From Granulicella sp. (lineage in GTDB: Bacteria > Acidobacteriota > Terriglobia > Terriglobales > Acidobacteriaceae), in the NCBI GenBank assembly GCA_025357875.1, contig JANYLK010000055.1, positions 62,001 through 126,000 on the forward strand: DNA of 64,000 nt, read 5' to 3'. Positions 1-64,000 of this stretch are shown piece by piece; within the stretch, counting starts at the first letter, position 1, and each line of letters opens with the position of its first letter. Position numbers and translations under genes: made by a program. The notes below the pieces were generated by a model. It ran no database searches and had not been told where the DNA came from. It saw only the letters and a program-made list of their open reading frames with translations.

Positions 1-1959
1 AAGGTCGCTGAAACTAAAGCTCGCATAGCTGAGACCGTAGCCAAACGGGTACAGAGGTGTGCTCAGAAGGTCCCAATAACGCTTGGCAACGTTTCGAGGA
101 TTATGGGGAATCTTGTAGTTGTAGAACAACGGCTCCTGACCAACGTCGCGCGGCCAGCTCAGTGGCAGATGACCGCCAGGATTTGCATCGCCAAGAAGCA
201 AGCGCGCAACTGCGTGGCCGCCTTCGGTACCCGGATACCAGATGTTCAGAATGGCAGGTACATGGGCGCTAGCCCAGGTAATGTCTAGAGGCCGGCCCGT
301 CATCAGGACCAGCACAACCGGTTTTCCGAGCGCCGTCACCGCCTCCATCAGGCGCTCCTGCTCGCCCGGAAGCTTGAGCGAGCCGCGTGAGGCAGCTTCC
401 CCACTCATGGTCTGCGCCTCCCCCAGCACGAGTACCGTGGCGTCGGCGCTCCGTGCGAGTTCCACGGCATGGTCGAACTCTACCTTGCGAGCCTCGTCGT
501 CCTTGAGTTGCGGTTGGTCGGGAACCACTTGCTCATCGAAAATGGTCGGCGAGCCGCGACTGATCTCCACACCCTTGGCCACGTCCACACGCGCATTGGG
601 AAGAGCTTCACGTAAACCCTTTGCGATCGTCACCGTGTCCCGCCGATCACCATGAATAGCCCAGGACCCTACGGTATCGAGCGCGCTATCCGCCAACGGA
701 CCGAGCACCGCCAGCGAGCGTAGGCTCTTGCTCAGTGGAAGAGTGTGCCCATCATTCTTCAGCAGCACGGCAGACTGTTCGGCGGCTATGCGCACGGCGT
801 CGCGCTGCTCGGTGGACAGCGTCTCGCGATGGAACTTGTCCATATCCACATACGGATGAGTAAAGAGGCCGAGGCGATATTTCATCGCCAGAATAGGGCG
901 AACCAAATTGTCCAACCGCGCCTCACTGAAAGCTCCACTCTTGATAGCCCCGGGCAGGTACTCGCGATAAAGCGAACTGCTCATCTCCATGTTCACGCCC
1001 GCCGAAGCCGCCAGAACGGCTGCATTCTGCGGACTGTCTGCGAAGCCATGAGTCTCGAGATTCTTCACCGCTTCCCAGTCACTGACCACAAAGCCAGAGA
1101 ACTTCCAGTCTTTGCGCAGTACATCCTGCAGCAACCATGTGTTACCCGTTGCGGGTACACCGTTCAGATCCATGTACGCCGACATAAAGGTCGCCGCCCC
1201 AGCGTCTGCGGCTGCATGAAAAGGGCGCAGATAAACGTTGTAGAGAAGTTCATCGGAGATGTCCGAGCTGTCGTAATCGCGACCGCCCTCTGCCGCACCG
1301 TACCCGGCAAAGTGCTTGACTGAGGCGAGAATGTGGTCGGGCGCGCCGATATAGTCACCCTGAAAACCCTTGACCTGTGCGCGGGCTATCTGCTCTCCAA
1401 GGTACGGATCTTCGCCGGCGCCTTCCATGATGCGGCCCCACCGCGCGTCACGAGCGATATCCACCATGGGGGCGAAAGTCCACTCCACACCAGCAGCACG
1501 AGTTTCGCGCGCAGCCATCGCCTGCGTCTTCATGACCAGTTCCGGATCCCAGGAAGATGCCATGGCCAGCGGGATAGGAGCGATCGTACGGAAGCCATGA
1601 ATCACGTCGTAGCCGAACAGAAGTGGAATGTGCAGCCGCGATTGCGTGACCGCGATTCGCTGTAGCTCGTTGATGCGCACCGGATCGGTAAAGAATAGGA
1701 AGCTGCCGACGCCGCTGCGGGCAAGCTCTTCCGCCTTGGCTGGCGGTGTGAAGTTGGGCTGCCCGGGAGCTTGCTCAAGTTGCTCTACCTTCTCGGCAAC
1801 CGTCATGCGGGTCAGAAGTTGATCCACGAAACGGTTGGTAGCAGCGTCCGTCGGGCGAGCGTCATCCTGCTGGCCGACAACGGAGATGGGAACGACGAAA
1901 AGCAGCGCCAGGTAAAAGGAGAGGCGCAAGAGTGGTACCTGACAGAGCTTCGTGGGCAT
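1..1959 (-). CDS. GH3 beta-glucosidase, 3' end outside window
   Basis: Secreted or periplasmic glycoside hydrolase family 3 enzyme, expected to release glucose from beta-glucan oligosaccharides. The ORF tracker missed it because no stop codon lies in the window; 653 codons read in one open frame to base 1. An N-terminal signal peptide (hydrophobic LSFYLALLFVVPISVVG) is followed by the GH3 TIM barrel. The KHF motif is at residues 215-217 and the predicted nucleophile is Asp294 in FVVSDW. The C-terminal sandwich ends with the GH3 signature YPFGYGLSY about 8 residues before the edge. The usual family length is 730-780 aa, so about 80-120 residues are missing. The ATG at 1959 is chosen because an in-frame stop lies just upstream. 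The gene is divergent from the 2269 gene, with a LacI-type palindrome between them. Which beta-linkage it cleaves is inferred from the GH30 neighbours. Confidence 0.93.
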   Translation of the reverse strand, partial: MPTKLCQVPLLRLSFYLALLFVVPISVVGQQDDARPTDAATNRFVDQLLTRMTVAEKVEQLEQAPGQPNFTPPAKAEELARSGVGSFLFFTDPVRINELQRIAVTQSRLHIPLLFGYDVIHGFRTIAPIPLAMASSWDPELVMKTQAMAARETRAAGVEWTFAPMVDIARDARWGRIMEGAGEDPYLGEQIARAQVKGFQGDYIGAPDHILASVKHFAGYGAAEGGRDYDSSDISDELLYNVYLRPFHAAADAGAATFMSAYMDLNGVPATGNTWLLQDVLRKDWKFSGFVVSDWEAVKNLETHGFADSPQNAAVLAASAGVNMEMSSSLYREYLPGAIKSGAFSEARLDNLVRPILAMKYRLGLFTHPYVDMDKFHRETLSTEQRDAVRIAAEQSAVLLKNDGHTLPLSKSLRSLAVLGPLADSALDTVGSWAIHGDRRDTVTIAKGLREALPNARVDVAKGVEISRGSPTIFDEQVVPDQPQLKDDEARKVEFDHAVELARSADATVLVLGEAQTMSGEAASRGSLKLPGEQERLMEAVTALGKPVVLVLMTGRPLDITWASAHVPAILNIWYPGTEGGHAVARLLLGDANPGGHLPLSWPRDVGQEPLFYNYKIPHNPRNVAKRYWDLLSTPLYPFGYGLSYASFSFSDL

Positions 1960-2268
1960 AGGGTTCTCATTCAGGAATCACTCAAGATCGAGTGAGGTAG
2001 GATTTTTTGACGTGCGCGGAGCGATCGAGTCCGGAATGCCTCGCCTACTCCTCACCCGGGCATGATACGACACAGGAACGACAATATGCCAGGCACCCCG
2101 AGCTGCCCAAGGATGAAAAAAGAATCTGAGACAAACGTTTGCTCACTCGTCGTCAAGCCATGACCGATGTGCGGTCATGGATGCGGGACGTTGGCCCACT
2201 GTGCTAACATCCCGGTGGATCACAGGTAGAATTGCGAAAGAATCTGCGCTCGAAAGTGGGAATCAAGA
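1960..2268. other. Divergent intergenic region of GH3 and the 2269 gene
   Basis: No ORF worth calling lies in these 309 bases. The region separates two divergent secreted-protein genes and must carry both promoters. Its clearest element is the palindrome at 2131-2142. I found no convincing pair of -35/-10 boxes for either side. Confidence 0.6.
2131..2142. promoter_or_regulatory. Putative LacI-family operator O1
   Basis: ACAAACGTTTGC, with a perfect 10-bp core palindrome CAAACGTTTG. It matches the site at the GH30 start in 11 of 12 bases. A central CG flanked by symmetric A/T runs is typical of LacI-family operators. It lies between the divergent GH3 and 2269 genes, about 170 bp from one start and 130 bp from the other. 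Assignment to the LacI protein encoded at 7135 is inference. Confidence 0.6.
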
Positions 2269-2835
2269 ATGACCGCTAAACGAATGTTGAGAGCCCTGGG
2301 TTTGGCGGGCGTGCTCGTGTTGAGTTCAGGCGGGAGTGCTCTTTCGATGCATTCTCAAACCACCGCCAATAGCGCGCCTGCGAGCCCCGGCATTCTGACG
2401 CGTGACCAGGCAGCCGCAATCTTCCCCGCAAATGTCTTTTTTCGCGGCCAAACCGCGACCACTCAGTCGCGTAATAGTTCGGGTGTCCGACTTGCAGATG
2501 GCAGGCTTGTGCTTGCCGCCATCGTCAATACCAGTGGATACTCATCCGGCGTGGCAGAAGCCTACCAGGCGTACCTGATAACGGAAGTTCCTTTGAATTT
2601 TGGCGCTCACGTGCTCAAGCCCGGAGCCTACGGGTTCGGGTTCGTGACGGGAGATCGCATGACGATCATGGATATCGGCGGAGCCGAGGTTCTGTCTGCG
2701 ACGACCGTTCACGATACGGAGTTGGCTCGTCCCATCCCCCTGCAGATTCTGCCCGAGGCTGCAAAATTCCGTTTGTACCTGGGACGGAACTATGTTTCGT
2801 TTACGGCAGCGCCAGGATCGACCCGCGTTCCCTGA
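2269..2835 (+). CDS. Secreted hypothetical protein
   Basis: A 188-aa protein of unknown function. The N-terminus has a basic start, a hydrophobic stretch (LGLAGVLVLSSGGSAL) and a likely cleavage near residue 30, so it should be exported. The rest is a compact domain rich in beta-strand-like segments with no motif I recognise. The ATG is preceded by GGGA at a reasonable distance. It lies between GH3 (divergent) and the GH30 operon (same strand, 166 bp downstream) and shares operator O1 with GH3, so it may belong to the same glucan regulon. No enzymatic role can be assigned. Confidence 0.75.
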   Translation: MTAKRMLRALGLAGVLVLSSGGSALSMHSQTTANSAPASPGILTRDQAAAIFPANVFFRGQTATTQSRNSSGVRLADGRLVLAAIVNTSGYSSGVAEAYQAYLITEVPLNFGAHVLKPGAYGFGFVTGDRMTIMDIGGAEVLSATTVHDTELARPIPLQILPEAAKFRLYLGRNYVSFTAAPGSTRVP

Positions 2836-2961
2836 AGCTGCTTTGGGTGAGCCTGGAACCAAACTCTCATACCCACAATTTCAATAATCGGTGGCCGTTG
2901 CTGCTCCGCAATGCGTCATGTCCCTGCTGCGCCATAAACGCTAAAGCCGTACCGTATCCGC

Positions 2962-2991
2962 TTGACAAGCGTTTCCTCAATGGCGTAGAAA
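2962..2991 (+). promoter_or_regulatory. Putative promoter of the GH30-GH30-lacI operon
   Basis: A perfect -35 box TTGACA (2962-2967) is followed after 18 bp by TAGAAA (2986-2991). Transcription would start only a few bases before the ATG at 3002, so the message may be nearly leaderless. A degenerate operator copy, ACAAGCGTTTCC (9 of 12 matches), overlaps the -35 box at 2965-2976. The segment resembles the promoter of the TonB receptor gene: both begin GCTTGACAAG and end TGGCGTA-RAAA. Confidence 0.6.
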
Positions 2992-3001
2992 CGCTACCGA
3001 T

Positions 3002-5632
3002 ATGAAAGACAAACGTTTGTTTGAGGCCCACTTTCGGAACCTATTTCTTGCGATCCCACTTTGCTGCCTCCTGGCTGCAGGGTGCGGTGGCGGCGGATCC
3101 CCGGCGACGTCCGCATCAACACCGACCGCAGCCGCGCCAACGCTCAATCCCAGTACGGGAACCTATATCTCTGCGCAAACCGTCACCATCGCCGACGCGA
3201 CAACGGGAGCGACAATCTATTACACGCTGGACGGGACAACGCCAAGTACTTCCTCCGCGAGATTTACCGCGCCCCTAACGATCTCCTCGACGGCGACCGT
3301 GAATGCCATCGCGGTGGCGACTGGCTACAACAACAGTGCGGTGGCGTCGGCGACCTACACGGTCAACCTTCCCGCGGCAGCAACGCCTACGTTCTCAGTC
3401 ACAGCCGGTACTTACACTGTCGTCCAGATAGTCACCCTCTCAAACACTACTCCCGGCGCGGCCGTCTATTACACGCTGGATGGGACAACGCCCACGATTA
3501 GTTCGTCGAAATACTCAAGTCCTCTCAGCATCTCCTCGACGGCGACCGTGAATGCCATCGCGGTGGCGACTGGTTACAACAACAGCGCGGTGGCTTCAGC
3601 GAGCTACACCATCAATCTTCCTCTGGCCGCAACGCCCACCTTCTCGCCGGCACCTGGAACGTTTACGGCGACGCAGACAGTCACGCTTAGCGACGCGACT
3701 GCAAGCGCTACGATCTACTTCACCACGGACGGGACAACGCCTACGATCTCTTCCACCAGGTACACGGCCCCTTTCACCGTGCCGACTACTTCAACTGTTA
3801 AGGCGATCGCCGCAGCAGCCGGCATGAGTACCAGCGCCGTCGCGTCGGGTTCTTACACCATCACGGCGGTTATAACATCGGTCAACATTGTACTGAGCAC
3901 GCACGATCAGGTCTCGCTGATGACCCCCCAATCGCCGGTCGCCTTTGCAACCAACCCAGCTTCGACAAACCAGATCATCGTCGACGAAAACCAGACCTAT
4001 CAGACGATGGACGGTTTTGGAGCGTCATTCACCGACTCAGCGGCGTACTTGCTGGAAACCGTTGTGCCTGCAAGCGCGCAATCCAGCACGTTCAATGACC
4101 TTTTCACGCGTGCCGGCGCTGGCATAGGTCTCAGCTTCATGAGGCTGCCGATGGGCGCAAGCGATCTCGCGCGCAATGAGTACACCTTCGACGACTCGAC
4201 CTCCCCCGATATCCCGCTAACCAACTTTTCTATCAATCATGACAAGACGTACATCATGCCGCTGGTCACCTCTGCCCGTGCGCTCAACCCGTCCATGAAG
4301 ATCATGGCAAACCCGTGGAGTCCGCCGGCCTGGATGAAGGACACCAATTCGATGAACGGCGGCAGCCTCCTTCCCTCCATGTACACGCCGTTTGCCAGCT
4401 ATTTCGTAAAGTATCTCCAGGCCTATAGCGCGGCGGGGATCAATATCAACTTCATTTCGCTGCAGAATGAGCCCCTTTACACCACCTTCGGCTATCCATC
4501 GATGTACATGGACCCCGCGACGCAGACTACGGTCATGCGCGACTATGTGCTGCCTGCGCTCACCGCCACCGGGCTCAGTACGCAGATCTTCGCCTATGAC
4601 CACAATTGGGATGGAGCCAGCTATCCGGAACAGATCCTGCAGGATTCGACCCTCTATGCTTCCCCATTTGTTGCAGGCACGGCGTGGCACGGATATGGAG
4701 GTGTCCCCGGCTTTATGTCCGCGGTGCAGAACCTCTATCCGAACAAGGGTATGTGGGAGACTGAGCACTCCGGAGGGACCTTCACCTCGGATCAATTCTC
4801 AACCGACTTCATGGAAATCACAGACGTACTTCGTAACTGGTCGAAAGGATATATCAAATGGAGTCTTGCTCTCGATCAGAATCATGGGCCCAACCTCACG
4901 CAGTTCGGGTTTAGCGGTTGCAATACTTGCACCGGCATCGTCACGGTCAACAGTACTAACGGCGCCGTGACCAGGAACACTGACTATTACACCCTCGGAC
5001 ACTACAGCAAATATGTGCTTCCAGGCGCCACGCGGATCTACTCGAGCAATGGTGTATACACCAGCAGCGTGGCGTTTCTGAATCTTGACGGATCCAAAGC
5101 GCTCATCGTGTACAACAATTCCAGCAGCAGTCAGGCCTTCCAGGTCGAGTGGGGTTCGAAGTCGTTCTCCTATACCCTCCCAGGCTTTGCAGCCGCGACC
5201 TTCACCTGGAGCAGCGCTCAAGACACGGTCGCGCCCCTCATCGCCACTTCGGAGATCCAGGGTTCGGACTACAGCAGTCAGTTTGGGCTCGCGGATGAAA
5301 AGACCGGAGACACAACCGGCGCCTACGATCTCGGATACGTCAACAGCAATGCCTACGCCGCCTATAACAATGTGAGTTTCGGGACAACCTCGCCCACAAA
5401 GGTTCTTGTTCGCTCCGCGAGCGCAGGCAGCGGCGGCACGCTCGAATTCCACCTGGATAGCCGGACTGGAACTCTGCTGGGTACGGCAACGCTGCCTATA
5501 ACCGGTGGCTACCAGACTTACCAAACTGTGCCGACGACACTCACTTCCTCAGTCACTGGGACGCACACCCTTTACATCATCTTTCACGGCACGGGAGGCA
5601 TCGCCAACGTGAACTGGTTCCAGTTCCAGTAG
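3002..5632 (+). CDS. GH30 glycoside hydrolase lipoprotein with three CHB_HEX repeats and a CBM6-like domain
   Basis: An 876-aa exported glucanase. The signal peptide ends in the lipobox LAAGC (Cys about 28), so it is probably a lipid-anchored outer-membrane enzyme. Residues about 45-290 hold three near-identical chitobiase C-terminal-type repeats of about 80 residues, each with a YYTLDGTTP-like motif (YFTTDGTTP in the third). The GH30 barrel begins at about residue 330 (QTMDGFGASFTDS). The predicted acid/base is Glu490 in LQNEP and the nucleophile Glu588 in ETEHSGG. Residues about 750-876 resemble a CBM6 module ending FHGTGGIANVNWFQFQ. GH30 enzymes of this type often cleave beta-1,6-glucan, so the substrate is inferred. 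It is first in an operon with a second GH30 (18 bp downstream) and the LacI gene. The start codon sits inside the operator region; a TTG at codon 6 is an alternative start. Confidence 0.93.
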   Translation: MKDKRLFEAHFRNLFLAIPLCCLLAAGCGGGGSPATSASTPTAAAPTLNPSTGTYISAQTVTIADATTGATIYYTLDGTTPSTSSARFTAPLTISSTATVNAIAVATGYNNSAVASATYTVNLPAAATPTFSVTAGTYTVVQIVTLSNTTPGAAVYYTLDGTTPTISSSKYSSPLSISSTATVNAIAVATGYNNSAVASASYTINLPLAATPTFSPAPGTFTATQTVTLSDATASATIYFTTDGTTPTISSTRYTAPFTVPTTSTVKAIAAAAGMSTSAVASGSYTITAVITSVNIVLSTHDQVSLMTPQSPVAFATNPASTNQIIVDENQTYQTMDGFGASFTDSAAYLLETVVPASAQSSTFNDLFTRAGAGIGLSFMRLPMGASDLARNEYTFDDSTSPDIPLTNFSINHDKTYIMPLVTSARALNPSMKIMANPWSPPAWMKDTNSMNGGSLLPSMYTPFASYFVKYLQAYSAAGININFISLQNEPLYTTFGYPSMYMDPATQTTVMRDYVLPALTATGLSTQIFAYDHNWDGASYPEQILQDSTLYASPFVAGTAWHGYGGVPGFMSAVQNLYPNKGMWETEHSGGTFTSDQFSTDFMEITDVLRNWSKGYIKWSLALDQNHGPNLTQFGFSGCNTCTGIVTVNSTNGAVTRNTDYYTLGHYSKYVLPGATRIYSSNGVYTSSVAFLNLDGSKALIVYNNSSSSQAFQVEWGSKSFSYTLPGFAAATFTWSSAQDTVAPLIATSEIQGSDYSSQFGLADEKTGDTTGAYDLGYVNSNAYAAYNNVSFGTTSPTKVLVRSASAGSGGTLEFHLDSRTGTLLGTATLPITGGYQTYQTVPTTLTSSVTGTHTLYIIFHGTGGIANVNWFQFQ
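3009..3020. promoter_or_regulatory. Putative LacI-family operator O2, perfect palindrome
   Basis: ACAAACGTTTGT is a perfect 12-bp palindrome about 10-20 bases downstream of the predicted transcription start, the same geometry as the E. coli lac operator. It overlaps codons 3-7 of the GH30 gene. The centre lies 44 bp (about four helical turns) from the degenerate copy over the -35 box. It is the best copy of the motif in the window. Confidence 0.65.
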
Positions 5633-5650
5633 CTGTAGAACGGAGAAATA

Positions 5651-7081
5651 ATGTCACGAAGAATCTCGAAGCACATTGCTTGCGCCGCGATGCTGTTGCC
5701 TATGATGATGGCCGCGGCGGCTCCTCGCCAAAGCACGGCAGCTATAGCTGTCTGGCTAACCTCAGCCGACCGCTCCTCACTCGTGGCCGAGCAGCCAGCA
5801 CGGCTTGCGTTCACGAAAACGGCCGCTGCTACAGGTTTAGTCATCGATGTGGACCCGTCGCATCGCTTCCAGACGATGGATGGCTTCGGGTTTGCGTTGA
5901 CCGGGGGCAGCGCCGAGCTACTGATGCGCATGTCTCCTGAGCATCGCGCCGCGTTGCTAAAAGAGATGTTCGGAACAGCTAGTGGATCGATCGGAGTCTC
6001 TTACCTTCGCGTTAGCGTTGGCGCTTCGGACATGAATTCACGCGTCTTCACGTATGACGACCTCCCGGCCGGAGAAACAGATCCTGAGGTGTCGAAGTTT
6101 AATCTGGGGCCAGACCTGGCGGACGTTGTGCCGGTACTAAATGAAATCCTCGCCATCAATCCGAAGATCTCAATCCTCGCCAGCCCATGGACCGCGCCCT
6201 CCTGGATGAAGACGAACAATCTCCCCAAGGGCGGCAGCCTTGATCCGAAATGGTACGCGGCTTACGCGCAATACTTCGTCGAATACCTGCGGGCCATGGC
6301 GTCTTACGGCATTACCATCCGCGCGCTTACTATTCAGAATGAACCCCTGAATCCCAAGAACACGCCCAGCATGGTGATGACCGCGAACGAAGAGTCCACG
6401 TTCCTCAGCGACGCTCTGGGACCGGCCTTGCGCAAAGCGGGGCTTAAGACGGAAGTGGTCCTCTACGACCACAATTGCGACCGACCAGACTATCCGCTGG
6501 ATATCCTTGCAGACCCAAAGGCAGCACAGTATGCAACGGGTTCCGGGTTCCATCTTTACGGCGGAACCATCGACGCGATGAGCAAGGTGCATGACCAGCA
6601 CCCCGACAAGGCTTTGTACTTCACCGAGCAGATGGTGGTTGATCACAAGAACGACGAACACTTCAACATCGCCGAATCGATCAGCCGATTGATGATCGGT
6701 GCTCCTCGCAACTGGAGCCGCAATGTTCTGCTTTGGAACCTTGCTGCCGACCCCAACTTCGGCCCGCATACCAACGATGGCGGCTGCCCGGTATGCCAGG
6801 GAGCCATTACGTTGGACGGCGACCAGGTCACGCGAAACCTCGCGTTCTACACAGTGGCACAGGTCTCCAAATTTGTGCGTGCCGGATCCGTGCGTATCGG
6901 TTCGGAGACCGCCGACAACACCGCGCTGCCCAATGTAGCGTTTGAAACACCAGACCACCGGACAGTCTTGCTGGTAGCGAATACCGGGAAGAACGAGCAG
7001 ACATTTACGGTCAAGGATCGTAAGCAGATGTTCACCGCCAAGCTGCGCGCCGGAGATGTCGCAACCTTCGTATGGCCATAG
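5651..7081 (+). CDS. GH30 glycoside hydrolase, periplasmic
   Basis: A 476-aa second GH30 enzyme, paralogous to the upstream lipoprotein but without accessory modules. A cleavable signal peptide (AACMLL-like core ending AAAAPRQS, residues 1-28) predicts a periplasmic or secreted enzyme. The catalytic domain starts at FQTMDGFGFALTGGS (about residue 75). The acid/base is Glu231 in IQNEPLNPK and the nucleophile Glu326 in YFTEQM. The C-terminal beta-domain is complete. CGGAG upstream of the ATG is a usable ribosome-binding site. A lipid-anchored and a soluble GH30 side by side suggest surface cutting followed by periplasmic trimming, with the GH3 enzyme finishing to glucose. The stop overlaps the extended reading frame of the LacI gene. 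Confidence 0.93.
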   Translation: MSRRISKHIACAAMLLPMMMAAAAPRQSTAAIAVWLTSADRSSLVAEQPARLAFTKTAAATGLVIDVDPSHRFQTMDGFGFALTGGSAELLMRMSPEHRAALLKEMFGTASGSIGVSYLRVSVGASDMNSRVFTYDDLPAGETDPEVSKFNLGPDLADVVPVLNEILAINPKISILASPWTAPSWMKTNNLPKGGSLDPKWYAAYAQYFVEYLRAMASYGITIRALTIQNEPLNPKNTPSMVMTANEESTFLSDALGPALRKAGLKTEVVLYDHNCDRPDYPLDILADPKAAQYATGSGFHLYGGTIDAMSKVHDQHPDKALYFTEQMVVDHKNDEHFNIAESISRLMIGAPRNWSRNVLLWNLAADPNFGPHTNDGGCPVCQGAITLDGDQVTRNLAFYTVAQVSKFVRAGSVRIGSETADNTALPNVAFETPDHRTVLLVANTGKNEQTFTVKDRKQMFTAKLRAGDVATFVWP

Positions 7082-7134
7082 GAACCGTAGTCTACCTGTA
7101 CACTGGACTGACTTCCCCCGTTCCAGGACGTTCA

Positions 7135-8172
7135 ATGGCGAAAGCGAATAACCCACGCACTCAGCGCACGACCCTGAAGAGCTTGGGAGAGCATCTAGGC
7201 CTAAGTCCATCCACGATCTCCTTCGTCCTCAATGGCACGCCCGGGCGATCCATTCCTGAACTCACCCGGGAGCGCGTCCGCAAGGCGGCGGCCGAACTGA
7301 ATTACCAGCCCAGCATGATCGCGCGTACTCTCCGCGGACAGAGCATGAAGACGGTTGGAATCATGCTTCCGGAACTTGGTGAGGGATATCACTCCCGAGT
7401 TGTCAGTGGTATCGGCGACATGCTGATGGAGAAGGAGTACTTTCACTTCACCGTGCAACACCGGCACAAAAAAAAACTGATCAAAACCTATCCCTACTTG
7501 CTGCAAGCCCGGGGTGTGGAAGGTATCCTGGCCATTGATACTTCGCTATCGGAGCCCTTGCCTTTACCGACCGTGCTCATAGCCGGACATACAAATCTAC
7601 CCGACGTAACCAACATCATGCTCGATCATGCGCTCGCGGCGAAGCTTGCGCTCGGCCACCTCTACAGCCTTGGCCACAGGAAAATCGTGCTTATGAAGGG
7701 TCAGTCCTTCAGCACCGATACCGGGTTGCGTTGGGATGCAACGCTGGCAGCAGCAAAGGAACTCGGGCTGCAAGTCGACCCCGAACTCTTCATCGAGCTG
7801 ACCGTGGACTCGGTCTCTCCAGCCATCAGCTACCCGCAGGTTAATGAGTTGCTGCAAAAGCATTCGGACTTCACCGCGATTCTTTCGTTCAACGATGTCT
7901 CGGCTATGGGCGCGATTCGCGCCATACACGACGCGGGTATGCGTGTCCCGAAGGATGTATCCGTCCTTGGATTCGACGATATCCAGTCTTCCCTTTTCCA
8001 CGTGCCGAGCCTGACAACTATTCGGCAACCTCTGCAGGCCATGGGCAGCACGGCCGCGGAGGCCTTGTTGCGCAAGCTCGATGGTGAGTCTGTGCCGGAC
8101 ATCATCTGGGTGGAACCGACATTGGTCGTCCGTGAATCGACAGGTCCGGCAACACGGCGACATCGCCACTAA
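7135..8172 (+). CDS. LacI-family transcriptional regulator
   Basis: A 345-aa sugar-responsive repressor from the ATG at 7135. The tracker start at 7072 would add 21 residues without domain character and overlap the GH30 stop. The LacI-type helix-turn-helix lies at residues about 13-35 (TLKSLGEHLGLSPSTISFVLNG), and the hinge helix is near PSMIARTLRG. A periplasmic-binding-protein-like ligand domain follows from about residue 70, with the conserved DVSVLGFDD and TTIRQP segments. It is last in the GH30-GH30 operon, so it is probably autoregulated through operator O2. Its likely targets are the ACAAACGTTTGT palindromes at 2131, 3009 and 14660. The effector is unknown; a glucose- or gentiobiose-like product is a reasonable guess. 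Confidence 0.93.
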   Translation: MAKANNPRTQRTTLKSLGEHLGLSPSTISFVLNGTPGRSIPELTRERVRKAAAELNYQPSMIARTLRGQSMKTVGIMLPELGEGYHSRVVSGIGDMLMEKEYFHFTVQHRHKKKLIKTYPYLLQARGVEGILAIDTSLSEPLPLPTVLIAGHTNLPDVTNIMLDHALAAKLALGHLYSLGHRKIVLMKGQSFSTDTGLRWDATLAAAKELGLQVDPELFIELTVDSVSPAISYPQVNELLQKHSDFTAILSFNDVSAMGAIRAIHDAGMRVPKDVSVLGFDDIQSSLFHVPSLTTIRQPLQAMGSTAAEALLRKLDGESVPDIIWVEPTLVVRESTGPATRRHRH

Positions 8173-8201
8173 GCACTCGATTTGACCAGAAATCACGCGC
8201 T

Positions 8202-9935
8202 CTAGGGCCGCGCGGAGATGACATTCGCTTTCGGGGCGATGGGCGTTAGTTGGCCACCTTGCTTGAGCTTGTAGAAGCCATCTACAGGAACCTGCGTGAA
8301 AGCCTGAGTCGCACCGCCCGGCCAGTTCACCTCAACTTTGTCGATTGTGCGGGCCGCCCCAAGTCCGAAGTGCAAAGCCAGTTCGCTTTGTGACAGGTAA
8401 CTACCTCCACTCCGCACTTCGCCGAGTTGATGAACCTTGCCCGTGGTAACTCGCACTCGTGCGTTGAGTGCAAGCTTGTTCGTAGGAGCGCCCTCGAGCG
8501 CGATGCTGACCCAATGGTTGGCGGGATCGGCGCGGCTCTCCAAAATCATAGGCGAACCATCAAGGTTTTCTACGATGATGTCGAGTACGCCGCGACGGAA
8601 GAGGTCCGCCACAGCAAGCCCGCGACTCACCTGTGGCACAAGAACATCTTTCCCCGCCGTCGCACCGGCCGCACGAAAAGTTCCATCGTGCTGATTCATG
8701 TAAATGAGTTTGGGCTCGCGGTACGCCGTTCCTCCCTTGCCCGTTTCCACCTGCGGGTAGACGTGGCCGTTGACCAGCACCAGATCCAGCCAGCCGGAGT
8801 TATCCAGGTCAACGAAAGCGTCACCCCAGCCCACATACGGCACACTCGCACGTGCGATCCCAGCAGTATGGGATACATCCGTGAAGCTCAGCGAACCATC
8901 GTTGCGATACAGCGTGGCGTATTCATCGCTGAAATGAGAGATTGCAATGCTCATCAAACCGCTGTGGTTGTAGTCGCCGAGCGCGACACCCATATTCGCC
9001 TGCTCCATTCCCTCTTCACTCACCGCGACTCCGCTATCGAGCGCAATCTCCTTGAAGCGTCCGTCTCCTTCGTTGCGATATAGAAAATTAGGCTCACCGT
9101 CATTTGCGACGAACAAGTCAAGCTTGCCGTTGTTGTCGAGATCGGACCACACCGCTCCCAATCCGAAGAAGTGACGAGGATCATCGACTCCGGCCTGCTT
9201 CGAAACCTCTGTGAACGTTCCGTTACCGTTGTTGTGGAAGAGAGAGTCCGGCGAACCCGGCAAACCACGAGGTCCGCACTGCACGGCAACATCGTGATAC
9301 TGACACGTCTTCTTCGACCCGAACGAAGGCAAGTCGTGAAGATTCAAGTCGACGTAATGCGGCACGAAAAGATCGGAGTTGCCGTCGCCATCGTAGTCGC
9401 CGAAGACAGCACCTGTGGCCCAGCCCTCATCTTTATCCAGCCCGGACGCCTTGGTTACATCGGTGAACGTGCCGTCCCCATTGTTCCGGTAGAGAATGAC
9501 TCCGCCGAAGCAGCTAACGATCAGGTCGGGGCGTCCATCGTTGTTATAGTCGCCTACAGCCGCGCCCATCGCCCAGCACGGAACGCCGACACCAGCCTTA
9601 TCAGTCACGTCGGTGAAGGTGCCGTCATGGTTGTTGTGGTACAGCGCACTGCGCGCCTTCTTTCCTGCCAGGGCCATTGCGACACTCGGTGCATTGGTAA
9701 AATAAAGGTCAGGCCAGCCGTCGCCGTCGTAATCGATGACCGCGACCCCACCACTCATCGACTCCACGATGTACTTCTGGTCAGAACTTGATATGTGATC
9801 GAAGTGAATGCCTGTAGATGCGGTGATATCCACCAGTTGAGGAATATGCGCCGGCCTCTGCGCCCACGCCTGCGAGAACAGGACTCCCGCGCAGATTAAA
9901 CGCACCCATCCGCGTAAACAAGACCGTCGTGTCAC
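8202..9935 (-). CDS. CRTAC1-family FG-GAP/ASPIC-UnbV secreted protein
   Basis: A 577-aa exported protein. The signal peptide (residues 1-25, ends AWAQ) is followed by six or seven FG-GAP/VCBS-type repeats with calcium-binding-loop signatures such as DYDGDGWPDLY, DYNNDGRPDLI and DLDNNGKLDLF. The C-terminal ASPIC/UnbV domain covers residues about 460-550. Family members form beta-propellers with binding rather than known catalytic roles. The start overlaps the stop of the TPR gene by 4 bases (ATGA), so the two are translationally coupled. With the TonB receptor upstream they form a three-gene cluster. I infer a surface or periplasmic glycan-binding role in the uptake system; direct evidence for binding is absent. 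Confidence 0.9.
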   Translation of the reverse strand: MTRRSCLRGWVRLICAGVLFSQAWAQRPAHIPQLVDITASTGIHFDHISSSDQKYIVESMSGGVAVIDYDGDGWPDLYFTNAPSVAMALAGKKARSALYHNNHDGTFTDVTDKAGVGVPCWAMGAAVGDYNNDGRPDLIVSCFGGVILYRNNGDGTFTDVTKASGLDKDEGWATGAVFGDYDGDGNSDLFVPHYVDLNLHDLPSFGSKKTCQYHDVAVQCGPRGLPGSPDSLFHNNGNGTFTEVSKQAGVDDPRHFFGLGAVWSDLDNNGKLDLFVANDGEPNFLYRNEGDGRFKEIALDSGVAVSEEGMEQANMGVALGDYNHSGLMSIAISHFSDEYATLYRNDGSLSFTDVSHTAGIARASVPYVGWGDAFVDLDNSGWLDLVLVNGHVYPQVETGKGGTAYREPKLIYMNQHDGTFRAAGATAGKDVLVPQVSRGLAVADLFRRGVLDIIVENLDGSPMILESRADPANHWVSIALEGAPTNKLALNARVRVTTGKVHQLGEVRSGGSYLSQSELALHFGLGAARTIDKVEVNWPGGATQAFTQVPVDGFYKLKQGGQLTPIAPKANVISARP

Positions 9936-11134
9936 TTGGGCTGCTCGTCCGATGGACCAGCTTGCCTCATGTTCTGGTACACCGCCTTCAGCTTCTCGCG
10001 TTCGTCCTTATAGCGTTGATAAAGTTCCAACTCGCGCTTTACATCGTTAGGACGCTTCAGCTTGCGGTACACAACACTTAGCCGATAGTGAGCCAGACTG
10101 TTGGACGGGTCTGCAGCTTCAACTCGTTCAAGCAGCGAAGCTGCTGCCGCAGAATTACCCCTCTCAGAAAGAATATTGGCCGACCCAATCTCCGCGTCTG
10201 CATAGTTCGGCTGAATCTTTAACGCCTGCTGATACGAGGACATGGCCGCGGTCGAGTCGCCTTGCTCTAATTCAATATCTCCCAGCCTGCTCGCAGCCTT
10301 CGGATCGTTAGGTGCAGTCTGCACCGCAAGCTTGTATTGTTCCAGTGAATCCGCGCGCAGACGCTGATCGTCCGAGGCATGGAGCGCTTCGGCCAACTCA
10401 AAATGTATACCCGGCAGCGACGGATCGAGTTCAAGCGCCTTGCGCAGATTATTAGTGGTGCCGGCAAGGTCACGCTCCCGTTGAAGTTCGTGCGCCATCG
10501 CCTGGTGTAGCTGCCCAGATTCAGGCGCAGCAAGAGCCAGGTCCAGCAGCGCCTCCACGGCCATGTCGTTGTGGATGCGGTAGGACGTATAAAGCAGGTT
10601 GGCGTCGGTCGGCTTGGACTTCAAGAGCACATCAACGGTCTCGGCCGCCTTATCGAGTTCTCCCGCGCTGGAGTAGCTCTCGATCAGGTCTCTGCCAACA
10701 TCCAATTTAAGCTTCTCGTCCTCAATGCGCGGAAAGGCAGCTTCAAGGTCGCGGCGACCACTGAGACCGTCACCAACGCGGCGCTCGGCAAGCCCAAGCA
10801 GCGACTGAATCTTTGGCAGGTCGGGCTTCAGCTTCAGCGCCTCCCTCAATTGTGGAATGGCCGGCACAAACTCACCCTGAAAGAAAAGCAGCACTCCTAG
10901 ATTCGCATGAGCTTCGAGGTTGTTCGGATCCAGCGCAAGCACCGCTTGCAACTCCGGGATTGCCTTGATTGGCTCATGCTGCGCGAGGTATTGCTGTGAG
11001 AGCCGAATGTGATGGGAGAGCGGAGCTTCCTTATCTCCGTCAGCGGAAGTGCCTTGGCCCAAAACCGACGCTGCGGACAACATAAGCAACATCATCGCCA
11101 GCATCGTTTGCGCTTGCATCGTGAGTGAAATCAT
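9932..11134 (-). CDS. Secreted tetratricopeptide-repeat protein
   Basis: A 400-aa exported TPR protein. The N-terminal signal peptide (MQAQTMLAMMLLMLSAASVLGQ) is followed by roughly nine TPR-like helix pairs, for example AIPELQAVLALDPNNLEAHANLG and AMSSYQQALKIQPNYADAEIG. TPRs mediate protein-protein contacts. Because SusD proteins are themselves built on a TPR scaffold, this protein could be the functional stand-in for SusD beside the TonB receptor; that is inference. The gene starts 67 bp after the receptor stop, just past a strong terminator hairpin, and its stop overlaps the start of the CRTAC1-like gene. GGGGT directly before the ATG is a weak ribosome-binding site. Confidence 0.9.
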   Translation of the reverse strand: MISLTMQAQTMLAMMLLMLSAASVLGQGTSADGDKEAPLSHHIRLSQQYLAQHEPIKAIPELQAVLALDPNNLEAHANLGVLLFFQGEFVPAIPQLREALKLKPDLPKIQSLLGLAERRVGDGLSGRRDLEAAFPRIEDEKLKLDVGRDLIESYSSAGELDKAAETVDVLLKSKPTDANLLYTSYRIHNDMAVEALLDLALAAPESGQLHQAMAHELQRERDLAGTTNNLRKALELDPSLPGIHFELAEALHASDDQRLRADSLEQYKLAVQTAPNDPKAASRLGDIELEQGDSTAAMSSYQQALKIQPNYADAEIGSANILSERGNSAAAASLLERVEAADPSNSLAHYRLSVVYRKLKRPNDVKRELELYQRYKDEREKLKAVYQNMRQAGPSDEQPK

Positions 11135-11149
11135 ACCCCGTACCGGATG

Positions 11150-11186
11150 AAAAAAAAGGACGGGCGGCCCGCAGGCCGCCCAGTCC
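11150..11186 (-). terminator. Rho-independent terminator between TonB gene and TPR gene
   Basis: On the minus strand a 12-bp GC-rich stem with one bulged base (GGACTGGGCGGCC pairing with GGCCGCCCGTCC, loop TGCG) is followed by eight T residues. It sits after the receptor stop and 16 bases before the TPR start codon, so it should reduce, not abolish, expression of the two downstream genes relative to the receptor. Confidence 0.85.
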
Positions 11187-11201
11187 TGCTAGTGACGCAT
11201 T

Positions 11202-14200
11202 TTAGAATGACAAGCGCAATCCGCCCTGCAGCACACGGCCACCAGTGGTCGCCCCATTAATCTGAGGTCCGCTCCCTATGTTGTCGAAGTTGGTATTTGG
11301 CTGCCCGAGGTTAGTATGGTTGAACGCGTTGGTTGCATCGACGCGAAGTTGAAGTCTGACCTGCTCATAGAAGGCAAACTCTTTTCCTGCAGAGATGTTT
11401 ACCAGTTCGAGTCCAGGACCATACAGGAAGTTCCGGCGAGTGTTGCCGAATGTGCCGTTCACAGGATCACTGAAGGCAGCAACGTTATACCAGTTGTAGC
11501 TGGTGCGGCCACCCTGGGGAATGGTCGACCCGCCGTTATAGTTTGCGAAGGGTGATGTCTTTGATGGTCCTATCAATGCATCACTCTTGGTTGCATTTAC
11601 GCTGAACGGATTGCCACTTCGGAACTGCATTGTGCTCGAAATCTGATAACCACCCAGGATCGCATCCACGAAGGGATTCTTGTTCAGGAACATGCGTCCC
11701 CGGCCTATCGGAAGTTCATAGACAATGTTTCCCTTGAAGGAATTGCGGATATCAAAGTTAGAGTTGCTGTAGTTGGAAGCGGCATCTTTGTACTGCCGTT
11801 GCTGCGGGCCCGCGCGGCTACCCCATCCGGACGAATCCTGATCGTCCAGGAAGTGTGACCACGTGTAGTTGAAGTTGAAGCTCACACCTCGCGCCATGCG
11901 GCGGTTTACCGACGCCTGCAGCGAGTTGTAGTTGGATATGCCATCGTTGGTGCTGCCGTTGATTTGGTTAAACGTAGGATTTACCCTGGCAGCTTTAAAG
12001 CTATTAAAGCCTGGTGACATCGCTGACATTGGCGCTTGGTTGATGTCCGTCGGAAAATTCAGATTGAAGCCATGGCTGGCGACGTAGGCCAGTTCAAACG
12101 ATGTATTTGAACCGATCGAACGCTGCATATCCAGGTTCCACTGGTAGATCTTCGGATCAGGCGTATCGAACTGCGTGTAATTGACGCTCTGTCCGTTATA
12201 CCTGGCCGGGTTGGTGTTATTCGATTGCGTGTAGGGCAATGGCTGACCATTGGCCACCTCGGTCCCGGGGCCGCCGAGCACGACCGCTGCCGTAACCCCG
12301 TTACTAGGATCGTTGTAGTTGCCGGAGGCGCTCAAAAGTCCGCCCATGCCACCTCCGTAGGTATCAAGGCTGAGATTGTACGCATAGAGTCCGAAGCCCC
12401 CACGAAGAGTCGTCCCAGGCGCCATCAGCCAGGAGAAGCCGGCCCGTGGCAGCAGGGTTGAGTACTTCGAGGATTGCAACGAACCTCGGCCATTCGCTTT
12501 TGTGTTCCCGTACCAGAAGGCGCCGGGAGTGTTGCTTACCGGGTTCAGCACGGAGGGGTCGTAGGTATCCTCATTGCCGTGAACTTCACTCCAGCCGCGA
12601 CGGATCTGGTAGCGCAGACCAACATTGACAGTTAGGTTGGGCGTTACCTTGTAGTCGTCCTGGACAAATACCTGCGGTGTCTTCAGACGAGCGCCGTACT
12701 CGGGAGAAACGCCGGCGTTCCAGCTGTTGGCCTGGCCGAGCAGGAAGTCAGCGTAGTCCGTGCCCGTGCCTCCATTGGGAACAGCTACGCCAGCAGCATT
12801 CAAGGTCCACTGCTGCGTGTACTGACCGGAGAATTGAAAGGTTCCGGCGTTCTGGTTGCCCCAGGCGGTTGAGTTGTCGTCATAGATCAGCATCTCGCCG
12901 CCGAAGTGGAGAACGTGTTTTCCCCGAATCAAAGTGACTACGTCCGAAGGGTCGAACACGTGCTCTTTATAGACCGAATTGCTTTGCGGCTGGATCCAGC
13001 TGTAAGGATAATTGTTGATGAACTGGATTGCGGGAATCGTATCCGCCTTGGCGAACTGCCAGCCCAGGGCGCCTGAAATCCCCTTACCGAAAGAGTCGTC
13101 CGTGAAGAAGTTGCCTTGGTAGGTATAGCCAATACGCGCTTCGTTCACTGCATGAGCGCTGAAGGTATGAACCTCAGTGATCTGCGGATTGTAGCTGTCG
13201 ACATCCTGATTCTGGCAGTTAACCGGGCATGCAGTAATGTTGCTCGGCGCAACCACGGGCACGTCCCTCTGGGTCACTGACATCGTCAATCTGTCCTTGG
13301 CTGTGATGTCGTAATCCAAGCGGCCAAAATAACGACGAACGGGGTTCGATCCAGGAACGGCACTCTGGAAGTTGTGTTGGATCTGGCCCTGACCGTTAGC
13401 CTGTCCGGCAAGGAAGACGCCAGTAGCAATGTGGGTCGTCGGAGTTGGGTAGAACTTTTGGAAGTTTGCCGCAACCTTGTCGAACTTGGAAGCGGGAACG
13501 GCATTGGTTCCGTACTCGCTGAGGAACGATTGCCGAATCGGGTATGGGTTTCCATTTATATCGTGACCAATGGTTTGCGTCGTTGGGTCGTAGATTAGCG
13601 GCTGCCCGGTGAAGTCCCCTCCCATAACCGCGACTGTCGGGACATCCAGGGTTGAAGTCCCGCTGGCTCCGCGGCTGACAATCTGGTCGTAGTTAAAGAA
13701 GAAAAATGCTTTGTTCTTCACGACCGGCAGCAGCACCGGCCCGCCGATGGAACCACCGAAATTGTTATAACGGTGACTGTAGTGAGGCTTCGATCCTGGA
13801 GTGTTGATCTGTGGGTTCAGCGCGTTGAACTGCGTGCTCTGGAAATAGTCATATCCCGTACCGTGGAAATGACCAGTCCCGCCTTTGCTGATCTGGTTGA
13901 AGATGATGCCACCGATGCCGTACTGCGCGGAAAAGGCGGAAGTCGATACTTGCAGCTCCGAAACCGTCTCGAAGATGTTCACATCAGCATTCTGGCTGTG
14001 CGAAAGCGTGGTCGAGGCGCCGTCAGCAAGCACGTTGCTGTACGGCAGATTGCCGTTGGCCGAAACCTCCTGGCCAGGGCTGACTTGTCCTGCAGCGCTG
14101 TTCGAACCTGAGGTTCCCGGAAGTAGAATGGCGAAATTTTGCCAATCCTGTCCAACGTTCGGCAGCTTGGACATCGACCGCGCCACAAGGGTCGTCTGCT

Positions 14201-14606
14201 GTGTGCCTGATTCGGTGTCCAGAAGCGGAATGTCGGTATTTACCTCGACAGTTTCGGTGGTTGAACCGACCTTTAAGATCGCGTTTACGGTCGAAACTCC
14301 CACCTGCAGCGAGATCGCAGAACGCTCCAACTTGGTAAAGCCGTCCTTCGCAAACGTCACCTTGTAGGTGCCGACCACGATGGAAGAAGTGTCGTAGAGC
14401 CCATCTTGGTTGGTGCTCAGAACCTTGGTGATTCCGGTTTCTATGTTAACGACTGTCACTGTGACGTTAGGCACGAGTGCGCCGGTCTGATCGGTAACGA
14501 CTCCTCGAATATCGCCGGAATTTGTGGCCTGCCCCACGGCCACCGCAAAACTCGACGCGCAAAGTGCAATGACAAGAAAAGCGCGAATCCTCAAAAATAA
14601 TTTCAT
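11202..14606 (-). CDS. TonB-dependent receptor with carboxypeptidase-regulatory-like N-terminal domain
   Basis: A 1134-aa outer-membrane receptor of the Oar/Cna-like type common in Acidobacteriota. The signal peptide covers residues 1-26. A CarboxypepD_reg/Cna-B-like domain (IRGVVTDQTGALVPNVTVTV) occupies residues about 30-115, followed by a plug domain and a long beta-barrel that ends in the aromatic terminus GGLRLSF. A perfect AGGAGG Shine-Dalgarno lies 5 bases before the ATG. It has its own promoter and two putative operator sites. Such receptors import large substrates with TonB energy; co-regulation with GH30/GH3 suggests glucan oligosaccharides, but the substrate is not visible from sequence. 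No SusD homologue is adjacent; TPR and FG-GAP genes follow instead. Confidence 0.94.
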   Translation of the reverse strand: MKLFLRIRAFLVIALCASSFAVAVGQATNSGDIRGVVTDQTGALVPNVTVTVVNIETGITKVLSTNQDGLYDTSSIVVGTYKVTFAKDGFTKLERSAISLQVGVSTVNAILKVGSTTETVEVNTDIPLLDTESGTQQTTLVARSMSKLPNVGQDWQNFAILLPGTSGSNSAAGQVSPGQEVSANGNLPYSNVLADGASTTLSHSQNADVNIFETVSELQVSTSAFSAQYGIGGIIFNQISKGGTGHFHGTGYDYFQSTQFNALNPQINTPGSKPHYSHRYNNFGGSIGGPVLLPVVKNKAFFFFNYDQIVSRGASGTSTLDVPTVAVMGGDFTGQPLIYDPTTQTIGHDINGNPYPIRQSFLSEYGTNAVPASKFDKVAANFQKFYPTPTTHIATGVFLAGQANGQGQIQHNFQSAVPGSNPVRRYFGRLDYDITAKDRLTMSVTQRDVPVVAPSNITACPVNCQNQDVDSYNPQITEVHTFSAHAVNEARIGYTYQGNFFTDDSFGKGISGALGWQFAKADTIPAIQFINNYPYSWIQPQSNSVYKEHVFDPSDVVTLIRGKHVLHFGGEMLIYDDNSTAWGNQNAGTFQFSGQYTQQWTLNAAGVAVPNGGTGTDYADFLLGQANSWNAGVSPEYGARLKTPQVFVQDDYKVTPNLTVNVGLRYQIRRGWSEVHGNEDTYDPSVLNPVSNTPGAFWYGNTKANGRGSLQSSKYSTLLPRAGFSWLMAPGTTLRGGFGLYAYNLSLDTYGGGMGGLLSASGNYNDPSNGVTAAVVLGGPGTEVANGQPLPYTQSNNTNPARYNGQSVNYTQFDTPDPKIYQWNLDMQRSIGSNTSFELAYVASHGFNLNFPTDINQAPMSAMSPGFNSFKAARVNPTFNQINGSTNDGISNYNSLQASVNRRMARGVSFNFNYTWSHFLDDQDSSGWGSRAGPQQRQYKDAASNYSNSNFDIRNSFKGNIVYELPIGRGRMFLNKNPFVDAILGGYQISSTMQFRSGNPFSVNATKSDALIGPSKTSPFANYNGGSTIPQGGRTSYNWYNVAAFSDPVNGTFGNTRRNFLYGPGLELVNISAGKEFAFYEQVRLQLRVDATNAFNHTNLGQPNTNFDNIGSGPQINGATTGGRVLQGGLRLSF

Positions 14607-14610
14607 ACTG

Positions 14611-14616
14611 CCTCCT
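14611..14616 (-). promoter_or_regulatory. Strong ribosome-binding site of the TonB receptor gene
   Basis: AGGAGG on the minus strand, 4-5 bases before the ATG at 14606, is the full consensus complementary to 16S rRNA. It fixes the start of the receptor and suggests high expression. Confidence 0.85.
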
Positions 14617-14659
14617 AAAGTGTGTCACTTGCTTCTAGAACAGGCCCTCGGCTTCGAAG

Positions 14660-14671
14660 AAAAACGTTTGT
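14660..14671. promoter_or_regulatory. Putative LacI-family operator O3
   Basis: AAAAACGTTTGT matches the perfect O2 palindrome in 11 of 12 bases. It lies in the 5' leader of the TonB receptor gene, about 50 bases downstream of the predicted promoter. Confidence 0.55.
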
Positions 14672-14720
14672 CTACTTGAGGACACGCCGCCTCGCGAAGT
14701 CTCATTGGAATCGACACAGA

Positions 14721-14749
14721 TTTTTACGCCAGCCACCCACACTTGTCAA
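14721..14749 (-). promoter_or_regulatory. Promoter of the TonB receptor gene
   Basis: On the minus strand a perfect -35 TTGACA (14749-14744) and -10 TAAAAA (14726-14721) are separated by 17 bp. The surrounding sequence shares GCTTGACAAG and TGGCGTA-RAAA with the GH30 promoter. The message would have a leader of about 110 bases containing O3 and the AGGAGG site. Confidence 0.7.
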
Positions 14750-14799
14750 GCTGTGTTTCACAAACATTCTGATTGTTTGGTCTGACCATTCGCTTGAAG

Positions 14800-14811
14800 A
14801 CAAACGTGAGC
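14800..14811. promoter_or_regulatory. Putative operator half-site O4
   Basis: ACAAACGTGAGC keeps the left half of the palindrome perfectly and 9 of 12 bases overall. It lies about 50 bp upstream of the TonB promoter -35 box. Its centre is 140 bp from O3, so O3 and O4 bracket the promoter in a way that could allow a repression loop. Confidence 0.35.
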
Positions 14812-14986
14812 CTTTAGACTCAACGCGCATACGTCAAAGCGCTCGATAGCCGCGTATCCGAACAGCCACGGCTAATACCCTGACGAATCTGCTTTGCCGA
14901 CGCCGATCGGTGAGAAAGCTCTGCTCCGGCAAATGGAAGTCAACGCGCTCTCGGTGCTTAAGGCGTTGCAAGGGTCAAAAAGAAAA

Positions 14987-16219
14987 CTAGGTCGCACGGT
15001 CCGGAAGCGGCGCCTCGAACGACAGCACGACCATAATCAGGGTGGCAATGGCCGGAACAAAGAATCCAGCATGGAGCGAGCCTCGATGTGTGGAGACAAA
15101 GCCGGTGAGCCAAGGCAGCAATGCTGAGCCGACGCCCGCCAAAAAGAAGATCGTCCCGCCGGAGTGAAAGCGAAGAGCTGCGGCAAGCAGCAGCGGATAG
15201 ACCGGCCCGATGCCAAATCCGAGACAAGCAGCGGCAACAAAGAAGGGCCAGCCATGCAAACTGACGATTAGTGTGAGTGCAGAGGCTGTCATCGCGAGTA
15301 CGCTGCCCCGGATAACCCAGCGCTCTGCGGCTGCGCGCGGGGAGAAGGACCAGAAGAGCCGACTGAAAAGAAGCCCCGCCCAAAAACAGGTGGGAGCGGC
15401 GACGATTTGGGAGAAGGGGTCTCCGCCGCGTTTAGCGTAGGTGGCGAGCCAGCCGCCGGCGGAGGCTTCCACGCCCGTCGTGAGCATCACCAGGACAATC
15501 AGGCTTTTGGGAAGAGACCGAATGGAAGCCACTAAGCTGGTGGCTCGGTCGCCAAGAGCTGCCGCCACCCGCGGATGGTGAGGAATAGCCGGAACGGTAT
15601 CGCCTTGCCGATCAGCAACGCTCCCCTGTCTGGATAGCCGACGGACAGCCCAGGCTGCAAGCAGCACAAACAGCAAGGCAAGAGGGTACAGGCTGGGGCG
15701 GAGGTCAGCGGTCCGGAGAGTTCGAAGGACCAGCACAGGACACAGACTTGCGCCAACGGCCCACAGCAGGTTCAGACGGACGAGTGCCCTGGTGCTATTG
15801 CCCGCCTGCTTCTGGATCAGGAGACTGATGGATGTCATCACCGTCCCCAGGCCCAGACCGTAAAGCAACATGCAGCCGGTCGCGGCCCAGGGCGGGCAAA
15901 AGCTAAGTCCAACCGCCGCCAGCGCCACTGCAGCACCACCTCGGGAGAGCGCCCGGAGCAGCGGCCCGGACAGAAGCAGCGCGCCCAGCGATGAACCGAT
16001 CCATCCCACAAAAAACAGGTTTCCGCCGCCCTCGTCCGGAAGACTCCACCGTGCAAGCAGAATAGGGAGCATAACGCCCGGCAACGCGACGCCGATGCCT
16101 GTTGCAGCAAAGCCGAGATAAAGCGGCAGTACCTTCCAGACGCCCTCGCGATGCGACCCCAAATACGTACCCAGGTCGAGAGATGATGACACGACCGGAG
16201 CTGATTGCAGCTTGCTCAT
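14987..16219 (-). CDS. MFS transporter
   Basis: A 410-aa inner-membrane transporter with about twelve hydrophobic segments, for example LGFAATGIGVALPGVMLPILLA at the N-terminus and FFVAAACLGFGIGPVYPLLLAA late. The tracker start at 16312 adds 31 residues without transporter character; the ATG at 16219 (MSKLQSAPVV) starts closer to the first segment. The layout and the GIGPVYPLLL segment resemble sugar permeases of the MFS (FucP-like), but I cannot name a substrate. Its position next to the glucan locus makes monosaccharide uptake possible. No LacI-type palindrome was found at its start. It is divergent from the AAA ATPase gene. Confidence 0.82.
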   Translation of the reverse strand: MSKLQSAPVVSSSLDLGTYLGSHREGVWKVLPLYLGFAATGIGVALPGVMLPILLARWSLPDEGGGNLFFVGWIGSSLGALLLSGPLLRALSRGGAAVALAAVGLSFCPPWAATGCMLLYGLGLGTVMTSISLLIQKQAGNSTRALVRLNLLWAVGASLCPVLVLRTLRTADLRPSLYPLALLFVLLAAWAVRRLSRQGSVADRQGDTVPAIPHHPRVAAALGDRATSLVASIRSLPKSLIVLVMLTTGVEASAGGWLATYAKRGGDPFSQIVAAPTCFWAGLLFSRLFWSFSPRAAAERWVIRGSVLAMTASALTLIVSLHGWPFFVAAACLGFGIGPVYPLLLAAALRFHSGGTIFFLAGVGSALLPWLTGFVSTHRGSLHAGFFVPAIATLIMVVLSFEAPLPDRAT

Positions 16220-16457
16220 GGCTGATAGGATTTCGCATATTAGAGTACAGGACGGCTGCAACGGTCCTGCCTGCCCAGTCTTGCCGGCTCTCCAATTCCC
16301 ACTTGATACCATGCATCACCCGTCAGCGCAACCCCACAGAGTGCCAGTCCGCATGGGCGTTTCGGGGTGCAGCAACGCTGCGTTGGCCGTGGAACAATCG
16401 GGTCTCCGCCTTCACTCAGGGGCTTACAGGGGGGACATCATCGCTATCGCGGTTCGA

Positions 16458-17930
16458 ATGGAGCTTGGGGTTCTCCTGGTCCGGGCGAAGCTGATTACCG
16501 TAGATCAGATGAACGATGCGCTGAAGGGCCAGGCCGGACAAGGCGGCCGCTTCGGCGATCATCTCGTCGCCCTGGGTCACATCACCCAGCAGGCGCTCGA
16601 TTCCTTCCTGCATAAAACACCGGTCGAGCCCGAAGACATTGAAGCAACCGGTATCGACGAAAACGAGCTGATCAGCTTGTTGATGAAGCTGATCTACACC
16701 TGGCGGCTGGAGTCCACTCGGGAGTTTTCGGACGCCATTAAACTGCCATCCCACATCGTCGTTAAGCTGGTGCGAATGGCGACAGAGCGAAAGCTTCTGT
16801 ACGCGCGCGGTGTCCGTCCTGACAATGCCTCCATGATGAACTACGCTATGACCGAGGAGGGTCAGCGCTGGGCCACCGACGCGCTCCATCGTTCGCAATA
16901 CACCGGGCCAGCTCCCATCACACTTGATGAATTCTGCGACCGCGTAAATTTGCAGAAAATCACGAATGAGCGCGTCACCTTCCAGCGTGTACGCGACAAT
17001 ATCAGCGATCTCGCTATGGAAGACAGCCTCATCGAGCAATCCGGACCCGCACTCAACTCTGGCCGCGCGATTCTCTTGTACGGCCCTCCCGGCAACGGTA
17101 AAACTACATTCGCGCTGCGCCTCGCCAAAGTCTTCACCGACATGATCTACATCCCATACGCGGTATTCGTCGAAGGTCAGATCATCCGCGTCTTCGACCC
17201 CAGCATTCACATTCCCATCACCAGGGATCCACGCAGCGCCGACGGCGGCAGTTCCATCCTGCGTGGCGAAGCGATCGATGCTCGCTGGGTCGCGTGCAAG
17301 CGTCCATTCGTCGTAGCCGGTGGCGAATTGACCCTGGAGATGCTCGACCTGCGCTACGACCCGGTCTCGAAATTCTACGAAGCGCCGCTGCATATGAAAG
17401 CGCTCGGCGGGTGCTTCGTTATCGACGATTTCGGTCGCCAGCTCGTCAGCCCAACCACCCTGCTTAACCGCTGGATCGTGCCTCTGGAAAGCCGTGTTGA
17501 CTACCTCAAACTTCATACTGGCAAGAGCTTCAGCATCCCCTTCGACGAATTGGTCATCTTCTCCACGAACCTCGAACCCGAAGACCTAATGGACCCCGCC
17601 TTCCTTCGCCGGCTGCCCTACAAGATCGAAATCGGATCGCCCTCGCTCGAGATTTACAAACGCATCTTCACCAAGGAGTGCGTGGCGCAGGAAATTCCCC
17701 TTACGGACGAAATGTTTAACGCCATCGTTTACAAAATTCAGGTAGAAAAGCAGCTCGAACTCGCCGCATTTCAACCACGATTCCTGATCGAGCAGGTAGT
17801 TGCATCCTGCCGTTTCATGCAACAAACCGTGCACCTCGATCCGCGATTTCTCAACTATGCAATCGATAACCTCCGGGTGAAGGGCAATCTTCCCCGGCGC
17901 GAGCATGTGGAAGCTCTCGCAGCGGATTAG
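16458..17930 (+). CDS. AAA-type ATPase with N-terminal MshEN/GspE-N-like domain
   Basis: A 490-aa protein from the ATG at 16458; the tracker start at 16212 extends upstream across the start of the divergent MFS gene, and ATGs at 16311 and 16353 are other options. The first 60 residues (LGVLLVRAKLITVDQMNDAL) match the MshEN/GspE-N fold found in type II secretion and pilus ATPases and in c-di-GMP-binding proteins. The ATPase core has Walker A GPPGNGKT at residues 209-216, Walker B FVIDD at about 320-324, and an arginine-rich DPAFLRRLPYKIEIG segment. It lacks the GspE C-terminal half, so it is not a pilus motor; a regulatory or remodelling ATPase is more likely. An HhH lipoprotein gene follows 36 bp downstream. 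Confidence 0.8.
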   Translation: MELGVLLVRAKLITVDQMNDALKGQAGQGGRFGDHLVALGHITQQALDSFLHKTPVEPEDIEATGIDENELISLLMKLIYTWRLESTREFSDAIKLPSHIVVKLVRMATERKLLYARGVRPDNASMMNYAMTEEGQRWATDALHRSQYTGPAPITLDEFCDRVNLQKITNERVTFQRVRDNISDLAMEDSLIEQSGPALNSGRAILLYGPPGNGKTTFALRLAKVFTDMIYIPYAVFVEGQIIRVFDPSIHIPITRDPRSADGGSSILRGEAIDARWVACKRPFVVAGGELTLEMLDLRYDPVSKFYEAPLHMKALGGCFVIDDFGRQLVSPTTLLNRWIVPLESRVDYLKLHTGKSFSIPFDELVIFSTNLEPEDLMDPAFLRRLPYKIEIGSPSLEIYKRIFTKECVAQEIPLTDEMFNAIVYKIQVEKQLELAAFQPRFLIEQVVASCRFMQQTVHLDPRFLNYAIDNLRVKGNLPRREHVEALAAD

Positions 17931-17966
17931 GTCATCCTCTCGCCCAATTGAAGCATCGTAATCAGT

Positions 17967-18311
17967 ATGATCCGCGTCTTCTCGATTGCGACGTTTGCCC
18001 TCTTCCTCTCCGGTTGCGCACCAGGCAATACAGATGCGCTGCAGCAACACACCGCCGATGTAACCGCTGCGGCGAAACGCGATGCAGAGGCCATCACACG
18101 CGGCGTAGCTCAGGGGCTTGTCCGAAAAGCGCCGCTCGACATCAATGCCGCGTCGGACAAGGATCTTGCGAAGTTGCCCGGCGTCACTCCCGAAATGACC
18201 ACCGCAATCATCGTGAAACGACCCTACGCTACGACTCACGATCTGGTGCGCAAGCGCGTGATGTCGACCGCGGAGTTCGACGAGATTAAGAATCTGATCG
18301 TGGTGAAGTAA
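17967..18311 (+). CDS. Helix-hairpin-helix lipoprotein, ComEA-like
   Basis: A 114-aa exported lipoprotein. The signal peptide ends at lipobox FLSGC (Cys 17). A C-terminal helix-hairpin-helix domain at residues about 57-110 carries DINAASDKDLAKLPGVTPEM, the signature of the ComEA/T2SK-type HhH fold. ComEA proteins bind incoming DNA during natural transformation, but this fold also occurs in proteins of unknown role. It follows the AAA ATPase gene on the same strand and is convergent with the phosphatase gene 5 bp away. A DNA-binding role is inferred from the fold alone. Confidence 0.78.
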   Translation: MIRVFSIATFALFLSGCAPGNTDALQQHTADVTAAAKRDAEAITRGVAQGLVRKAPLDINAASDKDLAKLPGVTPEMTTAIIVKRPYATTHDLVRKRVMSTAEFDEIKNLIVVK

Positions 18312-18316
18312 CGCGC

Positions 18317-19087
18317 CTAGAAGCTGCGAACCATGGCCAGCGCGGTCATGTCCTCGCGCATCACAACTTTCTTCCTGCCGAACGAGATTCCGAACCGCCG
18401 CTCCTCAAACCCTTGCGCCGCCTCCAACACATCCTGGCACACCTGGCTGGCCGACTTATCTTTCGAGCGCTGCAACACTTCGCGCACCTTATCGGCGCCG
18501 AACGCCACCTTGCCCTGCTTGCTCTCGGTCACTCCTTTGGTTACCACCAGCAGCCTCGCACCCGGCTCAAACGCCTGCATCGACGCCTCGTACGTCAAAT
18601 GGGTAAACAGACCCAGCGGCATCGACACGTTCGGCAGGGGTCTTGCGCCCTCAGAATCATGCAACATGGCGACCTGTCCGCCAGCGTTGATGTACGCCAG
18701 GATTCCAAGCTGCACGTCGTAGCAGCCGAGCATGGTCGGGGCAAAACGAAGCCCATTCGCGGCTTTGAACAGCGCAGCGTTGATCGCTTGCACCAGCAGC
18801 TCCATACCTTGCATCAGATTCGCGTTGCGGTCGCCGAAGAAATCAGCCGCACTGGTGCGGAACGCGTCTTGAATCTCGGCTGCGATCGGTCCAGCCTCGG
18901 CTCTTGGGCCAGCAATATCGCTGAGCAGGAATGCGACTCGCCGACCCACACGGACCGCATCGAAGAAGTCGCCACCGGTCCGCTCGAAATGATACTGCGC
19001 ATGCAGATCGAGACCATCTACCAACCCCAACTCGGCGCGCCGCGGCTCCCGTCCCGGTGCCGTACCTTCGCTCTTCGCACCGGCCAT
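18317..19087 (-). CDS. SpoIIE/PP2C-type serine phosphatase
   Basis: A 256-aa cytoplasmic protein phosphatase. It has the metal-binding signatures of the SpoIIE/RsbU class: GGDFFD near residue 38, LLSDIAG near 53 and EDMTALAM at the C-terminus. There is no visible sensor domain, unlike RsbU or RsbP, so input would come from a partner. Enzymes of this class dephosphorylate anti-sigma antagonists in partner-switch circuits. No RsbV or RsbW homologue is next to it in this window. It follows the Bax-inhibitor gene on the same strand, 9 bp downstream, so the two are probably cotranscribed. Confidence 0.82.
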   Translation of the reverse strand: MAGAKSEGTAPGREPRRAELGLVDGLDLHAQYHFERTGGDFFDAVRVGRRVAFLLSDIAGPRAEAGPIAAEIQDAFRTSAADFFGDRNANLMQGMELLVQAINAALFKAANGLRFAPTMLGCYDVQLGILAYINAGGQVAMLHDSEGARPLPNVSMPLGLFTHLTYEASMQAFEPGARLLVVTKGVTESKQGKVAFGADKVREVLQRSKDKSASQVCQDVLEAAQGFEERRFGISFGRKKVVMREDMTALAMVRSF

Positions 19088-19096
19088 CGAACGCTC

Positions 19097-19867
19097 CTAG
19101 TTTCGGCTGCGCAGCTTTGAGAGCAGCCGGATAATTTCCAGATACAGCCACACCAGCGTAACCATGATCCCGAACGCGCCGTACCACTCCATATACTTGG
19201 GCGCACCGAACTTTACGCCCTGCTCAATAAAGTCAAAATCCAACACGAGATTCAACGCCGCGATCGTCACGACGACCAGGCTAAAGACAATCCCAATCGT
19301 CCCCGATCCGTTGATGGTGGTGAAGTGAAAGCCGAAGAAGCTCATCACCATCTCGAACAAGTAGAAGACCGCGATCCCGCCGGTGGCCGCGATGATCCCC
19401 AGGCGGAACTTCTCCGTCACCTGGATCAGGCCTGAGCGATACGCCAGCAGCAGAACGAAGAGCGTTCCGAAGGTGAGGCTAACAGCCTGGATCGCAAGTC
19501 CCGGATAGCGCGCGTTGAAGACAGCCGACAATCCGCCGAGCACCAGGCCTTCCAGCAGCGCGTAGATCGGCGCCGTCACCGGGGCCCATTCCTTCTTAAA
19601 AACTGTGACCATAGCGAAGATGAATCCGCCAATCATTCCACCCATCATCAAGCCGGTCACGCTGGAGGCGTCGCCTGATTGAGCGAATAGCCGCCAGGTC
19701 CAGCTCGCGGTCGCGATCGCGCAGAGCAGCAGGATACCGGTCTTGTTGACGGTGCCGTTCAGCGTCATTGAGCCGGCTGCGTCCAGAATGCCGGACGGCC
19801 CGCTGCTGGCGAGGTCGCGAAACGTCTTGTCACCCAGCGCCGGATTCGATGTCTTCATCAATGCCAT
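19097..19867 (-). CDS. Bax inhibitor-1/YccA family membrane protein
   Basis: A 256-aa integral membrane protein with about seven transmembrane segments, such as TGILLLCAIATASWTWRLF, MMGGMIGGFIFAMVTVF and GFHFTTINGSGTIGIVFSLVVV. This is the BI-1/YccA (YetJ-like) layout; known members act as pH-sensitive calcium leak channels or bind the FtsH protease. The ATG at 19867 (MALMKTSNP) is preferred over 19885 because GGGGAGAA lies just upstream of it. The start of the Bax-like core is at about residue 45. The gene lies directly before the phosphatase gene in what looks like a two-gene operon. Confidence 0.85.
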   Translation of the reverse strand: MALMKTSNPALGDKTFRDLASSGPSGILDAAGSMTLNGTVNKTGILLLCAIATASWTWRLFAQSGDASSVTGLMMGGMIGGFIFAMVTVFKKEWAPVTAPIYALLEGLVLGGLSAVFNARYPGLAIQAVSLTFGTLFVLLLAYRSGLIQVTEKFRLGIIAATGGIAVFYLFEMVMSFFGFHFTTINGSGTIGIVFSLVVVTIAALNLVLDFDFIEQGVKFGAPKYMEWYGAFGIMVTLVWLYLEIIRLLSKLRSRN

Positions 19868-19943
19868 TTGCTTCTCCCCGTGCAATCACGCCTATTGTAA
19901 GTCAACTACTCTTCTGTTCGACGCAGCTCAACCCATGAGGTCC

Positions 19944-21600
<1,657 letters not shown>

Positions 21601-22014
21601 TTAGCGAAGCTCGACTCGGACCCTGGTTCCGGCGGCATCGACGAAAGACACTTCGCGACTCGTCATGGTCACCTCAGGATCGTACTTGCTTCTGCCGATG
21701 CGGACGATGGGGTTAGCAGGAGCGTGGTCGTCGCGGGTAAGACACGCCATCCAGCGAATGCACACCAGATCCGACGGAGTTCCCGGTTTTTGGTCCCAGT
21801 TCTGCAGAATCGTGCGGTATGCCCCGGGCTCCTCTTCCTTCTCCAGCAGGACATCGTTGGAGTAGTTGATGTAGACATGTATTCCGCTCTGCTTCGCTTC
21901 GTTGCGGTAGACCGTCGCCACGGGATCGCGAATAAACACGCGTTGGCGATTGACCAGAATGAATCCCATCATCACGACGAACGCGAGAATCAGAATCGTC
22001 TTCAACATGGGCAC
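21601..22014 (-). CDS. Membrane-anchored hypothetical protein
   Basis: A 137-aa protein with a single N-terminal transmembrane or uncleaved signal segment (ILILAFVVMMGFILVN, residues 5-20) followed by a soluble domain of about 110 residues. I recognise no motif. The body looks like a small beta-rich domain (GIHVYINYSNDVLLEKEEEPG). The ATG at 22014 has AGAAGG upstream. The previous gene on this strand, the FAD oxidoreductase, ends 195 bp upstream, and a palindromic repeat lies between them, so it may be transcribed separately. Confidence 0.7.
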   Translation of the reverse strand: MPMLKTILILAFVVMMGFILVNRQRVFIRDPVATVYRNEAKQSGIHVYINYSNDVLLEKEEEPGAYRTILQNWDQKPGTPSDLVCIRWMACLTRDDHAPANPIVRIGRSKYDPEVTMTSREVSFVDAAGTRVRVELR

Positions 22015-22067
22015 CTTCTCTTGTGTCTGGATTCGGTGCAGAAAATGGGGTTAGCGATATGTCCCGG

Positions 22068-22120
22068 GAGCTAAAGCCCGTATTGGGTTTGAACTCGTTG
22101 TGCCGGGACTTGAAGTCCCG
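22068..22120. repeat. Palindromic intergenic repeat
   Basis: Two elements lie here. GAGCTAAAGCCCGTATT (22068-22084) resembles copies at 29206 and 50114. CGGGACTTGAAGTCCCG (22104-22120) is a perfect 17-base palindrome with an 8-bp stem. Both are typical of dispersed short palindromes found between genes and have no coding potential. Confidence 0.6.
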
Positions 22121-22209
22121 ACCTATCGCAGAAGCTCTTCAGCCTTGCGGTGCAGATTCTGAGAAGCGTGCTTGAAAATCGATCTCGGTGGCCTCAGAGC
22201 AATCTTGGG

Positions 22210-23961
22210 TTACATTTTCTTGCCGGTTTCCTCGTGGTATTCCTGCTCGGTGTTGATCTCCCACAGAGCTTCCTTGTGTACATGCCCGGCGACGATTCCG
22301 TCCACCGCGTGCATTGCGGTCAACATGCTGTGATCCTGGTTGTTGTACTTGTGCATTCCGTTGCGGCCTACCAGGAAGAGGTTTTCGATGCTGTTCGTAA
22401 ACGTCTTGAGCTCGTCGAATCGGTCGTAGGTACCGAAGTATGCAGGATACGTCTTGGGCACGCGTACTACGTGCGCATCGCTGACGTCGGCCGCGTCGAG
22501 AATACCGATCTTCGCAACCTCGGCGATAGCAAACGCTTTTAAATCATCATCGGCCATCTTCCACAGATCGTCGGTGTCGTAACAAAAGTATTCGAGGCCA
22601 ATCCATACTTTGCTCGGATCACTCACCAGGTTCGGGCTCCAGTTGTTGAAGATCTGTAGACGACCCAGCAGCACATCCGGCTCTTGTATATAGATCCATG
22701 TGTCCTTGAGCAGACCACCGTCCGGCTCCGTCACTTTTAGCTTGTCGGCGAGCAGGCCGACCGTGATGAAGTCGCGATATTGCAACCCATCGCTGACTTC
22801 GAGCACATTCGCTGGAATCGCCGTATTCATTGCACGAATTAATTCGCGCATGGGCATCGTCGAGAAGAAGTAGTCGCCTTCGAAAGTACGGCGCTCTCCT
22901 GCGTCGTTGAGCGCTTCGATTGACTCGACCCGCAACTCCGCGCCCTCGGCGAAGTTGAGCTTGTCAACCTTCCAGCCCATGTGAATCTCGCCGCCCTTCT
23001 TCTGGATCAACTCCGCGACGTGTTCCCAAAGCTGGCCCGGCCCAAACTTCGGATACATGAAGCGCTCGATCAGCGAGGTATCGGTTCCCTTCTGCGCGAG
23101 GTCTCCGCTGCGACTCTTTTTGCGGAACATCTTCTTGACGAAGTGCTTGACGGCAGTCGTGAGCGACAGACCCTTGATCCGCTGCGCGCCCCACTCGGCG
23201 GAGATTTCGTGGCACGGCGTTCCCCAGACCTTCTCGGTGTAGCTCTTGAAGAATGTGAGGTAGAGTTCGCGACCGAAGCGGTTGATAAGAAAGTCTTCGA
23301 GGCTCTTCTCCGGCGTGATTTGACGGACGCGCGTTGCCGCATAGCTTGTACCGACGCGGAGCATGCGGACGACGCCGAGGTTCTTCAGCGTGTTGGCAGT
23401 CAGCGTAATCGGATAGTCAAAGAACTTGCGCAGGTAATAGATACGGCTTCGGCGTGGGCGAATCAGCATGACCAGGTCGGGATCGGCCGGCTCCGGCACC
23501 ACGATCGTCTCGACGACGGAGTCCTCGGCGCCATCTTCTTCCGCCTTGGACTGGTCTTCCTCGCCGTCGCCGAGCAGAGGCCCGAGGCCGCGCAGTGGAG
23601 GCTCCTCCAGCAAATGTGCGGGCACAGCGACGACGCGACGCTTACCCTGATAGCTGATCTCGAGCGGCTCTCCATGGGCCCTGCTGTCGGCGGTCTGGGA
23701 CTCCGATGCAGGCGCGCCGGGCACGGAGAGGTCGGGTGGCATCAGGTCCATCCACCACTGCATCACGCGGTCGGATTTGGAGAAGAAGCGGTGACCGCCG
23801 ATGTCCATGCGGTTGCCCTTGTAGCGGATGGTGCGCGAGATGCCCCCGATCTCGTCGCTCGCTTCAAGGACTATGGGAACGATGTCGGAACGCCGGAGCA
23901 GTTCAAGCGCAGCGGTCAAGCCGGCCGGGCCCGCGCCGATGATGATTGCCTTCTTTGCCAT
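22210..23961 (-). CDS. FAD-dependent oxidoreductase (amine-oxidase/UDP-galactopyranose-mutase-like)
   Basis: A 583-aa flavoprotein. The N-terminal Rossmann motif is [14 protein letters not shown] (residues 5-18), followed by GGISRTI and [16 protein letters not shown], the hallmark of the NAD(P)-binding amine-oxidase superfamily that includes UDP-galactopyranose mutases and phytoene desaturases. Residues about 75-150 hold an insertion rich in Pro, Glu and Asp ([14 protein letters not shown]) that is probably a flexible loop. The C-terminal segment [20 protein letters not shown] is the conserved FAD-closing motif of this clade. The reaction is unknown; a role in sugar-nucleotide or glycan metabolism is plausible. 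It is monocistronic and divergent from the TPR gene at 24193. Confidence 0.85.
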
Positions 23962-24028
23962 TCGAATCTAAATCTCTCTAGCTTCAGGCTAAATGAAAGT
24001 TCGCTACCAGGTTGCGCGAAGTGGTCTT

Positions 24029-24118
24029 GTGCGGGCCGAAGGATACCTCAGTTCCGAACTTTATTGATTGTGCGGGCCGAAGCGCACCTCAGTTCCGAAC
24101 GTTATTCATTCTGCGGGC
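24029..24118. repeat. 41-bp tandem repeat, two copies plus fragment
   Basis: Copy 1 (24029-24069) and copy 2 (24070-24110) share TGCGGGCCGAAG and ACCTCAGTTCCGAAC with a 41-bp period, and a third partial copy starts with TGCGGGC. The array lies in the divergent promoter region between the oxidoreductase and TPR genes. Confidence 0.75.
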
Positions 24119-24192
24119 TTTACAGATTAGCTTGCGTAGGTTTGACAATCGTAATCGTGAGGCGAATAATCCTTGTCACTTGGAGGTGTCTT

Positions 24193-25134
24193 ATGCGCCT
24201 GCCCAGTTCTATCTTCCCGATTGCAATGAAAGCTCGAAGCACGTACCCGGTTGTGTTGAGTCTCCTGTGCCTATCGGCTGGCTCGTGGCTTGCTCCGCAA
24301 ACGGTTGCCCAGAAGTCTGCTTACTCTCAAGCGAGATTACGGGCGCATGATTCAAATCAGTGGAGGGAGATTGAGGCGCATCTTCCAGACCCGGCTACGG
24401 CAACTCCGCAGTCGCTGGAACTTCAAGCTGACATTCTGCGTGCGAGACGGTTTCCCGACGATGCGTTGGAATTTTACAAGTTCGCCATGGCGCGTGGTGG
24501 GAACGTGACTTCCATGCTGAACAAGATGGGCCTGGCCGAGCTGGAGATGAGGAATGTGCAACTGGCGCGCGCCTACTTTAAGCGTGCGGTGAAATCCAGC
24601 GCCAAGAGCCCCGACGCGTGGAACAACCTGGGCGCAGTGGAATACCTCGACCATGGCGTCGCCGCCGCCATCAACGATTACAAGAAAGCGATCAAGCTGG
24701 ACAAGACGCAGGCGGTCTTCCATGCGAACCTTGCGACGGCATACTTTGAGACACGGGACTTTGGCGCGGCGCGGCGTGAGATGACAGCGGCCCTTCGGCT
24801 TGATTCCGGAATATTCGACAGGGATGTGGGCAGCGGCGGCGTGGAGGCTCACGTGCTGACTTCACAGGACCGGGCACGCTTCGCTTACGAGATGGCGAAG
24901 CTATACGCGCAGAACGGGCAGATCGACCAGATGCTGCATTTGCTGGCGATGGCAAGCGAGTCGGGGATGGATGTGCAACGGGAGATGCGGAAAGATCCGT
25001 CGCTAGCACAGTTTGAGAACGATCCTCGCGTCGTGGTGCTGGTGCATAACGGGCAGATGATGCGGAACGGGCACGCGGCTACAGTGACCGCGTCCAACAA
25101 CAACGGAGCCTTGCCCAAGTCGCTGTCGGAGTAA
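24193..25134 (+). CDS. Secreted TPR-repeat protein
   Basis: A 313-aa exported TPR protein. The tracker gives 22981 as start, but that 400-residue extension is only the shadow of the oxidoreductase gene. The ATG at 24193 has GGAGGT at 24182-24187 and begins a signal peptide whose hydrophobic part is YPVVLSLLCLSAGSWLAP. TPR-like repeats cover residues about 85-210, for example DAWNNLGAVEYLDHGVAAAI and AVFHANLATAYFETRDFGAA. The C-terminus is Asn- and Ser-rich and probably disordered. It most likely acts as a scaffold in the periplasm; the partner is unknown. Confidence 0.85.
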   Translation: MRLPSSIFPIAMKARSTYPVVLSLLCLSAGSWLAPQTVAQKSAYSQARLRAHDSNQWREIEAHLPDPATATPQSLELQADILRARRFPDDALEFYKFAMARGGNVTSMLNKMGLAELEMRNVQLARAYFKRAVKSSAKSPDAWNNLGAVEYLDHGVAAAINDYKKAIKLDKTQAVFHANLATAYFETRDFGAARREMTAALRLDSGIFDRDVGSGGVEAHVLTSQDRARFAYEMAKLYAQNGQIDQMLHLLAMASESGMDVQREMRKDPSLAQFENDPRVVVLVHNGQMMRNGHAATVTASNNNGALPKSLSE

Positions 25135-25181
25135 AGCTGGCCGCGGTTGGCAATGCCCGCGAAGAGATGAAAGAATCGGGC

Positions 25182-25382
25182 ATGGCGAACTTGACTCTGG
25201 TGTACGGAATGCGGCTTCTGCCGGCGGATGAGGTTGCGTCGGTCGGCGAGGCGCCGATTGCCCTGAAGAATGGCCACGAGGCTCACGTGACGATGCATGT
25301 GCTGGAAGGAAGCCGCGAGGCGATCGAGGCACAACTGCGGCTGAGCATCGACGCGTTCTTTGACTTCTACCCCGAGATTTAG
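25182..25382 (+). CDS. Small hypothetical protein
   Basis: A 66-aa cytoplasmic protein from the ATG at 25182 (MANLTLVYGM); the tracker start at 25167 adds five residues. It has no signal peptide, no membrane segment and no cysteine. Conserved-looking acidic and hydrophobic spacing (EAPIALKNGHEAHVTMHVL) suggests a small folded domain. It follows the TPR gene by 47 bp on the same strand and may share its transcript. Function unknown. Confidence 0.6.
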   Translation: MANLTLVYGMRLLPADEVASVGEAPIALKNGHEAHVTMHVLEGSREAIEAQLRLSIDAFFDFYPEI

Positions 25383-25489
25383 GGCTGCGCGTTTGGGTAA
25401 CAGTATCCACCATAGCTGTGTCAAAACGAGACATGGCTCCGGTTCTTCACGCCTGCTGACGAAATATCAGACAGGAGGCGGGAATTGCC

Positions 25490-26230
25490 ATGGGATCGCG
25501 AATACAAAGACAGGCGTGGGCAACTGGCTTACTGGCGTTGGTGCTGGGGACTGTGCCCGGTGCGGCACAGACGGTCGCTGTGGACACACAAGCGATTCAG
25601 CCCGGTAGCGAAGATGCGCTGCATTCGATGTCGCGAATGGCGGCGGTGATCTTTGCGGGGCGGGTGATCGCGATTCGCCGACATGCGGCGTTCAACGGTG
25701 GGACCGGCGTAGTTGAGATTGAGTTTGCTGTGGACGATGCGATTCGTGGCGTCAACGAGGGCACATATACGCTGCGTGAATGGGGCGGCCTGTGGGCTGC
25801 GGGGTATGAGCCCTTCCGCGTGGGCGAGCGATATCTGATGCTGCTGCATGCTGTCGGCGCTGCGGGGTTGAGCTCTCCGGTGGGTGGAAGCGATGGCACG
25901 ATTCCCATTCGCGGCGGAGGCGGGACGCTGGCGGCTGCTTCAGTGAAGGCTGCGGTGGCGGCCACTTCCGCGACGCCGGACGGCGGGGTGGTGGATCTTC
26001 GCTGGGTTGCGACTCGCGCTACGCGGACGGTCGCATATGTGGCTGAGGTAGTAGCGCATCCGACCTCCGAGCGGGTCACGGTTCAGGCCTATACGGCGGA
26101 TGCGCAGGCCCGGCAGGTGGATGTTTTCGGGCCTTCGACAAAGGACGCTGGTTCAGCGGAGTCTGCCGCTTATCCAACCGTGTTGAAAATGCTCCGGAAT
26201 TGGGACAAGGCCGATTATGTCGCACGCTAA
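25490..26230 (+). CDS. Secreted hypothetical protein
   Basis: A 246-aa exported protein. The signal peptide (residues 1-26, ends GTVPGAAQ) is followed by a domain with a repeated beta pattern: MAAVIFAGRVIAIRR, VVEIEFAVDDAIRG and GERYLMLLHAVG. This spacing resembles small beta-barrel domains found in secreted proteins of this phylum. AGGAGGCGGG before the ATG is a strong ribosome-binding site. It overlaps the start of the large protein at 26217 by 14 bases, so the two are translationally coupled and probably act together at the cell surface. Confidence 0.78.
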   Translation: MGSRIQRQAWATGLLALVLGTVPGAAQTVAVDTQAIQPGSEDALHSMSRMAAVIFAGRVIAIRRHAAFNGGTGVVEIEFAVDDAIRGVNEGTYTLREWGGLWAAGYEPFRVGERYLMLLHAVGAAGLSSPVGGSDGTIPIRGGGGTLAAASVKAAVAATSATPDGGVVDLRWVATRATRTVAYVAEVVAHPTSERVTVQAYTADAQARQVDVFGPSTKDAGSAESAAYPTVLKMLRNWDKADYVAR

Positions 26231-29183
26231 TATCCCGCGAACGGTCTTCGTGATTTACGAAATTCTGCTCGGGCTTTTAATGGCCGCGGCTACGGCCGGT
26301 GCCAGCGGGCCACGGTGGGTTGCGGGTCCGCCATACTTCACCGCGCGCGCAGGCACTCCGGTGGTGTGGTTTACCGCGCAGCCACTTTACTTTACCGATC
26401 CTGGCGATCTGAGTGCGTCCGTGAATCACGCAGCCGCCGATGCGATCGTCGCAGCCGCTGCGGGGGTGTGGAACGTGCCTACTTCGGCCATGGTGGTTAG
26501 CTACGGCGGTGCGATGGCCGAGCATGTAAGCAGCGCAAATGCCTACCTAAGCAGCAACGGGCCGGTGTTTCCGTCGGACATCCAGAGCAGCAACTATGCG
26601 GCGAAACAAATCGCGGTGATCTACGACAGCGACGGCTCAGTAACCGACATGCTGCTGGGTGGAGGTGCGAGTTCACCGGCGGAATGCCGCCAGAATGCGG
26701 TGACTGAAAGTGTTGACTCGATCGTTCCTGCGGGATTGATTCAGCATGCGATCGTGGTGTTGAACGGACGTTGCACCGGGCCCGCTCCGCAACAGCAGTT
26801 GCAGATGCAGTACCAGCTTCAGCGCGCATTCGGACGCGTGCTTGGCCTGGGCTGGTCGCAGACCAACGACAATGTATTCACCGGGATGCCGCAGCCGACC
26901 AACAACCAGGCACTGCATTGGCCGATCATGCATCCGATCGACATCGTGTGCGGGGCGTATACCTATCAATGCCTGCCGAAGCCGTTCACGCTGCGCGACG
27001 ACGATGTGTCGGCGATCTCGCAGCTTTATCCTTATATCAATTTTTCCAATCCAACTCCGCCCCCGCCCCCGCCGGGAAAGATCTGGACTTACACCCAGTC
27101 GAGCCGGGTGAATGGCACGGTGACCTTTCCTACTGGCGAGGGAATGCAGGGCGTGAATGTGGTGGCGCAGCGGCAGCAGGGTGGATGGAACATTCCTGAA
27201 GCGTGGTACGACACGTCGTCAGTGAGTGGATATCAGTTTCAACAGAATGGCGGGAACGCAGTGACGGGGCCGGTTGTCGGGATGGCCGGGAGCATGGGTT
27301 CGACCGACTTGTCGCTTGAGGGATCTTACGATTTGGCGTGGATTCCCGACATTGATCCCGGAGGCGCGCAGAACGGTGCGATGGTGGTGGTGGTAACGAC
27401 CGAGGCGATCAATCCGTTATATACCGGCGCGTACGCGGTGGGGCCCTATGTTGTGGGGGGTGTGACGCCTTCCGGTGCGACGGAGCGCCATCTGCTCAAC
27501 CAATATGCGCTGGAGCCTTATATGACTCCGTGGGCGGCGGTGCAGGGGAACTTCGCGCCCACCGATGCTGCGAGTGGCTGTGCCACTGGCGGCGATGGCG
27601 TGGAATCTTCGCCACTGCCGGTTGCTGCGGACGGTTTGTGGACTGGCGTGCTGTGCGCGCATGGTCATGCGGCATGGTCGAGCTTTGCGACCAAGGCGGG
27701 GCGGACCGCGACGCTCGAAGTCATCGCGCTGGATGAGAGCGGGTTCGCCACTACAGCGAAAGCTATGCCGCTGATCGGGGTGTGGGCGGCGACTGACGCG
27801 ACGGGTGCGCTGCCGACTGTGGCGGCGACGTCTGCGGCGTTCAACACGATCACGCTGGGTATGACGGCGGCGAGCGTAACAACGGCGCAGGCGAAGAGTC
27901 TGCGGTTTGTCATCGCGGATGCGCGCGGCGATGGGCGTCCTGACTTCGCATACCGCGCGCGCATGTTGTACGCGGATGCTATTGAGCCAGCGATCACCAG
28001 CGTGAATGGTGGACAGATCACAATCAGTGGAATGGGCTTTCGCTCGGACAATGTGGTGATGGTGAACGGCGTGGCTGCGGCAGTGTCCAGTTGGAGCTCG
28101 ACCAGTATCGTCGCGGTGGCGCCCGTGAAGAGTGCGTTTCGCGCTAATCCGGCTGGGGCGGTCGACGTCGCGGTGGTCGATCTCTCGACTGGCGGATCGA
28201 CGGTGATGACGGGGGCGCTTCGCTATGGCGGTGTTGCACCGGACTTGATGAGGCTGGTCTCCGCACCTGCGGATTCGCTTGCGGTTGGGACGGTCGCGGC
28301 GACACCGTTCTCCGTGCGTGTGTTGTTGAGCGATGGAGTGACTCCGGTTGTGGGATTACCAGTGACGTTTTCGGTTGCGACTGGAAGCGCGCGGCTTGGA
28401 GCATGCACGGCGACCCCGTGCGTGACGTTGACCGACGCGACCGGCATGGCATCGACCACCGTGATGCCGACCGCGTTCGGCGCCGTGACCATACAGGGGG
28501 CGGCAGTGGGCGCGGTGCAGACGGCTGGATTCTTCTCGGTTCTGCGAGATATCGCAGCGATGAAGTGTGTCGCGTACGTCGCTGCCGGAGCCACCGTCGC
28601 ATGGACTCCGCAGGTGAGCGTTGCGCAGAACGGCGCGGCGGCAGCGGGCACGGTGGTGCAGTGGACAGCTTCTGGCGCGATGAGGCTGGCGCAGGATTTG
28701 AGCGTAGCCAACGCGCTGGGGCTGGCGGAAGTTTTCACTGTTGTAGGGCCTCTTTCGGCAGGTGGGCAGGCGAGCGCGCAGGCATGTGCGTGGACGACGG
28801 TGTGCGCGAACTTCACCGCATTGGGAGTTGATGAACCGGCTTGGCGGTTAGTGGTGATGAACGGTGCGAGGCAGATTGTGGTGGCGACCGGGATGTTCTT
28901 GCCCGTGATTCTGATGGTGACCGATAGCAGCGGCAATCCCGTCGCAGGCGCGCCGGTCGCGGTGTATCAGACAGTCGATGCAGCGAACATGCCTTGTCCA
29001 GCGCGGGGAAGATGTCCGATTGCGCCGGTGCTGGCTGCGTCCCGGGCAGCGGCGATCTCAGACGCAGATGGATTGGTCAGCGTGACTCCGATGCAGATTC
29101 CGGGCGTTGGCGAGGTGACCAACATCGCTGCGGCAGCTGGGACGCAGGGCTTCGTTTCGCTATCCATCGCGCAGCAGCCTTGA
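26217..29183 (+). CDS. Large secreted protein with degenerate matrixin-like motif, IPT/TIG and Ig-like domains
   Basis: A 988-aa exported protein with signal peptide in residues 1-30 (LLGLLMAAATAGASG). Residues about 40-275 resemble matrixin-type metalloprotease domains, but the zinc motif is destroyed: RAFGRVLGLGW stands where HExxHxxGxxH is expected. A proline run (PTPPPPPPGK) near residue 285 forms a linker. An IPT/TIG-like domain lies near residues 580-680 (AITSVNGGQITISGMGF), followed by invasin/Big-1-like Ig domains with VVGLPVTFSVATG and GNPVAGAPVAV motifs. It has several cysteines, unusual for this locus. It is the coupled partner of the 25490 gene. I infer a non-catalytic surface-binding protein. 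Confidence 0.8.
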   Translation: MSHANIPRTVFVIYEILLGLLMAAATAGASGPRWVAGPPYFTARAGTPVVWFTAQPLYFTDPGDLSASVNHAAADAIVAAAAGVWNVPTSAMVVSYGGAMAEHVSSANAYLSSNGPVFPSDIQSSNYAAKQIAVIYDSDGSVTDMLLGGGASSPAECRQNAVTESVDSIVPAGLIQHAIVVLNGRCTGPAPQQQLQMQYQLQRAFGRVLGLGWSQTNDNVFTGMPQPTNNQALHWPIMHPIDIVCGAYTYQCLPKPFTLRDDDVSAISQLYPYINFSNPTPPPPPPGKIWTYTQSSRVNGTVTFPTGEGMQGVNVVAQRQQGGWNIPEAWYDTSSVSGYQFQQNGGNAVTGPVVGMAGSMGSTDLSLEGSYDLAWIPDIDPGGAQNGAMVVVVTTEAINPLYTGAYAVGPYVVGGVTPSGATERHLLNQYALEPYMTPWAAVQGNFAPTDAASGCATGGDGVESSPLPVAADGLWTGVLCAHGHAAWSSFATKAGRTATLEVIALDESGFATTAKAMPLIGVWAATDATGALPTVAATSAAFNTITLGMTAASVTTAQAKSLRFVIADARGDGRPDFAYRARMLYADAIEPAITSVNGGQITISGMGFRSDNVVMVNGVAAAVSSWSSTSIVAVAPVKSAFRANPAGAVDVAVVDLSTGGSTVMTGALRYGGVAPDLMRLVSAPADSLAVGTVAATPFSVRVLLSDGVTPVVGLPVTFSVATGSARLGACTATPCVTLTDATGMASTTVMPTAFGAVTIQGAAVGAVQTAGFFSVLRDIAAMKCVAYVAAGATVAWTPQVSVAQNGAAAAGTVVQWTASGAMRLAQDLSVANALGLAEVFTVVGPLSAGGQASAQACAWTTVCANFTALGVDEPAWRLVVMNGARQIVVATGMFLPVILMVTDSSGNPVAGAPVAVYQTVDAANMPCPARGRCPIAPVLAASRAAAISDADGLVSVTPMQIPGVGEVTNIAAAAGTQGFVSLSIAQQP

Positions 29184-29205
29184 CCATTCTCTAAGCACTG
29201 CGTTT

Positions 29206-29225
29206 TAGGCCCGAAAGCCCGGATT
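29206..29225. repeat. Dispersed AGGC-CGAAAGCCCGGATT element
   Basis: AGGCCCGAAAGCCCGGATT resembles AGGCTGAAGCCCGGATT at 50114 and GAGCTAAAGCCCGTATT at 22068. It lies 23 bases after the large secreted protein. A CCTCCGG/CCGGAGG hairpin follows at about 29272-29294. Confidence 0.45.
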
Positions 29226-29361
29226 GCCCCAGACGTTATATCTTGGATAAGGAACGATTGCGATCTCCACCCTCCGGACCCTGGCGCCCGGAGGTCGATT
29301 TGCAATACGGCCAGGTCCGACAGCCAAGGCGCGCTACGAGCCGCACCCGATTTGGAGATGA

Positions 29362-30099
29362 ATGCCAAGAATGACGAAGAAGATTGAGATGGGAATCGAC
29401 TGGTCCGCCAAGGTTCCAATGTACAGCCGAAGAGCTACCCGCCTCGCGGCGATCGGATTGGCCTGCATGCTTCCGGCGACGGCCCGCAATGCACAGGCGC
29501 AGACCAAGCTTGGGCTAGCCGCACCCGTCACCTACGATAATAAATATGAGTTGTACGGCGGCCTGAACTACATGAACTTCAAGGCTGGCGAGAACCTGCC
29601 CAAGCGCATGAATCTTGGCGGCGCAGAGATTGAAGGCACCTGGTGGGTAACGCCGAAGCTGGGCGTGGCGGCAGAATATCGCGGCGGAGCGGGCACCACG
29701 CAGGTCTTCCCCATTGGCAATGCATTTGGCATTCACCGGCCCCTGGTTTACATGAATATGGGCTTGGCCGGCGTGCAGTATCGAGGGCCGAAGAATCAGT
29801 ATGCGGCGCTCAACTACCATGCGCTGGGAGGAATTGCGAGTGGTGTCTTCGACGGCGGAACCCAGGGCGCGGGAGCTACTCCGGGTGCCAGCGCGACTTC
29901 AAATGCGCAGATTGTGGGTCTGTATAACAACCATACGGCGCCGATCGTTGCGCTGGGCGGTAGTCTCGACTTCAACCGCTCGAAGAACTGGGCGTTTCGC
30001 CTGTCGCCGGATTTGATTCTGGAACGCTTCGGCAACGAGACGCGGGAGTTCTTCGCGATCTCCGGCGGCGTTGTCTACCGGTTCCCGTTGAAGAAGTAG
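29362..30099 (+). CDS. Outer-membrane beta-barrel protein
   Basis: A 245-aa exported protein. The signal peptide is in residues 20-47 (LAAIGLACMLPATARNAQAQ); the start at 29419 (MYSRRATRL) would place it at the very N-terminus and is a good alternative. The mature part consists of alternating hydrophobic strands with aromatic girdles (KYELYGGLNYMNF, KNQYAALNYHALGG), typical of a small OmpA/OmpW-type barrel of about eight strands. The last strand ends VVYRFPLKK, slightly unlike the canonical terminal Phe. No substrate can be inferred. It stands alone between two repeat-bearing intergenic regions. Confidence 0.75.
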   Translation: MPRMTKKIEMGIDWSAKVPMYSRRATRLAAIGLACMLPATARNAQAQTKLGLAAPVTYDNKYELYGGLNYMNFKAGENLPKRMNLGGAEIEGTWWVTPKLGVAAEYRGGAGTTQVFPIGNAFGIHRPLVYMNMGLAGVQYRGPKNQYAALNYHALGGIASGVFDGGTQGAGATPGASATSNAQIVGLYNNHTAPIVALGGSLDFNRSKNWAFRLSPDLILERFGNETREFFAISGGVVYRFPLKK

Positions 30100-30125
30100 T
30101 AGTAGTGGGAATTTTCGCTGCGTGA

Positions 30126-30169
30126 GGCAAAGGCAACTACGGAGATTCTGGCTGCGCCAGAATGACGAC
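30126..30169. repeat. Dispersed GAGATTCT...AGAATGACGA element, copy 1
   Basis: GGCAACTACGGAGATTCTGG and then CAGAATGACGAC, with an internal hairpin ATTCTGG/CCAGAAT. Similar copies lie at 35206 and 50041. It ends just before the DUF721 gene and supplies the false ATG used by the tracker at 30162. Confidence 0.7.
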
Positions 30170-30188
30170 ATTGGCGAGGCAGGTTGCA

Positions 30189-30470
30189 ATGGAAGTGATG
30201 AGAGATGTGCTGCGCGGATCCTTGAGTAAGAGCCTGCGCGGCATTTGCGACGAAGACCGGTTGGCTGCGGCGTGGACGGTAGCGTGCGGATGCGCGATGG
30301 CGGATCGCGGACGAGTGGTTGGCTACGATGCGGGCGTGGTGCGGATCGAGGTGGCCGACGCGGTTTGGTTGCGCCAGATGATCTCGTTACGCAGCGTGTT
30401 GGAGCGCGAGATGGCCCGCATCGCAGGACTGCCGGTGAGCGGCATACGCTTTGAACTACAAAAGGGTTGA
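30189..30470 (+). CDS. DUF721/DciA-like protein
   Basis: A 93-aa protein of the DUF721 family. The recognisable core is VWLRQMISLRSVLEREMARIAG with the upstream AAAWTVACGCAMADRGRVVGYD, the pattern of the N-terminal domain of DciA, which helps load the replicative helicase in bacteria lacking DnaC. The ATG at 30189 (MEVMRDVL) is chosen because the tracker start at 30162 falls inside a dispersed repeat; GGCAGG lies upstream. It is shorter than full DciA (about 150 aa), so only the core domain is present. gatC follows 22 bp downstream, which suggests cotranscription with gatCA. Confidence 0.7.
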   Translation: MEVMRDVLRGSLSKSLRGICDEDRLAAAWTVACGCAMADRGRVVGYDAGVVRIEVADAVWLRQMISLRSVLEREMARIAGLPVSGIRFELQKG

Positions 30471-30492
30471 GAACCGATAGGAGAAAGTGCGA

Positions 30493-30819
30493 ATGGCTAA
30501 TGCTGCCGGCGTAACCATCGACGAAGTTCTGCGAGTCGCGGAGTTGGCGAACCTCGATCTGACCAGCGAGGAAGTTCCGCGGATGCAGCGCGACTTGAAC
30601 GCCATCCTGGGCCACATCGCGGAGTTGAATGAATTAGACACGACCGGCGTTCCCGCAATGTCGCAAGTCGGCGAAATGCTCGGCACGGCTGCTGAATTGA
30701 CCGGCGCGAGCCTGCGTGTGGATGCGGTGCAGCCATCTCTGAATCGTGCCGCGGTGATGGCTTCGGCGCCGGAGAGTGATGGGCGATTCTTCAAAGTGCC
30801 GAAGGTGATTGAGAGATAG
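30493..30819 (+). CDS. gatC: Asp-tRNA(Asn)/Glu-tRNA(Gln) amidotransferase subunit C
   Basis: A 108-aa GatC. It stabilises the GatAB complex that amidates misacylated Glu-tRNA(Gln) and Asp-tRNA(Asn). The signature is [21 protein letters not shown] at the N-terminus and [13 protein letters not shown] at the end, with typical length. The ATG at 30493 has AGGAG at an ideal distance; the tracker used a GTG two codons upstream. gatA follows 34 bp downstream. The gap holds a short direct repeat of TAGGTAT. The gatB gene is not in the window. Confidence 0.93.
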
Positions 30820-30853
30820 GTACCAGGTATTAGGTATTAGGTTCGAGGGCGCG

Positions 30854-32299
30854 ATGAGTTTGGGTAGCATGACGATTGATTTGATTCGGACGGCGGTTGC
30901 GAGTGGCGCTACTACTGCGACCGCAGTGGCTGAGCAGCACTATGCAAAGATCGCGGCGGAGGATGGGCCGGACGGCAAAAACATTCACAGCTTTCTTGCG
31001 CTGAGCAAGGACCGTGCGTTGGCGCAGGCGGCGAAGATCGACGCAATGGTCGCGAAGGGCGATGCGCTGCCGGTGTTGGTTGGTGTTCCGGTAGGCATCA
31101 AGGACGTGCTGACGATGGTGGGTTCGCCTGCGACTGCGGGTTCGAAAATTTTGCAGGGCTACATGCCGCCGTACGACGCGACTGTTGTGCAGCGACTGGA
31201 GGCTGCGGGCGCTGTGATCCTTGGCAAGATGAACTGCGACGAGTTTGCGATGGGCTCGTCGAATGAGAATTCGGCCTATGGGCCGGTGCTGAATCCGTGG
31301 GCGCTGGATCGTGTGCCGGGCGGGTCGAGCGGCGGGTCGGCGGCGGCGGTAGCGGCGGGCTTCTGCGTGGCGTCGTTGGGCACGGATACAGGCGGATCGA
31401 TTCGCCAGCCGGCTGCATTTTGCGGAGTGGTGGGAATGCTGCCGACGTATGGCCGCATCTCGCGTTACGGGCTGATTGCGTTCGCGTCGTCGCTGGATCG
31501 CGTGGGACCGTTTGCCACCAACGTGCGCGATGCGGCAACGATGCTCGGCGTACTCGCGGGCAAGGACGTGTTGGATGCGACGAGTTCCGAGCGGCCAGTC
31601 GGCGATTACGTTGGCGCACTGGAGAAGCCGGTTGGCGGGCTGAGGATCGGCGTTCCGGCAGAGTACTTCGGCGATGGGCTTGACCCGGAGATTCGTGCTG
31701 CGATTGAGAAGGCGATTGATGGACTGCACGCTTCTGGCTGCGAAGTGAAGCAGATCTCGCTGCCGCATACCAAGTACGCGATTCCGACGTACTACGTGAT
31801 TGCGACGGCGGAGGCTTCGGCGAATCTTTCACGATTCGATGGCGTGCGCTTCGGCCTGCGTGCCGGCGAGGCGAAGACCCTGTCGGCGATGTATCGCGAG
31901 ACGCGCGACCAGGGATTCGGCGCGGAGGTGAAGCGTAGAATCCTGCTGGGCACGTATGCGCTGTCGGCCGGATACTACGACGCTTACTATCGCAAAGCGC
32001 AGCAGGTTCGCACGCTGCTGACTCGCGACTTTCTTGCGGCATTCAGCGAGGTGGACGCGATCGTTGCACCGGTTACGCCGACGCCAGCTTTTAAACTGGG
32101 CGCGAAGACGGACGATCCGGTACAGATGTATCTCGAGGACATCTACTCGGTCGCGGCGAGCCTCGCGGGCATATGCGGCATCAGCGTTCCGTGCGGCGAT
32201 ACAGCGGCAGGTCTACCAATGGGCGTGCAGGTGATGGGGCGGCACTTCGACGAAGAGACGATGCTGCGGGTGGCGCTGGCAATTGAAACTGCGCAGTAA
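30854..32299 (+). CDS. gatA: Asp-tRNA(Asn)/Glu-tRNA(Gln) amidotransferase subunit A
   Basis: A 481-aa GatA, the amidase subunit that releases ammonia from glutamine. The Ser-cis-Ser-Lys triad is visible: Lys83 in VGIKDV, the cis-Ser in [13 protein letters not shown] and the nucleophile Ser in [10 protein letters not shown]. Length is normal and the sequence is intact. The tracker start at 30809 is a TTG inside gatC; the ATG at 30854 is preferred. It is the second gene of a gatC-gatA pair, with gatB elsewhere. Confidence 0.95.
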
Positions 32300-32361
32300 T
32301 AAATAGGGTGCTTCGATTTGATGACGCGACAACTTGAACCGCCGATATTGCCTCTTGCAGA

Positions 32362-32823
32362 ATGGAAAAGTTACCAGTGAGGCATGCAATGGAGAAGCAG
32401 CCGCTCGAAGTTCAGACTCGGACGACGAACGATTGGTTTGGACGCTTTGCTGCGGTTACTTCCAGTTGGCTCGGCTCCAAGTGGGGCTTCTCTGGCGCGG
32501 CGTTACTTGTAGTTGCGTGGGCGGCATCGGGTCCGCTCTTCCACTACTCCGACGGCTGGCAACTCATCATCAACACGGGCACGAACGTCATCACGTTCAT
32601 CATGGTTTTTCTGATCCAGAACACGCAGAACCGGGATGCGCGCGCCATCAACCTGAAATTGGATGAGTTGATTCGGGCTATCGATCAGGCCGGCAACAAC
32701 ATGATCGATATTGAAGACCTGAGTGACCTGGAACTGGACGAGCTGCAGACGCGCTACGAAAAGGTAAGGGCTGCATGCCTGGCTCGTGAGGCGCGCGACA
32801 AGCACAGCGGAGAGCTGAAGTAG
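32362..32823 (+). CDS. Low-affinity iron permease-like small membrane protein
   Basis: A 153-aa inner-membrane protein. Two transmembrane helices (ALLVVAWAASGPLF and LIINTGTNVITFIMVFLIQ) precede NTQNRDARAINLKLDELIRAI, the signature of the low-affinity iron permease family PF04120. The C-terminal half is an amphipathic or coiled-coil region (LELDELQTRYEKVRAACLA). Iron transport was claimed for fungal members but bacterial ones are poorly characterised, so the function is uncertain. The ATG at 32389 (MEKQPLEV) is an alternative start. It is convergent with the large hydrolase gene. Confidence 0.8.
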   Translation: MEKLPVRHAMEKQPLEVQTRTTNDWFGRFAAVTSSWLGSKWGFSGAALLVVAWAASGPLFHYSDGWQLIINTGTNVITFIMVFLIQNTQNRDARAINLKLDELIRAIDQAGNNMIDIEDLSDLELDELQTRYEKVRAACLAREARDKHSGELK

Positions 32824-32832
32824 CCGTATGCG

Positions 32833-35139
32833 CTATGGGGCACCCGGAAGTTGGGGCGAAGTCAGGCTGAGGCGCGGGCCGAGGATGCGGACCAGATCGG
32901 GGATGTCGTATTTCAGCAGCACGCCGGGCAGGATGTCCTGCGGAGCGTCGATCGGCAGCTCCGCGTCGAGCAGACTGCGGTAGCTTTCGAGAGTGTGATC
33001 GATGGTGATGTGTTTCAGGCGCGGGTCGAGCACAGCCGCGTGGAGCAGTACCAGGCCGAGGTGCCCGCTGGCTTCGGCAGTGATGTTGTTGGGCTCTTCG
33101 GTGTAACCGGTAGAGAAGAGGTCGACCACGCGGATGACATCGTCCACGCGCATGCCAAGCAGCGTCTTGCCAACTAACTGGGCGCGGAGTTCGATGATGT
33201 AGAACGGGCCGAGCAGTGAGGACTTGGTGTCTTCAACGCCCGGAGGCGACGGGCGGGGCGCGGCAACGAAGACGGCGGTGCCAGCCTTCGCAAGCGAGCG
33301 GAAACGATCGATCTCACCGGCACGCTGGACGTCTAATGAGCCATCGAGGCTGTCGCGGAGGAGAAGCAGCGTGGGATGTTTTCCTTCCGTCGTCGGACGA
33401 TAGAACTCAGCGTCGATGGTGATGCCTGGATCCGTGGCGAGCCTGAGGCGGTGGCGGATGTGATCCGGATCTTCCGGGCTGGAAGCGGCGCTCACGGGAG
33501 ATGGTGTTCCGGGAACGGCTTCGGCGTTGGTGACTTCGCGAATGTCGGTCTGGAGTTGGAGGAGGGTCTGAGGATGGACTGGCGGGTGGATTTTTTCTGC
33601 TGCTCGCTTGATGGTGAGGGTGTGGACGGTTGCACTGCCCTGATAACTAGTCGCAACCTGTCCGGTTGGGGTGACTTGCAATGCTTCGGTGGGTATGCCG
33701 GGGATGGAATCTGGTGGCGGAATGGTCAAAGTCGTTGTGGCGTGAGCGGGGCTTTCGGGGTCCTTCGACTGCGCGCTGCGCGCTCCGCTCAGGATGACGG
33801 AGTTTGTGGCGGGCGGGGACGGCACGATCGGCTTTGCGGTGGAATGGGCGAGATGAATCAGGAAGAAGCGGACGATGTCAGGGTACAGCGGGCGCAGGTT
33901 TCCATGGCCGCCGATGCCGGCGATGACTTGTAGCGGGGCGGTGGGGGCGATGATGTTCGGAGTGTCGGGATTCAGCGTTGGGCCGGTTGGCGTGAGCGGC
34001 ATGGGCGCGTTCGTTGGCGTGCCGGCAGCGGTGGAGTCGAAGAGCGCGTAGAAGCGCCGGGCTTCGGTAGCGGAGGCGAGCAGTCCGGCCCAGGGAAACA
34101 TGTCGGAGACGGTGCCGACGATGGCGTAGGGACGCGGCGCCACGAGTTCAACCCAGTCGGCGAAGTCGAAGCCGGAGGAGATGAAGTTGGGGATGGATTG
34201 TTCTGCATCCTGCGGGCCGAGCGTGGGCAGAAGCGTGTCCATCGTAGTGATGTAGCAGGCGGTGGCTACGGCGTGAATGCGGCGGTCGGCAGCGGCTAAC
34301 ATTGCGGTCATGACTCCGCCGCCGGAGCAGCCGAAGGCTCCTATGCGCTCGGAGTCGATCTCCGGCCGGGAGACGAGGTAGTCGACGGCGCGCATTCCGT
34401 CCCAGACGAAGAAGCGGGCTACTGCGTCGCCGATCAGAGTGGGTTGAAGGCCGGCCTCGGCGTGCTCGCCGGTTGATGCGCCTGCGAGAGATTTGCCGGG
34501 ATGAGCGGGGTCGGGATACTGGAGCCGTTCGCCCTGGCCGATGGGGTCGTAGGAGAGTACGGCGAATCCATTGCGCGCGAGGGTGGATGCGATGGCGTAA
34601 TCGGTGGCCTTACCCGTGGCTCCGTGGCCGGGGGCGATAACTATGGCCGGAAGTTTTTGTATTCCCGCGGTCGGCGATGAGACCGCCGAACGTGGGGTAC
34701 CCGAGTCTTGTGGGATGATCGGACTTTGTGGGTCAGGTAGATAAAGCAGCGCAGTTACAGGAAAGTCTGGTTGCGAGTCGAAGAGGATTTTTTCGATGCG
34801 GAAGCCGTCGAGTTGAGTACTCCCCAGTACCTTTGCGTTGAGGGGCGTCTTTTCAAAGCTGCCGCCAACTAATCCAAGTATTTGAGCGCGAACCTCGTGT
34901 TGGCGTGCCTCGGCCTGCGCTCGGGTAGTGATGGCGGCGATAGCAGCCCGGCGTACAGAGGTCTGCTGCGCGGCGATGTCGTCTAAATATTTGTTGAGTT
35001 GATTGCGGCCGGCTTGCGCAGGACTATTGGGATCGGGCTTCGTCGATGGTGCAGGGCGTGTTGAGGACGTCGTCTGCGAGAGTGCAACGGATGAGAGGGA
35101 AATGAGTGCGCAGAGAGCGGCAGTGGAGGGGAATCGCAT
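32833..35139 (-). CDS. Secreted alpha/beta-hydrolase, acetyl-xylan-esterase-like
   Basis: A 768-aa exported hydrolase. The signal peptide covers residues 1-21 (ALISLSSVALSQ). The first alpha/beta-hydrolase domain has LPAIVIAPGHGATGK (oxyanion region) and the nucleophile elbow GCSGGG with Ser272; the sequence resembles the AXE1/dienelactone-hydrolase group. A second half (residues about 500-768) looks like another partial hydrolase domain (HPTLLLLRDSLDG) without a clear nucleophile. Between them is a short in-frame dispersed repeat that encodes SVILSGARSAQSKDPE. The gene may act on acetylated xylan together with the GH115/GH79 enzymes elsewhere in the window; that link is inference. Confidence 0.82.
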   Translation of the reverse strand: MRFPSTAALCALISLSSVALSQTTSSTRPAPSTKPDPNSPAQAGRNQLNKYLDDIAAQQTSVRRAAIAAITTRAQAEARQHEVRAQILGLVGGSFEKTPLNAKVLGSTQLDGFRIEKILFDSQPDFPVTALLYLPDPQSPIIPQDSGTPRSAVSSPTAGIQKLPAIVIAPGHGATGKATDYAIASTLARNGFAVLSYDPIGQGERLQYPDPAHPGKSLAGASTGEHAEAGLQPTLIGDAVARFFVWDGMRAVDYLVSRPEIDSERIGAFGCSGGGVMTAMLAAADRRIHAVATACYITTMDTLLPTLGPQDAEQSIPNFISSGFDFADWVELVAPRPYAIVGTVSDMFPWAGLLASATEARRFYALFDSTAAGTPTNAPMPLTPTGPTLNPDTPNIIAPTAPLQVIAGIGGHGNLRPLYPDIVRFFLIHLAHSTAKPIVPSPPATNSVILSGARSAQSKDPESPAHATTTLTIPPPDSIPGIPTEALQVTPTGQVATSYQGSATVHTLTIKRAAEKIHPPVHPQTLLQLQTDIREVTNAEAVPGTPSPVSAASSPEDPDHIRHRLRLATDPGITIDAEFYRPTTEGKHPTLLLLRDSLDGSLDVQRAGEIDRFRSLAKAGTAVFVAAPRPSPPGVEDTKSSLLGPFYIIELRAQLVGKTLLGMRVDDVIRVVDLFSTGYTEEPNNITAEASGHLGLVLLHAAVLDPRLKHITIDHTLESYRSLLDAELPIDAPQDILPGVLLKYDIPDLVRILGPRLSLTSPQLPGAP
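33757..33800. repeat. Dispersed repeat inside the hydrolase gene
   Basis: On the minus strand CCGTCATCCTGAGCGGAGCG then CGCAGTCGAAGGACCCC, a well-known short repeat of this bacterial group. It is read in frame and encodes SVILSGARSAQSKDPE in the linker between the two hydrolase halves. Confidence 0.7.
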
Positions 35140-35364
35140 GGTCTTGCCTTGATACGCCAGTGGGAGGCAAAGGTCAAAAAAACGTCTCTCGATGCTGATT
35201 GTTGGCGGCAGAGAGCAACTACAGAGATTCTAGTTTCGCCAGAATGACGATTTTGTGGGGAGACCTCGGACTACCGGCCTCAAACCGTTAGCCTAAGTAC
35301 GCTGATTAGCAAATCGCGCAGACGTTTGCGCAGGTCGCAGTTATGATTTGGTATCCGCCGAACC
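35140..35364. repeat. Intergenic region with dispersed element copy 2
   Basis: No gene is visible. The element GAGATTCTAG then CAGAATGACGA at about 35206-35250 is the second copy of the family at 30126. The remaining sequence carries no clear promoter pair. Confidence 0.6.
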
Positions 35365-35877
35365 TTACCGGCCGGTTACGGGCTGAAGCTTCTTGACAAC
35401 CTCGTTCAACTGGTCCTGGATAGCGGCCAGGGAGTCCTGTTCCTTTCGCAACGCGCTCTCCGCGTCCTGAAGATCGTTCGCGCGGTCCTGGTCCTGGATC
35501 TTCATCATCGCCAGCGAAGACTTCAGTTGTTCCTCCACCTGCGTGAGCTGTCTTTTTTGTGCAGGGTCGATCGTAGCCCTGTCTCGGTCTTCGAATTGAG
35601 CGAGTTGTCCGGCAATATTCTTTTGCTGGGCCTGGATCTGCGCCACGTTTGACTTCAGAGTGTCGCGTCGCTGACTCGCCAGGTTCACCGCAGTCTGCTG
35701 TATCCCTAATTCGGTCAGCAGAATCTGGGTCGTTTCGCTGAGACGAACATCATTATGAAGTCCGCGCATTTCAACCAATATTGCTTGCAGCGTTTGGGAG
35801 TCCGTCTGAGTTGCCTGACCGAAGCAAGGCAGCACACTGAAAATTACAAGAAGAATGAACGTAGCAACGTATCTCAT
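35365..35877 (-). CDS. Secreted coiled-coil protein
   Basis: A 170-aa exported protein with a signal peptide in residues 1-21 (FILLVIFSVLPCFGQA). The mature part is almost entirely charged and heptad-like (LKSNVAQIQAQQKNIAGQL and LQDAESALRKEQDSLAAIQ), so it should form a long coiled coil. There is no catalytic motif. Its role is probably structural or chaperone-like in the periplasm. It stands alone, divergent from the DUF2461 gene. Confidence 0.78.
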   Translation of the reverse strand: MRYVATFILLVIFSVLPCFGQATQTDSQTLQAILVEMRGLHNDVRLSETTQILLTELGIQQTAVNLASQRRDTLKSNVAQIQAQQKNIAGQLAQFEDRDRATIDPAQKRQLTQVEEQLKSSLAMMKIQDQDRANDLQDAESALRKEQDSLAAIQDQLNEVVKKLQPVTGR

Positions 35878-35969
35878 CTGACCTCGTGACGAACAATTCG
35901 CTTATCGTACCGGAACGACAGCATGGAAGGCGTCAGCGGGTTAGCTGAACATATATAGTCGGAGAAAAG

Positions 35970-36656
35970 ATGGCAACCCACTTTACCCCTGAGACTTTGA
36001 AATTTTTGCGCGGGCTGGCGCGGAATAACGATCGCGCGTGGTTCGATCCGCGCAAGGCGGTGTATGAGCGCGAGCTAAAAGCGCCCATGCTGGCGCTGAT
36101 CGAAGAGATCAATCATGCGTTCGCAGACTTTGCTCCGGAGCATGTGCGCCAGCCGCATAAGGCGATGATGCGCATCTATCGCGACACCCGGTTTGCGGCG
36201 GATAAGCGACCGTACAAATTGCATGTCGCAGCATGGTGGGTGAGGACCGGCCTGGAGAAGACTTCGGGTGCGGGTTACTACTTCAGCCTGAGCGCAAAGC
36301 AGATGGTGATTGCCGCAGGGATGTTTATGCCGACGCCAGAGCAGTTGCTCGCGGTGCGGCGATACCTAGTGGAGCATCACGCGGAGCTGCGCGGGCTGCT
36401 TGCGGGACGCAAGCTCCGTGCGGCGATGGATGAGTTTGAGGGAAACCCATTAAAGCGACCGCCACGGGGATTTGCGGGCGCGACGGAGGCGATGGATTTG
36501 CTGTTGTGCCGGAGGTGGGGAATATCGGCTACACTGCCGGCGGAGCAAGCTACGGACGCAGGATTGGTGCAGGAGATCACGCGCCGGTTTGCGCTGGCGG
36601 CTCCGATGGTGAACTTTTTGAACAGACCAATTTCGGGTGGCCCTTCTGCTGAATAG
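35970..36656 (+). CDS. DUF2461 family protein
   Basis: A 228-aa cytoplasmic protein matching DUF2461 (TIGR02453-like). The signatures are FLRGLARNNDRAWFDPRKAVYE at the N-terminus, MMRIYRDTRFAADKRPYK in the middle and GAGYYFSLSAKQMVIAAGMF. The function of the family is not known to me. The start ATG has GGAG at 35961-35964. The sequence is complete and of typical length. It is convergent with the response-regulator gene. Confidence 0.9.
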   Translation: MATHFTPETLKFLRGLARNNDRAWFDPRKAVYERELKAPMLALIEEINHAFADFAPEHVRQPHKAMMRIYRDTRFAADKRPYKLHVAAWWVRTGLEKTSGAGYYFSLSAKQMVIAAGMFMPTPEQLLAVRRYLVEHHAELRGLLAGRKLRAAMDEFEGNPLKRPPRGFAGATEAMDLLLCRRWGISATLPAEQATDAGLVQEITRRFALAAPMVNFLNRPISGGPSAE

Positions 36657-36686
36657 CGGCCAGTAGTGCTGACTGGGCCAGATCGT

Positions 36687-37334
36687 TCAAGCGACGGAGG
36701 ACGCCGAGGCTGGCATGACGGAGTGGGACCACAACGTCTTGCGAGGGCCGGGATCGGTGGTCTGGATGACGGCGTAGTCGATGGGGGTTTGGCAATGGTC
36801 GCAATCAGCCCTGCACACGAGGGTGGCGGCATCCTCGTGAGTGTGCTCGGTGGTCCGCAGGCATTCGGGACATGCGATGACGATAGGAACCTGGCCACCG
36901 TTCGCCGACTTGTCTGTGGCGATCCAAATGGGAGCGGAGCCTCGCGGCCGCTTCTCCGGAGGCAAGTTTTTCATTCTGGCGGTTTCGTCGACGAGACTGA
37001 GCAGGGGTTCGACGCCATTGGCTTTTTGATAGAAAGCGTCGGCGGCGACTCCGTCGGGAACCTCTTTTCCGGAAAAGGCGCTGCTCATAGCAATGACTGG
37101 GATTGTGGGGAATCTGCGGCGCACGACGGATAGAAGTTCGAAGCCGGACATGCCAGCCATGTAGAGGTCGGAGAGGACAAGATCGGGCATGTCGGCACGG
37201 ATCTGATCGAGGGCGGAGAAGCCATCTTCGGCCGCGCGGACACGAAATCCGGATCGTCCTAGGATCGCGACGAGCAAAGTTCTAAGTTCGGCATCGTCGT
37301 CGACGATGAGCACGCTGCTTTTCGTGGCTGGCAT
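36687..37334 (-). CDS. Response regulator with C-terminal Cys-rich (zinc-ribbon-like) domain
   Basis: A 215-aa protein. The receiver domain covers residues 1-120 with the acidic pocket DDD (12-14), phospho-acceptor Asp56 in LVLSDLYM, and the conserved Ser and Lys (IAMSSAF, FYQKANG). The C-terminal third has CPEC and CRADCDHC pairs around residues 152-180, a plausible zinc-ribbon in place of the usual DNA-binding domain. The ATG has GGAGG just upstream. A palindrome GGTCAATTTTGACC lies 64 bp before the start and recurs before the other response regulator. No cognate kinase is in the window. Confidence 0.85.
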   Translation of the reverse strand: MPATKSSVLIVDDDAELRTLLVAILGRSGFRVRAAEDGFSALDQIRADMPDLVLSDLYMAGMSGFELLSVVRRRFPTIPVIAMSSAFSGKEVPDGVAADAFYQKANGVEPLLSLVDETARMKNLPPEKRPRGSAPIWIATDKSANGGQVPIVIACPECLRTTEHTHEDAATLVCRADCDHCQTPIDYAVIQTTDPGPRKTLWSHSVMPASASSVA

Positions 37335-37397
37335 CGAGAACCTCCGGCTGGCATTTGTGTATCAGCGCATGGTCTCAGCCGCCCAAGGTCTGAGTCT

Positions 37398-37411
37398 GGT
37401 CAATTTTGACC
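37398..37411. promoter_or_regulatory. Palindrome GGTCAA-TT-TTGACC upstream of response regulator
   Basis: A perfect 14-bp dyad, 64 bp upstream of the start at 37334. It matches GGTCAATCTTGACC at 38462 except for the central two bases. It is a likely binding site for the Crp/Fnr-type regulator encoded next door; that assignment is inference. Confidence 0.6.
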
Positions 37412-37501
37412 GAGATCATGGCGGTCTATTCGTTAAGGCAAACAAATAAAGGATTTGATTACCTTATCTCGGCACCATCTCCCCAAATTCAACCGCGAAG
37501 T

Positions 37502-38386
37502 TTACGCAGCGAGAGGTGGGGACTGGGCCTTCGCTTCTGCTATGAAGCTGGCCATTTGCTGGGCGAGTTGCGAGTCCACCTCGTCCGCAATTGCCATGAC
37601 GCCGACCAGAAGGACGCTGAAGTCAATTTTGTTGAGATTATTCTGCAAGGTTTGGAAGATGCTGACCTGCAACATGCGCGACTCTTCCACAAGCATGGCC
37701 GCGGTGTATCGCTGTCTTCGCCGATCGATACCGTGCTGCACTGCGGCGGAAGACCCTGGCGCGCGCTTGCCCAGGGGCACGGGAAAGCGCAGCCGGGCAA
37801 CCAGTTCGCGAAAGAGTTGGGGCAGGTGGGCGCAGCGGGCATCGTCGTCCAGATGTGCAGAGATGATGCCGGGTTCGTCGTGAACGAAGTGGATCCATTC
37901 TTCAATGGTGGATTGGGTACAGCGCTCGAGAATGTCGGCGACGCTCTGGATCACTCGGGGAATGGGGGTTGGGCCCTGCTTGAGCCGCTCGCGGATGACG
38001 CTGACCAGGTTCTCCACGCCAAGCGGCTTCACAACCACCTCGTCGGCCTGCTTGAGGAGCGCCTCGGCTGCGAGCTTCATCTCGGGATAGGCGCTGAATA
38101 TGACAGTAACTGCGTTGGGGCAGAAGTGCCGCATGGCGCTCACTACGGTGAGTCCATCTCCGTGAGAAGGCATATGCAGGTCGCTGACGAGAATGTCGAA
38201 GGTCTGCGACGCAATCAGGACAAGCGCTTGGTTGACGCTAGAGGCGGAACTCACTTCAAACCCGTTGTGTTTGAGAACCTGGGTGAGGAGGTTGAGGACG
38301 GACTCATCGTCATCGACCAGGAGAACCCTGGGATGAACAGGAAGGCTGGGTGGCAGGAGAGCTAGTTCTGCGTCGAGATGGGGCAT
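37502..38386 (-). CDS. Response regulator with C-terminal helical output domain
   Basis: A 294-aa protein from the ATG at 38386, which has GAGAGG upstream; the tracker start at 38467 overlaps the regulator gene before it. The receiver domain covers residues about 18-135 with DDD at 25-27, phospho-acceptor Asp69 in LVSDLHM and Lys in VVVKPLG. The C-terminal half (IEEWIHFVHDEPGIISAHLDDDARCAHL) resembles the helical RsbRD N-terminal domain found in stress-signalling proteins. There is no DNA-binding domain, so output is probably by protein contact. It follows the Crp/Fnr gene, with a palindrome in the short gap. Confidence 0.85.
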   Translation of the reverse strand: MPHLDAELALLPPSLPVHPRVLLVDDDESVLNLLTQVLKHNGFEVSSASSVNQALVLIASQTFDILVSDLHMPSHGDGLTVVSAMRHFCPNAVTVIFSAYPEMKLAAEALLKQADEVVVKPLGVENLVSVIRERLKQGPTPIPRVIQSVADILERCTQSTIEEWIHFVHDEPGIISAHLDDDARCAHLPQLFRELVARLRFPVPLGKRAPGSSAAVQHGIDRRRQRYTAAMLVEESRMLQVSIFQTLQNNLNKIDFSVLLVGVMAIADEVDSQLAQQMASFIAEAKAQSPPLAA

Positions 38387-38461
38387 TGGACACCTCTCTT
38401 CTAGCTTCAGGGACCGACTTCTTAATAGCGAAAGTTTCTCATCTTCGGACTTGCATTGTCC

Positions 38462-38475
38462 GGTCAATCTTGACC
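38462..38475. promoter_or_regulatory. Palindrome GGTCAA-TC-TTGACC at the end of the Crp/Fnr gene
   Basis: The dyad overlaps the stop codon of the Crp/Fnr gene and lies 76 bp before the second response-regulator start. It differs from the copy at 37398 only in the spacer. Flanking bases extend the symmetry to CGGTCAA...TTGACCG. Confidence 0.6.
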
Positions 38476-39213
38476 GCGCAAAGCGATTGCCTGCCCGACT
38501 ATTTTGCGCTGCTTTGGAGTCTCCAACATCGCGCTCACCGCGTTGCCACCCGGCGATTGATCGTTGAGGATGACATTCAGCAGGGACTTGTGTACCCGGA
38601 TGCGGCCGTTGTATTCGATGAATCCGTGCTGGCGAAACTTGTTCATAAAGAAGCTGACCCGGGAGCGTGTCGTGCCGATCATCTCGGCGAGTGTCTCTTG
38701 GGTAATCTTGGGGATCAGTGATTCAATCTCGCCGGGCTGGCCGAACTCCGCCATAAGCAGTAGGATGCGCGCGAGGCGTCTCTCGCTGTTATTGAAGAGC
38801 TGATCGACGAGATCAGCTTGGGCGCGCATACCGCGCACCAGTAGAAACCTCAGGAATACATCAGAGAAGCCGGTCTCCGAGTGCATGACGCGGATCATCT
38901 CATCGCGCCCAATCTTGAGCGCAGTGCAGGCGGTTAAGGCCGTGGCGGTAGCGAGGCGCAAGCCGGGAACGCCGGCAACCGAATCTTCGCCGATAAAGTC
39001 GCCTGGAGAAAGCAACGTGATTGTCGCCTCCTTACCGCGATCGGAGACGACGGTAAGCTTGGCTCGGCCAGTTTTCAGATAGAAGACACAATCTGATTTA
39101 CGCCCCTGGACGAAAAACGCGTCATTGGTCTTCAGGGCAACCAACTTACGGCCCGACCCCGGGGTGGCCAGGAAGGAGGTGATGTCGAACTGTAGCGCTG
39201 TTACGTCTGTCAT
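38464..39213 (-). CDS. Crp/Fnr family transcriptional regulator
   Basis: A 249-aa regulator from the ATG at 39213 (MTDVTALQFD); the tracker start at 39315 adds 34 residues with no domain character. The cyclic-nucleotide-binding-type domain covers residues about 20-140 (GRAKLTVVSDRGKEATI and LLSPGDFIGEDSVAG). The C-terminal winged helix-turn-helix has ITQETLAEMIGTTRSRVSFFMNKF, the Crp recognition helix. There are no Fnr-type iron-sulfur cysteines at the N-terminus. Only 77 bp separate it from the response regulator it precedes. The shared palindromes before both response regulators are its best candidate sites. Confidence 0.88.
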   Translation of the reverse strand: MTDVTALQFDITSFLATPGSGRKLVALKTNDAFFVQGRKSDCVFYLKTGRAKLTVVSDRGKEATITLLSPGDFIGEDSVAGVPGLRLATATALTACTALKIGRDEMIRVMHSETGFSDVFLRFLLVRGMRAQADLVDQLFNNSERRLARILLLMAEFGQPGEIESLIPKITQETLAEMIGTTRSRVSFFMNKFRQHGFIEYNGRIRVHKSLLNVILNDQSPGGNAVSAMLETPKQRKIVGQAIALRGQD

Positions 39214-39878
39214 GTATCGCCCTCGTTGGGTCGTGCTGCGCGATAGGACCTTTTGCAACGTGACGAAGACCCTGGTAGGGCTGCACCTCACCCAGATCGA
39301 AATGAGCACCCTCACACCGTTGGATGCCCATAAGACGACTTAGATAAAGTTAATGTAGTCCATCCGATTTAATATTAGTTGTGAAAAATGATCACCGGCG
39401 CAATTGGACGATGACGCGAGTCATCCTCTCAAGGAATGGCAGGTGAAATCGGTGCCGACAACATCGCAAAAAACCCGGAATCCCGTCCGCACGGGATTCC
39501 GGTAAAGGTGCTGCCGAACTTTGTCAGACCTGGAGTACCGCCTGCGGAAAGCTCAGTGACTAATCGGATGCATAACTGCGTTAGTAGTTCGCTGCAGTAG
39601 GTAATTTTTATTCGTTAGGTTGAACATTTTTTCCACCTAACCATTGGATGGCAGACACACCACCCGTAAGTGGTATGTTTTCGTCTACTTCTCCGCAATT
39701 TACACCAATCCATGGGGCTATAATTACTTATTGCCCTAAGGGCTTTCAGCCTGTGTGCTTGAGGCGTTTTACGCTTCGCACGACCATAGGTCTTGTCGAA
39801 CTCCTGCTTGAATATCCGCTGATATTGCAAGTCATCAGCCCGGCACGCACCACATCTCTCGACGAGGTTTTTTGATCC
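39214..39878. other. Long gene-free region with terminator and promoter-like elements
   Basis: About 665 bases with no convincing ORF. It contains a strong minus-strand terminator (39468-39502) with no gene upstream of it on that strand, a GTTAGGT/ACCTAAC hairpin near 39616-39644, and a perfect TATAAT at 39719-39724 about 155 bases before the polyketide-synthase start. Its -35 region is poor. The terminator suggests an unannotated small RNA on the minus strand. Confidence 0.5.
39468..39502 (-). terminator. Rho-independent terminator without an upstream gene
   Basis: On the minus strand a perfect 12-bp stem CCGGAATCCCGT/ACGGGATTCCGG with a 4-base loop is followed by GTTTTTTG. The nearest minus-strand gene upstream (higher coordinates) is the PEP-CTERM gene at 41 kb, which has its own terminator, so the transcript ended here is unknown. 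Confidence 0.75.
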
Positions 39879-40955
39879 ATGCGCATCGCATCTGTAGGCA
39901 CAGCATTTCCACCCAACCGCTACACACAAGCAGAGATAACTGAATCCCTTTTAGCGCGGATGCACGACAAGATGACGCTCCCAGGCATAATGCATCGTCT
40001 GCATTCGAACTGTGGCGTAGAGTATCGCCACATGATGTACCCGCTTGATACGCTGGGCACACTTTCGGGCTTTGGGATCAGCAACGACTTGTGGATCAAG
40101 GGAGCGCTCGAACTTGGACAAGCCGCTATCACCAAGGCGTTAGACCAGGTTGGACTGGCACCCTCCGACATCTCTGCGATCTTCTTTACGTCCGTCACCG
40201 GAATCGCATGTCCCAGCATCGATGCGCGCCTCGCCAACCTGATGGGCTTTCCGAGGAACATCAAGCGCACGCCGATCTTCGGTTTGGGATGTGTTGCCGG
40301 CGCCGCGGGAATTTCGCGCGCAGCAGACTACGTGAAAGCGTTTCCGAAACAATATGCGATTTTGCTTTCGGTGGAACTATGTTCGCTGACGTGGCAGGAG
40401 AACGATTACTCCATGGCCAACATGGTTGCCAGCGGGCTGTTTGGAGACGGCGCCGCCGCAGTTGTGCTCGCCGGAGAAGAGACCCCACTGTCGCAGAGAC
40501 CTCGCAGCGTCGAAGAGCCATGTCCGCGCGTGGTGGATACGCGATCGACGTTCTATCCCGACACCGAACATCTGATGGGTTGGAACATCGACCACAACGG
40601 ATTCAACATTGTCCTCTCAGCCGATGTTCCCCAACTGGTTCGCACTCAGCTCCGCGGCACCGTGGAGGAATTCCTATCCGACAACGATCTTGATATGAGT
40701 AGCATCTGCAGCTACATATTCCATAGTGGAGGGCCGAAGGTGTTGCTGGCGATGGAGAGCAGTCTCGGATTACCCAAGGGAGCTTTGGCCGCATCGTGGA
40801 ATAGCCTGCGCCAGCGCGGGAATCTTTCTTCCGCGTCGGTGCTGACGGTAATGCAGGACTTCTTGCTGAACCGTCCGGGCAGCCCCGGTTGCTACAGCAT
40901 GATGGGCGCGATGGGCCCTGCCTTCTGCTCCGAACTGCTTCTACTGCAGTGGTAG
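39879..40955 (+). CDS. Type III polyketide synthase (chalcone/stilbene-synthase-like)
   Basis: A 358-aa thiolase-fold enzyme. The Cys-His-Asn triad of type III polyketide synthases is present: Cys138 in FGLGCVAGAAG, His282 in IFHSGGPK and Asn315 in RQRGNLSSAS. CoA-thioester starter units are extended with malonyl-CoA, as in alkylpyrone and resorcinol lipid synthases. Length and motif spacing are normal. The methyltransferase and oxidoreductase genes that usually follow bacterial alkylpyrone synthases are absent; the next gene is convergent. The product therefore cannot be inferred. GAGG is the only upstream purine stretch. It is preceded by a long leader with a perfect -10 box. Confidence 0.9.
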   Translation: MRIASVGTAFPPNRYTQAEITESLLARMHDKMTLPGIMHRLHSNCGVEYRHMMYPLDTLGTLSGFGISNDLWIKGALELGQAAITKALDQVGLAPSDISAIFFTSVTGIACPSIDARLANLMGFPRNIKRTPIFGLGCVAGAAGISRAADYVKAFPKQYAILLSVELCSLTWQENDYSMANMVASGLFGDGAAAVVLAGEETPLSQRPRSVEEPCPRVVDTRSTFYPDTEHLMGWNIDHNGFNIVLSADVPQLVRTQLRGTVEEFLSDNDLDMSSICSYIFHSGGPKVLLAMESSLGLPKGALAASWNSLRQRGNLSSASVLTVMQDFLLNRPGSPGCYSMMGAMGPAFCSELLLLQW

Positions 40956-40984
40956 TCCGCAGAAATTAGGTGGTCTGCACAATG

Positions 40985-41014
40985 AAAACGAGGGAGCCTC
41001 AGGGCTCCCTCGTT
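40985..41014 (-). terminator. Terminator of the PEP-CTERM gene
   Basis: A perfect 12-bp stem AACGAGGGAGCC/GGCTCCCTCGTT with a 4-base loop, followed on the minus strand by TTTTCATT, lies between the convergent polyketide-synthase and PEP-CTERM genes. Confidence 0.8.
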
Positions 41015-41034
41015 GGTTAGGACGGCGAACAGGT

Positions 41035-41688
41035 TTAGGCGCGGAGGAACTTGCGGCGAGCCAAGCCCACGGCGCCGAGCATGCCTGTGCCAAGCAGCAT
41101 CAGCGAAGCCGGCTCCGGAGTAGGCGCTGCTTCAGTACCAGTGGCAGACAACGTTACTTCGGTTGTGCCGGAGAGATCCACTGCCTGCGTTGTAAACGTG
41201 AAGAGACCATTCGTGTTGGGCAATCCCGTCTGCTGGAAGAAACCGTTGGCGGTGACGTCCAAACAAGTCAGCGAGCATCCTGTAACGGCACTCATGAAGG
41301 TGACAGTGTAGTCAGTCATGAAGAAGTTCAAGGTGTTGGCACCCTGCGTCGTTGTGAGCGCGAGCACGTTGGGCACCCCAAGCCTTGACATCACTGTCTG
41401 GAACCCAAGCGAAAAGGGAAGGGCCGCTGTCGGGTTGCACATTACCGTGCAGGAAGAAGGTGAGATAGTCGCAAAGCCTGGAAAGAACTGAACGTTAGTG
41501 TCGGCCGCTGTGAAAACTGAGAAGTTGCCAGTAGAGCCCGGGCCGACGAAGCCAGGATTGTAGAAGATGATGGAATTGTTGGTAAAGCTGTCGTTACCGC
41601 CAATCGAGATTTGAGAAATGGTTGCGGCGTTAGCAAAGGAAGCGGTAGCAACGACGAGTGCGGAAAGTATAGCGAGGCGCTTGAGCAT
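41035..41688 (-). CDS. PEP-CTERM sorting-domain protein
   Basis: A 217-aa exported protein. The signal peptide is in residues 1-21 (LAILSALVVATASFANA). The C-terminus has PTPEPASLMLLGTGMLGAVGLARRKF, the PEP-CTERM triad: Pro-Glu-Pro motif, hydrophobic helix and basic tail. Such proteins are processed by exosortase and are tied to exopolysaccharide or biofilm matrix. No exosortase gene is in the window. The body is threonine- and serine-rich with one pair of Cys residues. It ends at a strong terminator and is probably monocistronic. Confidence 0.9.
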   Translation of the reverse strand: MLKRLAILSALVVATASFANAATISQISIGGNDSFTNNSIIFYNPGFVGPGSTGNFSVFTAADTNVQFFPGFATISPSSCTVMCNPTAALPFSLGFQTVMSRLGVPNVLALTTTQGANTLNFFMTDYTVTFMSAVTGCSLTCLDVTANGFFQQTGLPNTNGLFTFTTQAVDLSGTTEVTLSATGTEAAPTPEPASLMLLGTGMLGAVGLARRKFLRA

Positions 41689-42419
41689 TAGGGGTCTCCA
41701 TGGGAAAGAAAATGAGCTGCAATAAAGAAGTGCACTGTGCGAGAAAATCCTCGCGTTTCAGTTAGGAAAGTAGTTCAATACCGCGGGTTGCCTAAAGCTG
41801 GAGGTATGGTCATGAAAAGTTTGACTGCTTTACGGTCTTTCCTGACCACAGAACTAGCCCTCGCGAAACGCTCCCGGTAAAGATGTATGAGCGGGGTTGA
41901 CTGCGCCGTTGATGAAGTTCTCCCGCTGCTGCGAATAGGGCCGCAACAGTGTGGAGTTCCTGTAGGAACTAATTGCGCTTGAGAGGTCGAACGTGGGCGG
42001 AAGGTCGTGCCGTATGACCGGTAGCTTACAACCGGTATCCGCTTGATCTGCGTCCACACACAATAATGATTCCGAAATCGTAACTTTAGTTGTATATCTT
42101 AACAATTTAGTCTATGTATATTTTTCGGCTTATAGGAAAATTTTCCCATATCACGGAAACAATTACCCTCGGCTAGTCTGCAGCCGACATTGCCCAAGCA
42201 GGTCGCAAAGGCGGGCAGATCGTCCTTGAGACGTATAATTTAGTCGTGAGGCGGAATATGCGCATACGCACATACCGCTGAACCAAATGATGAGATAGGT
42301 GGAATCAGGTAAGAATTGTGTCTAATCCTTTTCCTCGCAAAGAAAGCCACTGTACACTACGACTCAAGCGTCAGAGGTAGAGCGAGTCTGTCGTTTCAAG
42401 GCAGAATCCGGAAGGCCCC
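41689..42419. other. Gene-free AT-rich region
   Basis: About 730 bases upstream of both the PEP-CTERM gene and greA. The A/T content is higher than in neighbouring genes. Features are a GGAAAATTTTCC palindrome near 42136 and TATGCGCATA near 42257. Two short minus-strand ORFs (41854-42105, 41775-42059) lack start signals and protein-like composition. I see no gene. Confidence 0.45.
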
Positions 42420-42926
42420 ATGCCAGAACATATTAAGAAGCGGCTCGAAGAAGAGATTAAGGCGCTGGAGCGCGAACTGACGACCGAACTGCCAGCCGAG
42501 ATCAAAAAAGCAGTTGCGCTCGGAGACCTTAGCGAGAACGCCGAGTACCATATGGCCAAGCAGCGCCAGGTGTTTGTGAACGCGCGCCTCGGCCAGTTGA
42601 AGAAGCGTATGGGCGAGCTGGCCATGGTCAATCTGGTCAACATACCGCACGATCGAGTCGGCTTTGGCGCGACTGTGGTAGTGTTCGATTCGAGCAAAAA
42701 CGAAGAACTCAGCTATAAGCTGGTGACCAGCGAAGAGTCCGACGTAACCAAGGGATTGATCTCCACCACCTCCCCGATTGGGCGCGCCCTGCTGGGCAAG
42801 AAGCTCGGCGAAGTAGCAATGGTCGTGACCCCCAACGGCAACCGGGAACTCGAAGTGTTGAAACTGGTCACGATCCACGATCAGGCACAAGAAGAATCTG
42901 CTGATGTCGCGGCTAGCAATAAGTGA
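42420..42926 (+). CDS. greA: Transcription elongation factor GreA
   Basis: A 168-aa GreA that reactivates backtracked RNA polymerase. The N-terminal coiled coil carries GDLSENAEYHMAKQRQ, the acidic tip that enters the polymerase channel. The C-terminal FKBP-like domain contains ISTTSPIGRALLGKKLGEVAMV. It is about ten residues longer than E. coli GreA because of an acidic tail (EESADVAASNK). GGAAGG is the ribosome-binding site. The following phosphatidyltransferase gene begins 37 bp after it, or overlaps it if the tracker start is right. Confidence 0.95.
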   Translation: MPEHIKKRLEEEIKALERELTTELPAEIKKAVALGDLSENAEYHMAKQRQVFVNARLGQLKKRMGELAMVNLVNIPHDRVGFGATVVVFDSSKNEELSYKLVTSEESDVTKGLISTTSPIGRALLGKKLGEVAMVVTPNGNRELEVLKLVTIHDQAQEESADVAASNK

Positions 42927-42963
42927 CCGCAATTCGATCACCGTATCCAAAAGACCGTACTCA

Positions 42964-43599
42964 ATGACGTGGACAAGCGCTTTCGGCAAAGGCAGCGGAT
43001 GGTTGCTGCAGAAGATCGTGAACGGCCTCGCGCTGACGAAGATCTCGCCTAACGTGCTCACGTTCCTCGGTCTGGTAATCAATATTGTGGCCGCGTGCTT
43101 CTTCGGATTCGCCCGGGTTTATAACGCCAATAAGATGTTTATGATCGCCGGTCTGATCATCATCGGCGCAGGCGTCTTCGACATGGTCGACGGGCGCGTA
43201 GCCCGCAAGACCAACCAGGTCAGCGTATTCGGCGCGTTCTTCGATTCGGTGATGGACCGCTATTCCGACGTCGCGATCTTTTTCGGCCTGCTGGTCTACT
43301 ACGCGCGCGGCAACCGGCTGTTTTATGTGGGCTTAGTGGCCTTCGTGATGACGGCGTGCGTGATGGTGAGCTATACGAGAGCGCGTGCCGAGGCGCTGAT
43401 TGGAACCTGCAAGGTGGGTTTCATGGAGCGGCCGGAGCGGATTGTCTGCGTGATTTTGGGCGCGCTCTGCAATCGCTGGGGAGTCATGGCGCCCTGCCTC
43501 TGGGTGCTGGCTCTGTTCTCGACAATTACGGTCATCCACCGCATCCGGTACACGTACGTCGAGACCGAGCGGCGCAGGCTGGGAACTCCAGTAAGTTAA
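42964..43599 (+). CDS. CDP-alcohol phosphatidyltransferase
   Basis: A 211-aa membrane enzyme from the ATG at 42964; the tracker start at 42904 overlaps greA. The catalytic motif of the family is intact: VDGRVARKTNQVSVFGAFFDSVMDR, that is D-G-x2-A-R-x8-G-x3-D-x3-D. Six hydrophobic helices surround it. Enzymes of this family join CDP-diacylglycerol with an alcohol such as glycerol-3-phosphate or inositol phosphate. The substrate is not decided by sequence. It lies downstream of greA on the same strand. Confidence 0.88.
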   Translation: MTWTSAFGKGSGWLLQKIVNGLALTKISPNVLTFLGLVINIVAACFFGFARVYNANKMFMIAGLIIIGAGVFDMVDGRVARKTNQVSVFGAFFDSVMDRYSDVAIFFGLLVYYARGNRLFYVGLVAFVMTACVMVSYTRARAEALIGTCKVGFMERPERIVCVILGALCNRWGVMAPCLWVLALFSTITVIHRIRYTYVETERRRLGTPVS

Positions 43600-43824
43600 T
43601 GGCCCTGCACGCTCAACTCGACTGTGATCAGATAGACGCGAACCAGATAGCCGCTGAGATTGCGCCCCTTACGGAGCGCGGCAGACGCTGACGCGGTTTG
43701 CGTCTAAATTCGGATTCTCACCCGCGGGCGTCGGTGAGTCGCGGTGCAGCCATCGCATTACGTTAGAGCGATTTCGCAATCCATTTGACTTGCATAGACT
43801 GGAAAGCGCGAATGGAGTGTGCAA

Positions 43825-44778
43825 ATGGCGGATGTGGCAGAGTTGAAGGAGAAGTTTGCGATACCCGGGGTGCTGGCGTTTGAGAAGACGGCTTCGGGTT
43901 TGGTGGCCGCGCGAGTGACCACGCCCGCGGCTGAGGCGACGATCTATTTGCACGGAGCACATCTGACGCATTGGAAACCCGCCGGCGAGGCGCCGGCTAT
44001 CTTCGTGAGTCAACGTGCGGAGTTCGTCGCAGGTAAACCGATTCGCGGCGGCGTGCCGGTGATCTTTCCATGGTTCGGCGAGCGGCACGATGGCAAGAGC
44101 GGGCCGATGCATGGGTTTGCGCGCATCTCGGAGTGGGAGCTGGCGTTCGCGGCGATGACTGGCGATGAGTTGCATCTCGCCTTCACGCTGGCGCCTGATG
44201 ATCAGAGCCGCGCTCTGGGATTCGACCATTTCAGGCTGAGCTATCGCGTCACTATCGGACGGACGCTTACGCTGCAGTTGACGGTGGCGAACGACTCGGG
44301 TTCGGGCGGTGCGCGCGAAGCTTCAATTGAGACGAAGGCGATGGGTGCGCCGCTGGTCTTCGAAGAAGCGCTGCATACCTACTATGCCGTGGCGGATGCG
44401 CAGAAAGTATCAATCGATGGGCTGGGCGGTACGACCTACCTCGACAAGGTGGATGGAATGAAGCGCAAGGTGCAGCCTGCGGGCATGCTCAAGTTGGAAG
44501 GTAGAACCGATCGGCCGTATCTGAATACAGAGGCGACCTGCGTGCTGCACGATGAAGCGGGTGGGCGACGGATCGTAGTTGCGAAGAAAGGGTCCGCTAC
44601 GACAGTGGTCTGGAATCCGTGGAAGGAGTTGACCGCGACGATGGCAGACATGGAGCCGGACTCCTGGCTGCACATGACCTGCATCGAGACGGCAAATGTA
44701 GGAGAAGATTCTTTAACGCTTGCGCCGGGCGAGCATCATTCAATGCGCGCGCATATTTCGATTGAGAAGATCGCGTAA
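43825..44778 (+). CDS. D-hexose-6-phosphate mutarotase (YeaD-like)
   Basis: A 317-aa galactose-mutarotase-fold protein. Family features are PVIFPWFG, the catalytic His in GPMHGFARISEW, and the Glu in CIETANVGED near the end. It interconverts the alpha and beta anomers of glucose-6-phosphate-type sugars. The ATG at 43825 has GGAG just upstream; the tracker used a GTG two codons earlier. Its stop overlaps the next start in TAATG, so it is coupled to the Maf gene. Confidence 0.9.
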   Translation: MADVAELKEKFAIPGVLAFEKTASGLVAARVTTPAAEATIYLHGAHLTHWKPAGEAPAIFVSQRAEFVAGKPIRGGVPVIFPWFGERHDGKSGPMHGFARISEWELAFAAMTGDELHLAFTLAPDDQSRALGFDHFRLSYRVTIGRTLTLQLTVANDSGSGGAREASIETKAMGAPLVFEEALHTYYAVADAQKVSIDGLGGTTYLDKVDGMKRKVQPAGMLKLEGRTDRPYLNTEATCVLHDEAGGRRIVVAKKGSATTVVWNPWKELTATMADMEPDSWLHMTCIETANVGEDSLTLAPGEHHSMRAHISIEKIA

Positions 44779-45575
44779 TGGCTCGGCTGGGTGAGATGCG
44801 GCTGATTCTGGCTTCCGGTTCGCCGCGACGCCGTGAGCTGCTGGCGCAGGCGGGGTATGTGTTTGCAGTCCAGCCTGCGGATGTCGATGAGTCTGTGCGT
44901 GCGGGTGAGGCGGCTGGCGACTACGTGCGCAGGCTGGCCGAGGAAAAGGCAAAGGCGGTGTACCAGAAGTTTGCGAATCCCACCCTTATCGATAAGACCC
45001 ATAAGCATGGGGCACTCGGACTCCTGACGGCACCGCAAGAAAGGTCGGAAGCGCAGCCGGTCTTTGCGAGGTTAGTCGCGCAAGAAAACTCGGAAGCGCA
45101 GCCGGTCTCTGCGAGGTTAGTCGCGCAAGAAAGCAGCTCGGGTGCCCCATCCTTGCCAGCTTCATCGGCAAGGGTGGGATACACAAATGCCCCGCTGATG
45201 GTGCTCGGTGCAGATACTACCGTTGTGTGTGATGGCAAGATTGTGGCCAAGCCTGCCGACGCGGAAGATGCGAAGCGAATGCTGCGCAAGCTTTCCGGGC
45301 AGACGCATGAGGTGCTCACAGGCATCGCTTTGGTGACTCAAGCGGAGGTGGTCAGCGAAGTTGAAACTACTTCAGTTACTTTTATTTCGATTCCTGAAGA
45401 TGAACTCGATTTTTATTGCTCGACCGCTGAGCCGATGGACAAGGCCGGCGCGTATGGAATTCAGGGATACGCGGCGCGCTGGATTCCGCGAATCGATGGC
45501 TGCTACTTTAACGTGATGGGCCTTCCGATTGCGCGCGTGGTGCGGATGATTGAGGCTGCCGCCGGCTTTAATTGA
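44778..45575 (+). CDS. Maf-family nucleotide pyrophosphatase with in-frame repeat insertion
   Basis: A 265-aa Maf protein, a pyrophosphatase acting on modified or canonical nucleoside triphosphates. N-terminal signature LILASGSPRRRELLAQAG (start maybe at 44799). The conserved Glu-Lys-Ala segment is in RRLAEEKAKAVYQKF and the catalytic Asp in VLGADTTVV. About 70 residues between these (starting at ANPTLIDKTHKHG) are not part of the family; removing them gives 195 aa, the normal length, and a continuous Maf alignment. The inserted DNA has inverted ends and an internal 45-bp tandem repeat. Whether the protein is still active is unknown; the frame is intact. It overlaps the mutarotase stop by 1 base. 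Confidence 0.9.
   Translation: MARLGEMRLILASGSPRRRELLAQAGYVFAVQPADVDESVRAGEAAGDYVRRLAEEKAKAVYQKFANPTLIDKTHKHGALGLLTAPQERSEAQPVFARLVAQENSEAQPVSARLVAQESSSGAPSLPASSARVGYTNAPLMVLGADTTVVCDGKIVAKPADAEDAKRMLRKLSGQTHEVLTGIALVTQAEVVSEVETTSVTFISIPEDELDFYCSTAEPMDKAGAYGIQGYAARWIPRIDGCYFNVMGLPIARVVRMIEAAAGFN
44978..45179. mobile_element. MITE-like insertion with 38-bp terminal inverted repeats in maf
   Basis: The left end TCCCACCCTT...ATGGGGCAC (44978-45015) and the right end (45142-45179) are inverted copies of 38 bp, identical in 28 positions with the outer 10 and inner 8 bases perfect. Between them is a 45-bp tandem repeat. AAT flanks both sides (44976-44978 and 45186-45188), 210 bp apart, a possible target duplication. 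There is no transposase. Confidence 0.7.
45045..45138. repeat. 45-bp tandem repeat inside the maf insertion
   Basis: Two copies starting TCGGAAGCGCAGCCGGTCT at 45045 and 45090, differing by about two bases, with a partial third copy of the CAAGAAA end. Being a multiple of 3, it encodes the repeated peptide SEAQPV-ARLVAQE and keeps the frame. Confidence 0.85.
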
Positions 45576-45655
45576 TTTCGTCTCGTGAAATTCTTTTTGG
45601 ATTCGATTCGATCGTGTATCCCAGCAGACAGACGCGGTGCTTGCCAAGCGAGATC

Positions 45656-45964
45656 ATGAAAGCCATGGATACGCATAGTCAGCCCTGCATCATTCGCCGG
45701 GACCACGTCCGCAATGGAGTAGTGGTCACTATCGGCGACTCCTTGCCGTCGTTCTACTCTGCGGCCGCGCTGTATTCCAAGCAATCTTCACAAGAGGAAG
45801 ATATTCCAGGAGAGAAGGACTTTCAAATTTCGTCCATCGATCGTAGGAATGACGGGTCTTTGATTGTCGAGTTTTCAGATGGAAGCATAGCAATATACAC
45901 AGTTGCGGACCTTGTGAAGATGCGGCCCGACCGGGAAATTCCTACAAATAATCAGTTTCAGTGA
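45656..45964 (+). CDS. Small hypothetical protein
   Basis: A 102-aa protein from the ATG at 45656; the tracker start at 45572 is a TTG just inside the maf stop. It has no signal peptide or transmembrane segment. The second half (SIDRRNDGSLIVEFSDGSIAIYTVADL) looks like a small beta-rich domain that may bind a partner. It lies 80 bp after maf and is convergent with tgt. Function unknown. Confidence 0.55.
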   Translation: MKAMDTHSQPCIIRRDHVRNGVVVTIGDSLPSFYSAAALYSKQSSQEEDIPGEKDFQISSIDRRNDGSLIVEFSDGSIAIYTVADLVKMRPDREIPTNNQFQ

Positions 45965-46006
45965 AGATACAACCAAGGTTAGACACTCTGGACCAGAGCA
46001 TACGGA

Positions 46007-47164
46007 TCAACTGTAGGAGTTAGCCGCATTGGCGAGTCCCTTGCGAACACGAATCATCGTGTCGAGGTAGAACGTTAGATTATGGATCGAGTTGAGCGTG
46101 GCACCAAGTGGTTCTTTTGCCATGAACAGGTGGCGTAGATAGGCGCGCGTATAACGCTGGCAGACCATACAGGAGCAGGCGGGGTCGATTGGGCGCTGAT
46201 CTTCAGCATACTCGAGCCGCTTGATGTTCATGCGGACAGCAGAGGTTTCGGACTCGCCGGGTTCAGGCATACGGAAGAGCAGGCCGTGGCGTGCGGCGCG
46301 TGTCGGCAGAACGCAATCCATCATGTCTACGCCCATGCGCGCGTACTCTTCGACCTCGTCCGGATAACCAACGCCCATGACGTAGCGCGGCTTGTCTGCG
46401 GGTAGGATTTCTAGGGTGCGGGCGATCATCTCGCGGGTGACTTCGCGAGGCTCGCCAACCGCTAGGCCACCAATGGCGTAACCGGGAAAGTCGAGTTCGA
46501 CGATGCGCTCGGCGGACTCGCGGCGCAGGTCCGGGTACATTCCTCCTTGAACGATTCCGAAGAGGGATTGTCGTTTCTCCGGGAATTCCGCGGCCCACGG
46601 TACTTCGTGTTTGTGGGCTTCGAAGTAGTCGCGGGACCGCGCCGCCCAGGCGTGCGTCAATCCCATCGACTGCTTGGTGCGTTCCCAGGTTGCGGGCGTT
46701 TCGACGCACTCGTCGAAGACCATCATGATGTCTGCGCCGAGCGCGATCTGGACTTCCATCGAATGCTCGGGTGAGAAGAAGTGTTTGCTTCCGTCCAGGT
46801 GCGAGCGGAACTCAACGCCATCGTCAGTGACCTTGCGCAGCTTGGCGAGGGAGAATACCTGGAAGCCGCCAGAATCGGTCAGCATCGCGCGCGGCCACGA
46901 CATGAAGCGGTGAACTCCGCCCAAACGGCGGATGAGTTCGTGGCCAGGCCGCAAGTACAAGTGGTACGTGTTGGCGAGGATAATCTCCGCGCCCGCGCCG
47001 TTCTGGCCGATGTGTTCCAGCGTCTCTTGTTGCACCGTCTTCACGGTTGCGGCGGTTCCGACGGGCATGAAGACTGGCGTTTGCACGTTTCCGTGGGGAA
47101 GATGCAGCGTTGCGTTTCGGCCTCCGCTGGAAGATGTCGCGCTGAATTCGAACTTTAAGTCCAT
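46007..47164 (-). CDS. tgt: tRNA-guanine transglycosylase
   Basis: A 385-aa Tgt that exchanges guanine for preQ1 at position 34 of GUN anticodons in queuosine synthesis. The catalytic Asp lies in DCVLPTR, substrate contacts in DSGGFQVFSLA and GGLAVGEP, and the zinc site is CSCMVCQRYTRAYLRHL. Length and order are standard. No other queuosine gene is adjacent. It lies 26 bp after the secreted-protein gene, so it is probably the end of the 49.5-46 kb operon. Confidence 0.95.
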   Translation of the reverse strand: MDLKFEFSATSSSGGRNATLHLPHGNVQTPVFMPVGTAATVKTVQQETLEHIGQNGAGAEIILANTYHLYLRPGHELIRRLGGVHRFMSWPRAMLTDSGGFQVFSLAKLRKVTDDGVEFRSHLDGSKHFFSPEHSMEVQIALGADIMMVFDECVETPATWERTKQSMGLTHAWAARSRDYFEAHKHEVPWAAEFPEKRQSLFGIVQGGMYPDLRRESAERIVELDFPGYAIGGLAVGEPREVTREMIARTLEILPADKPRYVMGVGYPDEVEEYARMGVDMMDCVLPTRAARHGLLFRMPEPGESETSAVRMNIKRLEYAEDQRPIDPACSCMVCQRYTRAYLRHLFMAKEPLGATLNSIHNLTFYLDTMIRVRKGLANAANSYS

Positions 47165-47190
47165 CTGCTGAGTATGCCTGCTGAGGACGG

Positions 47191-48180
47191 TCAGGGTTGC
47201 TCGACGACTGCGACTGCCTGGGCGACCGTGAGGTCGTTCGACACGCGGACGAAGTCACTGTGCTCGGCATGCTCATTCTTTGCGATCGATTTGAAGAAGA
47301 TGACGCGGCCGTTGATGGCGGTGTCGAGTTGCGTCGTCTTCCAGTCGGGCTGGCCGAGGCGGTCGCGTGTGGTGGAGAAGCTGCTACCCGCATGAATTGT
47401 CGCGAGCAGGCCGAAGCCGATGCTGACGTCCGCAGGAAGCCGGCCTTCGATGCGGTGCAGGCGCATGGACTGGGGATCGATCAGCAGGGTCCCGGACATG
47501 GCGTGGAGAACATGCTCTTCGATGGACTGCGTTTCATAGTCCGGGTTGGGATGGAAATCGATGTGGAGGAAATTACCCTCTGGCCGCGGTTGGTCGAAGA
47601 GAAAAGCCTTCGTGGCGAGCGACAACATCTGACGAGCGTGGGCCTCGTCATCCTTGGTGGCTTGCGATTTGCGTGCAAAGGCGTCGGGATCGGCGACGAT
47701 CGCGGCCAATCGGCCGCGCTCCTGGGCCAGCCGATCCGGCGAAAGCGGCTGGCCGTCTTCGGTGAGCAGCATGCGTACCCTGCCGACGTTGGTCTCGACT
47801 ACTTTCTCTGTCCACACGTGTCCGCCGGTGCGGTCGGAACGTTCTTTGGAGAGATAGACGTAATGATCTCTGTGCAATGCCGCGGCGTTCTCGTTGGCCA
47901 TCATGGTCGCGACCATCTGCTTCGTGGCCGAGTCTCGCGGAACGTCGGCCGCGGCGTGGGCGCGTTGCAGCGGCCACGCGAGTATTGATACCAGGCACAG
48001 GGAGGATGACGCGGCCATGCAGACGATCGCCGCAAGGCGGAGGCGCGGTAGAACTGTTTCTGCGTGCTTCGAACTTGCGCGGTTTTGATTCATCGTTGCC
48101 ATTCCCCGGGACCTGGTTCTGACCACCCGACTTAGGATGCGTGCTGGGGGTTGGACGGATGGATGGGCAATTTTGCTCAT
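47191..48180 (-). CDS. Exported hypothetical protein
   Basis: A 329-aa protein with one N-terminal membrane segment (LAAIVCMAASSSLCLVSILAW) that may be a signal peptide ending AHAAADVP. The rest has a repeated beta pattern (NFLHIDFHPNPDYETQ, HAMSGTLLIDPQSMRLHRIEGRL), similar to outer-membrane lipoprotein-sorting-like domains, but I cannot assign it. The start at 48180 overlaps the MFS stop by 4 bases (ATGA); ATG at 48102 with GGGG upstream is an alternative closer to the signal segment. The coupling to the MFS gene suggests joint action. Confidence 0.7.
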   Translation of the reverse strand: MSKIAHPSVQPPARILSRVVRTRSRGMATMNQNRASSKHAETVLPRLRLAAIVCMAASSSLCLVSILAWPLQRAHAAADVPRDSATKQMVATMMANENAAALHRDHYVYLSKERSDRTGGHVWTEKVVETNVGRVRMLLTEDGQPLSPDRLAQERGRLAAIVADPDAFARKSQATKDDEAHARQMLSLATKAFLFDQPRPEGNFLHIDFHPNPDYETQSIEEHVLHAMSGTLLIDPQSMRLHRIEGRLPADVSIGFGLLATIHAGSSFSTTRDRLGQPDWKTTQLDTAINGRVIFFKSIAKNEHAEHSDFVRVSNDLTVAQAVAVVEQP

Positions 48181-49535
48181 GTGGCCGCCTCTGCGGACGC
48201 TTTGCGCGGCCTAACCCATTGCGCTACAACGAGCGAGATGGCGAGTAGGCTGGCGGCCATATAAAACGATGCTCCGGGCGCGTGGATTGCGGCTCCTTGA
48301 CCGAATGTTTTCGAGAATACATAGGTAAACATGAGTGGGCCGACGATTCCAGCCAGTCCGCGGAGGCTCTGTATGGCTCCCTGCATCTGGCCCTGCTGCG
48401 TCGGTTTCACTTCGCGGGACATCATGCTCTGCGCGGAGGGCCAGGCGACGGACATGAGGTTGAGCACGGGAATTCCCCACAACATCAACAGGCCCGTCTT
48501 TGAGAAGCCAAACATGAGATAGCCCAGCGTGCCTCCGATGAGACCGAACGAAAGTGCGCCGCGTTCGCCGATGCGCTTGACCAGGGGCTTGACCAGGCCC
48601 GCGCCGTAGAAGCCGGAGAATACCGCCACCAATGCAAGCGACCAGCCGACCGACTTATCCGACCAGCCGTAGCGATAGTCGGCGATGAGGACATACACGT
48701 TCATCAGCGATTGCTGCGCAAGGTAGCCGAGGATGAGGACGGCGGACAGGCCGAACATCACCTTGTTGTTTTTGAGGAGACTGAGGGAGCCGACCGGGTT
48801 GGCGCGCCTCCACGAAAAGGGGCTGCGATGCTCGAGGCTGAGCGATTCGGGTAGGACGAAGATGCCATACATTCCATTGAGCAGGCTGAGGCCGCCGGCG
48901 ATCCAGAAGGGCAGGCGCGGATTGACGCTGCCGAGGATTCCGCCGAGCGCCGGGCCGAGCACGAAGCCCACGCCGAACGCCGCGCCGAGCAGGCCAAAGG
49001 CTCCCGCACGCTTTTCGGGCGGCGTAACGTCGGTCATGTACGCCATTCCGGTTGGGATGCTGGAGGCGGTGACTCCGGCGATGATGCGGCCGAGGAAGAG
49101 CCAGCTCAGCGCGGGCGCCCAGGCCATCAGAAGATAGTCGAGTCCCAGGCCGAAGTTTGACAGCAGGACCACCGGGCGGCGGCCGAAGCGATCCGAAAGC
49201 GATCCGAGCACGGGCGAGAAGAAGAATTGCATGACCGCGAAGACGGTGCCGAAGAGACCCAACATGCGTGCGGAGCCGGAGACGTTTCCGGCCATGAAGC
49301 TGGCGATCAAGCGAGGAAGAACTGGCGCGATCATGCCGAGCGCGAGCATGTCCAGCGTGATGGTGAGGAAGATGAAACTGGCTGCGGCGCGGCGACCTTT
49401 GTGCTGGTAGATGGGGACGGCGAAATCGGCTTCAGGCAGATCGATGCCGGGCGCGGTGGCGACTAAATTTTCTGCCACGCCTGCATTGAGAGCGTCGTCT
49501 GCCCGAGTATTGCCGGTGCCGTGCTGCTGATCCAT
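48177..49535 (-). CDS. MFS drug-resistance-type transporter (TetA-like)
   Basis: A 452-aa inner-membrane exporter with about twelve helices. [16 protein letters not shown] opens the first helix, and [19 protein letters not shown] is the motif-A loop of DHA1 transporters. [19 protein letters not shown] and [11 protein letters not shown] fit the tetracycline/multidrug clade. The substrate is unknown. It precedes the secreted-protein gene by a 4-base overlap. Four CAAAT-type direct repeats lie within the 140 bp upstream of its start. Confidence 0.85.
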
Positions 49536-49806
49536 ACTGCCCCACCCCTACCCTGCGCAATTGACAAAGTCTAAGAAGCAAACGACTTAGGCCCTACCGG
49601 AATTCCCACTTCGCCGGTAAACATTTGAATACAAATAACTTAGATGCAAATATCTCAAAACAAATGACTTAGCTGATGCTTTAATTGCTTTTGAGCGCCG
49701 GAGCCGAGGGCCAGGCGCATCGCCGCGCACCTCTTTTCCTATCTTCCATTATACGGGTCGTGTCAAGCGTTTTCGGGTTCGAGCGAGGACTTCGGTGGCT
49801 GGGCGA
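49536..49806. promoter_or_regulatory. MFS upstream region with direct repeats
   Basis: CAAACGACTTAG (49579-49590), CAAATAACTTAG (49632-49643), CAAATATCTCAA (49647-49658) and CAAATGACTTAG (49661-49672) share a CAAAY-ACTTAG core. The last three are spaced 14-15 bp. They lie 44-137 bp upstream of the MFS start and look like an array of regulator sites. A related site lies upstream of the old yellow enzyme at 21206. Confidence 0.5.
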
Positions 49807-50058
49807 TCACGACTTTCCTGCGTGGTCTCCATATTCCCAGTCGTAGGGCACGCCGGTATCTCCGAGGATGAGCCTGACCAGCTCGGCGAAGCCTGCCTCC
49901 GAGCGAACATCGTTAGAGAGGATTAAGACACATCGCTGACTGGCCTCGATGCAGACCATGGCTCCTGCTTGCTCAGCCACCATTTGAAATTCTGCACTCT
50001 TCACTTCGAGACTATAAACAAAAATGTTTATAGCGACAATGGCGGAGGAGAAATACAA
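49807..50058 (-). CDS. Small hypothetical protein, weak
   Basis: An 83-aa ORF. The first 20 residues are hydrophobic (FSSAIVAINIFVYSLEV), but the ATG at 49983 (MVAEQAGAMV) could be the true start, giving 58 residues. The C-terminal half (LVRLILGDTGVPYDWEYGDHAG) has the composition of a real protein. No motif is recognised. A dispersed repeat lies immediately upstream. Treat as tentative. Confidence 0.35.
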   Translation of the reverse strand: MYFSSAIVAINIFVYSLEVKSAEFQMVAEQAGAMVCIEASQRCVLILSNDVRSEAGFAELVRLILGDTGVPYDWEYGDHAGKS

Positions 50059-50093
50059 CTAGGGAGATTCTGAGCTTCGCGCAGAATGACGAC
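50041..50093. repeat. Dispersed GAGATTCT...AGAATGACGA element, copy 3
   Basis: GGGAGATTCTGAGCTTCGCG then CAGAATGACGAC is the third copy of the family at 30126 and 35206. It is followed at 50114 by AGGCTGAAGCCCGGATT, the other dispersed motif. It lies between the tentative ORF and the PEP-CTERM gene. Confidence 0.65.
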
Positions 50094-50483
50094 TTCGCGG
50101 ATATTAAGAGTGGAGGCTGAAGCCCGGATTAACTGGGGGTGTCCCAATTCGCCAAAGTAACAAGCCGCTTCTGAAGCGTGAACAGCCGGGCATACGTAGA
50201 ATCCACTTTTCCGAAATGCCGAGTTTTCGGCCCTGTAAATTGCTGCACTTGCCAGTCTGTTCTCCGATGCTGAGGTCCGACGTCGATCGCGTGTGGCAAA
50301 ACGTTGCGCATTTGTTTTCTCAAATATGCGCAAGATTTTGCACGATTCTTACACGCCCAGCATTAAATATGGTGGTTGAACTATTGTTTTGAGGGATTTG
50401 AATAACTCTAGCTCCGAAAGCAGTTCGGCCTGCGAATTGCATGATCGAGAGTAGATAAACTTATGCCGGAAGGTCTGCCTCTC
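50094..50483. other. Gene-free region upstream of PEP-CTERM gene
   Basis: No ORF is convincing in this 390-base stretch. The AGGCTGAAGCCCGGATT element is at 50114. A hairpin TTGCGCATTTG/CAAATATGCGCAA (50304-50333) is a near-perfect inverted repeat that could be an operator or an RNA structure. The last 100 bases are AT-rich and probably hold the promoter. Confidence 0.45.
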
Positions 50484-51116
50484 ATGAAAAAACTTTTTTC
50501 CGCTCTTTTTGCCGTTGCGTTTTTGGCGACGGTATCGCTGAACGCCCACGCCGACGCCATCGGCACAACCAAAACTTTCACCCTTACCGTGGACGGATGC
50601 AGCGCCGGATGCGGAATTGGCCCTTATGGCACGATCCTGCTCACCCAGACAGCCGCCGGCGTCACGGTCCTTGAGACATTGCTCAACGGTGATCTGTTCG
50701 TCAAAACGGGCGCAGGAGACGCGCTTGAATTCAATTCCGCCGGCGCCATTGGGAATATCACAGCGGGATTCAGCATCGGGCCAGCGCCTGATACCGCCTC
50801 GAAGTTCGGCTCGTTTCTGCAATCCGTGATTTGCTCGGGCTGCGGCAAGGGCGCAAGTGCACCTCTTTCGGGGCCGTTGGGCTTCACCGTTGCGGGTGCG
50901 ACCGTCTCCGGATTTTCTGCGAATGTCGATGGCTATTACTTCGCCTCTGACATTCTCGGGAATGGCAACACCGGAAACGTCGGCGCGAATGGTTCGACCC
51001 CAGTGCCTCCATCAACTACCCCGGAGCCGTCTTCGCTGGTGCTGCTCGGAACGGGCATCATCGGCGGTGCTGGCATATTGCGCAGAAAAGCTCTCTCCGC
51101 ATTAGCGAAGAGGTAG
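50484..51116 (+). CDS. PEP-CTERM sorting-domain protein
   Basis: A 210-aa exported protein from the ATG at 50484 (MKKLFSALFAV), with GGAAGG ten bases upstream; the tracker start at 50463 adds seven residues. The signal peptide ends SLNAHADA. The C-terminal sorting signal is TTPEPSSLVLLGTGIIGGAGILRRK. Two Cys pairs (CSAGC, CSGC) suggest disulfides. As with the protein at 41 kb, an exosortase elsewhere should process it. A hairpin (51154-51181) follows as a weak terminator. Confidence 0.88.
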   Translation: MKKLFSALFAVAFLATVSLNAHADAIGTTKTFTLTVDGCSAGCGIGPYGTILLTQTAAGVTVLETLLNGDLFVKTGAGDALEFNSAGAIGNITAGFSIGPAPDTASKFGSFLQSVICSGCGKGASAPLSGPLGFTVAGATVSGFSANVDGYYFASDILGNGNTGNVGANGSTPVPPSTTPEPSSLVLLGTGIIGGAGILRRKALSALAKR

Positions 51117-51153
51117 TGGTTTGGATGAGCCTCGCAATGAGACGCGCATGACT

Positions 51154-51181
51154 TGGCTCACCCTTGGGCAGGGGTGAGCCA
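51154..51181 (+). terminator. Weak terminator-like hairpin
   Basis: TGGCTCACCC/GGGTGAGCCA, a perfect 10-bp stem with an 8-base loop, lies 38 bases after the PEP-CTERM stop. Only GTCTTGCTC follows, so the T-tract is poor. Confidence 0.5.
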
Positions 51182-51344
51182 GTCTTGCTCAGTCGAGTGC
51201 TTTTCCAGCCACTTTTCCGTATAACGGTCATATGGGACATCTGCCTCTGGCTGCCGTCGCTTCTAGACCTTATGCCGCCACTCTGAACCCTGCGGCGCGA
51301 TTCCCTATTTTCGTCGTAGCGGGCCATCAGAGGATGAGCGCCAA

Positions 51345-52970
51345 TTAGTGGGCGGCTAATTCTTTGGGGACGGGCTCGGGGGCTTTAGCGCCGGGCACGG
51401 CTTTGCGATTGGGCGGCAGGCGCATCAGGAATGGGAGCGGCGAGAGCAGCAGGACCGCGAAGGCGAGGATCGCGAAGGCGTTCTTGTAACTGAGCATCGA
51501 GGCCTGGCGAACCATCATGCGATATGCTTCGCCGACCGCAGCCTTACTGGCCTGCGCGGAGGGCATGCCGCCTCGCATGAAGACTGCCTTCATTCGATCC
51601 ATGTAGAGGTTGTACTGCACGCTACCGGGGACAACGTTGGCTGCGAGCGCTGCCTGATGGACCTGCGAACTACGCGCTATGTAGGTGGTGAGCAGTGCAG
51701 TCCCTGCGCTGCCGCCGAGGTTACGTGCGAAGTTGGAGAGGCTGGAGATCTGGTTGGTCTTGGTCGCGGGAACGCCGACATAGTTCAGCGTGCTGATGGG
51801 GATGAAGATGAACGGCAGCGCGATGACCTGCAGCATACGCAGCACGGTGACGTGGGCGAAACTGGTGGTGAGGTCGAGCTGGGTGAGGTTGTAGATACCG
51901 ATGGCGGTGCCGATGTACGCGAGGCAGACCATCAGGCGCGGATCCATTTTGCCTACGGTGCGGCCGGCAACGAACATCATCGCCATCATCAAGAAGCCCG
52001 CTGGGGAGAGCACCATGCCGGCGCGCTCCGCAGTGTAGCCGAGCAGGACTTGCAGATACTGCGGGATGAGCACGGTCGATCCGAAGAGCACCATGCCGAG
52101 GATGAGTTGCAGAAATACTGCGGTGCCGAAGTTGCGATTCTTCAGCAGCTTCAAGTCGACGATGGGGTCGGGGTGGTTCCACTCCCAGTAGGCGAAGAAG
52201 ACCAGCAGGCACACGGCGAGCGCGGCGGTGGCGCGGATCATGGGATCGCCGAACCAGTCTTTCTCCTGGCCTTTATCCAGCGTGAACTCGAGGAAGCCGA
52301 CGCCGAGCGCGACCAGGCCCAGGCCCATGAAGTCGACCTTGAGATGCTTGGAGGCTTCCTTGCGCGCCTTGAGGAACGGTGGATCTTCGACCATGCGATT
52401 CGACAAGTAGAGCGAGAGGATACCGACGGGCAGGTTGATGAAGAAGATCCAATGCCAGTTGAAGTTGTCGGTGATCCAACCGCCAAGCGTGGGGCCGATC
52501 GCGGGTGCGACGACCACCGCCATACCATAGAGGGCGAACGCTTGACCACGCTTCTCGATGGGGAAGGTGTCGGCCAGGATAGCCTGTTCGCTGGTGGCGA
52601 GACCACCGCCGCCCAGGCCCTGCAAAATGCGCGCGGCGATCAGCATAGGCAGCGTTTGTGCGATGCCGCAAAGCAGAGAGCAGACGGTGAACATCGCGAC
52701 GCAGGACATGTAGAAGCGCTTGCGTCCGAAGCGATTGGACAGCCAGCCGGAGATGGGAAGGATGATCGCCGAGGCGACGAGGTAGCTGGTGAGGACCCAG
52801 GTTGCCTCCTCCTGGCTGGCGCCGAGCGAGCCGGCCATGTGCGGCAGCGCGACGTTGGCGATGGAGGTGTCGAGGACTTCCATGAAGGTCGCGAGCGTGA
52901 CTGTGATGGCGACAGCCCAGGGATTGTGCGAGGGCTTCCAGTGGAGTTGATCGAAGGTCAGCTCAGCCAT
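51345..52970 (-). CDS. DHA2-family (EmrB/QacA) multidrug MFS exporter
   Basis: A 541-aa inner-membrane proton-driven exporter with about fourteen helices. The start at 52970 (MAELTFDQL) has GGAGGG upstream; the tracker start at 53048 adds 26 non-family residues. LDTSIANVALPHMAG is the first-helix motif D and WLSNRFGRKRFYM the loop motif A. AIGPTLGGWITDNFNWHWIFFINLPVG is the motif C of the EmrB/QacA clade. An EmrA-type adaptor and an outer-membrane TolC would be expected for EmrB, but neither is adjacent. Substrate unknown. A small Cys-rich protein gene precedes it. Confidence 0.9.
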   Translation of the reverse strand: MAELTFDQLHWKPSHNPWAVAITVTLATFMEVLDTSIANVALPHMAGSLGASQEEATWVLTSYLVASAIILPISGWLSNRFGRKRFYMSCVAMFTVCSLLCGIAQTLPMLIAARILQGLGGGGLATSEQAILADTFPIEKRGQAFALYGMAVVVAPAIGPTLGGWITDNFNWHWIFFINLPVGILSLYLSNRMVEDPPFLKARKEASKHLKVDFMGLGLVALGVGFLEFTLDKGQEKDWFGDPMIRATAALAVCLLVFFAYWEWNHPDPIVDLKLLKNRNFGTAVFLQLILGMVLFGSTVLIPQYLQVLLGYTAERAGMVLSPAGFLMMAMMFVAGRTVGKMDPRLMVCLAYIGTAIGIYNLTQLDLTTSFAHVTVLRMLQVIALPFIFIPISTLNYVGVPATKTNQISSLSNFARNLGGSAGTALLTTYIARSSQVHQAALAANVVPGSVQYNLYMDRMKAVFMRGGMPSAQASKAAVGEAYRMMVRQASMLSYKNAFAILAFAVLLLSPLPFLMRLPPNRKAVPGAKAPEPVPKELAAH

Positions 52971-53075
52971 GACCCTCCATTGCTGTTCGTCGACGTCGGC
53001 CCGGAATCCCCATCGTGTGATTCTATGGACGCGGGGACGATCCGCCAAAGTCGGCTGTTACGGGAGTAGCGATGC

Positions 53076-53345
53076 TCAGTTGAGTGTCACTTTGCCGGTG
53101 CCGGCGCATACTTCGCAGGGCTCAAAGAGTGGAACTTCTCCCTCCCAGTCCACGGGTGTGGAACGTTTCCCTGAGGCTTGGCAGGCGATGCACAGACCGT
53201 GTGCTCGGTAGTAATCCAACAGCCCTGATGGGCGTCCGGCCAGGATTTCAATATCGCGCCAGGTCTTGATCTGGGCGAAGCTGGTTGCGGCGGGCGCTAA
53301 TTTCGCTGATGGGAGATCTTCCCATCGATATGCGCGGCAAATCAT
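53076..53345 (-). CDS. Small CxxC-pair protein
   Basis: An 89-aa cytoplasmic protein. It has CIAC and CEVCAGTGK pairs near residues 52-82, similar to DnaJ-type zinc-binding repeats, so it probably binds zinc. There is no signal or membrane segment. It lies 105 bp upstream of the DHA2 gene on the same strand. The absence of any other recognised domain leaves its role open; it could be a regulator or chaperone-like adaptor. Confidence 0.55.
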   Translation of the reverse strand: MICRAYRWEDLPSAKLAPAATSFAQIKTWRDIEILAGRPSGLLDYYRAHGLCIACQASGKRSTPVDWEGEVPLFEPCEVCAGTGKVTLN

Positions 53346-53826
53346 CGTACGTCCTCCGGCATTCCGTGCTGGGTGAATTTTGCTGCGGTCTATCCAGGTG
53401 CTCGAACGGTGGAGAGTAGGGGAATTCGCATGTCGCTTGTCGTCGATTCGCGGTTCCCCTACTCACCATGAGCAAACATTAAAGTGGGTGGGGTTGGAAC
53501 TGAGAGGTCGATCCCGTCGAAGCCGCTCTGCGGAAGGGATGGTGGAAGAAAATTATGCTACGACTTGGAGTTGTCTTGATCGGAGTCATCTGCTGACATC
53601 TGCTGGATCCGATCCTCCTCGTCGAAGTCGCACGCGGCTGGCACCATAGAACAGCGGTCCTCAGCGACTTTTCAGAAGATACGGCTGATTTGCGATAACT
53701 CCAATACCTATTAGGTGTTACGCAATCACCAGGTAGGTGTTAGCTTTGTGAGCATAGTCACTTGCTGATCGACGTTCGAGTTATCTGCAGAGCGCTGTCA
53801 TGTAGTCCGATGTTGCATCGGCGCAG
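53346..53826. other. Gene-free region
   Basis: About 480 bases. The 89-aa plus-strand ORF at 53380 looks like random coding and has no start signal. CCTATTAGGTGTTACG (near 53707) and AGGTAGGTGTTAGC (near 53731) repeat the 9-mer TAGGTGTTA about 25 bp apart, perhaps a regulatory site. No promoter pair was seen. Confidence 0.4.
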
Positions 53827-55635
53827 TTATTCACCAGACGCTGTTGCGTGCGTTGATATCCACGCCTTGGCGGCAAGCACTTGCGGCAGGCTTGGGTCGG
53901 CGGACTTCCAGGCAGTCAGCAACGTTTGAAAGTCGGCGTTTGCGGCGGTGTTATCGCCCGCGGCATTATCGGCCTGCGCGATGCCGTACAGCGGAAAGCC
54001 TGAGTTTGGCCTCTCGATGAGCGCAGCCTGGTATGCCTTCTTCGCATCGGCGAATCGCCTGGCTCGCATCAACGCATCGCCGCGGGTCTCGCTGACTGGG
54101 CGAATATAGTAGGGAGGCTCGCGGTAGCCAAGCACACTCTCGGCCTCGGTCGCCTTCGCGAAGGCGGCGTCGGCATCGGCTGTATTTCCCTGTGCCATCA
54201 GCACCGCCGCATGCAGTTCCAACGCAGCGACATCCAAAAAGCTGTGCACGGGCATGGCCAACACATCTTTCGCGAGCATCATGCCGGGCATGCTCATCGG
54301 AATCACTGGCTCGACTGGCTTTATCGCAACGCGCTCGTCCAACGATTTGCTGAAGCCCGCGGCCGCATTCGCATCGCCATTATCCAGCGCCGCCATGCCG
54401 CGCGTGTAGTCCAGCAGAGAAGTACGCATCGCCGTAAGGTTCTTCAGCTCGGCCGGCGGCTTGCTCGCTTGCAGCAATTCCGCCGCGCGCGTCCAGTTCG
54501 CCGAGCGCACCGCCACCGGAAGCAGCGGGTCAAGCCGCGTCATTCCATCGCGCGGGGCCTGGCGGTAGAGTGTCGTGAGACGCCCGCCGCGTGCCGCGTT
54601 CAGCTTCGCCGACATCGCCGTCGCCTCCTCCAGACGGCCCGCCTCCAGCAGATTGGCGATCAGGTACATCAGGTTGTGCACATAGTTCCAGTCGTCGTCG
54701 ACCGATACATTCTGCGTGTGCATGTACGTCTCGTCCACGTTCACGGAGTTCTCGAACGAGGTCCGCGCCGTTTCGTAATCTCCAGTGCGATAGAAGATGT
54801 GGCCGGGCATGTGTACCATGTGACCCGAGGCCGGGGCCAGCACGCCCAGCTTGCGCGAACTTTCTAGCGCCGCCTCAGGATGCTGTCCAGCTTCCTGCGC
54901 ATGAATCCAGTAGTGGTTCGCGGCCGAGTCGTCGGGATGTGCCGCGAGCAGGGCGGCGAGCATCGTCTGCGCCTCCGCGGTACCGGGCTTTGGCCTGGCC
55001 TGCTTATCGAATCCGTCGATCAGAGACTCGGCGAGAAAGATCCTGGCCTGCACATCGTCGGGATTCGTGGCAACCAGTCTGCGCAGTATCTTCGTCGGTT
55101 TGGAATCGATATGCGGTGCGGCCACTTTTGTGAGGCTCCATGCATTCTCCTTTGGATCATTCCCCCGCTTCTTCTTCGCCGCGAGATCTACTTTCTCCTC
55201 TTCCTTCGCGGCGGCGATGTAGAGCTTCTCCGCAGGTGTTGCGTGCTTTGCGAGCTTCTCTGCCTGCAGCAGCGCTGCATGCGCCAACGCGTCTTCAACT
55301 CCGCGAAAGGCCTCGGCGTGATAGATACCCCAGAAACACATCGCACACTTGGGATCGAGGCGCACGCTCTGCTCGAACGCACGCGCCGACTCATAATCCC
55401 AGAAGTCGTGGAACGCGTTCAGCCCCTGATTGAACCACTTCTGCGCCTCGGGACTCGTAGTGGTGATGGTCATGAAACTATTGCCGAGACCGGCGATGAG
55501 GATTGGCGGCGGAAGCTCTTCGGGCGGCATCGACTCGCCCATGTTGGACATTCCGGCCATCCCCTGTGGGGCCGCCACCGTCGGCGCGAAGATCAGGACA
55601 GCACCTAACGCCAGACCTGCAATCAGATTTCGCAT
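53827..55635 (-). CDS. Large exported TPR-containing protein
   Basis: A 602-aa exported protein from the ATG at 55635, which has GGAG upstream; the tracker start at 55689 adds 18 residues. The signal peptide ends APTVAAPQ. An N-terminal Met-rich stretch (GMAGMSNMGESMPP) is unusual. TPR-like helices run through most of the chain (WNYVHNLMYLIANLLEAGRLEEA, GYREPPYYIRPVSETRGDALM). AMCFWGIYHAEAFRG contains a Cys and His. It resembles large secreted TPR proteins common in this phylum, of unknown role. The next gene upstream on this strand is GH79, which ends 158 bp away; a possible shared transcript is unproven. Confidence 0.85.
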   Translation of the reverse strand: MRNLIAGLALGAVLIFAPTVAAPQGMAGMSNMGESMPPEELPPPILIAGLGNSFMTITTTSPEAQKWFNQGLNAFHDFWDYESARAFEQSVRLDPKCAMCFWGIYHAEAFRGVEDALAHAALLQAEKLAKHATPAEKLYIAAAKEEEKVDLAAKKKRGNDPKENAWSLTKVAAPHIDSKPTKILRRLVATNPDDVQARIFLAESLIDGFDKQARPKPGTAEAQTMLAALLAAHPDDSAANHYWIHAQEAGQHPEAALESSRKLGVLAPASGHMVHMPGHIFYRTGDYETARTSFENSVNVDETYMHTQNVSVDDDWNYVHNLMYLIANLLEAGRLEEATAMSAKLNAARGGRLTTLYRQAPRDGMTRLDPLLPVAVRSANWTRAAELLQASKPPAELKNLTAMRTSLLDYTRGMAALDNGDANAAAGFSKSLDERVAIKPVEPVIPMSMPGMMLAKDVLAMPVHSFLDVAALELHAAVLMAQGNTADADAAFAKATEAESVLGYREPPYYIRPVSETRGDALMRARRFADAKKAYQAALIERPNSGFPLYGIAQADNAAGDNTAANADFQTLLTAWKSADPSLPQVLAAKAWISTHATASGE

Positions 55636-55793
55636 CTCCGCTCCTTGAACGCTTTTGGGCCGGTGGAAAGCCCTATAGGATCTCTCCACAGCGGCTCATT
55701 AAAGAAGAATTAGCTTCGCGTGATACAAGTTCGCTTGGCTAGTCACCACCCGTTGACTAACTTTGTCCCTTGCTAGTGACATGAACGCAGAGG

Positions 55794-57293
55794 TCATCCG
55801 ATCTGATGCAGGATGGCTGCGCTTGCTGCTGGGACCGTCATCCCACGCGTTGCGGCTACGGCACCGAACTTGATCGTTGTTGAGGTCAGCGACTCGGCGG
55901 TGAGCCGCTCGGCGATATGCCAGCCTGGCAGCGTAATCTCGATATCCTGTGTCGTGTCCTTGTTGATCACGGCGATGATCTTGCGGCCATCTTTGAACTT
56001 CGCAGCGTATGCGGTCGCATTCACTTCGCCGGAATCGAAGTTGAGCGGGATCATGGTTGCGCCCGCGAACTGCTGGGCGAAGCGCATGCCGTAAAAGACG
56101 GGCTCGGCGATATATTTCCCGTCGATATCCGCGATAGGCGTGTAGAACGGGCGAGGATGCGGGGCCTTCGGATCGGGCATCAACTCTTCGCCGGGAAGCG
56201 TGCCGCCGAGCGAGTTGGCGACCATCTGGCCTTCGCCGCCGTGCAGATTCACACCCGCGTAGCCCAGCGATGCAAGCTTGAGCAGGTAATCCGCAGCCCA
56301 CAACGACGCGCCGAACACGTCGGAAACGCCAGGCTTGCCGCCGCGATAACAGGTGTTGCCCTCGGTCATGCGGTAGAGCACGGTGCGATGCTCGCCTGCG
56401 CCGAGACGTGCGGCGGCGGCGTGAACGTCCGCGTAGAGCTTATCGACGTGAGGATCTGCATGCAGCACGGCGTCGAGGTTGACCTTGGGATTGGAAGGCG
56501 GTCCGCCAAAGTAGTAATGATGCGTGAGCGCAGCGACATTAGGGCGATCGTGTTCGGCCAGCGCGAGCAGACGCGTCACGACGACGGCATACCACTCGGG
56601 ATTGCCGGCAGTATCGGGCATGCCGAAACTCGCTGTCGGCACGCGGGCACGGATGGCATTGGCAAAGGTGAGCCACTCGTCGAAGTAGGTGTCGGCGGTC
56701 CAGGTCTTGGGATCGCGAATGGTGGTGCCAAAGCGGTCCGCCTCGTTGCCCACCTGAAAGTATTCAAGCTTTGCGCCCAGTGTTTCCGCTGCGAAGACCG
56801 CTTCGTCGGCAGCGAGTGCGGGAGTATTTGTCCCCAGGTTGAAGCCATAGAGACAGGTCCATCCGGTGGCGTCGAGGAACGCGCGCAGATTGTGTATCGC
56901 CTCGGGCGTGACCGCGTAGGAGAGATTCGGATTAGGGTCGCCCATCTTGTACTCGCGTTTCACACGCAGCGGCGCAACCGAAGTCGGCGTCGGTTTCCAG
57001 AAACCATAGTCCGACGTATTGCCGCCGAGGCGCAGGACTCCGTGCGGTGCAAGCGCGCGGAATTTCGCTATGAGACCGGCGTTTGCCGGAGAGAAAAAGG
57101 CGGGCTCGGAGAGCTGCTGCGTCTCGTAGGAGAGGCCAACGAAGTTCGCGGGAATCACCGGGCCCGGCTGTTCGCTATGCAATGTCAGCCCTGCCTGGCG
57201 CGCGGTGGCGGGTGCGGTTTGGGCGAAGCTCTTCAGGCTTGCAGTTGCGGCAGCACTGGCAATCAGAAAGCGGCGGCGATCCATACTCTTCAT
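55794..57293 (-). CDS. GH79-like beta-glucuronidase
   Basis: A 499-aa exported enzyme. The tracker start at 57581 is far too long and overlaps vapB; the ATG at 57293 (MKSMDRRRF) opens a twin-arginine-type signal (MDRRRFLIASAAA). The catalytic domain has VIPANFVGLSYETQ near the start. Predicted acid/base is Glu184 in VGNEADRF and nucleophile Glu311 in RMTEGNTCYRGG, as in GH79. GH79 enzymes remove beta-linked glucuronic or 4-O-methylglucuronic acid. With the GH115 gene nearby it suggests processing of glucuronic-acid-bearing plant or fungal glycans. ATG at 57284 is another option. Confidence 0.85.
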   Translation of the reverse strand: MKSMDRRRFLIASAAATASLKSFAQTAPATARQAGLTLHSEQPGPVIPANFVGLSYETQQLSEPAFFSPANAGLIAKFRALAPHGVLRLGGNTSDYGFWKPTPTSVAPLRVKREYKMGDPNPNLSYAVTPEAIHNLRAFLDATGWTCLYGFNLGTNTPALAADEAVFAAETLGAKLEYFQVGNEADRFGTTIRDPKTWTADTYFDEWLTFANAIRARVPTASFGMPDTAGNPEWYAVVVTRLLALAEHDRPNVAALTHHYYFGGPPSNPKVNLDAVLHADPHVDKLYADVHAAAARLGAGEHRTVLYRMTEGNTCYRGGKPGVSDVFGASLWAADYLLKLASLGYAGVNLHGGEGQMVANSLGGTLPGEELMPDPKAPHPRPFYTPIADIDGKYIAEPVFYGMRFAQQFAGATMIPLNFDSGEVNATAYAAKFKDGRKIIAVINKDTTQDIEITLPGWHIAERLTAESLTSTTIKFGAVAATRGMTVPAASAAILHQIG

Positions 57294-57390
57294 GCGGAGA
57301 AGCATAGGAGGGGTGGTCGTGTTCTGGCAAATTCGAACATTCAACGTAATGCGTGATGTATGATGATTGATGCGGAAAGGAGGCCCATAA

Positions 57391-57621
57391 ATGAGAACCA
57401 CGCTGGCTATTGATGACGATGTGCTCGCGGTGGCTAAGGAGTTGGCAGTTACCCAAAAAAAGACCGTGGGCAAGGTAATTTCTCTGCTTGCCAGAAGTGC
57501 TTTGCGCCCGGCCGGATCGAGCAATCGCACGCGGAACGGAGTGCCTTTGCTGCCGGTTGGTCCAAATACCGTGCCGATCACTTCTGAGTTGGTCCAGCAA
57601 CTTCGAGAGGAGTTGCTGTGA
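57391..57621 (+). CDS. vapB: VapB-type antitoxin
   Basis: A 76-aa antitoxin. The N-terminal half (MRTTLAIDDDVLAVAKELAV) matches ribbon-helix-helix or AbrB-like DNA-binding antitoxins; the C-terminal half would bind the toxin. AGGAGG sits 8 bases before the ATG. The stop overlaps the toxin start by 4 bases (57618-57621), the usual order for type II modules. Autorepression of the operon is expected; the repeats TGATG and GATTGATG just upstream may be the operator. Confidence 0.85.
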   Translation: MRTTLAIDDDVLAVAKELAVTQKKTVGKVISLLARSALRPAGSSNRTRNGVPLLPVGPNTVPITSELVQQLREELL

Positions 57622-58052
57622 GTCGGTTTCTTCTCGACGTCAACGTCCTGATCGCCTTAATCGATTCTGCCCATATCCAACATGACCGAGTACATGATTG
57701 GTTTGCCGCATCGGGAAAAGAAGCTTGGGCCACATGTCCGTTGACGGAGAATGGCGTACTCCGAATTGTCGGACATGCGCGGTATCCTAATTCGCCGGGA
57801 ACACCTGCGGCCGTCGCAGAGACAGTGATGGGTTTGCTAGCACTTTCCGGGCACGAATTCTGGCCGGACGATCTGACTCTATTCGATGGCCGGCACATCG
57901 ATACCGCGCGGTTGCTAGATTCCGCCCAAGTGACGGATAGTTACCTTTTGGCTCTGGCTTCCATGCACGGTGGACGGCTGGCGACCCTTGACCGGCGTCT
58001 TGTTACCAGTGCCGTAGTTAACGGCACCTCGGCTATCCATTGGATCGACTGA
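57618..58052 (+). CDS. vapC: VapC-type PIN-domain ribonuclease toxin
   Basis: A 144-aa PIN-domain RNase. The acidic catalytic residues are visible: Asp7 in LLDVNVLIAL, Glu in LTENGVLRI, Asp in VTDSYLLALA and Asp in LATLDRRL. Family members cut tRNA or rRNA at specific sites and are held in check by the VapB partner. It starts with GTG overlapping the vapB stop. A MoaD/ThiS-like gene follows 24 bp downstream and is unrelated in function. Confidence 0.9.
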   Translation: MSRFLLDVNVLIALIDSAHIQHDRVHDWFAASGKEAWATCPLTENGVLRIVGHARYPNSPGTPAAVAETVMGLLALSGHEFWPDDLTLFDGRHIDTARLLDSAQVTDSYLLALASMHGGRLATLDRRLVTSAVVNGTSAIHWID

Positions 58053-58076
58053 TCTAAATCAAAGGGGTTTTCAACC

Positions 58077-58436
58077 ATGCCTACGATCCGCGTTGAACTG
58101 CCGGCTCATCTATGCACGCTGGCGCGCATCAGTGGCTACGAGGTGAGCGTCGAAGTGCCTGCGCCGGCGACTGTCCGCGTCGTTCTTGACGCTCTCGAAG
58201 CCGCGTACCCGATGCTTAGCGGCACCATTTGCGATCACGTCACGCTTGAACGCCGGGCGTTTCTGCGCTTCTTCGCGTGCCAGCAGGATCTTTCCCTCGA
58301 GCCAATGGACGCGCCGCTTCCCGCTGCGGCAGTGAATGGCCGCGAGCCGTTTATTATTCTCGGCGCGGTCGCTGGCGGCCAGGTTGGTGGCCCCGATCAG
58401 GGTAGACGGGAGTCCTTCTCGTTTATCGTGGGGTGA
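58077..58436 (+). CDS. MoaD/ThiS-family ubiquitin-like protein with C-terminal extension
   Basis: A 119-aa protein of the MoaD/ThiS sulfur-carrier fold. The core [18 protein letters not shown] through LGAVAGG matches the family, which normally ends in Gly-Gly. Here GG (of AVAGG) is followed by 18 residues, [18 protein letters not shown]. The extra tail would have to be removed for thiocarboxylation, or the protein has another role. AAGGGG precedes the ATG. It lies between vapC and GH115, whose start follows the stop directly. Confidence 0.75.
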
Positions 58437-58468
58437 GTCTCTTTTGCGACTCGCAAGGAGCGCCAGAG

Positions 58469-61219
58469 TTGCGCAGCCCCGTCCGCATATCGTTTGCATT
58501 CATCTGCTTCGCTGCTTCCCTGTCATTCGCCCAGTCACCGCTTCTTGCGCTGGATCAGCCGACTGCGGCCAGCGATTTTGCAATTGCGGCGAACGCCAGC
58601 GCGACTGCAATTTACGTAGCGCCGCAGAATCCCGACACCGTGCGGGTTGCGGCGGAGGCGTTCGCTTCGGACGTAGAAAAAGTCACTGGCACGAAGCCAA
58701 GCGTGCTAACTTCCCTCACTAAACCGCTGCCTGCGAACCTGATCATGGTCGGCGTGCTCGGTAAGTCGCCGGAGATCGATGGCCTCGTCACAACCCACAA
58801 GCTCAACGCAGATGGCGTCGCAGGCAAGTGGGAGTCCGCACTGACCACCGTGGTCGAGACACCGATGCGTGGTGTGCAAAGCGCGCTCGTCATCGCCGGA
58901 TCGGATCGCCGCGGTGCAGCCTACGCGTTGTTCACGCTGTCTCGGCAGATGGGAGTCTCGCCCTGGACATGGTGGGCCGATGTACCCATCGCGCATCACG
59001 ACGCTATCTATATACACGCGGGTCTGCATATTCAACCGCCGCCATCGGTCGACTATCGCGGGATATTTCTGAATGATGAGGACTGGAGCCTGCGCACGTG
59101 GGCCGCTAAGAAGATGGACCCGGAAGTGGATAGCGCCCGCGGCACTGGAGAACCAGCAAAGGGCAACATCGGACCGCACACCTATGAGCGCATCTTCGAA
59201 CTGTTGCTGCGGTTACATGCAAACTCACTGTGGCCGGCGATGCATCCTGGCTCGCTCGCTTTCAACGCGGTCGCTGAGAACGCGAAGCTCGCGGACCAGT
59301 GGGGCATCGTGATGGGCTCGTCGCACTCAGAGGCACTGCTGCGCAACAACGTTGGCGAGTGGAACGAGAAGACGGACGGACCTTGGAATTATCAGACCAA
59401 CGCACCTGCGATGAACGCATATTGGGACAAGCGGCTGGTAGAGAATGGCAAGTTCGAAAACTTCTACACGGTCGGTTTGCGCGGCGTGCATGACTCCGGG
59501 CTTGAGGCTACCGGCTCGCCGCAGGTGAAGGCGAAACTGGTGGAAGATGTATTGGCGGAGCAGCGCAGACTGCTGTCTGCACGCGTGAATCCGCGTGTGG
59601 CGAGGGTGCCGCAGATACTCTGGCTGTATAAGGAGTCACTCGATCTCTACCGCGTGGGGATGAAGGTGCCCGACGACGTGACGCTCGGCTGGACCGACGA
59701 CAACTACGGGTACATTCGCGAACTTCCAAACGCCGCGGAACAGAAGCGCGCGGGCGGCTCAGGCGTTTACTACCACGTGTCTTACTGGGGCGCGCCGCAC
59801 GATTACCTGTGGCTGTGCACCACGCCGCCCGCGCTCATCCGCGAAGAGCTGACCAAGGCATATGACCACGGCGCACGGCGGTATTGGATCCTCAACGTCG
59901 GTGATCTGAAGCCTGCGGAGATCGACATCGACTACTTCATGCAGCTCGCCACCGACGAGCCCACGATGGCCGCAATGTCGCAACGTGAATTCTTAACGCA
60001 GTGGTTCGCGGAACAATTCGGAGCTACAAATCCGGGTGCCCCAGGTTCGACAGACTCATCGTCGACTTTGGGATCTCACATCGCCGACGTGATGATGCGC
60101 TACTACGCGCTCAACTTCATTCGCAAGCCGGAGTTCATGGGGTTCAACGGCTACAACGATGGCATCAATCGCACGGCGTTCAACCCGCTGGCATGGCCGA
60201 GCAACGGACAGCCAGACCAGAATCACGCCCGCACCGCCGAAGGGTCCAGCCTGCGCGAAGAAGAACGCAAAATCGCGAAGGCCCTTCCAAAGCAGGATGC
60301 GTCTGCCTTCTTTGAGCTGGTCGGTTATCCGATCGAGGCCTCGGCCGCGATGAATGAAAAGTTCCTTGCCACCGATCTCACCTATCTTGAAGCAGCCCGC
60401 CTGGACGCGGATGCGTTGCAAGCCGACGTCGCCCACGCCCACGCTGCCTACGAGACGATTCAAACACTGACAGCAAAGTACAACGCGATCGAAGGCGGCA
60501 AGTGGGATGGCATGATGTCTTCCGCGCCGCGTGAGCGCCATGTATTCGAGATGCCGCAGACGGCCGCTCTGGGCACCGCGCTCCAGATCCAACCGAAGTA
60601 CTGGGGCGAGGACAAGTTTCCTCTGACCAGCGCACCGTCCAACGCTGGATTTATCGAGCAATCCGGCAGTGTCTCGATCAACGCCGCCCACTTCACACGC
60701 AAGCACGATGGGAACGTCGCACACTGGAACATCCTTGCCGACCTCGGCATCTCCGGCGATTCTGTGATGTATGGAGCGCCCGGTATGCTCGCGAACGTCG
60801 ACACAGCCAACGCAACTGCAGGCGCGCAGGATTCTCCTTCGCTCGAGTACGACTTCATCACCGTCAGCAATGCGCCCGCCATGCTGACGCTGCACCTGCT
60901 GCCTACGTTCGCGGTCGACTCCGATCATCATCTGCGCTACGCGGTTGCGCTGGACGGCGGCGCTGCGTTCGAACTCGATTTGACCCCGGCTGCAAATCTG
61001 AGAAAATCTTCCGGCGCAGGCGATGGGCCGAGCGACTCGGGCTGGGCGGAGAATGTGTTGCGCAACTCCGCCATTGCGACCATTCCGCTAGGCCTGCTCG
61101 CGCCCGGCAGACACACGTTGCGGCTGCTTTATCGCGACCCCGGCGTTGTGTTCGAACACATCGTTCTCACCCTTCCGGGCGCACCGCCTGCGTATCCCGT
61201 GCCTCCGGAGACGCGCTGA
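58469..61219 (+). CDS. GH115 alpha-glucuronidase
   Basis: A 916-aa exported enzyme. I choose the TTG at 58469 because AAGGAG lies 8 bases upstream and the signal peptide SFAFICFAASLSFAQ starts directly after; the tracker GTG at 58433 overlaps the previous gene. GH115 features are SVDYRGIFLNDEDWSLRTWA, LLLRLHANSLWPAMHPG, GIVMGSSHSEALLRNN and GWTDDNYGYIREL. GH115 enzymes remove alpha-1,2-linked (4-O-methyl-)glucuronic acid from xylan side chains. Near residue 525 lies a 16-residue in-frame insert (NPGAPGSTDSSSTLGS) that resembles a dispersed repeat. A CBM-like domain forms the C-terminus. Confidence 0.88.
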   Translation: MRSPVRISFAFICFAASLSFAQSPLLALDQPTAASDFAIAANASATAIYVAPQNPDTVRVAAEAFASDVEKVTGTKPSVLTSLTKPLPANLIMVGVLGKSPEIDGLVTTHKLNADGVAGKWESALTTVVETPMRGVQSALVIAGSDRRGAAYALFTLSRQMGVSPWTWWADVPIAHHDAIYIHAGLHIQPPPSVDYRGIFLNDEDWSLRTWAAKKMDPEVDSARGTGEPAKGNIGPHTYERIFELLLRLHANSLWPAMHPGSLAFNAVAENAKLADQWGIVMGSSHSEALLRNNVGEWNEKTDGPWNYQTNAPAMNAYWDKRLVENGKFENFYTVGLRGVHDSGLEATGSPQVKAKLVEDVLAEQRRLLSARVNPRVARVPQILWLYKESLDLYRVGMKVPDDVTLGWTDDNYGYIRELPNAAEQKRAGGSGVYYHVSYWGAPHDYLWLCTTPPALIREELTKAYDHGARRYWILNVGDLKPAEIDIDYFMQLATDEPTMAAMSQREFLTQWFAEQFGATNPGAPGSTDSSSTLGSHIADVMMRYYALNFIRKPEFMGFNGYNDGINRTAFNPLAWPSNGQPDQNHARTAEGSSLREEERKIAKALPKQDASAFFELVGYPIEASAAMNEKFLATDLTYLEAARLDADALQADVAHAHAAYETIQTLTAKYNAIEGGKWDGMMSSAPRERHVFEMPQTAALGTALQIQPKYWGEDKFPLTSAPSNAGFIEQSGSVSINAAHFTRKHDGNVAHWNILADLGISGDSVMYGAPGMLANVDTANATAGAQDSPSLEYDFITVSNAPAMLTLHLLPTFAVDSDHHLRYAVALDGGAAFELDLTPAANLRKSSGAGDGPSDSGWAENVLRNSAIATIPLGLLAPGRHTLRLLYRDPGVVFEHIVLTLPGAPPAYPVPPETR

Positions 61220-61324
61220 CACCCTCCTCTCCATTTTGTCGCGACTGGCTGATGTCAAGGTGTGTCAGCCGTAGTCTGCTACGCTCGTCTTACCGCACGA
61301 GAAATTCTCCAGAGGAAAATCCTG

Positions 61325-63106
61325 ATGATGTCTGTTCGCACGCTTGCGTCGTGGAGTTGTTTTACGTTTGCCCTTGCAGCGCTGTCGCTGCCAGTCGTTG
61401 CGGCCGATAAAGACCATCCCAAAACCGCCGCGCCGGCCAAGCCCGAGGTCCCGGAATATTACGGTCCGCAGCCCGCGCTGGAAAAGCTCGATCTCACCAT
61501 GTATGCGCGCATCCGCGAAGAAGGTCTGCGGCACTCGCACGTGATGCAGTTCGCTGAGTCGCTGAACGACGGCATCGGACCACGCCTGACTGGTTCGCCC
61601 AACATGGCGAAGGCGAACGCGTGGACACGCGACACGCTGACCAAGATCGGACTCGCGAATGCACGGCTGGAGGATTGGGGTGAGTTTGGCATGGGCTGGC
61701 AGCAGGTGAATACGTGGGTGCGCATGGTCTCGCCCGATGCGGAGCCGATGTGGGCGCAGGCCGCGCCCTGGTCACCCGCGACCAATGGCCCAATCGCCGG
61801 AGAAGTCGTCTTCATCGATCTGGTGAAGACGCCAACGCTCGATTCCTACGCGGGCAAGTTGAAAGGCAAGATCGTGCTGCTGGGTGCGACGCGGCCGACG
61901 CCCGATGTCACCGACGCGTCTTTTCATCGCTACACGGATGCAGAGTTGAAAAATATGGAGTCGTCCCCGGTGCCGTTGCAGCCGGGAGTGCAGCCGAATC
62001 GGGATGCACTGATGGCGCGGATGAAGTTGAGTCAGGCGCGCACCGAGGCAGTAAAGAAGATGGCAGCTGAAGGGGTGCTTGCGATCCTGACGCCGAGCCG
62101 CGACAGCAGCGGTGGTGGGGGCACCGGAATCATCTTCGACGACAACGGAGCGGACCTGGCGCAGAGTGCGCAGAAGAAAGAGAATGCGGTAGCGGTGCCG
62201 AATGCCGTCATGATGATCGAGCACTACAACCGCCTGGTGCGCATGGTGCAGAACCACGTGCCGGTGACGCTGGAGGTGAACATCGATGCGAAGTTCACCG
62301 GCGATCACGAACATGGCTACAACACGGTCGCGGAGATTCCCGGCACCGATCCGACGCTGAAGGACCAGGTGGTGATGGTGGGCGGGCATCTCGACAGCTG
62401 GATCTCGGGGACGGGCGCGACCGACAACGGTGCGGGTTCGGCGGTCGCGATGGAGGCGGTGCGCATCCTGAAGGCGCTCGACATCAAGCCGCGCCGAACC
62501 ATCCGTATCGCACTGTGGTCGGGTGAAGAACAAGGAATCTATGGATCGCAGGGCTATGCCAAGCAGCACTTCGGCACATTCGCGGAACCGACTCCGCCGG
62601 AGCCCGCAAGTCTTCCAGCCTATATGCGGCGCAAGGGCGCACTGACGACGACCAAGGAGTGGGAGACGCTCGATGCCTACTACAACCTGGATAATGGGAC
62701 GGGCCGTGTGCGCGGAGTTTACACGCAGGAGAATCAGCCGATCGGCCCGATCTTTGCGCAGTGGATTGCGCCGCTAAAGGATCTTGGTGTCTCGACCATC
62801 AGCTATCAGAACACCGGCGGCACCGATCATCTCTCGTTCGACGCGATGGGTCTGCCGGGATTCCAATTCATCCAGGATCCGATGGACTATGAGACGCGCA
62901 CGCATCACTCCGACATGGACACAGTCGATCGTCTGCACGCACCGGATCTGGCGCAGGCCGCGGTTGTCGAGGCCATCTTCCTCTACAACACCAGCGAACG
63001 CGATGAGATGATGCCGCGCAAACCCTTCCCCCATCCTGAAAAGGAAAATGAGCGCACAACTCCGATCCCGGATATCTATCCGAACGCAGTAGTTCCCGCG
63101 AAGTAA
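61325..63106 (+). CDS. M28-family zinc peptidase with PA domain
   Basis: A 593-aa exported aminopeptidase-type enzyme from the ATG at 61325, which has AGAGGA upstream; 61328 is also possible. Signal peptide in residues 1-27. A PA domain precedes the catalytic core. M28 metal ligands are visible: His355 in GGHLDSW, Asp in TDNGAGS, the Glu pair in WSGEEQGIYGS and the His in HHSDMDT. Enzymes of this group cleave N-terminal residues in the periplasm. It follows GH115 on the same strand by about 100 bp and is convergent with folK. Confidence 0.9.
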   Translation: MMSVRTLASWSCFTFALAALSLPVVAADKDHPKTAAPAKPEVPEYYGPQPALEKLDLTMYARIREEGLRHSHVMQFAESLNDGIGPRLTGSPNMAKANAWTRDTLTKIGLANARLEDWGEFGMGWQQVNTWVRMVSPDAEPMWAQAAPWSPATNGPIAGEVVFIDLVKTPTLDSYAGKLKGKIVLLGATRPTPDVTDASFHRYTDAELKNMESSPVPLQPGVQPNRDALMARMKLSQARTEAVKKMAAEGVLAILTPSRDSSGGGGTGIIFDDNGADLAQSAQKKENAVAVPNAVMMIEHYNRLVRMVQNHVPVTLEVNIDAKFTGDHEHGYNTVAEIPGTDPTLKDQVVMVGGHLDSWISGTGATDNGAGSAVAMEAVRILKALDIKPRRTIRIALWSGEEQGIYGSQGYAKQHFGTFAEPTPPEPASLPAYMRRKGALTTTKEWETLDAYYNLDNGTGRVRGVYTQENQPIGPIFAQWIAPLKDLGVSTISYQNTGGTDHLSFDAMGLPGFQFIQDPMDYETRTHHSDMDTVDRLHAPDLAQAAVVEAIFLYNTSERDEMMPRKPFPHPEKENERTTPIPDIYPNAVVPAK

Positions 63107-63109
63107 GCG

Positions 63110-63592
63110 CTACGTCGAAGGAAGTTCCGCGAGAAGCTCCGCGATGGTTTGCCCGGACTCTGGGTGAACCATCGCGGGCGCAATCTCGGCGAGTGGTTCC
63201 AGGACGAAGCGGCGCTCGGCCATCGCGGGATGAGGCAGCGTTAGTTCTGGAGTCGCAAGCACCACGTCGCCCATCAGCAGCAGGTCGAGATCGATGATGC
63301 GTGGTCCTTTCTTGATTGCGATCGATCGGTCAGCGCGGCCCATCTCGCGTTCAATGTCAAGCAGCGCGTGCATAAGCTGCATCGGCTGCAGTTCGGTTTC
63401 CAGCAGCATTGCCGCGTTGCGGAATCTTGGCTGCGCGGTGTAGCCCACGGGCGCGGTGTCGTAGAACGACGAGACGGCCCGCACATCGCCGAGCAGGGCA
63501 ACACGCTTCGCTGCTTCGCGCAGATTAGCTTCGCGATCTCCCCACGACGAGGCAAGGTTTGAGCCCAGCGCGAGAGCAGCGACGCGTCTCAT
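63110..63592 (-). CDS. folK: 2-amino-4-hydroxy-6-hydroxymethyldihydropteridine pyrophosphokinase
   Basis: A 160-aa HPPK that activates the pterin for dihydropteroate formation in folate synthesis. Signatures are LALGSNL at the start and KKGPRIIDLDLLL in the middle. The tracker start at 63952 is an overextended frame across the acetyltransferase gene. The ATG at 63592 overlaps the acetyltransferase stop in ATGA (63589-63592). No other folate gene is visible. Confidence 0.93.
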   Translation of the reverse strand: MRRVAALALGSNLASSWGDREANLREAAKRVALLGDVRAVSSFYDTAPVGYTAQPRFRNAAMLLETELQPMQLMHALLDIEREMGRADRSIAIKKGPRIIDLDLLLMGDVVLATPELTLPHPAMAERRFVLEPLAEIAPAMVHPESGQTIAELLAELPST

Positions 63593-64000
63593 TGCGACAC
63601 CGGGGCGAGCCGCTTCTCGTAGCAGAGGAAACGCAGCCCCGGGCGGAAGTCGAGGCTGATCTCCCCGGCCAGCGTGTAGCCGAGTTTGGGAATCAGTCGC
63701 TGTGTCGCAGGGTTCGCAGTGTTGGTGTCGACGCGCAGCACGGAGATTTTGCGCTCGCGTGCTACAGCTTCTGCCTGCTGCATCAGTGCGCTCGCAATAC
63801 CAGCGCCGCGATACTCCGGGTCTACGGCCAGGCGGTGGACGACGATTGCCGGCTCCTCGATATCCCAACCAACCTGCGTGTATTCCGGTGACTGATCGGT
63901 GGTGATCGCGGCGACTCCTGCGACAACGCCTTCCGCCGGCTCGGCGATCCATAGCTCTGACCGTTCGATGTCGCGCGCGAAGACTTGCTCATTGGGATAA
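63589..64000 (-). CDS. GNAT-family N-acetyltransferase, 5' end outside window
   Basis: The C-terminal 136 residues of a GNAT acetyltransferase, cut by the right edge. Motif A, which binds acetyl-CoA, is HRLAVDPEYRGAGIASALM; NPATQRLIPKLGYTLAGE is the C-terminal motif. The substrate is not known. It overlaps folK by 4 bases and reads in the same direction, so they are translationally coupled. The tracker only shows the last 64 residues. Confidence 0.85.
   Translation of the reverse strand, partial: YPNEQVFARDIERSELWIAEPAEGVVAGVAAITTDQSPEYTQVGWDIEEPAIVVHRLAVDPEYRGAGIASALMQQAEAVARERKISVLRVDTNTANPATQRLIPKLGYTLAGEISLDFRPGLRFLCYEKRLAPVSQ

Follow-up and report, generated by a model that had tools for sequence, protein, structure and literature searches.

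Gene content of the locus

The locus described here lies at the start of the window, which is the whole 64,000-nucleotide stretch of Granulicella sp. DNA that was analysed, and its genes and predicted sites are given in Table 1. It had been stated in a preliminary description that the genes of two GH30 enzymes and of LacI share an operon and that a GH3 gene is divergent from it. Both statements hold, the operon genes being confirmed on the plus strand (3002-8172) and GH3 on the minus strand (starting at 1959), but a GH55 gene in the GH3 unit, just outside the window, had been missed. The TonB receptor is on the opposite strand as was proposed earlier, but it is the first member of a unit of three, followed by the TPR and FG-GAP/ASPIC genes.

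Table 1. Genes and predicted operators of the locus (window positions unless a contig is named)
Feature	Position	Strand	Remarks
GH3 beta-glucosidase, BglX type	1-1959	-	N-terminal 653 of 767 aa in window, rest beyond window start; Pfam PF00933 + PF01915
GH55	C179:59908-61647		outside window; 8 bp downstream of GH3
orf188	2269-2835	+	secreted, no assigned function; heads GH30/LacI strand unit
GH30a	3002-5632	+	predicted lipoprotein; three CHB_HEX_C_1, GH30_3-type catalytic domain, C-terminal CBM6 (Pfam)
GH30b	5651-7081	+	secreted; candidate GH30_3-type endo-1,6-glucanase
LacI-family regulator	7072-8172	+	Pfam LacI + Peripla_BP_3
FG-GAP/ASPIC-UnbV protein	8202-9935	-	secreted (Pfam); third in receptor unit
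TPR protein	9932-11134	-	secreted (Pfam); second in receptor unit; 4-bp overlap with FG-GAP gene
Oar-like TonB-dependent receptor	11202-14606	-	CarboxypepD_reg + OMP_b-brl_4; PF25183 E 5.5e-191; first in three-gene unit
MFS-like inner-membrane transporter	14987-16312	-	weak PF07690 match, below cut-off
Predicted LacI operator ACAAACGTTTGC	2131-2142		between GH3 and orf188; third matrix match in window, 21.3
Predicted LacI operator ACAAACGTTTGT	3009-3020		within codons 3-7 of annotated GH30a ORF; best matrix match in window, 29.3
Predicted LacI operator AAAAACGTTTGT	14660-14671		54 bp upstream of receptor start; second matrix match in window, 25.9
Possible degenerate second operator AGACAAACGTGAGCCT	14798-14813		fifth matrix match, 10.1, alone near chance level

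Full-length GH3 scored 751 bits against the BglX equivalog cut-off of 666, and GH55 matched SacteLam55A (4PEW, E 1.9e-168) over the full catalytic length. The lipobox of GH30a reads LLAAGC. From alignment with relatives, the true start of the LacI protein is probably the ATG at 7135 (M22). orf188 gave no Pfam or NCBIfam match, and its AF2 model, of moderate quality, found no significant PDB match with Foldseek. The orf188 family is kept across the genus, mostly elsewhere in the genome, and is adjacent to LacI in two loci (L057 and L143).

Genomes of this phylum carry dozens of Oar-like receptors. The receptor of this locus matched no NCBIfam model at all, those of SusC included, and its AF2 model (pLDDT 34) was unusable. 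Synteny is seen in relatives too, where the FG-GAP/ASPIC gene adjoins the TPR and receptor genes. The MFS-like protein gave no match in a PDB search; its relatives (35-43%) adjoin the LacI orthologue in L144, L149, L156 and L157, and the gene is a probable member of the locus.

The GH30 enzymes

Both GH30 proteins had been expected to belong to GH30_3, and scores and active-site residues mark them as GH30_3-type enzymes. The closest characterised relative of both is BT3312 of Bacteroides thetaiotaomicron and not the enzymes of GH30_1, GH30_7 or GH30_8. The subfamily reading rests on match scores: against the BT3312 structure (5NGK), GH30b scored 272 bits (E 1e-79) and GH30a 254 bits (E 1.9e-74), as compared to 140 for GBA with GH30b and at most 86 (GH30b) and 90 (GH30a) for xylan-active enzymes. 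Similarly, the BT3312 model gave 308-399 bits with the two proteins and the XynC model 30-55. The second-ranked PDB match of both was an injected effector of a pathogen, which was left out as a yardstick.

Asp131, Trp179, Asn237, Glu238, His281, Asn282, Glu339 and Trp377 of BT3312 are kept in the GH30s, and Cys393 and Cys396 of its disulfide loop are invariant in 15 sequences. The catalytic pair and the -1 subsite are covered by six of these residues (Asp131, Trp179, Asn237, Glu238, Glu339 and Trp377). The roles of the BT3312 residues have been described, and the CxxC loop is known to occlude xylanase subsites (PMC5481569). On the other hand, Trp345, the platform of the -2 subsite, is replaced by H/R/K/Q/T/E (mostly H/R/K) in GH30b-type proteins and by F in GH30a, which also lacks Asn244, so that the fine specificity of the enzymes may differ. 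The role of Trp345 is known from one enzyme, and its loss was treated as a difference in specificity and not as subfamily-defining; because the platform is missing, the enzymes are named GH30_3-type.

It is extremely unlikely that this is a hemicellulose locus whose GH30 and GH3 enzymes act on xylan or glucuronoxylan. The GH30 family includes xylanases as well, and a GH115 alpha-glucuronidase is encoded elsewhere in the window (58433-61219), but no xylanase genes were found at the locus and no operator near GH115. Xylanase-type GH30 proteins were the very outcome named in the preliminary description as speaking against it; the scores, in which BT3312 stands far above xylan-active enzymes, and the CxxC loop led us to reject such an identity.

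Predicted operators and predicted LacI regulon

A 12-bp palindrome had been described as common to the three transcription units. The three copies are real, but the GH30a copy lies inside the annotated ORF and not upstream of it. The translation start of GH30a stays provisional, because the predicted operator overlaps the annotated start. Counts of the palindrome in the window were not above chance (three matches with up to two mismatches, equalled in 20 of 100 shuffles), and for this reason comparative tests were used. With a matrix trained on relatives only, the three sites ranked first to third in the 64 kb; the next-best match scored 11.6 and the shuffles gave none. In the whole 4.56 Mb genome, eight palindromes with at most one mismatch exist, three of them inside 12.5 kb (Poisson P ~4e-7), and the ACAAACGTTTGT site is the only exact copy. 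The five other single-mismatch palindromes are on contigs C6, C21, C128, C202 and C206. Distant TonB receptors (29-30% identity) lie downstream of those on C6 and C21, whose function as operators is unproven.

The LacI orthologue (55-66% identity) was found in 25 other genomes of the genus. A single LacI protein as query gave no match in a scan of the genome contigs, and the scan succeeded with a 25-sequence alignment as query. The orthologue usually adjoins GH3, GH30 and GH5/GH55-like genes and the receptor-TPR-FG-GAP unit; a G. mallensis strain (L149) has the LacI-GH30b pair. Its relatives place the organism in the Edaphobacter/Granulicella type of Acidobacteriota. The exact 14-mer GACAAACGTTTGTC occurs in 28 copies in 16 of 60 same-genus genomes, each of which also has the LacI orthologue (Fisher P 3.6e-8); the reversed 14-mer, used as a control, was found in none of the same-genus genomes. 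Every one of the 28 sites is upstream of LacI/GH3, a receptor or a GH55-like glucanase, even where these genes are unlinked. Unlinked exact sites precede the receptor in G032, G053, G029 and G017, GH3 in G030, a GH55-like gene in G044 and a second receptor in G033, where the GH55 genes also bear their own exact operator. Receptor orthologues bear the same operator. Among 25 linked loci, five (L047, L052, L059, L062 and L064) have no site with at most one mismatch.

It could be argued that the palindrome belongs to another regulator, such as a paralogous LacI, and that the linked LacI controls something else. LacI paralogues (46-52% identity) exist in this genome and in relatives, and for most members of the LacI family the binding site is an even palindrome centred on CG (PMC4052901). 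We consider this very improbable, since the 14-mer is confined to genomes with this orthologue and typically lies in the LacI/GH3 intergenic region, and the paralogous loci L067-L072 have no site with up to one mismatch. As is expected of a LacI-family regulon, a central-CG palindrome stands upstream of the targets together with an orthologous regulator. Comparison of genomes thus indicates that the palindrome is a real operator. The LacI control that was suggested earlier is strongly supported by phylogenetic footprinting, and a single LacI-type regulator very probably switches the whole gene set.

Substrate and proposed pathway

Beta-1,6-glucan had been suggested as the substrate. The GH30_3-type enzymes agree with this, but GH55 and the GH5/GH55-like genes of relatives point to mixed beta-1,3/1,6-glucan. 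A pure beta-1,6-glucan (pustulan) locus like that of B. thetaiotaomicron, with GH55 being incidental, would have the same enzyme pair as BT3312/BT3314 (PMC5481569), namely two GH30_3-type enzymes and GH3. This is improbable, as the GH55 beta-1,3-glucanase gene directly follows GH3, relatives have GH55-like genes and GH5 genes of exo-1,3-glucanase-like type within this unit or in units with an operator, and an unlinked GH55-like gene (G044) and GH55 genes (G033) have exact operators of their own. From the gene content, the substrate is probably the mixed beta-1,3/1,6-glucan of fungal (and lichen or algal) walls, and we are fairly confident that the locus and its LacI regulon serve the breakdown and import of such fungal-type glucan. 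Granulicella mallensis hydrolyses laminarin (PMC3910553), whereas in Edaphobacter paludis laminarinase genes were predicted and the ability was not seen in culture (PMC11354219), which counts against the glucan reading.

LacI would bind GACAAACGTTTGTC-type operators, most likely as a repressor that is released by a small gluco-oligosaccharide. The lipoprotein GH30a with its CBM6 and the secreted GH30b would cut beta-1,6 links and GH55 beta-1,3 links. The oligosaccharides may then be imported by the Oar-like receptor together with the TPR and FG-GAP/ASPIC proteins that are transcribed with it; a periplasmic GH3 would free glucose from them, and the MFS protein probably carries the glucose into the cell. 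SusD is itself built on a TPR scaffold. It is conceivable, though rather doubtful, that receptor, TPR and FG-GAP/ASPIC proteins form a SusCD/SGBP-like complex of Acidobacteriota for glycan capture and import, in which TPR and the FG-GAP propeller replace SusD and the surface glycan-binding protein, acting here on fungal beta-1,3/1,6-glucan under LacI.

Soils that are acidic and rich in fungi and lichens harbour Acidobacteriota in abundance, but to our knowledge few of the circuits by which these bacteria take up glycans have been characterised. The present data give a defined and cheaply testable regulon with one regulator, one 14-bp predicted operator and set targets in many Edaphobacter and Granulicella species, several of which are in culture collections. 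The receptor-TPR-FG-GAP unit is a candidate SusD-independent import module in this phylum.

Comparison with known systems

In PUL1,6-beta-glucan of B. thetaiotaomicron (BT3309-BT3314; PMC5481569), too, a TonB-dependent transporter is combined with a GH30_3-type surface lipoprotein and a GH3 beta-glucosidase for the use of fungal-wall glucan. The present locus has an Oar-like receptor where that of B. thetaiotaomicron has SusC, and LacI where that has a SusR-type regulator. It also has two GH30s, of which one carries CBM6, an added GH55, and TPR and FG-GAP/ASPIC partners. Neither the SusD homologue nor the SusC-type receptor of a SusCD-type PUL of Bacteroidota was found in it. The earlier statement that it works without SusD is true, but this is no special feature of the locus, because SusD (PF07980) is absent from its own genome and from each of 100 genomes searched in the class.

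In Proteobacteria (Xanthomonas/Caulobacter), LacI-regulated TonB loci without SusD are known as CUT loci, one example being the sux locus (PMC1790865). As in the present locus, a TonB receptor, degradative enzymes and a sugar regulator occur together there, and the genes can lie apart from one another. CUT loci have an inner-membrane sugar transporter, for which the candidate here is the MFS-like gene next to the receptor, with a weak family match and a linkage to LacI that is kept in several relatives. Receptor family, phylum, the probable fungal-type beta-glucan substrate and the TPR/FG-GAP partners set the present locus apart. LacI regulons have been widely reconstructed (PMC4052901), in a survey whose text does not mention Acidobacteriota. 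The even palindrome, the central CG and the local control of glycoside utilisation genes are as in those local regulons, but here one site overlaps a coding-sequence start and relatives have unlinked targets. GH55 resembles SacteLam55A (4PEW/4TZ1) over the catalytic length but is encoded here in an Acidobacteriota locus with LacI and a TonB receptor. Control of this type has precedents, since LacI-controlled TonB/glycosidase loci are already known. All the parts are of known kinds, and the regulatory circuit with an operator conserved in many related species appears to be described here for the first time.

Organisation of the locus

Re-analysis bore out the gene content of the preliminary description, which had left orf188, the TPR gene and the FG-GAP/ASPIC gene unmentioned. 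For orf188, the first gene of the GH30/LacI unit, no Pfam match or confident fold was found; its family consists of secreted proteins kept across the genus, mostly at another locus. GH30a and GH30b are separated by 18 bp, and the TPR and FG-GAP/ASPIC genes overlap by 4 bp. Alignment with relatives suggests that M22 is the true start of LacI. In the N-terminal part of GH30a, tandem 249-nt repeats (3182-3679), 73% identical, code for CHB_HEX_C_1 modules.

Genes of the GH30/LacI locus in the window
Gene	Position	Strand	Remarks
orf188	2269-2835	+	no family match
GH30a	3002-5632	+	lipobox, three CHB_HEX_C_1 domains, GH30 barrel with C-terminal beta domain, CBM6
GH30b	5651-7081	+	
LacI	7072-8172	+	annotated start overlaps GH30b
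GH3	from 1959 leftwards	-	
Oar-like TonB receptor	14606-11202	-	first of three-gene unit
TPR	11134-9932	-	after receptor
FG-GAP/ASPIC	9935-8202	-	after TPR gene

Completed by L041, the stretch to the left on the same contig, GH3 is a BglX-type beta-glucosidase of 767 aa (NCBIfam 751 bits against a cut-off of 666), and its nearest PDB chains include periplasmic beta-glucosidases. A 579-aa GH55 follows 8 bp later on the same strand and matches SacteLam55A (4PEW) with E 1.9e-168. The divergent unit is therefore GH3-GH55, and a beta-1,3-glucanase belongs to the locus. More glycosidases, another GH3 and a GH31, lie upstream on this contig (L041:374-2890 and 8577-14787), near apparently broken receptor pieces. 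Adjoining the locus is an AAA+ ATPase gene (16212-17930) that has weak IetA-type matches in a defence library but probably plays no part in defence; a GH115 alpha-glucuronidase (58433-61219) is unrelated and without operator.

The predicted LacI operator

A palindrome shared by the transcription units had been proposed earlier. Its count within the window is in itself unremarkable, but it is conserved upstream of the targets in relatives, and this comparison is the decisive evidence for the predicted operator. The own genome has only 8 sites with at most one mismatch, 3 of them in the 12.5-kb locus (Poisson P about 4e-7). A LacI orthologue, at 55-66% identity, is present in 25 further genomes of the genus. 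A search of 60 genus genomes found 28 copies of the exact 14-mer GACAAACGTTTGTC in 16 of them, all 16 carrying the orthologue (Fisher P 3.6e-8, optimistic as related genomes are not independent); its reversed control was absent from the same 60. Each of the 28 sites lies upstream of one of three targets (LacI/GH3, the orthologous receptor, a GH55-like gene), also where the target is far from LacI: before the receptor in genomes G032, G053, G029 and G017, a second receptor in G033, GH3 in G030 and GH55-like in G044. Slightly shorter exact matches precede GH55 genes in G033 (loci L100, L129) and GH5 in G039 (L102); the remaining 12-mer matches, beside unrelated genes, are probably chance. A 16-bp matrix trained on relatives' sites only ranked the three window sites first to third (29.3, 25.9 and 21.3; next match 11.6), scores at which shuffled windows gave no match. 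No operator within one mismatch was found at the paralogous LacI loci L067-L072.

In GH30a as annotated, codons 3-7 are covered by the exact operator copy (3009-3020), therefore the GH30a transcript is possibly leaderless or its start is mis-set. There is no evident Shine-Dalgarno before ATG 3002. Between TTGACA (2962-2967) and this start lies a perfect 8-bp inverted repeat, AGCGTTTC-N12-GAAACGCT (2968-2995), whose halves look like everted operator half-sites.

The GH30 enzymes

Among characterised GH30 enzymes, BT3312 (5NGK), the Bacteroides thetaiotaomicron GH30_3 endo-1,6-glucanase, is by far the best match of both GH30b (272 bits; glucocerebrosidase 140) and GH30a (254; 112). Placement in the xylanase subfamilies, named earlier as the result that would speak against the glucan reading, does not agree with these scores, since xylan-active enzymes reach at most 86-90 bits and the XynC model 55 and 30. 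The BT3312 equivalog model gives 399 and 308 bits, under its strict cut-off of 700. Of the functional residues named in PMC5481569, Asp131, Trp179, Asn237, Glu238, His281, Asn282, Glu339 and Trp377 (BT3312 numbering) are kept in 15 of 15 aligned sequences, as is the Cys393/Cys396 pair; Asn244 is kept in all 15 except GH30a, and Trp345 is not conserved. Because scores and residues match BT3312 and Trp345 is not kept, both enzymes are called GH30_3-type here, with some uncertainty at the -2 subsite, more so in GH30a. The enzyme families, like the operator, are computational observations.

Discussion

In the commonest arrangement among relatives, LacI is divergent from GH3-GH5-GH30b-GH55-like, and receptor-TPR-FG-GAP faces LacI. 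Their GH5 is similar to exo-1,3-glucanases and enzymes related to these. The GH55-like protein, 992 aa long, weakly matches a fungal GH55 glucan 1,3-beta-glucosidase (E 2e-11). Edaphobacter modestus, E. aggregans, Granulicella mallensis, G. aggregans and Bryocella elongata, among others, have the LacI orthologue, the full gene set not being present in all. An MFS-like gene is beside LacI in several relatives and beside the receptor in the window. In the own genome, the Oar-like receptor family PF25183 has at least 51 matches and UnbV/ASPIC only 10; most receptors would have no FG-GAP/ASPIC partner. From their conserved linkage alone, the TPR and FG-GAP proteins may be candidate SusD-like partners, and this possible role is the most interesting question at the locus.

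In the simplest reading, GH30 and GH55 would cleave glucan outside the cell, the products would undergo TonB-driven import and periplasmic hydrolysis by GH3, and the MFS protein would take up the sugar, with LacI as sensor; here we infer substrate, localisation, inducer and repression. The physiology of relatives is compatible with this mechanism and varies between species: G. mallensis hydrolyses laminarin (PMC3910553), and in E. paludis laminarinase genes are predicted, the ability not being shown in culture (PMC11354219).

The locus would work like the beta-1,6-glucan PUL of B. thetaiotaomicron (PMC5481569). It is not a SusCD-type PUL because its receptor is Oar-like and SusD is absent (none in the own genome or in 100 class relatives searched). 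No description of this regulon in Acidobacteriota was found in the open-licence literature searched. By architecture it is nearest to the CUT locus, which is defined by a receptor, an enzyme, a transporter and a regulator and has no SusD (PMC1790865). For loci of this kind it is usual that LacI control acts through a palindrome with a central CG (PMC4052901).
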